IMG/VR virus record: IMGVR_UViG_3300032285_000166
Span: 1-35,244 of that record
Origin: a virus
Length of the DNA stretch: 35,244 nucleotides
Strand: one strand, 5' to 3'
A program made the translations under genes and the position numbers. Positions 1 through 35,244 of this stretch are shown here, in pieces; positions within the stretch are counted from its first letter, which is position 1, and each line of letters begins with the position of its first letter. Below the pieces are notes generated by a model. It was not told the origin of the DNA, did not search any database, and saw only the letters and a program-made list of their open reading frames with translations.

Positions 1-2
1 TC

Positions 3-578
3 ACCGCAGTCAATGCGGCGGCGAAAATGAGCAAGCTATTGCAGATCTCAGGCGGTGCAGTGTACACCGACGAGGGCGATGTCGTTGAGTTTGATATTAG
101 CCCAAGACTTAACGCGCTGATGGAGGTGTTAGACGAGACCGACAACAAGGTGTTGGTGTTCGTTCCGTACACTCACACCATCGATTTAGTATCACGTTTT
201 CTCAACAGTCAAGGAGTAGTCAGTGAAGTAATTAACGGAAGTGTACCCCCACGGGAACGAGCAGACATCATCACCCGTTTCCAGTCAACGCCCGATCCTC
301 GGGTATTAGTCATCCAACCACAAGCCGCTTCGCACGGGGTCACGCTTACTGCCGCTGACACCGTGGTGTTCTGGTCGCCCGTCACTTCGGTAGAGACGTA
401 CCTACAATGTATTGCTCGCATCGACCGTGTTGGTCAGCAGAACAGTATGACCGTGGTTCACCTGCAAGGCTCAGAAGCCGAGCGGCGTGTCTACGAGATG
501 CTCAACGGCAAAGTGTCATCTCACGAGAAACTTGTGGATCTGTACAAACAGGAGTTAGGAATTGGAACGCAACCTTGA
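3..578 (+). CDS. SNF2-type helicase, C-terminal part (5' end cut by window)
   Basis: This is the C-terminal RecA-like domain of a superfamily 2 helicase of the SNF2 group, an ATP-driven DNA translocase expected to act in phage replication or recombination. The reading frame is open to the window edge, so the first Met at 27 is internal and the N-terminal ATPase lobe lies outside. Visible features are a strand of the type VLVFVPYTHTID (motif IV region), a motif V-like stretch ASHGVTLTAADTVVFWSP, and a motif VI-like QCIARIDRVGQQ, which carries the arginine finger typical of SNF2 proteins (Q..xRxxRxGQ). The gene ends in TGA at 576-578 and overlaps the next gene by 17 bases. Many phages carry a SNF2 helicase beside their ssDNA-handling genes, which fits this context. 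Family assignment is firm; the substrate is inferred. Confidence 0.88.
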   Translation, partial: TAVNAAAKMSKLLQISGGAVYTDEGDVVEFDISPRLNALMEVLDETDNKVLVFVPYTHTIDLVSRFLNSQGVVSEVINGSVPPRERADIITRFQSTPDPRVLVIQPQAASHGVTLTAADTVVFWSPVTSVETYLQCIARIDRVGQQNSMTVVHLQGSEAERRVYEMLNGKVSSHEKLVDLYKQELGIGTQP

Positions 579-960
579 AGAATTAGTCAAAGCCTACTTG
601 ACTATTAGAACCGAACGTGAGACACTGAAGAATCAGTACGAGGCCAACGACAAGGTGTTGTTGGACGATATGGACGCGCTGGAGAAGGAGATGCTTGTCA
701 TCTGTAACGACACCAACGCGAGCAGTATCCGTACTGGAAGCGGCACAGTGATCAGGAAACTTAATGAGCGTTACACGACGAACGATTGGGATAACTTCAA
801 GAAGTTCGTCATGGACAACGACGCGGTTGATCTGTTGGAACGCCGCATCCATCAGGGCAACTTCAAGCAATTCATGTCCGAGCACGAGCGAGATGGCTTG
901 CCGCCCGGAGTGAATGTAATGAGGGAATTCGGCATCGTAGTTCGCAAACCCTCCAATTAG
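562..960 (+). CDS. Small coiled-coil phage protein of replication module, unknown function
   Basis: This encodes 132 residues if translation starts at TTG 562. That start is preferred because GGAG at 551-554 lies 7 bases upstream and it places the gene in a coupled overlap with the helicase. The N-terminal 60 residues are charged and look coiled-coil (LVKAYLTIRTERETLKNQYE onward). The rest is alpha/beta with a conserved-looking tail LPPGVNVMREFGIVVRKP. Small proteins with this layout (coiled coil, a TGSGTVIR-like strand, a LLERRI segment, an LPPGV..-RE tail) occur in many phages next to recombination and ssDNA genes, but I know of no assigned function. A role as a helicase or ssDNA-protein partner is only inferred from position. 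Confidence 0.75.
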   Translation: MERNLEELVKAYLTIRTERETLKNQYEANDKVLLDDMDALEKEMLVICNDTNASSIRTGSGTVIRKLNERYTTNDWDNFKKFVMDNDAVDLLERRIHQGNFKQFMSEHERDGLPPGVNVMREFGIVVRKPSN

Positions 961-987
961 TCAACATAGTTAGGAATTATCATCATC

Positions 988-1812
988 ATGGCAAACGATT
1001 TAGTAACTCTTCTCGCCAACAACCCCGCACTTGTCCAGACCGGTCTGGATGAAGATACCCTTGCCGTATCGGGCGGCGGCGGTGCATCGCGTAGCAAACG
1101 CATCTCCATCAAAGGTGGTGTGTTCCGTCTGATGGCTGGCGGTAAAGAGATTGGTGCGATTGAAGATCGTCATATGAACGTGATCTTCGTGAAGATGGCG
1201 CACCAAGCGTCGCGCATGTACTATCAATCTGGGTATCAGGAAGGGCAGAAGATCAGCCCTATGTGTTGGTCTAGTGACTCCAACGCGCCCGACCCTGAAG
1301 TAAAATCTCCGATGGCATCGAAGTGCAGTGAGTGCGAGATGTCGGTCAAGGGATCTGGTCAGGGTGGTTTGGGTAGTGCGTGTCGCTTGTCGTGGCGCAC
1401 TGCTGTTGTTCTGCCTAACGATCCATCCGGGGATGTAATGCAGCTTGTCTTGCCAGCAACTTCTACCTTTGGGAAAGAAGACAACGGTAGGTTCCCGTTC
1501 CGTCCGTATGTTCAGCACTTGGCGTCGCACAATGTCTCCGCAGGGCGCATTGTGACCAAGATGGCGTTTGATACTAAATCGCCAACTCCGAAGGTAATGT
1601 TTTCGCCCGCTGGCGCAGTACCCGAGTCTGATCTTGAAGTGATTGCACGACAGGCCAAGAGTGCGGCGGCTGAAGCTGCGATTAAGATGAATGTTTACCA
1701 GCTTGACGAAGGTGAGGCCGAGGCTGAACCTCAGAAGCGTTCCGTTGCCAAACCCGTTGAAGTTCCTGAGAAGGACATCTCGGATGTGGTGAAGAAGTGG
1801 TCTAAGAAGTAA
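988..1812 (+). CDS. Phage protein with four-Cys cluster, possible ssDNA-binding protein
   Basis: This is a 274-residue protein starting at ATG 988. Four cysteines at about residues 93, 113, 116 and 132 (CW...KCSEC...SAC) form a plausible zinc site. They are followed by a beta-rich section (TAVVLPND, VMQLVLPAT) and a conserved-looking motif VTKMAFDTKSPTPKVMFSP. The N-terminus is Gly/Ser-rich, and the C-terminus is charged and likely flexible, ending in KKWSKK. I recall similar proteins in replication modules of other phages, between helicase and primase genes, usually unannotated. The single-stranded DNA-binding suggestion rests on this context and the beta-rich core with a zinc cluster; it is not demonstrated. 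The stop codon TAA overlaps the next ATG by one base (TAATG), implying coupled translation. Confidence 0.7.
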   Translation: MANDLVTLLANNPALVQTGLDEDTLAVSGGGGASRSKRISIKGGVFRLMAGGKEIGAIEDRHMNVIFVKMAHQASRMYYQSGYQEGQKISPMCWSSDSNAPDPEVKSPMASKCSECEMSVKGSGQGGLGSACRLSWRTAVVLPNDPSGDVMQLVLPATSTFGKEDNGRFPFRPYVQHLASHNVSAGRIVTKMAFDTKSPTPKVMFSPAGAVPESDLEVIARQAKSAAAEAAIKMNVYQLDEGEAEAEPQKRSVAKPVEVPEKDISDVVKKWSKK

Positions 1813-2135
1813 TGCCCAGAACGTACAGCGAACCCTTTCTGATTAAGCTGTTCAAGGCCAACCCCCATAAGCCGGGGGTGGCTTTGGCTCAGGCTTGCGT
1901 CAAGGCAAACCTACCAGCAAAATACATTGCTGACATTCTTGATGTGAGTCGGATGACGATCTTCAATTGGTTTAACGGGAAACAAATCCGAGAGAAGAAT
2001 ATCTTAAGGATCGAAACCCTAACGGACATTATTGAGAGTGACACGGCGAAAGGGATTCTCCCTGCACGTAATACGATGGAGGCTAAACTCTACCTAGAGG
2101 GGGTAGTAGGGAGGGAACTTTCTGACAAAAGATAG
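1812..2135 (+). CDS. Helix-turn-helix transcriptional regulator
   Basis: This 107-residue protein begins at ATG 1812 in a TAATG overlap with the preceding gene. Residues of about 20-65 form a Cro/CI-like helix-turn-helix: ALAQACVKANLPAKYIADIL leads into the recognition helix region DVSRMTIFNWFNGKQI. The pattern 'VSR.TI..W..G' is typical of the turn and second helix of XRE-type DNA-binding domains. No ligand-binding or protease domain is present, so this is a small stand-alone regulator. It is the last gene before the double hairpin at 2138-2189, so it probably ends this transcription unit and may control this promoter region or the late operon. Its target is unknown. Confidence 0.8.
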   Translation: MPRTYSEPFLIKLFKANPHKPGVALAQACVKANLPAKYIADILDVSRMTIFNWFNGKQIREKNILRIETLTDIIESDTAKGILPARNTMEAKLYLEGVVGRELSDKR

Positions 2136-2137
2136 CC

Positions 2138-2155
2138 ACGGGGGGCAACCCCCGT
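2138..2155 (+). promoter_or_regulatory. Perfect 7-bp hairpin with GCAA tetraloop
   Basis: ACGGGGG pairs with CCCCCGT around a GCAA loop, starting three bases after the stop codon of the HTH gene. There is no U-run directly after it, so on its own it is not a classical terminator. It may act together with the terminator 10 bases downstream, or protect the 3' end of the upstream mRNA. Confidence 0.65.
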
Positions 2156-2164
2156 TGTCCTAAC

Positions 2165-2189
2165 AAAGCGAGGGCGACCTCGCTTTTTT
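2165..2189 (+). terminator. Intrinsic (Rho-independent) terminator
   Basis: AAAGCGAGG pairs with CCTCGCTTT around a GCGA tetraloop, a 9-bp perfect stem ending in a run of six T (2184-2189). It follows the HTH gene and ends only 14 bases before the primase ATG at 2204. That leaves no room for a promoter between terminator and gene, so the primase must be reached by read-through or from a promoter inside or upstream of the hairpins. Confidence 0.87.
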
Positions 2190-2203
2190 CAACTCTGCGA
2201 GAC

Positions 2204-5038
2204 ATGTTAAAACAATTTTACGAGAAAGCATTGCCCACGCAGGGTGTCTACTGTGTTAGCGGAATTGATTTACACGGCAACATCAAGAACCGATATGCAG
2301 AGACACTCGATGGTGTTCTGGAAGAAATTGAGAAGTTTAAGAGTAAAAATTTCAACGTATTCGTAGCCCTAGGTTCCTTCGATGGCTACAGTCGCAAATC
2401 CGCAGATTGTCTGTTTGTTAAGTCGTTCTTCATTGATCTCGACGTAGGCGACAACAAGGCGTACGCAGAAAAAGCCGACGCTCATGTAGCACTGTTTAAG
2501 CTGATAGGTGCTACGGGTTTACCCGATCCAGTAGTTGTTGATTCAGGTGGTGGGCTTCACGCTTACTGGCTGATGGACCGGGACATTCCGGTCGATGAAT
2601 GGAAAGTGTTTGCAGATAGATTCAAAGCCCTCTGCATGGAGCACATCAGTATTGACCCCGTGGTCACGGCAGACGCGTCACGGATCATGCGAGCGCCCGA
2701 GACATTCAACCATAAATTTAACCCGCCACAGCCTACGCAGTTTATTAGTGAAGAGTTTCCACTCTACGATTGGCAGGAGTTCAAAGAGTTTTTTGGTGAG
2801 GCACCGTTAGAGAGCGCGGTGTCTGTTCTTGAAGTAGTGTCGAAGGGTCTGGATGAAGATACCCTCCAAATGCTGAAGCTGGACAACTTCACGAAGAGCT
2901 TCAGCAAAATAGCGGCAGAAAGTATTGAGGGTACAGGCTGCAATCAGATAAAAAATATTCTGGTGAACGCCGACACTATAGAGGAGCCGCTGTGGTTCGC
3001 TGGCCTATCGATAGCCAAGTTTTGTGAGGATGGCGCGACCGCGATCCATCTGATGTCTGAGGATCACCCGGAGTATGACCACCATAAAACAGAACAAAAA
3101 GCCGAGCCAATTCCTGCCCCTCGGAAATGTGAGTGGTTCATCAGTCAATATCCTGCCGGATGTGATGGATGTCAGCACAGAGGGAAGATCACAAGCCCCA
3201 TTCTCCTTGGACGAGAACTCAGAGTTGCCCCGCCGCTTGATACGGAGGAATCAGTTTGGACGCAACCGGATACCAAAACTATTCCAGAGTTCCCCGAATT
3301 CTTGATGCCGTTTATGCGTGGGCATAACGGAGGGATCTACTTCCTGCCGCCACCCACCATAGATAAGAAGGGCATCAAGCACCAGAACGATCCGATCCTG
3401 ATCCTGCCCCACGAGTTCTTCCCTATCAGAAGGATGATGAGTCCTCACGATGGTGAGTGTTTGCTCATGAGGCTGGTGCTACCACGGGATTCGATGCGCG
3501 AATTCCTTCTGCCGTTAAAGCATGTCTACGCGCAGGAGACTTTCAAAGCAATGATGGCGTACAACGGCGTACTTGCCTCAACGCTCAACACTAAATACTT
3601 GATGGACTATGTTGTGAAATGGGGTCAATACATGCAGACAAACACCGTGGCGGAAACTATGCGTATGCAGATGGGATGGACAGAGGAAATCACAGGCGAA
3701 AACTGGGCGACGCGTAGCTTCGTCATTGGCAACAAAGAAATTAATTTCAACGGGGAAACTTTGGACGCACCATCATCGCCATTTGTCAAAGGCATCGCTA
3801 AATATCTTAAACCCCAAGGCACGTACGAGAGGTGGCGCAGTTCGTTTGACGAGTTGAACCGGCCTCAATTTGAGCTACATGCGTTCTCTGGTTTGGCCGG
3901 TTTTGGTACAGTTTTGATGCCTTATACGTCAACTTCCGGCGTCGTTATGTCCCTTTTAGGGAAGTCGGGGTGTGGTAAGACCGGTGCTTTGTACGCGGCT
4001 TTGAGCGCGTTTGGGAACCCCAAAGAGTTGTCCGTGTTTGATGCCACCGATAACGGACTAACCGGACGATACCTTGGGTTGAAGAACTTACCGTTCGGTT
4101 TAGACGAGGTATCGAACCGCGAAGCCAAACCAATGTCGCAGTTGGTACATAAGATCTCTCACGGCAAAGCCAAGATTAGGATGCAGAGTTCGATTAACGC
4201 TGAGCGTGAGCATGAGATGTCGGCATCTCTGATTGCTATCTTCACCACAAACCAATCGATCTACAGCAAGTTTGAACAGTTCAAGGCAAACCCTGACGGA
4301 GAGGCGGCTCGCCTTATTGAGTTTCTAGTCCACAAGCCTGACGTACTTGAGGGTGCGGGTGGCGCTGCTCTGGGTGCGAAGATCTTTGATACTTTCACAT
4401 ACAACTATGGGTTTGCTGGACCGCTCTTCATCAAAGAACTTTTTAAGTTAGGTGACGCGTGGATCATTGACGAGATCAGCAGGTGGAACACGCGGTTCCT
4501 CAAGGACTTTGGCGATAGCTCAACATATCGTTTCTATCAAAATCTTGTGGCGGCAGTTTTTACCGCAGGTACGATTGGCAACAATGCAAACATTTTTAAA
4601 CTAGACCTTGACCGTATCTACCACATAGTCATTCGGTCGATGATTGAGATTCGTGACAACGTGGTCAAGATCAACCGCACTGATTACCCATCTGTGATTG
4701 GCGATTACGTCAACAAGAACATGGGCAACATCCTAGTAATTAAAGACGGCAAGGTGACGATGGAACCACGAGGCGCTATCGTTGGGCGAATAGTCAGCGA
4801 GCAGAGTCTCTTGCAGGTCTCCAAGACTGATTTCAAGAAGTACCTCAACGAACGTCAGATTAGTTCGCGCGAGTTTGAGTTTGAGATGAAAGCTCAGAAC
4901 ATTTTGGTTGAGGACAAGAAGGGTCGATTGACTACGGGTTGGAAAACCTCAATAAGCGTAGACCCGACTCACCTGTATTGGTTCAAGACCCAAATCCCGG
5001 AGGAATGGTTTGACGCCGGATCTGATCAAGGAGCCTGA
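2204..5038 (+). CDS. Primase-helicase fusion (archaeo-eukaryotic primase-like domain plus P-loop helicase)
   Basis: This 944-residue replication protein is expected to lay primers and unwind DNA at the phage fork. The N-terminal part looks like an archaeo-eukaryotic primase/PrimPol core: FFIDLDVG carries the metal-binding Asp pair D78 and D80, SGGGLHAYW at about 114-122 matches the sGGxH nucleotide-binding motif, and DASRIMRAP at 157-165 resembles the third motif. A Cys set near CEWFISQYPAGCDGCQHRG may bind zinc, as in linkers of other primases. The C-terminal half has a Walker A motif GKSGCGKT (586-593) and a Walker B-like NLPFGLDEV, followed by a sensor-like IAIFTTNQS, in the style of DUF927 or superfamily 3 helicases. 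The start ATG 2204 has no strong ribosome binding site. The last 29 bases overlap the next gene. Confidence 0.85.
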   Translation: MLKQFYEKALPTQGVYCVSGIDLHGNIKNRYAETLDGVLEEIEKFKSKNFNVFVALGSFDGYSRKSADCLFVKSFFIDLDVGDNKAYAEKADAHVALFKLIGATGLPDPVVVDSGGGLHAYWLMDRDIPVDEWKVFADRFKALCMEHISIDPVVTADASRIMRAPETFNHKFNPPQPTQFISEEFPLYDWQEFKEFFGEAPLESAVSVLEVVSKGLDEDTLQMLKLDNFTKSFSKIAAESIEGTGCNQIKNILVNADTIEEPLWFAGLSIAKFCEDGATAIHLMSEDHPEYDHHKTEQKAEPIPAPRKCEWFISQYPAGCDGCQHRGKITSPILLGRELRVAPPLDTEESVWTQPDTKTIPEFPEFLMPFMRGHNGGIYFLPPPTIDKKGIKHQNDPILILPHEFFPIRRMMSPHDGECLLMRLVLPRDSMREFLLPLKHVYAQETFKAMMAYNGVLASTLNTKYLMDYVVKWGQYMQTNTVAETMRMQMGWTEEITGENWATRSFVIGNKEINFNGETLDAPSSPFVKGIAKYLKPQGTYERWRSSFDELNRPQFELHAFSGLAGFGTVLMPYTSTSGVVMSLLGKSGCGKTGALYAALSAFGNPKELSVFDATDNGLTGRYLGLKNLPFGLDEVSNREAKPMSQLVHKISHGKAKIRMQSSINAEREHEMSASLIAIFTTNQSIYSKFEQFKANPDGEAARLIEFLVHKPDVLEGAGGAALGAKIFDTFTYNYGFAGPLFIKELFKLGDAWIIDEISRWNTRFLKDFGDSSTYRFYQNLVAAVFTAGTIGNNANIFKLDLDRIYHIVIRSMIEIRDNVVKINRTDYPSVIGDYVNKNMGNILVIKDGKVTMEPRGAIVGRIVSEQSLLQVSKTDFKKYLNERQISSREFEFEMKAQNILVEDKKGRLTTGWKTSISVDPTHLYWFKTQIPEEWFDAGSDQGA

Positions 5039-5216
5039 GTGGATCTTCCCGTTCATGGGGATGAGGGTTGGGGATAGTTTCTTTATCCCCACCCTGCGTG
5101 TATCGCAAATGATATACGCTATCGAGACTGCCTCCAAAAAGGAGGGAATGCGATTCAAGGTCTACCCATCAAGCAAAGACGGACACATGGGTGTCCGTGC
5201 TTGGCGCACAAGTTAG
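5010..5216 (+). CDS. Small phage protein of unknown function
   Basis: This gives 68 residues from a TTG start at 5010, supported by GGAGGA at 4999-5004 with 5-base spacing inside the end of the primase gene. The ATG at 5005 is in another frame and stops at once. The sequence shows PFMGMRVGDSFFIPTL near the start and GVRAWRTS at the end. Small phage proteins with a 'vGDSFF.P ... R.WR' layout are common beside replication genes (I believe a DUF7303-like family, not certain) and lack a known function. The gene contains two strong inverted repeats (5064-5095 and 5179-5198), and its stop codon overlaps that of the convergent large gene. Confidence 0.72.
   Translation: MTPDLIKEPEWIFPFMGMRVGDSFFIPTLRVSQMIYAIETASKKEGMRFKVYPSSKDGHMGVRAWRTS
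5064..5095. promoter_or_regulatory. Long inverted repeat (12 bp with one bulge) inside the last plus-strand gene
   Basis: AGGGT-GGGGATA (5064-5076, with T5069 bulged) pairs with TATCCCCACCCT (5084-5095) around a 7-base loop. The stem is long for coding DNA and can form on either strand. No T-run follows on either strand. It lies about 120 bp from the junction where the plus and minus modules meet. Confidence 0.55.
5179..5198. promoter_or_regulatory. Perfect 8-bp hairpin near the convergent gene junction
   Basis: ACGGACAC (5179-5186) pairs with GTGTCCGT (5191-5198) around the loop ATGG. It lies 15 bases before the overlapping stop codons at 5213-5216. There is no U-tract on either side, so a classical terminator call is not justified. 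It could block colliding or read-through transcription. Confidence 0.55.
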
Positions 5217-8200
5217 GGTTCTACCCCGTAGGCTTTGTAGGTCTCAACCAAATGATGTTTGATTAGATTCTGCTGCATATTAATCACTTTGATTAGCGCA
5301 TCTCGATCTCTTGGCTCAAACGCGTTATTGAGCCGAACCATTTTAGCTTGATGCCTCAATTCCCGTAGCTCTTGGTTCTTGTCGTAGTTATACATCTCTA
5401 CAAGAACTCGGTGCGTAGGGTGATTGAGATCATATTTTGCCGCCATCAGTGGGTCAGTATCGAACTGTTTGAGTTGCTTCTCAATATCTTGGATCTTCTT
5501 CTCGACCGCAGAATATTCACGGGAGTCTACGTTAGAGCGCGACCCGAAGAACGAACCGAACAATGGTAAATCAGTCTTTGGTTTGAAGTCCTTCGCACCA
5601 CTGACCATAAGAGCAACGTCAGTTCCAGTTTCAAAGAATTTGGCTATACCGTCTAAGTAACTATTAGATAAGAAGTACAAGGTGTTGGGGCTAATATCAA
5701 TATCGCCAACAGTTTGGTTTGCCATCCAACGGGCAGCTATCTTGTACATTTCTGGGATGTGATCCCCACCCGTATAGGCATCACCCATGCGCCGGTTTTG
5801 GTCGTTGTAAATCTCTTGTCCAAGACCATTTTTATTGATGATGAACTCAAACACTGGGCGTAGCACGCTAGGTGCAATCGAATCTAGAGCAAATGCCCCC
5901 GGCATTTCAGTAGGGGGCATCCGCGAAATTGGGATTGGCACAAACGAGTCCAACGAAATTTGAAGAGCTACGTTGGCTAGCGCGTCACCAAATGATTGTT
6001 TGCCAGCAACCGCTGCCGCCAACTGTGCTCCTGACGCAGCAAATGCGCCAAGTCCAAAGCCCCACGGCATCTGAAGCACTAACGGATCTTTCAGACCAAT
6101 TGCTTCGCTGAGAATCTTGGGGACATGGAACCGCGCGTAGCGAGTCCACTGCTGCATATTGTCCGTACCGACTGGGTTACGTCCCAAGTCATCGTCGTCA
6201 TCGGCAAACATGAACGCCATCGTGTATGCCAACGCGCCAAGCCCCATCAGGCTGGCGGTCATTATCTGAGCGTTCCCACGATTTTTGGCGTAGTTGGCTT
6301 TGAAGTTAGCCAGAGCAGTAGGGTTGTTGCGGATACTTTCTGGCAACCCTAACGCGGCGCGTTCTGTTGTACGGAACACCGGGGCAATTGCTTCCATCGC
6401 CCGAAGTGCACCTGTGGCAGATGGACGGAAGAACATGTACAAAGAACCTAACGCCTTACCCCAATCTCCAACCTGCTCAAAGTTGGCTAAGTTTTTGGCA
6501 TATGCCGCAGCTTTTGCTTTTGCTGCATCGCCTACATATCCGTTAGAAATAGCATCAGATTTGGCTACGCTGTATGCAGCAGCGCGACTAGCCAATTCAA
6601 ACATGTCGGTCCACGTATCGATGAACTTCTCTAACTGTTCTTTCTTTGCGATGATGCCCGACTTACCAATGTCTTTGTAAAGTTGCTCAAAGTTTGACTT
6701 GATGGTCAGTCCGTGAAGGTATGACACCATACCGCCTTCTTTGATGAACTCAACCATGTTGGCGATAAACGGATCGGAGTTAGCTAAACCCCTGAGAGCT
6801 TGCTGACTTCTAGCGTCTGTCTTGTCATATAAAATAGCAACCTGCATTGCTTTATACAGGCCACCGTTAGCTACAAGACTAGACATCGCGCCTAGATACT
6901 CGGCTGCTTTCTTCGGCCCCATGTCTGCACCAATTGCACCTGCGTTGGTCAACCCGTCGCGCACAAAGTTCATCGGCGCAAAGTTGTAGTTGTACCGAGT
7001 GTGCATCGCTCCAATTTTACTGGTCAGCCAGTTAGCCGCAGTAATAAATGGGCTTGTTGTTTCAAACGTCCGGCGAATTGATTCACGGATTTTTGGGTCG
7101 TCAATAATAAGAACTTGAACGCTACCATTTGGATTGAAATGGAAGACAGTCCGTTCACGGGGGAGCTTATCAATAAAGTCCTTTTTGTTTCGGTCTTCAA
7201 ATGGAACTTCAGCCCACACTCTTCCGTGAAGAAGCTTTTGCTCGATAGCATTTTTGATAGCAAGCGTTACATCTTTACGGCCAGCACGTAGCGAGGCTTG
7301 CGTGGCATATGCCAGAGCGTGAAGCACAGGGTTATCAGCAGCAGTCTCTCGACCCTCAAATGGACGTTCAATCTGTTGGAATTCTCTACCGCGCTTCATG
7401 GTCTGGTAGTCCAGCATGTCATCGATTTCGGTATGCGCGCTTTTGCCTTTGAACGAAACGTAATTTTGGAAGTTATAGAAGTTCTTCCGATTCTCGACCG
7501 GCTTTGACCAATAGTTGGATTGTTTATCTAGCTCAATAGTTTTCTCATTAAGCCGTCGCATATCGTTAATGATTCTATCCACCAACGCTTTGTTGGGATC
7601 ATTTAGATATTGGCTAGTAACATTACTAATACTTGCTGGATCAAGGTTAGTCATGTTGTAGGTTTGATGAGCAGGATCAATCTGCGTCATGCCATCTGGG
7701 CTTCGCCCGTTAGCTACTACATTCCTTGCATTTACGAGTGGTTTACCGTTTGGATCACGCATGATCGTGACTTGACCAAATGGATCTACTTGCGTTTGGA
7801 ACACGATACTCTCTAACGTAGACCGCAACTGCCGGGCTTGTGCCTCTGTCATGTTTTGGTTTCTGTTGAGTTGGTTGACTATGGCGTCACGAACATCAGC
7901 CGCTGTAGCTGGAATTCCACTAACCATAAACGGTTTGTTGTTAGCATCGTTGGCAAGCGGAACCGACAATAAGAACTTCACCATGCTACGTTCGGGGTTA
8001 TGCAAAACCTCCAAGATTTTGTGTAGACGGCTAAGTGTTTTGTCCACATCAAGCCTCATAGCTTCTGCATACTCTTGCACCGAAGCTCGGAGATCAGTAG
8101 CAATCGGATCGACTTGACTGTTGTAGATAGACCTACCACGTGCTGGCGCAAGTGTCAGCAGTGTGTAGATAGAATTGATTGATGGGCCAGAAAAATTAAT

Positions 8201-11200
8201 TAACTTGGCGCGTTCGTGCATAACCTCCCATGACTTAATCGCATAGCGGTTACTTGCAAACTTGGTGGCAAGTGTCTTAAACCCTTCAGTCGTTGTAAAC
8301 AGACTTTTGATCGCCTTGCCTAAAGGAACTTTTTCTTCTTTGAACCGCGTATAGTTCGGATCAGCGTGGTCATTAAGATCAATCGTACGCGCGGGAGTTG
8401 CTTGGTTTGGCTGTCCCGGCGGAGCAGTGGCCTCTAATCTACCTAATTCGATTGGTCCTTGTTGCGGCATAGCGATCTTCGAGAAGATCTCAGAAACTTC
8501 CACTAGGAAATTGATCTGACCGTTTGCTTGTTTGTCAGCGTTGTACCCAACTGCTTTAGCAATTGCCCTACTAAGACTTGTCCAAAGAGTTCTGGCGGTA
8601 GGAAGCAGGCTTTCATAGACAAGAGTCTCGGTCCACTCTCTCCACTTGCCTATTATTTTTCCGGGTTCTTTGCCAAGTTTATCTTGAATAGCACCGGCAA
8701 CGATGTTCGACGCCTTCATTGCACCCATAGCAGACGGACTGATTCTGTTCAGTTCCCGCTGGAATTGAGGCTCAGTCATAGCATAAGCTATGAATTCATA
8801 GACATTCTTGAACGCTGTTGGGTAGCTTTTGCCAAGGTAATCTTTGGCCTCTTCCATAAGTTGCTCAAGCTGGAAGCAAGCAACAACTTGATCTTCAGTC
8901 AGTTGTGAACGCAGTTGGTTACCGTGAGAATACTTGTAGAGGACTTGTACAGTTGCCGCATGGGTAAGCTCATGTAACACCGTAGACATCGTTAACCCGT
9001 TTGGAGCCAAACGGATTTTATTGGTAAGCGGATCATATGAACCGTACGCGTCTGTTTCTCTGCCTTTGTTGTCCCTGATTACGTCCACGATCTCAAGCGT
9101 GGTGCTGAGTTTCATCGCAAACAAAGCTTGGGCCAGCCCTTTGTGGACTAGTGCAGTAAGATTCCCACCCGTTGGCGCTGACCTAAAAGCTTGCAAAAGC
9201 TTTTGCAATTCGTTGTCTTTTATCAGCTTGATTGCTTCAGCACTAAGCGGCCTATCTTCAGCAACTTTAGAGAACGGTACATACGGCTCCGCCGTATCCC
9301 GCTGACGTTGGAATTTATCTTGAGCGGCGATACCCGCACCAATCATTTCAGATACACGTTTAGCGTGATCAATTAGTGCTTTATCTTTTTCTTTTTTGGT
9401 AAGTTTATTATTCTCATTAATCAGCCGCTCTGCAACTTTAGCAAACGCGTAATCTTGCTGAATACCCGCATCGTTTGTATCCCCTTTTTCACTTAGGGCT
9501 TGTAGATACGTTAGTTTTGTAGCGTGCGATAACTTATTCCACGAAGGAAATTCAAATTTAAAATGTTTGGCTACCGCTTCTCGGTTGTATTCATAATTGC
9601 TAGTAACCCTTTCACGACGTTGGTCGCGCTCTTTGCGTGCTTCCTGTTCTTTACGTTCTTGTTCGTTTTTAGGTTTAATGTACCCTTCCTCGCGCCCTTG
9701 TGTTAGAGCGCGATAGGCTTGCAGTTTTTTACCAGCTTCCCTGTGTTCTGGCCGACTACCATATTTAATCAACGAAAAATATAGGTCTTTTTCAGCGGCG
9801 GAAACTTTTGACCAAGGTGACAACTGAGACAACCTAGGTCCGTGGCGCTCTAATGCTACCTCTGCTTCAGCAAGAGCGGAAGAAGTATCGGCCTCTTCGT
9901 TGTCAGCTTTCTCTTGTTCCTTTTCTAATTCTTGTATACGGCTTTCGTTATTTTGTTCACGGGCTGTTTTTAGCTCAGCTTCGATCTGTTCTGCTTTTTC
10001 TTTCGCCGCATTAAATTTTTCTTTTGCCTCTTCTTGGGCTATTGCTAATTCAACGCGTTCAGCATTCTTTGCTTTTGCTTCCGCCGCAATCTCAGCATAA
10101 GTCTGGTTATACTGATTTTCCATTTCATCAGTATCAAACGAATACTTTAGCGGACCCCTTGGTTTACCTTTTTTGTCTAGGTACGAAGCCTCTAGATCAC
10201 GTTGACGTTGCTCTTCTTGTTTGCGCTCTTCTTCCCGCTCAAGACTTAAAGCGTAATCATTTGCCGCGTCGCGTTGTTCTTGCCTAGACCGAAATGGTCC
10301 AATTGGTTCGGCAAAAAAATTATCGTCTGCTGTTAGAGGATCGCTACGTGTTATTTCAAAAGCATCTTCAAGTTCATGTAAATCGGCCAGCGCGTCTTTA
10401 AGTTTTGCCGTGTTTATTTTTGAAGGGTCTTTAGCGTAAGCATACGCTATTTTATTGTATATGTCCCTTTGAGTAGCCACCAAGTCACGGTCTGTTTTGG
10501 CTAAATCTTGTAAACCTATATCACCCGCAACAAGTGGTACTACTGGAGTGGGTTGAGTTCCTTCTCCAACATTAGTTGCTGTAGTGCTTGGTTCAACATT
10601 GCCCACTCCGCTTGTGTCAACGGGGGCAACTCCTTCGGTGGCGGCTCCTGTATCGGGCTGTGTAGCCACGCTAGGGCTTTCTCCAACTGCGGGCGTGACA
10701 GTTCCTGTAGAGACATTTGGTGCTCCTTGTTGTGCAAGATGTTGTTTGATTGCAGCCACTGCGCGTTCATTGAACCCTTTACCGCTTTCAATAGTTAGCC
10801 CAAAAAGCCTTTCAAATTGTTTTAAAGGCAACGCATTTGCTTTGCCACCAGTAGAAGTTAGATCTTCAAGATACTTAGTTGCGGCAGCAATTGGGTTAGC
10901 CTCAATGTCTACCTTACTAGGAATTGGCGCATTTTGAAGTTTAGGCTTAGCTTCCGCAGGGGGTGTTGGGGGAGGAGTCTCGGTTTGAGCAGCGGGTGTT
11001 TCCGGCGTAACTGCAACAGCACCCGAAGGTGCGTTCTGAGGATTTAATAAGCTATCAAGCTCTGCTTGCTTAGCTGCTTCTTTAGCTGCTTCTTCAGCCG
11101 CTGCTTTGGCTTCTTTTTTATTAGCCGGGGGTGCAGGGGGAGGCGTAACCTCAGTAGTAACGGGGGCCGTAGCAGGAGGTGGAGCTTGCTGTTCTCTTTC

Positions 11201-12286
11201 AGCTTGTTCTTTCGCGGCTTTGGCAATTTGGTTACTGAAGTGGTTTCTAACCCCACCAACTGTACCGGGGACCACTGCCATACCCATCGAAGCGGCGGCG
11301 GTATTTACGTACTCTTTTAGTGCCTCTGCATCAGCCAAAGACAAGTTTGCGCCAAAGCGCTCTGCCACCGTTTGGATTTCTTCTGGAAGAATTTCTTTGC
11401 CGCCCGTGACGGCAATACGTTTAGCGACTTCAGCAATTAGTGAGTCGGCGGCTTTCTCACCAACTTTGAGCGCATTAACCCCAATCTTGTTAACAAAATA
11501 ATCTGCAACCGAATGGACAATGGCAGCAGGAACGAGGCGTCCAAGGTTGATGTCTTCAGGGGTCTGGTTATTACGTTGTGCTTCCTGCACCGCCCGACTT
11601 GTGGTTTCGCCAGCGCCATGTAGACCAGCTTGACCCACCATACCAGCGGTAGTACCCAGAGCGAGAAGTTCTTTTTTGGCTTCTTTAAGAATAGTCTTTT
11701 CAGCTTCTTCTTTGGACATTTTTTCGGCAGCTTCAAGAATGCCTTTTTTGACCAAAGTTTTGGCTACTGCACCAGAGATTGCACCGGGAAGCGCGCCAAC
11801 ACCTGCACCAGTAGCCGCACCAACACCTGCACCAACTGCCATTGTGCCAAGCGTTTCGGCTAAGTTAGCCACACCAGATCCAATCTGATACGGGAGCCAG
11901 TCAGTTATAAGAGGAACGATCCCTTCCTTAAGGGCTTCCATAAATTCGTCAGTCTTACGAACTACTGTTTTTGATTCTGCGTTGTGTAGGTTCTCAACCC
12001 CGCGCTTGATTAAGTCACTGCCGGTTTCTTCAGCGCCAACCTTTTGAGCAAGACGCCCCGCTAGGACTTGAGCGCCGCCAAAAGTCTCCTGTAGCTGGGG
12101 TACATAATTTTTGATACCCCGCATAAAATCACTGGAGTTATCCTCCGGTGCAAGTACACGCGGTCCCTGCGGTTCTGGAGTAGGGGGCTTTTTAGTGTCA
12201 AATAAAAACGCACTAAAATCTTGACCAGCAGGCGTAGTATCAGGGGCGGGGCCAAACAACTCCGAACTAAAATCGCGTCCTTGCAT
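5213..12286 (-). CDS. Giant polyvalent-type ejection protein with metallopeptidase motif
   Basis: This 2357-residue protein is most likely carried in the virion and injected with the DNA. A hydrophobic Gly/Ala segment (about 135-175) follows a short N-terminus and could interact with membranes. About 355-640 is Ala/Pro/Thr-rich linker, and 690-990 is highly charged and coiled-coil. At 1105-1109 the motif HELTH, with a downstream YEFIAYAM whose Glu is about residue 1164, has the pattern of a zinc metallopeptidase (HExxH plus a distal Glu), as in the MPTase domains of phage polyvalent proteins. Residues from about 1750 (NFVRD at 1773) to the C-terminus resemble the large polyvalent associated domain LPD38, including AKNLANFEQ and a hydrophobic FRPSATGALRAME section. 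The start ATG 12286 has AAGGAC upstream. It is the last gene of the late operon. Confidence 0.85.
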   Translation of the reverse strand: MQGRDFSSELFGPAPDTTPAGQDFSAFLFDTKKPPTPEPQGPRVLAPEDNSSDFMRGIKNYVPQLQETFGGAQVLAGRLAQKVGAEETGSDLIKRGVENLHNAESKTVVRKTDEFMEALKEGIVPLITDWLPYQIGSGVANLAETLGTMAVGAGVGAATGAGVGALPGAISGAVAKTLVKKGILEAAEKMSKEEAEKTILKEAKKELLALGTTAGMVGQAGLHGAGETTSRAVQEAQRNNQTPEDINLGRLVPAAIVHSVADYFVNKIGVNALKVGEKAADSLIAEVAKRIAVTGGKEILPEEIQTVAERFGANLSLADAEALKEYVNTAAASMGMAVVPGTVGGVRNHFSNQIAKAAKEQAEREQQAPPPATAPVTTEVTPPPAPPANKKEAKAAAEEAAKEAAKQAELDSLLNPQNAPSGAVAVTPETPAAQTETPPPTPPAEAKPKLQNAPIPSKVDIEANPIAAATKYLEDLTSTGGKANALPLKQFERLFGLTIESGKGFNERAVAAIKQHLAQQGAPNVSTGTVTPAVGESPSVATQPDTGAATEGVAPVDTSGVGNVEPSTTATNVGEGTQPTPVVPLVAGDIGLQDLAKTDRDLVATQRDIYNKIAYAYAKDPSKINTAKLKDALADLHELEDAFEITRSDPLTADDNFFAEPIGPFRSRQEQRDAANDYALSLEREEERKQEEQRQRDLEASYLDKKGKPRGPLKYSFDTDEMENQYNQTYAEIAAEAKAKNAERVELAIAQEEAKEKFNAAKEKAEQIEAELKTAREQNNESRIQELEKEQEKADNEEADTSSALAEAEVALERHGPRLSQLSPWSKVSAAEKDLYFSLIKYGSRPEHREAGKKLQAYRALTQGREEGYIKPKNEQERKEQEARKERDQRRERVTSNYEYNREAVAKHFKFEFPSWNKLSHATKLTYLQALSEKGDTNDAGIQQDYAFAKVAERLINENNKLTKKEKDKALIDHAKRVSEMIGAGIAAQDKFQRQRDTAEPYVPFSKVAEDRPLSAEAIKLIKDNELQKLLQAFRSAPTGGNLTALVHKGLAQALFAMKLSTTLEIVDVIRDNKGRETDAYGSYDPLTNKIRLAPNGLTMSTVLHELTHAATVQVLYKYSHGNQLRSQLTEDQVVACFQLEQLMEEAKDYLGKSYPTAFKNVYEFIAYAMTEPQFQRELNRISPSAMGAMKASNIVAGAIQDKLGKEPGKIIGKWREWTETLVYESLLPTARTLWTSLSRAIAKAVGYNADKQANGQINFLVEVSEIFSKIAMPQQGPIELGRLEATAPPGQPNQATPARTIDLNDHADPNYTRFKEEKVPLGKAIKSLFTTTEGFKTLATKFASNRYAIKSWEVMHERAKLINFSGPSINSIYTLLTLAPARGRSIYNSQVDPIATDLRASVQEYAEAMRLDVDKTLSRLHKILEVLHNPERSMVKFLLSVPLANDANNKPFMVSGIPATAADVRDAIVNQLNRNQNMTEAQARQLRSTLESIVFQTQVDPFGQVTIMRDPNGKPLVNARNVVANGRSPDGMTQIDPAHQTYNMTNLDPASISNVTSQYLNDPNKALVDRIINDMRRLNEKTIELDKQSNYWSKPVENRKNFYNFQNYVSFKGKSAHTEIDDMLDYQTMKRGREFQQIERPFEGRETAADNPVLHALAYATQASLRAGRKDVTLAIKNAIEQKLLHGRVWAEVPFEDRNKKDFIDKLPRERTVFHFNPNGSVQVLIIDDPKIRESIRRTFETTSPFITAANWLTSKIGAMHTRYNYNFAPMNFVRDGLTNAGAIGADMGPKKAAEYLGAMSSLVANGGLYKAMQVAILYDKTDARSQQALRGLANSDPFIANMVEFIKEGGMVSYLHGLTIKSNFEQLYKDIGKSGIIAKKEQLEKFIDTWTDMFELASRAAAYSVAKSDAISNGYVGDAAKAKAAAYAKNLANFEQVGDWGKALGSLYMFFRPSATGALRAMEAIAPVFRTTERAALGLPESIRNNPTALANFKANYAKNRGNAQIMTASLMGLGALAYTMAFMFADDDDDLGRNPVGTDNMQQWTRYARFHVPKILSEAIGLKDPLVLQMPWGFGLGAFAASGAQLAAAVAGKQSFGDALANVALQISLDSFVPIPISRMPPTEMPGAFALDSIAPSVLRPVFEFIINKNGLGQEIYNDQNRRMGDAYTGGDHIPEMYKIAARWMANQTVGDIDISPNTLYFLSNSYLDGIAKFFETGTDVALMVSGAKDFKPKTDLPLFGSFFGSRSNVDSREYSAVEKKIQDIEKQLKQFDTDPLMAAKYDLNHPTHRVLVEMYNYDKNQELRELRHQAKMVRLNNAFEPRDRDALIKVINMQQNLIKHHLVETYKAYGVEP

Positions 12287-12294
12287 GACAGTCC

Positions 12295-15200
12295 TTATTT
12301 GATTGCGATGCCTCTAGCTTTTGCCGCTGCTTCTATTTCCGCCACTGATTTACCAGATGCTTTAGCCGTCGCTTCAACGTCTGCCCTAGACATTGTTGTA
12401 GGAGCAGCGGGAGGGGGCGGCGAAGTATTTGCACCTCCTACCGTCATACCAGTAGATTTAGTGTACAGAGCTTTGGCTGTGTTATACATTTCTTGAGCTT
12501 GTTTATGCTGGGCAACAGCATCTCTGTCATATTGCGCCAATTGCCCTTCATAAGTTTCTACGTTCTTTTGTTTTTCTTTATTGTTAGGATCATTTTGGAG
12601 CAGCAACCGCGCTTGGTCTAGTTTTGCTTTACCAGCTTGGTAGTCTTTGCCGCTTCTAACAGACTCAATATATTTTTCAGTAGCCAGAACAGCGTTATAC
12701 GAATTGGTAAGCGCAGTTTGAATCCTTGAAAAATTAGTCGCGTCTTTTTGCGCTGCGGCAACTTCTTTATGAGCTGCGGATACAAGCTCTTGCCCTCTGA
12801 GGTGCATTTGGGCGTTATAGACAGACGTATCCATCTGCCCTTGGCCTTGCGCGTTAGAAGTGGCAATTTGAGCAAGAGTCTGTCCCCGTGTATCAGCATG
12901 ACGCCCAAGGACTTCATTGAGCTTCATACCGCGTTCAGCAAGACTAGCTTTTTCTCTGCCAGCTTCTTCCCAGTTACCTTTTTTCTCAAGCCTTTCAGTT
13001 TGACCAAGATCGTAGATAAGTTTGTCGGTTTCACGTAAAACCTTCTTCCGTTCCTTCTCATCTTCAATCATGATAGGAATGGATTTCTTGAGAGCAGTCA
13101 TACCCGCTACAAGCGTAGCACCGGGAGTTGAACCCCAGCTTGCAAAGAACTCGGCAAGGCGAAGATTCTTTTGACGTTTGGCGTCGTCGTCCAAATTGGC
13201 ACGCTCCGCCATGATTTTACTGCGGTAATCGAGCAGTTCTTGATTTGGACCTAAACCAATAGCTTCTCGATCTTTTTGTTGGCGTTCATAAATTGCTTTC
13301 TGTGCTTCAGGAGGTTTAGCAGCTTCTGCTCGAAGCGTTGCAAACATTGGATCTTCAGGGGGCGCAACCGCATTTACGTATCCGGGCATTTTAATGCCAG
13401 CAGGGGCAGGGGCAACTGAAGGACGAACAACAGGCGCAGCGGCTGGAGCAGCTTGGGTAGTAACGGGAGGCGCGGCAGGGGCGGGGCCAGCAGTAGGTAC
13501 AGCCGTTATAGCAGAAGGATTAGTTAAAGCAGCGGGGGGTGGAGCAAGTTCCGCAGGGGCAGGGGCGGGAGGAGCCGGTGGTTTTGTTCCATAAGACTCC
13601 GCATGGCGATCCGCCATCATCCTGAATGGATTAATTTTATTTAGAGCTTCGCCCGGATTGTATAGCCAGCTAGGTGCGCCACCATATTTTTTGAAGTTTT
13701 CGTCTTCGCCTTTGACTAGACTCTGATTGTTTTCGTCAGTAGATTCAGCAAACGCAAGGATACCGCCTCGCGCCATGCGAGGAACTGGCATCTTCTCTTG
13801 GATCAGACGCGCAGCCATCTGTTTAATTGATGGACTATTAGATTCTTTGGCGTACTTCTTGAGATCGTCCACATCCATCTTCGAGAGCGTGCTTTCAATC
13901 TCGCCGCCCACATCGTAGGACATGATGCCGCCTTTTGCGGCGTGGATAACCCCACCTTCTTTTCTGGGCGTAGGCGTACCACCAAACGCACCGTTCAGCG
14001 CACCGTATGCACCGACTGCACCAATACCCTGAGTGAGAGCATTAGGCGCGGCCTGATACATATTGGTGGTCGAAGCTTGCATAGGCAGACCACGCAGCAT
14101 GTTTGACATCGTACCCAATTGCATCAGCGGATACTGTTGTGCGTTGGCGTAGTCTTGCAGCGCTTGATTAAGAATCATTTGTTGCAGTTGCTGCTGCTGA
14201 CCGCCGTACTGATTCTGTAGTCCGTAAATTCCTTCTTGAGCCGTTAACTGTTGTTGTCCTAGTCCAAATAATTGTTGCGCCGCAGCAAGTTGCTGAGCGT
14301 TCATTTGTTGACCGTAATTAGCACCAAATTGTCTAGATTGTTCAATGGCTTGTTGGTTAGCCAGCATCGCCTGTTGGTTTGCTAGCTGAGCTTGCATGTT
14401 TTGCCCAGCGCCAAGTTGTTGCACTCCAAGATTAGCTTGAAGATTCTGCAACCCAGTGTTGTAAGCCATCTGCTGATTAGCAAAATTGGCTGCTTGGTTT
14501 TGTTGAGCGTTAAATTGCCGGTTTGCTTGACTTAACTGACCTTGGTTTAAACCATACTGACCAAGAATTCCTTGATTAGCCAAGGCGATCTGATTAGCTG
14601 CTTGTTGGTTAGCCGCTGCCGCTGCTTGATTAAATTGCCCTTGTTGCAGGCCATACTGACCTTGCAACGCTTGATTAGCCATCGCAGTCTGTTGGCGATT
14701 AGCGACGTTACCCATCGCCATCTGCTGATTCATGGTTCCCTGTTGAAGACCGTACTGACCTTCCAAAGCCTGATTAGCCAACGCCGCTTGCTGATTCATC
14801 GACCCTTGTTGCAGCCCGTACTGACCTTGCAACGCTTGATTAGCCAATGCGGTTTGCTGATTCATAGTCCCCTGTTGAAGACCGTACTGACCTTCCAAAG
14901 CCTGATTAGCTAATACCGCTTGTTGACGATTAGCAAGATTAGCCATAGCCATCTGCTGATTCATCGTACCTTGCTGCAACCCAAACTGATTCAATGCGCT
15001 TTGGTTATTTATATTTGCCGCCTGCCGAAATCCTGCATTAGCCAATCTGACCGCTTGATCCATTTGACCTTGCGTCAGACCGTACTGCCCTTGCAATCCT
15101 TGGTTGGCAAGCTGTTGTTGCTGCAATAATTGAGCGTTCTGTAGAGCAGTGTTGTACTGCTGGCCTTGGTTAAATTGCCCAGTTTGCATCCCAGCGGCTT

Positions 15201-16467
15201 GGTTCAACTGCTGCGCGGTCAAGCCGGTCTGTGCGCCAAGACCTTGAGTTTGGAGCAGGGAACTTAGATTCTGAACACCCGTCTGCTGCTGCACCGCTTG
15301 GTTAGCCATCGCCGCTTGAAGGGCTGCTTGCTGTTCAGTATTGAATTGTCCTTGCGCAGCTTGGAATGCGGCTTGTGAACCTTGAGCTTGAATATCCCCT
15401 TTCTGTGTTGCTAGATTGCGCGCAGCTTCAGCGTTTTCAATAGCTTGGCGTGATCCACCAAAAGCACCGGATTGAGCAAACTGCGCGCCACGCCTAGTCG
15501 AGGCAATATCTGCTTGGCGTTGTGCTTCGCGCTGTTGAATACCCACCACACTTTGCATGTATGGGGACATATACGCATCAGTTGCTCCGGGCTGCGTAAA
15601 CGAACTAGTACCAACATTACCTGCCCCCTGCATCTGGAAACGCTCAAGAGGAAGTGTATTAACACGCTCAAACCCAATGTTTGTTGGCTTGTAGTCAAGC
15701 TGATGCCCTGTATATAAAGGGACTTCTCCAAGTTGAGTAAATTCAGCTTGTGCCGCTTGCATCATGGCGGCGTTTTTAAGTTGCGCCGCCGTACCTGTTT
15801 GTCCGTAGGCAGTTGGACTAGTACTTAACTGCGCTGCGTAAGCAGTAGGAGAAGTACTTAACTGCGCTGCGTAGGCAGTTGGACTAGTACTTAACTGTGC
15901 TGCTGTACCTGTTTGAAATTCTCCTAACGGTGCCCCATTAAGTTGCGCAGCACGCATTCTTTCAGCCGCAGATATTGTAGGAGCATTCCCTAAATAAGTT
16001 TGTTGTGCGGTTTGCCCCCGAACATTTTGGGGCTGGTTCATTTGGTAATAATTTACATCAGGAGCGTAAGCTTGCCCCATCGTAAATTGACCGGGATTAT
16101 ATCCAGCATTAGCAGCGCGCTGCATTGCGTCAGCGGTATATTCGCTGGCAGCATTAAATTGCCCCGGCATTTGCAGATTGTAGATACCATTCTGCGCCAT
16201 CTGCTGCATCGGCGTGAACCCAGCGACTGCTGCGCTAGGATCATAGGAAGTCATATTCCCATTTGCGTCGTACGTCCCACCGTACGCTTGATAAGGTCTA
16301 AGAGGTCCTAGTTCAGTCTCACCCGTAGTAGGATTTGTAGTGGTATTAAACAATTGATGCTGAGTTGCGCCCAGCATGTTCTCTACATATCCACGAGCAT
16401 ATTCGGGGATATTGGTATTCGTTACCGTCGAGCTAGTTTGACCGCCGCCACCGCCGCCCTTACCCAT
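12295..16467 (-). CDS. Large Gln-rich repeat virion protein (probable internal/ejection protein)
   Basis: This 1390-residue protein starts at ATG 16467 with GGAG upstream and overlaps the previous gene by 8 bases. After a Gly tract, the N-terminus reads IPEYARGYVENMLGATQ, a pattern I recall from phage structural proteins. Residues about 189-221 hold three copies of AAQLSTSPTAY. A GAFGGSRQAIENAEAARNLAT segment follows, then 19 consecutive 11-residue Gln/Ala/Asn-rich units (about 460-668), best read as a long helical rod. Further on are Gly-Gly motifs (AAKGGIMSY, MARGGILAF), a Pro/Ala linker (about 955-1030), a charged helical part and a C-terminal SVAEIEAAAKARGIAI. Its place between a GNAT-like protein and the giant polyvalent protein suggests a DNA-ejection role. 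No enzymatic motif is visible. Confidence 0.78.
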   Translation of the reverse strand: MGKGGGGGGQTSSTVTNTNIPEYARGYVENMLGATQHQLFNTTTNPTTGETELGPLRPYQAYGGTYDANGNMTSYDPSAAVAGFTPMQQMAQNGIYNLQMPGQFNAASEYTADAMQRAANAGYNPGQFTMGQAYAPDVNYYQMNQPQNVRGQTAQQTYLGNAPTISAAERMRAAQLNGAPLGEFQTGTAAQLSTSPTAYAAQLSTSPTAYAAQLSTSPTAYGQTGTAAQLKNAAMMQAAQAEFTQLGEVPLYTGHQLDYKPTNIGFERVNTLPLERFQMQGAGNVGTSSFTQPGATDAYMSPYMQSVVGIQQREAQRQADIASTRRGAQFAQSGAFGGSRQAIENAEAARNLATQKGDIQAQGSQAAFQAAQGQFNTEQQAALQAAMANQAVQQQTGVQNLSSLLQTQGLGAQTGLTAQQLNQAAGMQTGQFNQGQQYNTALQNAQLLQQQQLANQGLQGQYGLTQGQMDQAVRLANAGFRQAANINNQSALNQFGLQQGTMNQQMAMANLANRQQAVLANQALEGQYGLQQGTMNQQTALANQALQGQYGLQQGSMNQQAALANQALEGQYGLQQGTMNQQMAMGNVANRQQTAMANQALQGQYGLQQGQFNQAAAAANQQAANQIALANQGILGQYGLNQGQLSQANRQFNAQQNQAANFANQQMAYNTGLQNLQANLGVQQLGAGQNMQAQLANQQAMLANQQAIEQSRQFGANYGQQMNAQQLAAAQQLFGLGQQQLTAQEGIYGLQNQYGGQQQQLQQMILNQALQDYANAQQYPLMQLGTMSNMLRGLPMQASTTNMYQAAPNALTQGIGAVGAYGALNGAFGGTPTPRKEGGVIHAAKGGIMSYDVGGEIESTLSKMDVDDLKKYAKESNSPSIKQMAARLIQEKMPVPRMARGGILAFAESTDENNQSLVKGEDENFKKYGGAPSWLYNPGEALNKINPFRMMADRHAESYGTKPPAPPAPAPAELAPPPAALTNPSAITAVPTAGPAPAAPPVTTQAAPAAAPVVRPSVAPAPAGIKMPGYVNAVAPPEDPMFATLRAEAAKPPEAQKAIYERQQKDREAIGLGPNQELLDYRSKIMAERANLDDDAKRQKNLRLAEFFASWGSTPGATLVAGMTALKKSIPIMIEDEKERKKVLRETDKLIYDLGQTERLEKKGNWEEAGREKASLAERGMKLNEVLGRHADTRGQTLAQIATSNAQGQGQMDTSVYNAQMHLRGQELVSAAHKEVAAAQKDATNFSRIQTALTNSYNAVLATEKYIESVRSGKDYQAGKAKLDQARLLLQNDPNNKEKQKNVETYEGQLAQYDRDAVAQHKQAQEMYNTAKALYTKSTGMTVGGANTSPPPPAAPTTMSRADVEATAKASGKSVAEIEAAAKARGIAIK
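14464..15090 (-). repeat. Nineteen tandem 33-bp (11-residue) repeat units
   Basis: Counting from 15090 downwards, every 33 bases gives one 11-residue unit, with alternating types such as GQYGLQQGTMN and QQTALANQALQ, and a third type QQMAMANLANR. The register never slips over 19 units. An 11-residue (hendecad) period equals three helical turns, which predicts a right-handed or straight alpha-helical coiled coil. DNA identity between some 66-bp pairs is high, suggesting growth by unit duplication. Confidence 0.88.
15805..15903 (-). repeat. Three tandem 33-bp repeats encoding AAQLSTSPTAY
   Basis: The units are 15805-15837, 15838-15870 and 15871-15903. Units 1 and 3 differ at one base and unit 2 differs from unit 1 at four. 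All changes are silent, including a serine codon switched between the AGY and TCN boxes. Confidence 0.9.
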
Positions 16468-16891
16468 GATTTACTCCTTCGAGGGGCAGTTCAAATGTTG
16501 CCCATAGGCTTTTATGCCCGTCGTTTTGAAATATTTTAGCCCAACCGCGCCGAGCGGTGGCTTCGATCCCGTCACATCCCATGTCTTTTGCATACCGACG
16601 TAGCAGATCAAGCATAGGATCTTTCCATTTACTCAATTCCATGCCACCACAAAAAGTCATAGACAAAACTTTGCGTTTTGGGTAGTTCATGAAGTTTGTG
16701 ACCACTGCGCCTTTGATCTCACTACCTTCAAACGCAACCCATAGATCATGTTCGTAATCTACTATTGCGGTGTGAATGTCATCTACAGTGTATCTACCAT
16801 AAGTATATCGCGCCGCCCGATCCAGAAATGGCCCAACAGTTTCCCAGCAAGTGTGGATTAACTCTTTGGGAACCATTGAAACTTGAATCAT
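16460..16891 (-). CDS. GNAT-fold acetyltransferase-like phage protein
   Basis: This 143-residue protein has the pattern of a degenerate GNAT (N-acetyltransferase) domain: an N-terminal helix, a central beta stretch DLWVAFEGSEIKGAVVTNF, and the C-terminal half GIEATARRGWAKIFQNDGHKS, where GNAT proteins place the final strands. Phages of the T7 group and many environmental phages carry such a protein beside the internal virion proteins (T7 gp13 is a comparison). I cannot confirm an acetyl-CoA binding motif (R/Q-x-x-G-x-G/A), so catalysis is uncertain and a structural or assembly role is as likely. The gene overlaps both neighbours (ATGA at 16888-16891; 8 bases at 16460-16467), so its product should be made with the ejection proteins. 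Confidence 0.68.
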   Translation of the reverse strand: MIQVSMVPKELIHTCWETVGPFLDRAARYTYGRYTVDDIHTAIVDYEHDLWVAFEGSEIKGAVVTNFMNYPKRKVLSMTFCGGMELSKWKDPMLDLLRRYAKDMGCDGIEATARRGWAKIFQNDGHKSLWATFELPLEGVNHG

Positions 16892-18714
16892 CGTGGTATG
16901 TACTTATGGGGATTTATTTGTTTACCTTGTTTGGGATTGCCGGTACGCTCTTGCCGCACTTTGGTCATCATCTGGTGAAGCACTTTAGCCCCGGCTTCCG
17001 TTGATCCGTTCCCAAGATGGGAGACCACATCAGCAGGGATAACAAATTCTCCGTCAGCCAAACGAGCCGGTTGTCGTCCATTGATGGTAGCCGGAATATT
17101 ATCCGACATTCCATCCCCCGGCCCTTTTAGCAAACGTGGGTTTCCACCAGCGGCATATCCTCCAAGGTCACTAACGCCCATGATACCGCCCTTTGCCGCT
17201 TCTTGGTATTGGGTAGCGTCAGATTTAGCTCCGGGTGGGCTAAGATTTAACTGCCCCATCGGTGTCGGAGCGGGGAACGATGGCAAAGACACGTAAGCAC
17301 GTTTGTTAGTTTTGGCTTGGCGGACTCGCGCCGCAGAGTAAGGGTCAAGGCTACGAGTATCAGGATCGGTGTCGTGATAGATACCCGCATCGGTTGGATG
17401 GGATGAAGGCATCTTGGGCGTTTCGCCTTCCATCATCTTGGTGTAGTAGTCCAGAGTGCTCGACAAGTTACCCGTTGAACCACCACCAGCAAATTTTTGT
17501 GGTTGGTTTTGGTTTTGGCTAACATCGGCTGGTCCACCTACGTTAATAGGGGCCGACTTAGCTTCAGGCTTTAGTTGCTGAAATGACTGCATCAGATCAG
17601 GAGTGCCCGCCTGTTGAGTCATAAAAGAATTTGTTGAACCTTGTGGGTTTACTGGAGCGTTGACTTGAGTACTGTTTTGACCAAAAAACCCGGTGTTTGC
17701 CCCTGAGTTTTCGTTGCCAAAAGCATAGTTAGGAGTAGATTGCGTGCTGTTTTGATCGCCACCAAAATCGACAGGTACGTTCAACGTCAGGTTCCCACTG
17801 CCTGTAACGCCGCCTTGAGCCATCTGCATGATGCCGCCTTCGGCATATCGGGGGGCGTATTGATACTGGGATGGGTTGGCAATCGTTGCTTGATAATTTG
17901 GCGATAGCTTGTATTTGCTCAACGGACCAGAGTACGGAGCACTGTTGAAGTTACCGCGATTTGGATTAAGCAAACCCAAAGCACTCGCTCCTAAATACGC
18001 ACCAGCCATTGTGGTCTTAGGGTGCGCGTCAGCCCAAGACATTGCTTTGTCTAGGCCATTCATGAACGCAGACTTAGGCTCAGCCCCACCTTCTCCGGGT
18101 AATGTATACATCCCTCCGGGGGTTTTCGCCGTATAACCTTCTACTCCAGAAGCAGGAGGGCCACCAAACAAATTATTAAGGAACCCACCACCCCCTTGCC
18201 CCACTTTTAATTCTGGGTAAGGACCATATTGCGCAAGGCCAGCGGTAGGGGCTGGTCCAGCAAAAGGCGGGGCAGTATTAATGCCAGCGGGAGCAAAAGG
18301 TGGCGGTGCAACAGAGGGCGCAACGGGAGGCGCGGCGGGCATTGGTGGAGGAGGCGGTGCGCCAAGAGATGTTGGATCAAAAGACGGATTAAACGAACCG
18401 GGAACACCTGTTACCGGATTAACTGAACTATTAATAATGTTTGGAGCAGTAACCGGAGAAGTTACAGCGCCTTGTTGTAGTGCGTTTATTCCAGCGCCAG
18501 CACCCGGACCACCTGCGGCAGCGGATTGGGCCATAGCTGCTGCTTCTGCTTGAGTTAGTCCGGCAGGAATAGCAGTAAGTCCTGATGCTCCAGCACCAAC
18601 ACCAGACAATTCTCCAGCAGTTAGAGCAGCGGTAGCAAAATCGGCAGCGGATGCTGCGGCGGCTTCTTCACCTCCCGCTTCAGCGGCAATAAGGAAAATA
18701 TCCATCATTGGCAT
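16888..18714 (-). CDS. Ala/Gly/Pro-rich virion protein with conserved C-terminal phage domain
   Basis: This 608-residue protein probably starts at ATG 18714, with GAGG 7 bases upstream; Met residues 3 and 4 are alternatives. The first 100 residues are Ala-rich and partly hydrophobic, followed by Pro-rich linkers. Gly-Gly motifs recur (YAEGGIMQMAQGG, AKGGIMGVSDLGGYAAGG). The C-terminal 100 residues contain GPGDGMSDNIPATINGRQPA and DGEFVIPADVVSHLGNGST, then a helix with VLHQMMTKVRQERTG. I recognise this end as a conserved module of phage late proteins, seen in many environmental phages without an assigned activity. The gene is placed directly before the GNAT-like gene and after the cupin gene, with short overlaps. 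A role in ejection or tail assembly is inferred only from position. Confidence 0.75.
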   Translation of the reverse strand: MPMMDIFLIAAEAGGEEAAAASAADFATAALTAGELSGVGAGASGLTAIPAGLTQAEAAAMAQSAAAGGPGAGAGINALQQGAVTSPVTAPNIINSSVNPVTGVPGSFNPSFDPTSLGAPPPPPMPAAPPVAPSVAPPPFAPAGINTAPPFAGPAPTAGLAQYGPYPELKVGQGGGGFLNNLFGGPPASGVEGYTAKTPGGMYTLPGEGGAEPKSAFMNGLDKAMSWADAHPKTTMAGAYLGASALGLLNPNRGNFNSAPYSGPLSKYKLSPNYQATIANPSQYQYAPRYAEGGIMQMAQGGVTGSGNLTLNVPVDFGGDQNSTQSTPNYAFGNENSGANTGFFGQNSTQVNAPVNPQGSTNSFMTQQAGTPDLMQSFQQLKPEAKSAPINVGGPADVSQNQNQPQKFAGGGSTGNLSSTLDYYTKMMEGETPKMPSSHPTDAGIYHDTDPDTRSLDPYSAARVRQAKTNKRAYVSLPSFPAPTPMGQLNLSPPGAKSDATQYQEAAKGGIMGVSDLGGYAAGGNPRLLKGPGDGMSDNIPATINGRQPARLADGEFVIPADVVSHLGNGSTEAGAKVLHQMMTKVRQERTGNPKQGKQINPHKYIPR

Positions 18715-19034
18715 GATTGAGCCTCTTTAATTTCTGGTTGAGCCAGATCCGTACCGCGAAGATTGTGTAGACAACAGACAACCACGTTGTCCGTCAATGC
18801 TAAGAATGCGTGCTTTTTGCCAGCAGGTATTTTAACAATAGATGGTGCAGTAAATACACCGATACTTTCGCCATCCTGCCACGCTTCAACTGATCCGCTC
18901 GACACCAAGGTGATGTGGTCGTGAGCGTGTACATGTTGGGACATGACAGTATTAGCCTTGGCTACGCTATATGCCCGAACCCAGATATCGTCTACCTCGG
19001 CAAACTCGACGTAGTTAGGATCAATTTGTTTCAT
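18705..19034 (-). CDS. Small cupin-fold phage protein
   Basis: This 109-residue protein has a single cupin-like beta barrel. Motif 1 resembles SQHVHAHDHITLVSSGSVEAW, with three His able to bind a metal. Motif 2 is IPAGKKHAFLALTDN, which fits the P-x-G-x-x-H cupin pattern. Cupins bind metals or sugars and act as small-molecule enzymes or binding modules; which applies here cannot be read from sequence. Its place among tail and ejection genes hints at a structural or late-stage role rather than metabolism. It overlaps the upstream gene by ATGA at 19031-19034 and the downstream gene by 10 bases. Confidence 0.78.
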   Translation of the reverse strand: MKQIDPNYVEFAEVDDIWVRAYSVAKANTVMSQHVHAHDHITLVSSGSVEAWQDGESIGVFTAPSIVKIPAGKKHAFLALTDNVVVCCLHNLRGTDLAQPEIKEAQSCQ

Positions 19035-19324
19035 CCAACTTTCCAGTTAGTCCCATCCGAATAGACAGGCACTTTATTTGACCCGCCACCGGTTACCGTG
19101 GAGCCAAATGTAGACACAGAAGCGTCAATAACAAACCCTCTGGCACCCAAACCGGATACAGCCGCGCTTAATAATTGGGCTACCGTCACGGGAGTACTTG
19201 GTTGATTAACTGCGTTATCAATTTGATTGAAGTACAGACGGAGAATGTTATTAAGCTGGTTGATGTACTGTGGGTCGTACTCAACCGTTGAGTTGGGTAG
19301 GCGCGGGGATACAATATTACTCAT
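19031..19324 (-). CDS. Small virion-associated protein of unknown function
   Basis: This encodes 97 residues. The first half holds a helical stretch YDPQYINQLNNILRLYFNQID; the second half is Gly/Ser/Val-rich and ends in KVPVYSDGTNWKVG. Phage proteins with this layout (helical N-terminus, 'SDGTNW' type end) are frequent in tail gene clusters, and the ending is often seen at the tips of fibre-type proteins. No function can be named. It is coupled by ATGA overlaps to both neighbours, the nozzle-like protein gene upstream and the cupin gene downstream. Confidence 0.68.
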   Translation of the reverse strand: MSNIVSPRLPNSTVEYDPQYINQLNNILRLYFNQIDNAVNQPSTPVTVAQLLSAAVSGLGARGFVIDASVSTFGSTVTGGGSNKVPVYSDGTNWKVG

Positions 19325-21726
19325 CTGCGACCGTCATTACGAATGTCAATTCGGGGAGCGCCAAGCTGCCATTGCAACCCAAGCTGGCTACCTTCAATCT
19401 TAAACGCCATTTGGCGTCCACGCACGCGGGTGTAGATCTGTCCAGTATACGCTTCGATTGGGTATGTAGCTGTGCGAGTAGATGTAGCGTAAGCGTTACC
19501 ACCCACAGACAAAGGGCTGTTATATCCTGAACCTGAGTTCTGCATGGGGTACAGCGTCATGGTTACTTGCGGACTTGCGGCAGTAGACCCATCGAATTTA
19601 AGATCAGGCAGCATACGCCACACAAAACCAAAGTTGTGCCCATCGTCAATATCAAATTCGGATGATAAGATGTAAGACGAAATGGGCAAACCTGTAACGG
19701 AATCAGTGCAGTCGTCTACACCGTTCTCATGCCAGACGAGATTATTTGAATAAGTAGCTGCAATTGGGTAATCATTCAAACCACTGTCAATCCAAGCCGT
19801 GCGGCCCATTGTGCCGTAGTACCATACATTTTCCAAATAGTTGTATATAACATATCTATCCACAGCCGTGCTATTGGTAGAGCAATAGAACCACCACACC
19901 TCATTAAAACCTTCGTTGGTACTGGCAAAGACCTGATCTAATTGATTTTTGTTGATGTTCTCAAACACATATTGACGAAGATCACAGCTAAGCGTCTGCA
20001 CGCGACCGTCGTATTTGTAGAATTTATCTATGCCCATCCAGTACGTAACACCGGAAGCAATAACTGCGGCGTTAAGTCCAGCAATTGAAATGCCATCACC
20101 AAGAAGTTGTGAACCCCACACTATCGGCGGACCAAGATACTGCAAAGAGTATAGAGACGAATCAGTAAAAACAACGATCTCTTGCCGACTTTGCACAGCC
20201 GTAACAATTTTAGAACCGTGCGACAACCGCAAACTACCAGCTTGGTTAGTAATAGCAGGGGTCCATGTGGTCAATGATTCTTGGTCAGACCACCGGATAA
20301 GCATAGGGTCTAATACGGTACTGCCATAATCATTAGTGCCAAACAGAATAACAAACCGGCTAGTATCAGAGATGAGTATTAAGTTTTGGTAAAACGGAAT
20401 ATCAACAGGGTCTACCCCATATAGCTTAGATATTAATATGCCGCGTGGTGAAACAGCATGTGTGCCTGATTGGGCACCGGAAGTGTTAATTGGATAGCCG
20501 TCGTAGACGTTGGATAGGTTACATGTAAATTCAATTTGAACTAGTGTTTGTGCTGTGCCGGGAGTACTTGCATAGCCTGACGCAGAAACCCCAGTAATAC
20601 TTAGAGTTAACGGTATCCCCGTATAAGTATTTACAAATCCAGATGCAGAAACTCCACTAATACGTACTGTTCCCGGCACATTGGTGTACCCTACAGACCC
20701 AGCCGCAGAAACACTAGTAATACTTACCGTTACTGCTCCGCCGGAAACACTAGGAGAGCTTACAGCCCCAGATGCAGAAACTCCACTAATCGGTACTGTT
20801 GCTGATAGGCCAAGACCAGCAGTAGAATTTACTACGTAATAGACTATACCCGGAATTAGTCCAGTAGGAAGATACCCAGATGTATCTAGTGTAATTGCGG
20901 TCCCATTAATCAAACCCACATAAGTCGCTATTACTGCGGGAGAACCAAGTGTTATGCTATTTATGGCGATGGGTTGATACCCAATAGTTGCGTTCCAATA
21001 ATATAAAGAGCTACCAGAGGGACCATATATCAAATCTTGCCCAAAATTTTGTTGGGACCAAAACTGAATTGCAGTTGGGGAAGTACCACCATTACCCCAT
21101 GTCCCCTCACCCCATGTTCCCGCACCCCATCCTACAAGCGGCACTTGATACGCAGGACCAACATTTGTCTGATATGCAATATAAACAACACCGCCTCCAG
21201 TCGTGTTACTAGAAGCTGTGCCGGGCACGGTAATGGTGTAAGTACTGGAATTTATGAATGTGATCTGATACGTAGCAACCGTAAAGGCCACACCCCCCAC
21301 AGTTGGAGGAGTGCTTGGGTAGTAGAGCGTTATGTAATCATTAGTGACTGCCCCATGTGCAGGGTCAGTGATTGTAATCGTTGTGTTGCCCCCAGAGTTG
21401 GTGGCGGTATTAGTAGCAAACGGATTGTTTACGGTACTAGTTTTACGGATTGGGGTGATGTCGTAGTACGAACCGCCGTTTTGAATATAAAACTTGAGGT
21501 TGGTTCCAACTCCAATTAGAGTTTGACCGACAAGCGTCACCCAAGACCAAAGTGAACGACAGATACCAAGAAATTTGCTACCGGAAATTTGTAGCCATCC
21601 GCCAATTTTCTCAGGCGTGCCTTGCCGGAAGCGAATCTTTTCCGACTCATAGTAGCCGCCCTCGTTGGTGTACCGCGTGTTTTCGCGGTTAACTCCGGGC
21701 TTGAACAAAAGTTTTTTAAGGGGCAT
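19321..21726 (-). CDS. Tail nozzle/stabilisation-like structural protein
   Basis: This 801-residue beta-rich protein begins FKPGVNRENTRYTNEGGYYE and SEKIRFRQGTPEKIGGW, a start I recall from large tail structural proteins of podo-like phages (nozzle, tail tubular protein B or head-to-tail stabilisation type). Later sections such as LILISDTSRFVILFGTNDYG and MLIRWSDQESLTTWTP are the repeating beta-propeller-like elements usual for this class. Between about residues 300 and 395 an inserted block has four copies of a unit with core ISGVSASG, which also occurs in the fibre protein at 27577-29067. The gene starts in a TAATG overlap with the holin gene. Assignment to the nozzle class is moderate; presence in the virion is likely. 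Confidence 0.68.
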   Translation of the reverse strand: MPLKKLLFKPGVNRENTRYTNEGGYYESEKIRFRQGTPEKIGGWLQISGSKFLGICRSLWSWVTLVGQTLIGVGTNLKFYIQNGGSYYDITPIRKTSTVNNPFATNTATNSGGNTTITITDPAHGAVTNDYITLYYPSTPPTVGGVAFTVATYQITFINSSTYTITVPGTASSNTTGGGVVYIAYQTNVGPAYQVPLVGWGAGTWGEGTWGNGGTSPTAIQFWSQQNFGQDLIYGPSGSSLYYWNATIGYQPIAINSITLGSPAVIATYVGLINGTAITLDTSGYLPTGLIPGIVYYVVNSTAGLGLSATVPISGVSASGAVSSPSVSGGAVTVSITSVSAAGSVGYTNVPGTVRISGVSASGFVNTYTGIPLTLSITGVSASGYASTPGTAQTLVQIEFTCNLSNVYDGYPINTSGAQSGTHAVSPRGILISKLYGVDPVDIPFYQNLILISDTSRFVILFGTNDYGSTVLDPMLIRWSDQESLTTWTPAITNQAGSLRLSHGSKIVTAVQSRQEIVVFTDSSLYSLQYLGPPIVWGSQLLGDGISIAGLNAAVIASGVTYWMGIDKFYKYDGRVQTLSCDLRQYVFENINKNQLDQVFASTNEGFNEVWWFYCSTNSTAVDRYVIYNYLENVWYYGTMGRTAWIDSGLNDYPIAATYSNNLVWHENGVDDCTDSVTGLPISSYILSSEFDIDDGHNFGFVWRMLPDLKFDGSTAASPQVTMTLYPMQNSGSGYNSPLSVGGNAYATSTRTATYPIEAYTGQIYTRVRGRQMAFKIEGSQLGLQWQLGAPRIDIRNDGRR
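20565..20800 (-). repeat. Four imperfect 60-69 bp repeats (core ISGVSASG) in the nozzle-like gene
   Basis: On the plus strand the block GCAGAAAC recurs at 20582, 20645, 20705 and 20774, giving spacings of 63, 60 and 69 bases. Each unit encodes about 20-23 residues centred on ISGVSASG or a close variant (ITSVSAAG, ITGVSASG). Confidence 0.8.
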
Positions 21727-22163
21727 TATTTGCTCGCTACACCTTTGGACTTCTCAAATGAGCGCATACCGCCAAAACCAAGGAGACCGGCAAGGAGCGT
21801 CATGAGTTGTTCAGTTTGTAGATCCGGCGGAGGTTGTAACCCTTGAGGAATTATATTCACCCCTTGCCCAAAAGACCATATCCACTGCATCAGTGGGTAT
21901 CCAAGGAATTGGTAAGCCAAGCCAAGAACCCCAACCCAGCCCACAGCAGGACGCCACCCACTGACAAATACGCTAGGATTTTCCGCTTCAATCTTATTGA
22001 CTTCAACCTGCGCCAAATCGGTTGTCTGGTCAATGCGCTTTTCTTCAAGGTCGAGCTTGCGGTCTTCCAACGCCATTTCCATGCGTTCTTTATCTGTCGT
22101 GATGAGGTCACCCGCGACCTTGCCAACGCCTTCAATTATTGACCCTATCCCAATCAAATCCAT
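21726..22163 (-). CDS. Three-TM holin (GTA_holin_3TM-like)
   Basis: This holin should form the membrane lesion that lets the endolysin out or collapses the membrane potential. I choose ATG 22163, which overlaps the endolysin stop as TAATG and gives 145 residues; an upstream TTG at 22196 is possible but lacks support. A helical charged region (KERMEMALEDRKLDLEEKRID) precedes the signature SVFVSGWRPAVGWVGVLGLAYQ and a second hydrophobic stretch, and the protein ends in LLGFGGMRSFEKSKGV. This pattern matches the GTA_holin_3TM family found with GH108 enzymes. The neighbouring endolysin makes the call firm. Confidence 0.87.
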   Translation of the reverse strand: MDLIGIGSIIEGVGKVAGDLITTDKERMEMALEDRKLDLEEKRIDQTTDLAQVEVNKIEAENPSVFVSGWRPAVGWVGVLGLAYQFLGYPLMQWIWSFGQGVNIIPQGLQPPPDLQTEQLMTLLAGLLGFGGMRSFEKSKGVASK

Positions 22164-22672
22164 TACTTGAGTCCTGCAAGAGTGCGGTTGATCCAACCCA
22201 GTAAGAACTTAGACTGACTTCGATCTTTGTTGCAGATGGTGACGTATCTCTGGATTTTGGCAATAGCGTAGGCTGGCACAAACTTTTCCGGCGTACAAAT
22301 GTTTAACCGTTCGACGGTTTTGGGTCCGATTGCGCCGTCGGGGGTGACTCCAACGATGAGTTGGGCGAGCTTGATTGCAACTCCGGTTCCGGTGTTGACT
22401 GCAAAGTTGAAGATTGTTTCGGCAATAGCTTGTTCCTTAATGTCGTCACCTCGGACACGATCCCAGAAATTAAACTTGTAAAATTCTCGAACCAAAGGCG
22501 TAGCTGATCCGAAATCTTTTTGATCGATGAATCTCCACCCACTCCAGTCGGGGTTTGGTTTTCTTGCGATTCCTGCATAAGTCTGTCCTCCCCGGTCCCC
22601 CGGAATGTCGGTCAATTGAAACCCACCCTCGTCGTGGATCATTTTTTCAAAGGCGGGGTTGAAGTCAGCCAT
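22163..22672 (-). CDS. GH108-type endolysin (N-acetylmuramidase)
   Basis: This 169-residue lysozyme-like enzyme cuts the glycan backbone of peptidoglycan for lysis. The N-terminal motif DEGGFQLTDIPGDRGGQTYA carries the catalytic Glu (E15) in the E-G-G motif typical of glycosyl hydrolase family 108, and GIARKPNPDWSGWRF follows as in the family. The C-terminal half (from about 95) resembles the associated peptidoglycan-binding domain, with GVTPDGAIGPKTVERLN. There is no signal peptide or membrane anchor, so export depends on the holin. Length agrees with the family. The start overlaps the upstream stop as TAATG. Confidence 0.93.
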   Translation of the reverse strand: MADFNPAFEKMIHDEGGFQLTDIPGDRGGQTYAGIARKPNPDWSGWRFIDQKDFGSATPLVREFYKFNFWDRVRGDDIKEQAIAETIFNFAVNTGTGVAIKLAQLIVGVTPDGAIGPKTVERLNICTPEKFVPAYAIAKIQRYVTICNKDRSQSKFLLGWINRTLAGLK

Positions 22673-22980
22673 TATTTCCTCAATCGTTCTTCAAGGATGA
22701 CAATCCGTTCCCGATTGATGTGGATCAGGTCGCGGTTGACTTGGATCTCCTTTTCAAGATCCTGCCGCAGTTTTTCTCGCGCCAGTTCAGCCCCGGAGTT
22801 GGCGGCTTGTTTGTTGTCGGATGTGACAACAAGTGAGATTTTGGCATTAAGTACCGTGACATCGTGGCTGAGTTTGTCCAGCGACGACATCAGGTAAACC
22901 ACGCAAGTGAAAAGGATCGGCAAAACAGCAAACGCCGTCTTCTCGATCAACTGACTTTTGGCTTCTAGTTTCTCGGTCAT
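22672..22980 (-). CDS. Membrane protein with one TM segment and coiled coil, lysis cassette
   Basis: This encodes 102 residues. A short charged start is followed by one hydrophobic segment (TAFAVLPILFTCVVYLMSS, about 15-33), then a long charged helix with heptads to the end (LAREKLRQDLEKEIQ...). The topology suits an inner-membrane spanin-like or accessory holin protein, but no Cys lipobox or outer-membrane partner is visible nearby, so I do not call it a spanin. Similar TM plus coiled-coil proteins occur beside endolysin genes in many phages. The start overlaps the upstream stop as ATGA. Confidence 0.72.
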   Translation of the reverse strand: MTEKLEAKSQLIEKTAFAVLPILFTCVVYLMSSLDKLSHDVTVLNAKISLVVTSDNKQAANSGAELAREKLRQDLEKEIQVNRDLIHINRERIVILEERLRK

Positions 22981-23135
22981 GCTTTATCCCTCATCTTGTT
23001 GATGATCTCAAAGGCCGACTTGACTTTTTCTTCCAACACAGCTACCCGTAGATCCAACTTGGACAGCACAACAATCAAGGTTACGAGACCAAGGACCACG
23101 GGCCATGCTTTTAGAAAAAGTTCAGCTATTTCCAT
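22977..23135 (-). CDS. Tiny TM-coiled-coil membrane protein (52 residues)
   Basis: Reading the minus strand from ATG 23135 gives 52 residues, beginning MEIAELFLKAWPVVLGLVTL. One hydrophobic segment (about residues 10-24) is followed by a charged helix LDLRVAVLEEKVKSAFEII. The stop TGA (22977-22979) shares an ATGA overlap with the next gene, and the start overlaps the endonuclease gene by 14 bases, so it fits the operon exactly. It looks like a shortened relative of the 102-residue neighbour. A holin, antiholin or spanin-type role in lysis is plausible but not shown. Confidence 0.72.
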   Translation of the reverse strand: MEIAELFLKAWPVVLGLVTLIVVLSKLDLRVAVLEEKVKSAFEIINKMRDKA

Positions 23136-23562
23136 TGCCGTACATCCTTGTATACTCGTCCCGAAGGAATGTCACCTTTTTGCGCCCGCTGTGGCGTTTG
23201 ACAACCCCTAAAGCTGGAGGGCTGTTCAAATATTCTGCGGCTCGCAGGATCAGGTCCGGGTCATCATCTAAAATACCTAGCGCCGTGTTACACCGTTTAC
23301 ACAAGATCCCACGAACATCATCTGAGTCGTGGCAGTGGTCTACGGCAAACTTGTACTGTTTGAGCTTGAGAGGGTTGTCACAGATAGCGCAATTATACCC
23401 CTGAAGTTTCAACAGGAAGTCATAATCTGATGGGGATAATCCAAAACGGTCAAGACGATTTATGTCTGATTTGCACGCGCTACAAAGAAAGTAGTCCTTA
23501 CGTCCGTGAACAATAAGGTCTTCCCGGAGAAATTCTCTACGGCAGATAGCGCAGAACAGCAT
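23122..23562 (-). CDS. Endonuclease VII-like nuclease with extra N-terminal zinc ribbon
   Basis: This 146-residue protein belongs to the recombination endonuclease VII family, which resolves branched DNA and trims packaging substrates in T4. The core is complete: C58-x2-C61 and C88-x2-C91 bind structural zinc, and the catalytic segment VDHCHDSDDVRG supplies D75, H76 and H78, with N92 after the last Cys, as in T4 endonuclease VII. An extra pair C4-x2-C7 and C27-x2-C30 forms a second, N-terminal zinc ribbon not found in the T4 protein. The gene starts at ATG 23562, two bases after the T-run of a terminator; GGGG in the terminator stem could serve as its ribosome binding site. It heads the lysis part of the operon. 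HNH homing nucleases are an alternative, but the operon position argues for a phage function. Confidence 0.87.
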   Translation of the reverse strand: MLFCAICRREFLREDLIVHGRKDYFLCSACKSDINRLDRFGLSPSDYDFLLKLQGYNCAICDNPLKLKQYKFAVDHCHDSDDVRGILCKRCNTALGILDDDPDLILRAAEYLNSPPALGVVKRHSGRKKVTFLRDEYTRMYGNGNS

Positions 23563-23564
23563 AT

Positions 23565-23590
23565 AAAAACCCCGGTGGGTCGCACCGGGG
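23565..23590 (-). terminator. Intrinsic terminator before the endonuclease VII gene
   Basis: Minus strand: CCCCGGTG (23590-23583), loop CGACC, CACCGGGG (23577-23570), then five T (23569-23565). The 8-bp GC-rich stem with a U-run is a strong terminator for the genes to the right. The T-run ends only two bases before the ATG of the endonuclease gene, so the downstream genes need read-through or antitermination. Confidence 0.85.
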
Positions 23591-23597
23591 CCTGACT

Positions 23598-23843
23598 TTA
23601 ATTGTCAGTCTGTTCGTCGTCTTCTTCAGCGTCTTCTCCAGCGTCTTCTCCAGCGTCGTCAGTTTCAGCAACTGCGTTAGCAGCAACTTCAAACTGCGCT
23701 TCGATGTGTGAAGAGAAGAGGCTGCTCAGCGTGAATTCGTTAATACCACTTTCAACAGCTACAGCAAATGCAACAGAGAACAAACCGTTCAGCGCATCAA
23801 TAGGCTCAGAACCATCGATGGCGGCAATGATCAAGTCTTTCAT
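23598..23843 (-). CDS. Small acidic-tailed protein, unknown function
   Basis: This gives 81 residues from ATG 23843, supported by GGAG at 23850-23853 with 6-base spacing; an in-frame start 11 codons upstream has no such support. The N-terminal 60 residues look helical (LNGLFSVAFAVAVESG), followed by a strongly acidic tail with DAGEDAGEDAEEDDEQTD, encoded by 12-bp direct repeats (23629-23652). Acidic tails of this type occur in DNA mimics, scaffolds and chaperone-like proteins, but there is no evidence to choose. It is the last gene before the terminator at 23565-23590. Confidence 0.7.
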   Translation of the reverse strand: MKDLIIAAIDGSEPIDALNGLFSVAFAVAVESGINEFTLSSLFSSHIEAQFEVAANAVAETDDAGEDAGEDAEEDDEQTDN

Positions 23844-23859
23844 GAAAATCTCCGGGTTA

Positions 23860-23877
23860 GGTGGGCGGGTGCCCACC
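23860..23877. promoter_or_regulatory. 7-bp hairpin just upstream of the acidic protein's start
   Basis: GGTGGGC (23860-23866) pairs with GCCCACC (23871-23877) around GGGT. On the minus-strand mRNA it lies a few bases upstream of the GGAG ribosome binding site at 23850-23853 and after the stop of the 58-residue protein gene. It lacks a U-run, so it may be an mRNA-stability or translation-control hairpin rather than a terminator. Confidence 0.5.
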
Positions 23878-23908
23878 GCAATTTTACCGAGTCCGTAAGA
23901 CAGAGAAG

Positions 23909-24085
23909 TTACTTTTTCAAACCTTTGAGCGTTTCCGCTAGCCGTGCGCGTTGCCCGAGCTTACCCGGTTTTTTTGCCGCAGCCGCGAGTTTCTTCTCAG
24001 GGATGGGTTTACCAACTTTGGCACCAAGTTCAGCGCGAAGAGCACCGGGTTTTTTAATTGCCTTTTGAATCCATTTTTCGGCCAT
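23909..24085 (-). CDS. Small basic phage protein (58 residues)
   Basis: From ATG 24085 the minus strand reads 58 residues, beginning MAEKWIQKAIKKPGALRAEL and ending GQRARLAETLKGLKK, stop TAA at 23909-23911. GAGG lies 7 bases upstream. It is highly basic (many Lys/Arg), and I recognise the pattern 'KWIQKAIKKPGALRAELG ... KKPGKLGQRARLA' from many small phage proteins in structural gene clusters. Such proteins are usually unannotated; a DNA-binding or capsid-packing role is a guess from charge. It is clearly real because of its ribosome binding site and its familiar sequence. Confidence 0.85.
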   Translation of the reverse strand: MAEKWIQKAIKKPGALRAELGAKVGKPIPEKKLAAAAKKPGKLGQRARLAETLKGLKK

Positions 24086-24101
24086 CTTATACCCTCTAAT
24101 T

Positions 24102-24494
24102 TTACTGAAGAATTTTGTCCGCAGACGCTTGAGAGATTACCGATGCGCCAACTAACAACGCCAAAACATCAGTAGTGTGGGCCAACTGTTGAGATATTGC
24201 CATCTCTTGTTTAGCTGTCACAACTTCAGGGGCGGAGTTATTGTCCCATTTCACCCGCTCAGCCAAGGTTAACCCAGACCGAATATCCGAAGCAGTCCAC
24301 GTACGTGGTGCAGGGGGCGCGGGTGGGAGAGGTTCGGGTTTGATCAGTTGCCCGTCTACCCAACCATCACCATTCTCAGCATCATCTGGCACTTCAGTGT
24401 TGTAAAAAACCGCTACATCTGGGTGGTAAATCTTTGACGGAATATCGTGGGCAACATCCCGAATACGACTATCTTCAATCCATGCGTATTTCAT
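24102..24494 (-). CDS. Possible tail-fibre assembly protein
   Basis: This encodes 130 residues. The first 50 residues (MKYAWIEDSRIRDVAHDI; DVAVFYNTEVPDDAENGDGW) match the style of phage proteins that sit next to tail fibre genes, where a beta domain with 'VPDDA.NGDGW' is common. Pro-rich LPPAPPAP follows, then a helical C-terminal half (SGLTLAERVKWDNNSAPE onward). By position directly after the Gly-rich fibre gene it may help fold or attach that fibre, as tail fibre assembly chaperones do. The family link is only suggestive. Confidence 0.6.
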   Translation of the reverse strand: MKYAWIEDSRIRDVAHDIPSKIYHPDVAVFYNTEVPDDAENGDGWVDGQLIKPEPLPPAPPAPRTWTASDIRSGLTLAERVKWDNNSAPEVVTAKQEMAISQQLAHTTDVLALLVGASVISQASADKILQ

Positions 24495-24496
24495 AA

Positions 24497-25558
24497 TTAA
24501 TAACCTTCTGTCCAGTAAAGGATAACTGCACCACTTCCAGCTAAAGCGCCGCCGTTATAACCTCCAGAGCCACCACCACCGGAATTGTTTGTGAGAGCAC
24601 ACGCGCCGCCAGCACCCCCGCCAAAACCACCTTTACCGCTTGCGGAAGCAGCATTTGACCCACCGCCACCGCCACCAAAACCTCCGGTTGCACCACCTGA
24701 AAGAGTGTATGATGCGCCACCACCACCGCCGGGTCCCCCACTGCCGCCTGTACTGGGGGTACCGGAGGTACCGTTGCCTCCTGAGCCATTCAAAGTCTTT
24801 GATATCAATTGGACAAATAAAGACTCCCCAGTGGAAGAGCCTGATCCGTTTGTACCTGTCCCCGCTTGACTGGGGGCACCTAAACCGCCGCCGCCAATAA
24901 TTCCAGTTGCTGCCCCTCCGCTGCCACCCCCACCTATAGAACCCGCGTAACCAACTCCACCCCCACCGCCGCCAGCCGTAGTTGCAGCGCCGCCATTTCC
25001 CCCACCAAGACCACCTCCACCCCCATGTATGCTAGCGGTGGTTCCATCATCCCCCCCATTACCTCCATTACCGTAAAACGAACCAGCAGCACCTCCTCCG
25101 CCAGCGCCATTAGTATTTGTGGCAGACCCGCCACTACCACCAGTGGCGGTCAAAGCGCCCCGCAAAGTATTAGACGCAGTTCCTGTTCCCCCTGCGCCGC
25201 CCGTTACGGTGCTTGTTCCTACCCCACCAGTGGCTGTTAAAAGCGTACCAAAAGAAGAAGTTCCGCCAGTGGCAGTGGAGGCTGCCCCCGCGCCTATTGT
25301 GATTGTGGGCAGCACTTGACCGGGAATAACATCAATAATTCCAAAAGCAAACCCGCCGCCGCCACCACCGGCACTAGGATAACTACTACCACCACCGCCA
25401 CCACCTCCAAAAACAGCAACACCAATTTGGTAGACGTTCTGGGGAACAATTTCCGTAGAAGTTGTGGTGGTAATTAATTTATAATTAGCCCATTTTGGGG
25501 GGGCTACACGGGTCGCTATGTTGGGAGGCAACCCAAACCCATACATTCCTTTATTCAT
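24497..25558 (-). CDS. Gly-rich tail fibre/adhesin-like protein
   Basis: This 353-residue protein begins with a short beta part (YKLITTTTSTEIVPQNVYQI), then becomes dominated by glycine tracts such as AVFGGGGGGGSSYPSAGGGG, GGGGLGGGNGG and GGGSGGYNGGA. IIDVIPGQVLPTITIGAG in between matches the Gly-rich domain of phage and prophage fibre proteins (Gly_rich_2 type), in which polyglycine helices pack into a sandwich, as in T4-like phage S16 adhesin gp38. It is the best candidate here for the receptor-contacting tip. The start overlaps the upstream stop as TAATG. Confidence 0.78.
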   Translation of the reverse strand: MNKGMYGFGLPPNIATRVAPPKWANYKLITTTTSTEIVPQNVYQIGVAVFGGGGGGGSSYPSAGGGGGGFAFGIIDVIPGQVLPTITIGAGAASTATGGTSSFGTLLTATGGVGTSTVTGGAGGTGTASNTLRGALTATGGSGGSATNTNGAGGGGAAGSFYGNGGNGGDDGTTASIHGGGGGLGGGNGGAATTAGGGGGGVGYAGSIGGGGSGGAATGIIGGGGLGAPSQAGTGTNGSGSSTGESLFVQLISKTLNGSGGNGTSGTPSTGGSGGPGGGGGASYTLSGGATGGFGGGGGGSNAASASGKGGFGGGAGGACALTNNSGGGGSGGYNGGALAGSGAVILYWTEGY

Positions 25559-26568
25559 TAGAAATCTCCGCCATAAGCAATTACACGAATACCACCATTT
25601 AAATTGGCGTTTCCAAACGAAGCACTAGTCGCACTAGCATTTCCAATAATACTTATAACCGAACGATATGTATTAGTGCTAGTCACTGTGACCCCAATAC
25701 CCGCACCAGTTAATGACTCAGAAGTTATTGCTCCGCTGGATGCAACACCTCGAATGGCCCATGTGACACCGGAGTTCGACGTTGCTATGCTGGTCTGAGT
25801 AATTTTAACGGGTAAACTTGGATTATATGTACTTGCGTAACCAATTGACGTTGTTCCCGTCATTGCTGCGGATGAGTAAACTGAAAACACTTGAGAATAG
25901 ACATTTGTACTATAAACCGTTGTTGCATTTGGGCCTGCAATAGTTTCCGAAACTTCAGCGCCCGTTGTATCAAGACCACGAATCGTAAAGTTGATTGCAG
26001 ACTGGTTGGTGCCTGAAGTTATTGACACTAGCGCAGGGTTGGTCATCACATAAGGCGTTGATGTCAGCGTAAAGTAGGTGCTACTCACTGTAGCCGCCAC
26101 TCCAATTGCGGCTGTGCTTGCAGCAGTTGTAAGTGTCACAAGTGCGCCAGAAGCTGGGCTGGAGGATACGGCGGCGGAAGTGCGGCTAGCCGATAGAATT
26201 GAAAATTGATTTGCCGAAACCGTGGCTCGAAGAGAGTATCCAGTCGGAATGTTTAACGGCAATATGTTTGCGTTATTATTGCTTGCTAAATTGGCAACAG
26301 ATGTTGCAACAGTTGTGCTCGCGGTAGTCGGAAGAATAGGAACTTGTTGCCACAAAAAGTAGCTAGACCCGTCATAAATAAACAGATTAACAAGTGCAGA
26401 AATTGTTGTTGCTACGCCAATTACTTCAATATAATCAATTCGACTACCAGAAGCACCAGCGGTAAAAACAGTTCCGGCAATTGTTGGCGCGGTCAATGAC
26501 ACATCACCCGTTGTTAGTAACGCAGACCCAACTTTTGGGGTAGATGCGTATTGTGCAGTAGTAGACAT
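25558..26568 (-). CDS. Beta-rich tail/fibre protein
   Basis: This 336-residue protein starts at ATG 26568 with AAGGTGA upstream. The N-terminal part (TVFTAGASGSRIDYIEVIGV; FIYDGSSYFLWQQVPI) is a pattern I recall from phage tail proteins, likely a jelly-roll domain. The remainder is Ser/Thr/Ala/Val-rich with beta repeats, ending GGIRVIAYGGDF. It contains no enzymatic motifs. It lies between two fibre genes, and a role in the fibre or baseplate-like complex is inferred. Confidence 0.72.
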   Translation of the reverse strand: MSTTAQYASTPKVGSALLTTGDVSLTAPTIAGTVFTAGASGSRIDYIEVIGVATTISALVNLFIYDGSSYFLWQQVPILPTTASTTVATSVANLASNNNANILPLNIPTGYSLRATVSANQFSILSASRTSAAVSSSPASGALVTLTTAASTAAIGVAATVSSTYFTLTSTPYVMTNPALVSITSGTNQSAINFTIRGLDTTGAEVSETIAGPNATTVYSTNVYSQVFSVYSSAAMTGTTSIGYASTYNPSLPVKITQTSIATSNSGVTWAIRGVASSGAITSESLTGAGIGVTVTSTNTYRSVISIIGNASATSASFGNANLNGGIRVIAYGGDF

Positions 26569-26577
26569 TAAATCACC

Positions 26578-27567
26578 TTAAATTAGGGCAAAAGAATCTG
26601 AGGGGTTAAAACCGCCGGGGGGTTGATTACCTCCGGTCGCCATCGTAATAAATGCCTGCGCAGGACTACTACCAATTGCCAAAGAAGCCCACGTGGTACC
26701 GTCAGATACAAGCAGATTACCCGCTGCGCCGGGAGCTACAACTTGAAATGCTGAAGTTCCGTTCCCAAGCAGTACGTTATTAGCTGTAAACGTAGCCGCC
26801 CCCGTACCACCTTGCGAAACCGTAACAGTTGTCCCGCTTTGTAGTATAGTACCACTAGCATCAGGAATAGTAAGTGTCCTGCTTGCCGTTAGCGTTGTTG
26901 GTGTTATTGTCGCGCCGTAACTACTCGTGCCACCAGCACGCCCTTGCAAAATTACAGAATCTTGGGTCGCCGCCGCAATTGCGGTTACTGTTGTAAATGT
27001 CCCAGTAGTAAACACCCCAGTAGTTGGTGTTATTGCCCCAACTGTTCCATTAAACGGTCCAGATAAACCCGCCGCAGTAAGCGTTGTGCCGTTGAACGTC
27101 AGGTTTGGAGAGCCAGCCAAATTGCCAGAACTGTTGTACTGAACTTGTGTGTTTGAGCCGTTAGCCGCAGCACTTACCCGAACAAAATCGGAGCCATTCC
27201 AAGCCACAAGGGCTTTATCACTTACTGCAATTGTTACCCCAGTCGTAGGGCCAGCACCCCGGATAGTGACCGTGTACGTCGCTGACGTATTGATAACAAC
27301 GTAGGTTTTGCTCGCTGCCGGAACCGTGATGGTGATATTGGCTGATGTGGGGCTGCACAACAGCACCATGTACTGAGATGACGTAGACCCAAGACTTGAA
27401 CCTATAGTCTTAGTAAGCGTCGTGTCAGTCGTGATTGTTTGTGTGCCAGCAACCGCCGCATCAATATACGTCGAAATGTAATTGTTGACTGTATCGCCCC
27501 AAGTACCCGACAACTCTCCCGTAGCAGGAAGAGCAAGCCCTAGAAGCGAGGTATAGGTGGTTGGCAT
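26578..27567 (-). CDS. Tail fibre protein
   Basis: This 329-residue protein has a recognisable phage fibre start: YTSLLGLALPATGELSGTWG followed by DTVNNYIST, thought to attach the fibre to the tail. The middle carries beta strands for a trimeric stalk (TLTASRTLTIPDASGTILQS), then SQGGTGAATFTANNVLLGNG, a motif common in fibres, and the C-terminus is Gly/Pro-rich (GGNQPPGGFNPSDSFALI). The start ATG 27567 has AAAGGAT upstream. It is probably a receptor-binding or stalk protein. The receptor cannot be deduced. Confidence 0.82.
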   Translation of the reverse strand: MPTTYTSLLGLALPATGELSGTWGDTVNNYISTYIDAAVAGTQTITTDTTLTKTIGSSLGSTSSQYMVLLCSPTSANITITVPAASKTYVVINTSATYTVTIRGAGPTTGVTIAVSDKALVAWNGSDFVRVSAAANGSNTQVQYNSSGNLAGSPNLTFNGTTLTAAGLSGPFNGTVGAITPTTGVFTTGTFTTVTAIAAATQDSVILQGRAGGTSSYGATITPTTLTASRTLTIPDASGTILQSGTTVTVSQGGTGAATFTANNVLLGNGTSAFQVVAPGAAGNLLVSDGTTWASLAIGSSPAQAFITMATGGNQPPGGFNPSDSFALI

Positions 27568-27576
27568 GTCTATCCT

Positions 27577-27741
27577 TTAAACGGTTACCGTATTGGTCCA
27601 GTTAGCATTTTCAGTTGTGGTAGCGCTTGACCAACTTGGGCTTTGCGTTGTGGCAGTATTTGTCCAGCTTGGGCTTTCGGTTGTAGTGATACTCGTCCAG
27701 TTTGGGCTTCCAGTCGCAGTGACATTTACCCAGCTTGGTGT
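27577..27741 (-). repeat. Five 33-bp repeats with Trp at fixed spacing
   Basis: The Trp codons lie at 27598-27600, 27631-27633, 27664-27666, 27697-27699 and 27730-27732, exactly 33 bases apart. Each unit is of the type SPSWTNTATTQ. They form the C-terminus of the repeat-rich fibre-like protein. Confidence 0.88.
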
Positions 27742-29067
27742 TTGACCATCATTTATAACACTCCAGTAAACATACCCAAAATTACCCACGTTGCCCATTG
27801 CGGGGCAACCGGTGATGGCTACAAGGCGATCTCCGATTGAAACAGATTGTACAGCCCCAGTAGCAAAAACACCAGATATTGGACGAGCAAATGCAGTAGT
27901 TCCTACTTCCCCTGCGGCGGTGGCTCCAGTTAAATCAACGGCTACATCTATCCCTACATTTTCAACCGCAGCATCAGCAGAAGTACCGGATATCAACAAT
28001 CCCGGTTCTACACTACCAACTAACCCAGTAGAAGACGTTCCACTTAATATATTAGTATAAACTACGTCGCCTATAAACCCAGAAGCTGTTACACTAGTTA
28101 ACGCAACTGATACAGACCGCCCAACCGTACCAACCGTCCCGGTGGCAGATACTCCAAAGACAGACTGCGTTATATTTGGAGATACAGTGCCAATTCCCCC
28201 CGCTGCGGATACTCCAGTAAGAGGGAAAATGTGAGGGCCAACCCCTACTGTTCCAACCAAACCAGCCGCAGAAACTCCACTTAGTACATCACCTTTAGCG
28301 GCAGTGGCCGTACCAATTGCCGCAGATGCGGCTACCCCACTAAGTGCAAATGACCGGTCCCCTACTACAACCGAACCAACTGCACCTGTAGCCAACACTC
28401 CAGTGAGGGAAACAGGTTTGGCAAACTGAACATTACCAACCGTGCCAAATGCGGCATTTCCAGTAATAGGTATAGTGCGGGCTGGGCTAACTGTACCGAC
28501 TAATGCGTCGGCATGAACCTCAGAAATTTCTAGATTTGTAGAGGTTGAACCGGGTGTGCCCTGCGCTTCTACGCCGGTAAGGGCAACAGCTTTAGTAGAT
28601 GAGACGTTACCAACAAGGCCAGAGCCTATTACTCCAGATAGCGCGGCGGTTTTACTGCCTGCAATAGTTCCTACTAAACCAGAAGCTACGGCCCCACTTA
28701 GGGTTACAGATCTTGTAACACTAACTGAACCAACCGAACCAGAAGCAGATACCCCCGTCAGGGTTATAGATGGCGCAAAAGTGACGGTCCCAACCGAACC
28801 GGAAGCAGATACCCCGGTTAGTGCAAATTGAATTGCACCGCGCGTAACAGTTCCAACAGAACCAGAGGCCACTACACCAGTTAAGGCGGCGGATGGCGCA
28901 AAAGCAACGGTTCCAACAGAACCAGCAGCGGTAACCCCGGTAATACCTATTGTTACCGATACACCGGGGGCGCTTACAGAACCGGACGCGACAGTGCCCG
29001 TTAGGGCGTCTTGCGAACCGCCCCACGTATTACTACTCCAAGTACTGGCCCCCCAGCCGGTAGCCAC
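27577..29067 (-). CDS. Repeat-rich tail fibre-like protein
   Basis: This gives 496 residues from a GTG start at 29067, supported by a GGTGA-like site 8 bases upstream. The beginning, GWGASTWSSNTWGG, is a familiar Trp/Gly-rich phage start. Most of the protein is about 17-20 repeats of roughly 20 residues with cores such as LTGVSASGSVGTV and LSGVAASAAIGTA, expected to be beta strands stacked along an axis. The C-terminus has five Trp residues at exact 11-residue spacing (PNWTSITTTESPSWTNTATT). It is likely a long thin fibre or spike element, with the Trp end as tip or attachment. No enzyme motif is visible. Confidence 0.78.
   Translation of the reverse strand: MATGWGASTWSSNTWGGSQDALTGTVASGSVSAPGVSVTIGITGVTAAGSVGTVAFAPSAALTGVVASGSVGTVTRGAIQFALTGVSASGSVGTVTFAPSITLTGVSASGSVGSVSVTRSVTLSGAVASGLVGTIAGSKTAALSGVIGSGLVGNVSSTKAVALTGVEAQGTPGSTSTNLEISEVHADALVGTVSPARTIPITGNAAFGTVGNVQFAKPVSLTGVLATGAVGSVVVGDRSFALSGVAASAAIGTATAAKGDVLSGVSAAGLVGTVGVGPHIFPLTGVSAAGGIGTVSPNITQSVFGVSATGTVGTVGRSVSVALTSVTASGFIGDVVYTNILSGTSSTGLVGSVEPGLLISGTSADAAVENVGIDVAVDLTGATAAGEVGTTAFARPISGVFATGAVQSVSIGDRLVAITGCPAMGNVGNFGYVYWSVINDGQTPSWVNVTATGSPNWTSITTTESPSWTNTATTQSPSWSSATTTENANWTNTVTV
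27790..29030 (-). repeat. Array of about 60-bp repeats (core TGVSASGSVGTV)
   Basis: Units recur about every 60-63 bases. For example, GAAGCAGATACCCC-like blocks start at 28742 and 28802, exactly 60 apart. The encoded unit is 20-21 residues, with the core L-(T/S)-G-V-x-A-x-G-x-V-G. Some units are diverged, others nearly identical in DNA. Confidence 0.82.
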
Positions 29068-29077
29068 AGTACTTCAC

Positions 29078-29092
29078 CAACCTATTAGGTTG
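29078..29092. promoter_or_regulatory. 6-bp inverted repeat between two tail genes
   Basis: CAACCT (29078-29083) and AGGTTG (29087-29092) with a 3-base spacer lie across the stop codon (29085-29087) of the 163-residue gene and just upstream of the GTG start at 29067. It could expose or hide the ribosome binding region; evidence is weak. Confidence 0.35.
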
Positions 29093-29576
29093 TAGCCAAA
29101 CGAATCAGAGCAGTGCTGGTCGTGTTGCTTGGCATCGTCAGAGTAAACGTACCCGCAGTCACGGTCTGTGAACCAAAGGTATGAACACTAATCGCCTTGT
29201 TAGATTGCGTCGAATTGTAAACTAACACTGTGTCAAACGCCGTTGAAAGCGTGACGGTTGTGTAAGTAATCGAAGCAGATGGCGTCCAGTAGCCAACACC
29301 CGCAGTAGCTGAGCTATTAGTAGACGTTGGAGCCGTTGCGTTTGTTACAGTCACACCACCAGCAGTATAGTTAGTACCTGTGACTTCACCGGTTGCCGTG
29401 TACGCGGTAGTAGCAGCGTTGATTGTTGCCGAAGCAAGGTATAGCGCAGCTTTAAGTGTGTCCGTTGTGGGAGAAGTCAAACTTCCACGGGAAACAATAG
29501 TTGATGCCCCAAGCTGATGCTGACCAAGCATTAGTTCCCCAAGGAACGATGTACACATAGACTGAGTATTTGCCAT
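29085..29576 (-). CDS. Beta-rich virion protein, paralogue of the 145-residue protein
   Basis: This encodes 163 residues. The segment KAALYLASATINAATTAYTA with TGEVTGTNYTAGGV aligns by eye with KIALYTNAASLDATTLSYTT and TGEVSASGYTAGGQ of the protein at 29771-30208. The two are therefore paralogues made by an old duplication. Both end in an extended beta sequence with a hydrophobic tail (TSTALIRLATT here). This type is common in phage tail clusters as an unannotated virion protein. GGAT lies upstream of ATG 29576. Confidence 0.78.
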   Translation of the reverse strand: MANTQSMCTSFLGELMLGQHQLGASTIVSRGSLTSPTTDTLKAALYLASATINAATTAYTATGEVTGTNYTAGGVTVTNATAPTSTNSSATAGVGYWTPSASITYTTVTLSTAFDTVLVYNSTQSNKAISVHTFGSQTVTAGTFTLTMPSNTTSTALIRLATT

Positions 29577-29579
29577 GAT

Positions 29580-29771
29580 TTATCCTATCGAAGCGGCTTC
29601 TAACGCCGTAAACGGAGAAGTTTTTAAAGTAACGTGGACAGAACGGTGAACCAATTCATCGTCGAGCCAATATTCAACCCATGTAGTAGACTCAATATCA
29701 TTATCCAACAACCCCTCTTTTTTGACCAGAAGAGAGTCGTCCATCTCGCCGTGAATTGTGTTGACTAGCAT
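29580..29771 (-). CDS. Small acidic phage protein between paralogues
   Basis: This gives 63 residues from ATG 29771, where the upstream stop overlaps as TAATG. The longer frame opening at 29939 would overlap the upstream gene for 168 bases and is rejected. The sequence MLVNTIHGEMDDSLLVKKEG then DDELVHRSVHVTLK is partly acidic, beta-like and unremarkable. I do not recognise a family with certainty. It sits between two paralogous virion genes, so it may be tied to them. Confidence 0.72.
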   Translation of the reverse strand: MLVNTIHGEMDDSLLVKKEGLLDNDIESTTWVEYWLDDELVHRSVHVTLKTSPFTALEAASIG

Positions 29772-30208
29772 TATACGATCCTGATGATTGCTGATGTGTT
29801 GGTCACTGCTGGGAATTGTACAGTGAACGTAGTGGTTGAAGTTTTGTCCGCCCCAAAATCCAGCACACAGATTGTTGGGTTTGTGGCCCCGTCTGCCAGA
29901 TAAATTAATGCCCCTCGTGCAGTAACCGCAGTAGACCAAACTGCGTTATTAAATGACCAGTACGCAGTCGTGCCGGTAGCCCCCACAGTAGGGATCTGAC
30001 TAATAACAAGGACTTGCCCCCCAGCGGTATACCCCGAGGCAGAAACCTCTCCGGTAGTAGTGTAACTAAGGGTGGTAGCATCTAGCGAAGCTGCGTTGGT
30101 GTACAACGCAATCTTGAAGACCTGTGTCGTCCCTGTGTTGAAATTAAACGTCCCACTAGGAAGCCCAGTCTTGAACGTATTGGTTGTCCAGTTGCCCGTG
30201 AATGCCAT
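29771..30208 (-). CDS. Beta-rich virion protein, paralogue of the 163-residue protein
   Basis: This 145-residue protein opens with a Phe/Gly/Thr-rich stretch (FTGNWTTNTFKTGLPSGTFN) followed by the shared core TQVFKIALYTNAASL and TGEVSASGYTAGG. It ends in a Val/Ile/Phe-rich tail (FTVQFPAVTNTSAIIRIV), similar to its paralogue at 29085-29576. It shares an ATGA overlap with the upstream adaptor-like gene. A tail or capsid-surface role is likely but not proven. Confidence 0.78.
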   Translation of the reverse strand: MAFTGNWTTNTFKTGLPSGTFNFNTGTTQVFKIALYTNAASLDATTLSYTTTGEVSASGYTAGGQVLVISQIPTVGATGTTAYWSFNNAVWSTAVTARGALIYLADGATNPTICVLDFGADKTSTTTFTVQFPAVTNTSAIIRIV

Positions 30209-30858
30209 CAGGTCACCGTTTGACGATATTGACCAGAACGATATGCGTCCTGTCTTTCGAGGCCATCGCCACCACGTTTAGCCATTGCCATAGCTTCTTT
30301 ATATTTTACTTCGTACAGCGCCACCATGTCGGATTCGCCTTTCATATAAGTGTAGGCTTCAACAAGAGTGCCGTAAAAAAGAACAATGTCGTAATTGTCC
30401 CCAAGCCAAGTATTGCCAGCCGTGACAATCGACTCTGGGTAAAAGAAGTAATGCAACTCCATTGTGTACACAGCGTCTGGAGTCGGGCCAAGGATAAACG
30501 TCAGTTCATTTGCATTGCCGGATTGTGGACCAAATAAAGCGTAGTACTTAGGGAGCGCTGTATCCGTAGGGCTGGGATATGCTTCGCGGATAAAGTTAAC
30601 ATCTTTGTTTAGCAAGTACGTGTAGTTGCCGCTTGCTTCAATAACTGCCAACGAATACGAAGACAAAAAATCAGCAGGGCAAGAGAGGTATTTGTTTGCT
30701 GGACTGGTTACCCCGGTCACGTTTTTACGCAATGAGGGGAACTGTACCGTGTTGTAAATGCGCTGTTCCGCCTGCTCAATGAACGTATTCATATCCGCAG
30801 TGGGGAAAGTGTTCTCCGTATAGTCAGAGACCGCAGTTACAAGCGCGGTATAGTTCAT
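30208..30858 (-). CDS. Head-tail adaptor-like protein (first of two)
   Basis: This 216-residue protein has a helical start (YTALVTAVSDYTENTFPTAD; FIEQAEQRIYNTVQFPSLRK) and a beta/helix C-terminal half (FYGTLVEAYTYMKGES, EVKYKEAMAMAKRG) in the style of short-tailed phage adaptor proteins (T7 gp11/P22 gp4 type, or SU10-like adaptors). These bind the portal ring and link it to the nozzle. The identification rests on recalled resemblance and helix layout. It is coupled to neighbours by ATGA overlaps at 30208 and 30855. Confidence 0.62.
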   Translation of the reverse strand: MNYTALVTAVSDYTENTFPTADMNTFIEQAEQRIYNTVQFPSLRKNVTGVTSPANKYLSCPADFLSSYSLAVIEASGNYTYLLNKDVNFIREAYPSPTDTALPKYYALFGPQSGNANELTFILGPTPDAVYTMELHYFFYPESIVTAGNTWLGDNYDIVLFYGTLVEAYTYMKGESDMVALYEVKYKEAMAMAKRGGDGLERQDAYRSGQYRQTVT

Positions 30859-31121
30859 GCCATCGGACCTCTAGCCATCGTACCTTTAGTTGCAGCGCCA
30901 GTACCACGAATTTTGATGCCAGTTGTTTTTACATCAGGATACGGTTTGCTACGTGCGGCCCCAATGCTAACAGCCATGTCGCTAAGCTCAACCCGTTTAG
31001 CGTTACCGTAGCCGTTGTTATTTAGATCGGCTCCAGCTTTACCTTCCATATCATGGGGAGGGGCGTAAACGTCGGCAGAGCCAACCTCTTTGCCGCCTTT
31101 CTTTGCGCTGAAAGTAGCCAT
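30855..31121 (-). CDS. Small Gly/Lys-rich phage protein
   Basis: This encodes 88 residues with a basic, Gly-rich start (FSAKKGGKEVGSADVY) and a conserved ending TTGIKIRGTGAATKGTMARG. I recognise this ending from many environmental phage proteins of about this size, which have no assigned function. The stop overlaps the next ATG as ATGA (30855-30858). Confidence 0.75.
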   Translation of the reverse strand: MATFSAKKGGKEVGSADVYAPPHDMEGKAGADLNNNGYGNAKRVELSDMAVSIGAARSKPYPDVKTTGIKIRGTGAATKGTMARGPMA

Positions 31122-31330
31122 TATTTTTTACCTTGGTTCATGACACGGGACATGTTCTTCCCGTACTTCATGCGGTCATCCGTGGTTGGGCCACCCTTCT
31201 TGAGTTTTAGGGATGTACCTTTTCCGCCCTTGTGTTCTTGGGCATCATGCTGCTTGAAGGCTTTTTTGATCATAGCCTTGTCTTGAGCCTTGTCCATTTT
31301 CATATCTTCTTTGCTATCGCTCTTAGCCAT
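31121..31330 (-). CDS. Small Lys-rich phage protein
   Basis: This encodes 69 residues, strongly charged, with AQDKAMIKKAFKQHDAQEHKG and LKKGGPTTDDRMKYGKNMSR. It has a good AAGGAG upstream of ATG 31330. Similar short proteins with 'KKGGPT.(D/E)DRMK.G(K/R)NMSR' are widespread in phage late clusters without known function; its charge suggests nucleic-acid or capsid contact. Confidence 0.8.
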   Translation of the reverse strand: MAKSDSKEDMKMDKAQDKAMIKKAFKQHDAQEHKGGKGTSLKLKKGGPTTDDRMKYGKNMSRVMNQGKK

Positions 31331-31340
31331 GATTGGCTCC

Positions 31341-31730
31341 TTATGTTGTTACAACCGTTACTGTACCTAATTGCACCTGCAAAACCAAATTATTTGGAGT
31401 CAGTAACGTGTCAAACGCACTAGCCCCACCAACCGGATTCCAACCCCACTGAAAAACTCTACTGCCGCCGCCGGGATACCCATCATTCAAAGTCCCGGAC
31501 AACGTGTAGCTCACATCAGGTCTAGGTTCACGAACTGCTTGCGGATCATTAACTGGATACAGGCCAAGAGATAACTGAGGTTGATCTGGGTCCCAACATG
31601 TAGGACAAACTTTAATGTTGAAGAGTTTGGTCTTTATGACCTCTTTTTTCAGTTCCTTGAGCTGATACCGCTGCCCACATCGGTCGCACTCCGCAATTGA
31701 GTATTTGCCTGATGCAAACTTTGACGGCAT
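31341..31730 (-). CDS. Zinc-ribbon virion protein
   Basis: This 129-residue protein has the zinc-ribbon pattern C15-x2-C18 and C42-x2-C45 (ECDRCGQRY ... KVCPTCWDPDQ). The following conserved-looking motif PQLSLGLYPVNDPQAVREPR is one I recall from short phage proteins near adaptor genes. The C-terminal half is beta-rich (FQWGWNPVGG, VLQVQLGTVTVVTT). A structural role in the connector or tail is inferred from the place between adaptor-like genes; zinc binding is predicted. Confidence 0.78.
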   Translation of the reverse strand: MPSKFASGKYSIAECDRCGQRYQLKELKKEVIKTKLFNIKVCPTCWDPDQPQLSLGLYPVNDPQAVREPRPDVSYTLSGTLNDGYPGGGSRVFQWGWNPVGGASAFDTLLTPNNLVLQVQLGTVTVVTT

Positions 31731-31732
31731 GA

Positions 31733-32656
31733 TTAGTAGAACAGTTGACGAGGGACAAAACGATCCGCTGCTTTATCACGATCCTCCTGTGAAGCAAGCA
31801 ACCACTGCTGTTCGTATTCATCTTTAAGCATCGCCACCCGATCAGGTGCAACGTCAGTTCGTTTCATGGCAATGTAGAACGCCATCCCAGCTACCATACA
31901 TGGTACTAGACGGAACGGGATATCTTCGACATTTACACCATTACCGGCGTCTTGAAGGCGACGAAGCCTCCAATACACAAACGTGTAATTCCCACCAGCA
32001 TCAGGTGAAGGCCATACGTTGATGCAAGGAAGATTTTGTACGTACACCGCAGCGCCAGCCGTGTGGGATGCTGCGGTAGTGTTGTTTTGCCCACGCCAAC
32101 AGTTAGTCAGAGTATTGCCAACAATGTTCGTGTAGCTGATCGTTTCTGAGTCAATTTTCACGAACCCAGTAGTCGTCAGGTTAGATACGTCGCTGAGCGT
32201 AATACTTGTAGCTGTGCTAGTTATTGTGCTGCTAAGCGTAACACTTGTGGAATTTGTTTGAGCCGTTTGGCGGTTGACCCAGACCTGAATAGGTCGTCCT
32301 TGAGCTAGTTTGTTTGGGATCGTAGAGTATGTAGACTCTGAAATTCTGCTGATGTTGATGTCAGACTGGTTGCTAGATGACCCAGTGTTTTGGCGAATAA
32401 CATGATCTAGCAGGTCGATTGTGTCTGCTGGTAGCGGGTAGATAAGCTGGCCTGTAGTCAGGACGATCTGACCCTCTTGGATCGTCCAAAGGTTTATGCC
32501 TCTATTAGCCCACTCAATAGTTAGTAGGTTTAGAGATCGGCGTGCTGTACGAAACTCATAGCCAGTGCGAACCTCAATACCGGCGCGCTCGTACGCTTCC
32601 TCAATGAGATCATTGAGGTCAAGATTGAACGTAGATAGACCGGTGGTGTATGCCAT
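31733..32656 (-). CDS. Tail adaptor protein (P22 gp4/T7 gp11-like) with beta insertion
   Basis: This 307-residue protein has a start LNDLIEEAYERAGIEVRTGY followed by EFRTARRSLNLLTIEWANRG, which is typical of short-tailed phage adaptor (tail tubular A) proteins attached to the portal. A middle block of about 70 residues (from about 135 to 207; SSTITSTATSITLSDVSNLT, FVKIDSETISYTNI) is a beta insertion of a type found in many phage proteins ('SITL.dvs ... I..E.I.Yt'). The C-terminal half (INVWPSPDAGGNYTFVYWRL; DIPFRLVPCMVAGMAFYIAM) is again adaptor-like. Its stop is close to the zinc-ribbon gene (2-base gap). Confidence 0.78.
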   Translation of the reverse strand: MAYTTGLSTFNLDLNDLIEEAYERAGIEVRTGYEFRTARRSLNLLTIEWANRGINLWTIQEGQIVLTTGQLIYPLPADTIDLLDHVIRQNTGSSSNQSDINISRISESTYSTIPNKLAQGRPIQVWVNRQTAQTNSTSVTLSSTITSTATSITLSDVSNLTTTGFVKIDSETISYTNIVGNTLTNCWRGQNNTTAASHTAGAAVYVQNLPCINVWPSPDAGGNYTFVYWRLRRLQDAGNGVNVEDIPFRLVPCMVAGMAFYIAMKRTDVAPDRVAMLKDEYEQQWLLASQEDRDKAADRFVPRQLFY

Positions 32657-32658
32657 TA

Positions 32659-33357
32659 TTATTGAGGCACAAAAGGTTCGGGGGTATAACTACTGCCTTG
32701 GGCTGCTGCTCGCTGGGCTACTTGAGCCGCTTGAGCCGCTTGTTGCTGTTGCAGTATTTGGTTCTGCTGCGCATTCTGCATATTAGCCGATTGGATAGCC
32801 CTCTGCTGTAACGCTTGTTGTTGATTCTGTACATAGTTCATGTACGGATCTTGCTGGTACTGCTGCGGCCTAAAGTATTGTTGCTGTGGCTGCTGTGGTG
32901 GTTGCTGTTGCTGTAATGGAGGTAAACCCAGAGCATTTCGCGCAATATTAATCTCTTGTAGACTCATATCAGACCTACCCGTCATTGGCTGCTGTTGCGG
33001 GGGGCCACCACTAGGACCTCTTGTCCCATACATGGCTTGCAACTGAGCAATTGACGTTGGGTTAGGGTAATTAGGGCGCGACATCTGCTGTTGCTGGCCT
33101 AGATTAGTAACTCCCATGATCCCAGCCAAATTATTTGACGACATCTGCTGCTGCCGCTGTGGGGGCGCAGGCATAGAGAATTGCATCTGCTGGGGCGGTC
33201 TGTATTGCTGGAATGGCTGCGTATATTGAGATGGGGGCCGATAAGTAGTTGGCGCGGCGACGTTTGGCGAACTTGCCCCATTGCCCATAGGTACAGTCGG
33301 CACGCCTTTCCCAGCCCCTAATGGTACTCCACCGCTAGATCCTGCTCCCATACCCAT
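32659..33357 (-). CDS. Gln/Pro-rich virion-associated protein
   Basis: This 232-residue protein is low complexity, with Gln and Pro making up much of it (RPPQQMQFSMPAPPQRQQQM; QQQQPPQQPQQQYFRPQQYQ), and helical Gln/Ala in the last third (QAAQAAQVAQRAAAQ). It starts at ATG 33357, the first Met of MGMGAGSSGG. The motif LQEINIARNALGLPPL is the only part with ordinary sequence. Low-complexity Gln proteins occur among phage assembly and scaffold-like genes; no function can be given. Confidence 0.7.
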   Translation of the reverse strand: MGMGAGSSGGVPLGAGKGVPTVPMGNGASSPNVAAPTTYRPPSQYTQPFQQYRPPQQMQFSMPAPPQRQQQMSSNNLAGIMGVTNLGQQQQMSRPNYPNPTSIAQLQAMYGTRGPSGGPPQQQPMTGRSDMSLQEINIARNALGLPPLQQQQPPQQPQQQYFRPQQYQQDPYMNYVQNQQQALQQRAIQSANMQNAQQNQILQQQQAAQAAQVAQRAAAQGSSYTPEPFVPQ

Positions 33358-33602
33358 TATTTTTTTGCTGTTTTAGCAGACTTAATAAAGTCTTGTTTAG
33401 AAGGAGCGCCTTTAGATCCGGGCTTACGCATCTTCTCCCCAGAGCCTTCTGCTATCCGTTTGCGTTTGGCATTGATGTTATCGTACAAACCACCGCCTGC
33501 TTTGTATACTTCAACATCATTCGGGTTGTCTTTGCGAACAACCGTCTTGGCTTTGGGCGTTTTGGATGGACGAATATCGCCCATCCCACGGCTCGGTTTC
33601 AT
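33357..33602 (-). CDS. Small basic phage protein (GLYDNINAKRKRI type)
   Basis: This encodes 81 residues with the conserved phage motif GLYDNINAKRKRIAEGSGEK followed by MRKPGSKGAPSKQDFIKSAK. I recognise it from very many environmental phages, where it is always short and unannotated. It is Lys/Arg-rich and may bind nucleic acid. Its stop overlaps the next ATG as TAATG (33357) and its start overlaps the upstream gene as ATGA (33599-33602). Confidence 0.82.
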   Translation of the reverse strand: MKPSRGMGDIRPSKTPKAKTVVRKDNPNDVEVYKAGGGLYDNINAKRKRIAEGSGEKMRKPGSKGAPSKQDFIKSAKTAKK

Positions 33603-33790
33603 CGCTTTTTAGACATCCCGCCGCCGCACATTTTTTGCACTTTTTCATGCTCCATCATGTGTCCAGCAGAATGTTTTTTACACATATCCATATTATGAAT
33701 ATGTCCGCCAGCAGCGTACTTTTTAACAAAGTCCACCATGTGAGTGTGCGTGGCAGGACCGGGTTCTTTTTTAAATTCAGGCTCTTTCAT
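33599..33790 (-). CDS. Small His/Met/Cys-rich protein
   Basis: This encodes 63 residues, with seven His, two Cys and many Met in a short span (HTHMVDFVKKYAAGGHIHNM; DMCKKHSAGHMMEHEKVQKM; CGGGMSKKR). Such a composition suggests metal (Cu, Zn or Ni) binding, but no defined motif is present. It has a Gly-Gly motif (YAAGGHIHN) like its neighbours. It is coupled at both ends by ATGA overlaps and belongs to the small-protein cluster. Confidence 0.7.
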   Translation of the reverse strand: MKEPEFKKEPGPATHTHMVDFVKKYAAGGHIHNMDMCKKHSAGHMMEHEKVQKMCGGGMSKKR

Positions 33791-34164
33791 ACAAAAGTTC
33801 CTTTGGTTTTACCTTTAGTAGCGCAGCCATCAGCACGGCTAGAAGCCGATCCGCCACTAGACATCTTCTTGACCGATCCACCCTTTTTCATACCCATTGG
33901 AGGAGCAGTGGGAGCCATACCATCACCCGCAGGCATAGCAGGAGGCATTGGCCGACGCATCGGCATAGGCATATCAGCAGGAGCGCCCTTGCCCATAGGC
34001 ATCATTTTACGTTTCATTTCACCACCTTTTGAAAATTTATGGCCTTTGTCGGCCTGTACAAACTCTCTACCAACAGACTGAGGGATATCAGCCTTCCTAG
34101 CAAAAGCTGGGTTGTTAGCCACAGCTTCCATGAAATAGTGCTGCTTTTTGCTTTTGCTAGGCAT
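33787..34164 (-). CDS. Small protein with RADGC..KGKTKG C-terminus
   Basis: This encodes 125 residues. The N-terminus MPSKSKKQHYFMEAVANNPA and FARKADIPQSVGREFVQADK is a pattern seen in short phage proteins. The middle is Met/Pro-rich (MPMPMRRPMPPAMPAGDGM). It ends in MKKGGSVKKMSSGGS then SRADGCATKGKTKGTFV, shared with the protein at 34393-34845. It has Gly-Gly motifs and no enzyme signature. It overlaps its neighbours (ATGA at 33787 and 8 bases at 34157-34164). Confidence 0.75.
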   Translation of the reverse strand: MPSKSKKQHYFMEAVANNPAFARKADIPQSVGREFVQADKGHKFSKGGEMKRKMMPMGKGAPADMPMPMRRPMPPAMPAGDGMAPTAPPMGMKKGGSVKKMSSGGSASSRADGCATKGKTKGTFV

Positions 34165-34393
34165 GTTTTTCTACCAGCCGGTCGATCTTAGCTTCAAGCC
34201 GGTCAAGCCGGTCAAAGATGCGATTGATGTCTGCGTCCAACTGTGTCTTGGTTACGTACTCTCTAGCAATCTCTTCACGTGTTTTGTTAATCAGCACTTG
34301 AAGGCGCTTTACCTCGTCATACATGCTCTTGAGGAAGAACCCAACAACACTGACGCCCACCGAAAGAACTGCGTTCCAAATCGTGTGTTCCAT
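34157..34393 (-). CDS. TM plus coiled-coil protein, third of its kind in the window
   Basis: This gives 78 residues from ATG 34393, which overlaps the upstream stop as TGATG; a GTG one codon upstream is an alternative. A hydrophobic segment (TIWNAVLSVGVSVVGFFL) near the start is followed by a charged heptad helix (MYDEVKRLQVLINKTREEI; IFDRLDRLEAKIDRLVEK). The layout resembles XhlA-like or lysis-accessory proteins and the two small membrane proteins at 22672-23135, but here it lies 11 kb from the lysis cassette, among the small proteins. Confidence 0.72.
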   Translation of the reverse strand: MEHTIWNAVLSVGVSVVGFFLKSMYDEVKRLQVLINKTREEIAREYVTKTQLDADINRIFDRLDRLEAKIDRLVEKHA

Positions 34394-34845
34394 CACACAA
34401 ACCGCCCCTTGGTTTTGCCACGCTGAACACAGCCGTCTGCACGTTTGGAAGCGGAAGTAGTAGAGCCACCTTTAGCCATCTTTTTGACTACGTTAGCTTT
34501 GGATTTGTTTTTAATTGAACCGCCATGCTTAAATTCGGATTCGTTTACATCAGCGTTTTTAGATCCAACGCCGCTTCCACTTCCGCTGAAAGCACCACCA
34601 TTTAGTTCTTTGTTTGCCCGCAATTCCTGAAGAGCGTTGGCTTCATACGCAGCGTCTTCCGGTTTTTGCACTGCCCATGCCGGTCCACTATCCGATCTTG
34701 GTCCGCTACGAATTATAGCAAATGGGTTAATTCCACCAGCATTTTCTAGCGCTTGCCGTCCAGCATCAATATAGCCACCACCTTGGCTTACTCCAGCCCC
34801 ACCACCGACAGGACCGCCTTGCAAGTATCGCTTGGTTTTTTTCAT
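34393..34845 (-). CDS. Small protein with RADGC..RGKTKG C-terminus
   Basis: This encodes 150 residues starting at ATG 34845, one base after the upstream stop. It has a Gly-rich start (GGPVGGGAGVSQGGGYIDAG), a central ordinary region (GINPFAIIRSGPRSDSGPAW) and a Lys/Gly-rich end: FKHGGSIKNKSKANVVKKMA then KGGSTTSASKRADGC and VQRGKTKGRFV. The tail is shared with the protein at 33787-34164. The function is unknown. Confidence 0.73.
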   Translation of the reverse strand: MKKTKRYLQGGPVGGGAGVSQGGGYIDAGRQALENAGGINPFAIIRSGPRSDSGPAWAVQKPEDAAYEANALQELRANKELNGGAFSGSGSGVGSKNADVNESEFKHGGSIKNKSKANVVKKMAKGGSTTSASKRADGCVQRGKTKGRFV

Positions 34846-34846
34846 G

Positions 34847-35107
34847 TCAGCACTTCCACGCCCGAAGGCTTTTGTTAATCCGGGAGTCGGGGTCGTTGGC
34901 TGTTTTGGAAGAGGTAAGCTTCGACTTCATGCCGCTCATTCGCGCACAGAAGCTCTTCTTTCTCCCTGCGTCTGCGGTCGTTTTTGGTTTCGGCGCGGGG
35001 GGCTTTAAGTTCATCCCTTGTGATTTCGCGGACGCGCGTCCCTTCGCGTTCAGACCCCCCTTGGGGTCCTTTCCTTCTGCTCTTTGCCATGCAGGGGATT
35101 TAGCCAT
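34847..35107 (-). CDS. Small conserved phage protein (DUF6321-like)
   Basis: This encodes 86 residues with KDPKGGLNAKGRASAKSQG, LKPPAPKPKTTADAGRKKSF and CARMSGMKSKLTSSKTANDP followed by DSRINKSLRAWKC. I recognise the pattern from a very common small phage protein, which I believe is DUF6321. It is very basic and carries two conserved Cys (CARM... and C-terminal WKC). The function is unknown. The start overlaps the upstream gene's end by 8 bases (ATGGCTAA). Confidence 0.88.
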   Translation of the reverse strand: MAKSPAWQRAEGKDPKGGLNAKGRASAKSQGMNLKPPAPKPKTTADAGRKKSFCARMSGMKSKLTSSKTANDPDSRINKSLRAWKC

Positions 35108-35243
35108 AGAACACCGTTATGCCGGTAACTGAACCTGCACTTAAAGTTAAGTACAAACCCGTAGATGCTAAGATTCCTTCGCCGGGTATAAGGATATAAG
35201 TAGAGTTTGGTGTACCAAGACTCGCAATATCCATCGTAAACAA
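35100..35243 (-). CDS. C-terminal end of a virion structural protein (5' part beyond window)
   Basis: The minus-strand frame from the window edge reads in frame to TAA (35100-35102), giving MDIASLGTPNSTYILIPGEG and then ILASTGLYLTLSAGSVTGIT, ending VFYG. The stop overlaps the next gene's ATG by 8 bases. The 'IPGEG...GLYLTLSAGSVTGI' pattern resembles the last strands of phage capsid-decoration or tail-surface beta proteins. Because the start is outside, length and class cannot be stated. Confidence 0.75.
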   Translation of the reverse strand: MFTMDIASLGTPNSTYILIPGEGILASTGLYLTLSAGSVTGITVFYG

Positions 35244-35244
35244 A

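What the first reader, a model, noticed from the sequence alone, without database searches (positions are those of the whole stretch)
5213..12286. Metallopeptidase motif embedded in a 2357-residue ejection-type protein
HELTH (residues 1105-1109) and a distal Glu in YEFIAYAM (about 1164) form a zinc-protease signature in the middle of a giant protein with a hydrophobic N-terminal segment and an LPD38-like C-terminus. An injected protease could act on a host envelope or defence protein, or process virion proteins. The protein keeps intact catalytic residues, so activity may be conserved.
Basis: partly seen in the sequence, partly recalled or inferred. Interest (0 to 1): 0.72.

Follow-up and report, generated by a model that had tools for sequence, protein, structure and literature searches.

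The report
Swappable protease cassette in phage injection protein
A bacterial virus carries a giant protein, probably packed in its particle and injected into the host, whose middle holds a zinc-dependent protein-cutting enzyme; related viruses exchange this enzyme for very different versions while keeping the rest of the protein and the catalytic residues, as if they change what it cuts.

Summary
The 2357-residue minus-strand protein has one HExxH (HELTH, 1105-1109; 0.035 expected), a downstream Glu (E1164) and LPD38 (2042-2238, E=3.6e-16). Residues 1043-1199 fold confidently as a zincin (pLDDT 91.8). Among 77 diverse homologues only four columns are invariant: H1105, E1106, H1109, E1164. Relatives include solved virion-internal proteins: N4 virion RNA polymerase, PhiM1 gp48 and PDB 9sfn. 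Zincins in phage polyvalent proteins were described in 2017, so the domain itself is not new. New here is how it evolves. The protease lies in a central cassette (about 560-1310) that is replaced between otherwise near-identical proteins (flanks 81-96%, protease 31-41%; AU p<0.01 in four groups), yet catalysis is never lost in 61 complete family members. The window's own protein differs from L003 this way. In more distant cultured Vibrio phages with flanks of at least 93% identity, the slot holds the protease (1.205.O), unrelated sequence (252E42.2, K249) or nothing (D171). Most likely it is an injected ejection protein carrying an active zinc protease used as exchangeable cargo against host targets. 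Self-processing remains the main rival. No activity, zinc binding or virion location was measured.

The parts
5213..12286 (-). 2357-aa polyvalent/ejection-type protein, last gene of the minus-strand virion module
   Evidence: ORF; homologous giant proteins in over 100 viral contigs
11237..12286 (-). N-terminal module (residues 1-350), conserved between chassis
   Evidence: 85% id to L003, 94% to L002; dN/dS 0.057 against L002
10607..11236 (-). Pro/Ala/Thr-rich linker (residues 351-560), flanks the variable cassette
   Evidence: 41% P+A+T over residues 360-600; dN/dS 0.367 over 351-600
8357..10606 (-). central variable cassette (residues about 561-1310), replaced as a block between related phages
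   Evidence: identity to L003 falls to about 22-54% from residue 551 to 1300 while flanks stay mostly 66-94%; GC 0.43 over residues 561-1000 against 0.46-0.51 in the other parts of the gene
8690..9160 (-). gluzincin-type zinc metallopeptidase domain (residues 1043-1199)
   Evidence: AlphaFold2 pLDDT 91.8, pTM 0.84; profile hits to solved phage virion proteins; dN/dS 0.029
8960..8974 (-). HELTH (residues 1105-1109): two predicted Zn-binding His and the general-base Glu
   Evidence: 100% conserved in 77 non-redundant homologues
8795..8797 (-). E1164 (in YEFIAYAM): predicted third Zn ligand
   Evidence: 100% conserved in 77 non-redundant homologues; helix 120-129 of the model carries it
5216..8356 (-). 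C-terminal module (residues 1311-2357), conserved chassis, shared at about 24% identity with DarB-like giant proteins of Vibrio podoviruses
5573..6163 (-). LPD38 domain (residues 2042-2238)
   Evidence: PF18857 E=3.6e-16
12295..18714 (-). three genes directly upstream (1390, 143 and 608 aa), conserved in order with the giant gene in L002 and L003
19321..21726 (-). virion structural protein (801 aa)
   Evidence: phrog_3287 E=2e-58
30208..30858 (-). SU10-type adaptor protein, marks a podovirus-like virion module
   Evidence: PF24175 E=2.8e-21

Best explanation
The protein is a virion-packaged ejection (polyvalent) protein of a short-tailed phage. Its N-terminal and LPD38-bearing C-terminal modules form a conserved packaging and ejection chassis. 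Between them, in a recombinationally exchangeable slot, sits a catalytically intact gluzincin-type zinc metallopeptidase: H1105 and H1109 bind Zn, E1106 is the base, E1164 is the third ligand. It is most likely carried into the host with the DNA and cleaves one or a few host proteins early in infection (defence, envelope or takeover targets). Changing targets would explain why the cassette is repeatedly swapped while catalysis is always kept. Shown here: architecture, fold prediction, conservation, exchange, loss of the slot in cultured relatives. Inferred: virion location, injection, activity, host target.
For: Fold and catalytic tetrad. Retention of one HExxH in 61/61 complete family members found through the C-terminal module alone, not through the protease. 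Purifying selection strongest on the protease (dN/dS 0.029). Exchange inside the window's family: win-L003 N 85% / protease 41% / C 81%; L020-L051 95/31/96; L094-L096 93/37 over 52 aa/86; L023-L092 89/39/94; 33 of 81 close pairs at 67% or less and 48 at 80% or more, none between. C-terminal clades with 100% support are rejected by protease sequences (AU p 0.0004, 3e-5, 0.006, 0.003). Cultured Vibrio phages with flanks of 93-98% identity hold protease, unrelated sequence or nothing in the slot, and 252E42.2 has no such domain anywhere in its 59-kb genome. Homologous domains occur in proteins solved as internal virion or ejection proteins. An LPD38-bearing DarB-like protein of podovirus JC1 was found in virions by mass spectrometry (PMC9144972).
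Against: No activity, zinc, virion or injection data for this phage. In the window's own family the protease is never absent, which also fits an obligatory role. The swapped block (about 560-1310) includes flanking linkers, so a self-cleavage site could travel with the protease. For the window's own clade the protease tree does not reject common descent with L003; there the evidence is the distance (1.96 against 0.22 changes per site), not topology. Foldseek matches to solved zincins are individually weak (E about 0.1).
Confidence: 0.55

Rival explanations
1. Self-processing: the metallopeptidase cuts its own polyprotein, in the capsid or after injection, to release the N- and C-terminal modules as separate working parts. 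This is the reading favoured for polyvalent-protein MPTases by Iyer et al. 2017.
For: Published proposal, with phage P1 DdrB processing as precedent (PMC5512222). The cassette is flanked by Pro/Ala/Thr-rich linkers suited to cleavage. The protease is always present in the window's family.
Against: N4 virion RNAP, with a homologous domain, is packaged unprocessed (PMC5512222). Cultured Vibrio phages with the same chassis (93-98% identical) lack the protease, so processing is not essential for that chassis. Repeated exchange for very different proteases needs the cut site to be exchanged each time.
Confidence: 0.27
2. Virion maturation protease: it cleaves other virion proteins during assembly.
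For: The gene lies at the end of the virion module.
Against: Exchange of the protease between phages whose surrounding genes are alike (84-91% nucleotide identity over several kb), and viable relatives without it, are not expected of a maturation protease.
Confidence: 0.07
3. Penetration enzyme: it locally degrades envelope or periplasmic proteins to let the ejectosome form, a general rather than target-specific role.
For: Homologous domains sit in ejectosome proteins such as PhiM1 gp48 and N4 vRNAP.
Against: It does not explain repeated exchange or the empty slot in D171.
Confidence: 0.09
4. Structural domain with a frozen, unused active site.
For: The N4 structure paper describes only a motif in this domain, no activity (PMC12633501).
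Against: Exactly the four catalytic/ligand residues are invariant across 77 sequences as low as 19-20% identical to the window's.
Confidence: 0.02

Closest known systems
Zincin-like MPTase domains of phage polyvalent proteins (Iyer et al. 2017, PMC5512222)
   Same: HExxH helix plus Glu in the last conserved helix, three-stranded sheet, giant phage protein with LPD38
   Different: No match to the Pfam MPTase-PolyVal model PF18818. Whether it is one of the 12 clades of that paper could not be tested. The passages read do not mention cassette exchange or empty slots.
C1 domain of N4 virion RNA polymerase (PMC12633501; PDB 9pnr, 11gp)
   Same: Homologous protease domain (hhalign E=8.5e-13; BLAST E=3.5e-4); giant last gene of the virion module
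   Different: No RNA polymerase here; no detectable homology of the C-terminal 1100 residues
Ejectosome / internal virion proteins: PhiM1 gp48 (PDB 8vb2), 9sfn chain G
   Same: Same HExxH...E domain by profile (E=2e-7 and 5e-16), inside the virion
   Different: Half the size, no match outside the protease region in the profile searches made
DarB-like giant proteins of podoviruses (Bcep22/JC1, Vibrio 252E42.2)
   Same: LPD38 C-terminal module; JC1 gp69 found in virions (PMC9144972)
   Different: Carry methyltransferase and helicase regions; the protease is optional cargo there but fixed in the window's family
Minigluzincins (projannalysin, selecase) and IrrE/PprI
   Same: Zincin core, best non-phage matches
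   Different: Weak similarity, free-standing cellular proteins

Membership tests
Zincin/gluzincin metallopeptidase (clan MA) | HExxH on a helix | tested here: met
   Residues 1105-1109; helix 58-78 of the model; 77/77 conserved
Zincin/gluzincin metallopeptidase (clan MA) | Third ligand Glu on a following helix | tested here: met
   E1164 on helix 120-129 of the model; 77/77 conserved
Zincin/gluzincin metallopeptidase (clan MA) | Ligands clustered in three dimensions around Zn | tested here: inconclusive
   Foldseek top hits are zincins but weak, coordinates not readable
Zincin/gluzincin metallopeptidase (clan MA) | Zinc-dependent proteolysis | not testable with these tools
   needs purified protein
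Pfam PF18818 MPTase-PolyVal | Score above the curated cut-off of 27.5 bits | tested here: not met
   No match even at E<=10 in the window or five relatives
Polyvalent protein (Iyer et al. 2017) | Giant multidomain phage protein with LPD and effector domains | tested here: met
   LPD38 plus metallopeptidase in 2357 aa
Ejection/internal virion protein | Present in virions and delivered to the host | not testable with these tools
   Only by homology and by virion mass spectrometry of an LPD38 protein of phage JC1
N4-type virion RNA polymerase | vRNAP catalytic domains | tested here: not met
   No vRNAP Pfam or PHROG match in P0001, four Pfam vRNAP domains in N4 gp50

The most novel reading that the evidence does not exclude
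The ejection protein is a delivery chassis with a dedicated cargo slot. In this family the slot is locked to zinc proteases whose specificity is diversified by recombination, much as tail-fibre tips are, so that each phage lineage injects a protease matched to its host's proteins, possibly its defence proteins.
Probability: 0.4. Interest if true: 0.78.

Novelty: new variant of a known kind. Interest (0 to 1): 0.58.

Why it matters
What the metallopeptidases in phage ejection proteins do, including the one in N4 virion RNA polymerase, appears to be open: the 2017 survey lists self-processing and host attack side by side. The exchange pattern, and pairs of cultured Vibrio phages that differ mainly in this slot within one gene, turn the question into a direct experiment. 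If cargo is exchanged between host-specific proteases, many phages would carry an injected, fast-changing weapon.

Tried and rejected
Profile-profile comparison of the C-terminal 1100 residues with the N4 C2 domain: nothing beyond the protease (a first run in global mode was not usable). C-terminal profile against solved structures: only chance hits. Whole-protein phmmer against solved structures: nothing. First structure model with 17 sequences: pLDDT 73, poor PDB matches; replaced by a trimmed domain with 77 sequences. The idea that the gene is an N4 virion RNA polymerase without its polymerase was dropped: gene order is alike but the neighbouring proteins show no similarity. Fast evolution instead of exchange was rejected by the two-peaked identities and the AU tests. 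Assembly chimeras were considered unlikely: both cassette types recur in several independent contigs and in cultured phages. Genome collection: one relative only. Pfam on the alternative slot contents: no family. Literature searches for virion metalloproteases or cassette exchange found no prior report.

Full report
Observation. The ORF at 5213-12286 lies on the minus strand and encodes 2357 residues. HELTH occupies 1105-1109 and is the only HExxH; YEFIAYAM starts at 1163, so the Glu is E1164. Composition predicts 0.035 HExxH per such protein. LPD38 matches 2042-2238, E=3.6e-16. The N-terminus is Gly/Ala-rich but has no convincing transmembrane helix. The window is a whole IMG/VR record, a probable fragment: the two nearest relatives are contigs of about 64.6 kb.

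Protease domain. Trimmed to residues 1043-1199 with 77 non-redundant homologues, AlphaFold2 gives pLDDT 91.8 and pTM 0.84: N-terminal helix, three strands, a helix with HExxH, and a later helix with E1164. This is the order described for polyvalent MPTases (PMC5512222). The only invariant columns are H1105, E1106, H1109 and E1164. A larger set of 116 sequences gives the same four; there the distal Glu of L094 and L100 is uncertain because of long inserts, and both were left out of the 77. Foldseek against the PDB returns mostly zincins at the top (IrrE/PprI, selecase, jannalysin, lethal-factor type), each at weak E of about 0.1 or more. Profile search against solved sequences is stronger: 9sfn chain G 'internal virion protein' E=5e-16, PhiM1 gp48 ejection protein E=2e-7, N4 virion RNA polymerase E=5e-6, projannalysin E=0.003. 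The viral structure library gives internal core proteins and virion RNA polymerases. The Pfam MPTase-PolyVal model does not match.

Conservation. To avoid picking homologues by the motif itself, I searched with the C-terminal module only. All 61 complete proteins longer than 1500 residues carry exactly one HExxH at the equivalent place. One shorter ORF, L133, lacks it because the gene is split on that contig. Between the window and L002, dN/dS is 0.029 in the protease, the lowest of any part (N module 0.057, C module 0.097, linker 0.367).

Exchange. Along the alignment of the window protein with L003, identity is mostly 82-92% over residues 51-350, about 22-54% over 551-1300, and mostly 66-94% afterwards. 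The same borders appear in L020-L051, L023-L092 and L094-L096. Among 81 pairs with C-terminal identity of at least 75%, protease identity is either 67% or less (33 pairs) or 80% or more (48 pairs), with none between. Clades with 100% support in the C-terminal tree are broken in the protease tree; holding them together is rejected with AU p of 0.0004, 3e-5, 0.006 and 0.003. For the window's own clade the topology is undecided; the distance is 1.96 changes per site in the protease against 0.22 in the C module. Surrounding DNA of L020 and L051 is 86-91% identical over the long aligned blocks on both sides, so these are closely related phages. Every exchanged version keeps the four residues (L094 uncertain for the distal Glu).

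Natural absence. More distant cultured Vibrio phages share the C module at about 24% identity. Phage 1.205.O (3130 aa) and phage 252E42.2 (3066 aa) are 96% identical over residues 1-939 and 1192-3130 of the former. The slot between holds the protease in the first and an unrelated stretch of about 183 aa in the second. D171 has an empty slot and K249 a larger replacement, with flanks of 93-98% identity. 252E42.2 has no such protease anywhere in its genome. The protein in these phages is DarB-like with a methyltransferase region.

Context. The giant gene closes a minus-strand virion module with an SU10-type adaptor, virion structural protein, holin and endolysin, and its upstream genes are conserved in L002 and L003. 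An LPD38-bearing DarB-like protein of podovirus JC1 was found in virions by mass spectrometry (PMC9144972).

Conclusion. Domain type, catalytic residues and chassis are well supported. That the protein is packaged and injected is inferred from homologues. Among mechanisms, cargo acting on host targets best explains exchange with retained catalysis plus viable phages without it. Self-processing stays possible because linkers travel with the cassette and because the window's family never loses the protease. The domain is of a known kind; its exchange in a fixed slot is the new element.

Noticed in passing
L039 and L133 (same contig, IMGVR_UViG_3300020811_000058): The giant gene is split: the protease lies in a 331-aa ORF and the C module in a separate 1068-aa ORF. 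Sequencing error or a real two-gene version.
   Followed up: no
L113, L122, L127, L128, L156, L162, L166: A protease subtype with HExxHY(x)2DH(x)2DN in the same chassis, with extra conserved Asp/His beside the motif.
   Followed up: no
L168, giant protein residues about 945-1060: The slot of this Vibrio-like chassis holds a segment that resembles an ADP-ribosyltransferase by eye (GGFYAT...AKGYA); Pfam gave no match.
   Followed up: partly
window 19321-21726 and 27577-29067: Two virion-module proteins share runs of the repeat SGVSASGxVGxV.
   Followed up: no
window 33787-34164 and 34393-34845: Two neighbouring small basic proteins end in nearly the same motif (RADGC..(K/R)GKTKG.FV), a likely duplication.
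   Followed up: no
window 2204-5038: Primase/helicase-like gene (DUF927) on the plus strand, converging on the giant gene.
   Followed up: no
hits H144-H150: Short-tailed coliphages, Stx-converting ones among them, carry a giant protein that matches the end of the C module; records were not fetched.
   Followed up: no
window 18705-19034: Cupin-like small protein (PF07883 below cut-off, E=0.00056) inside the virion module.
   Followed up: no
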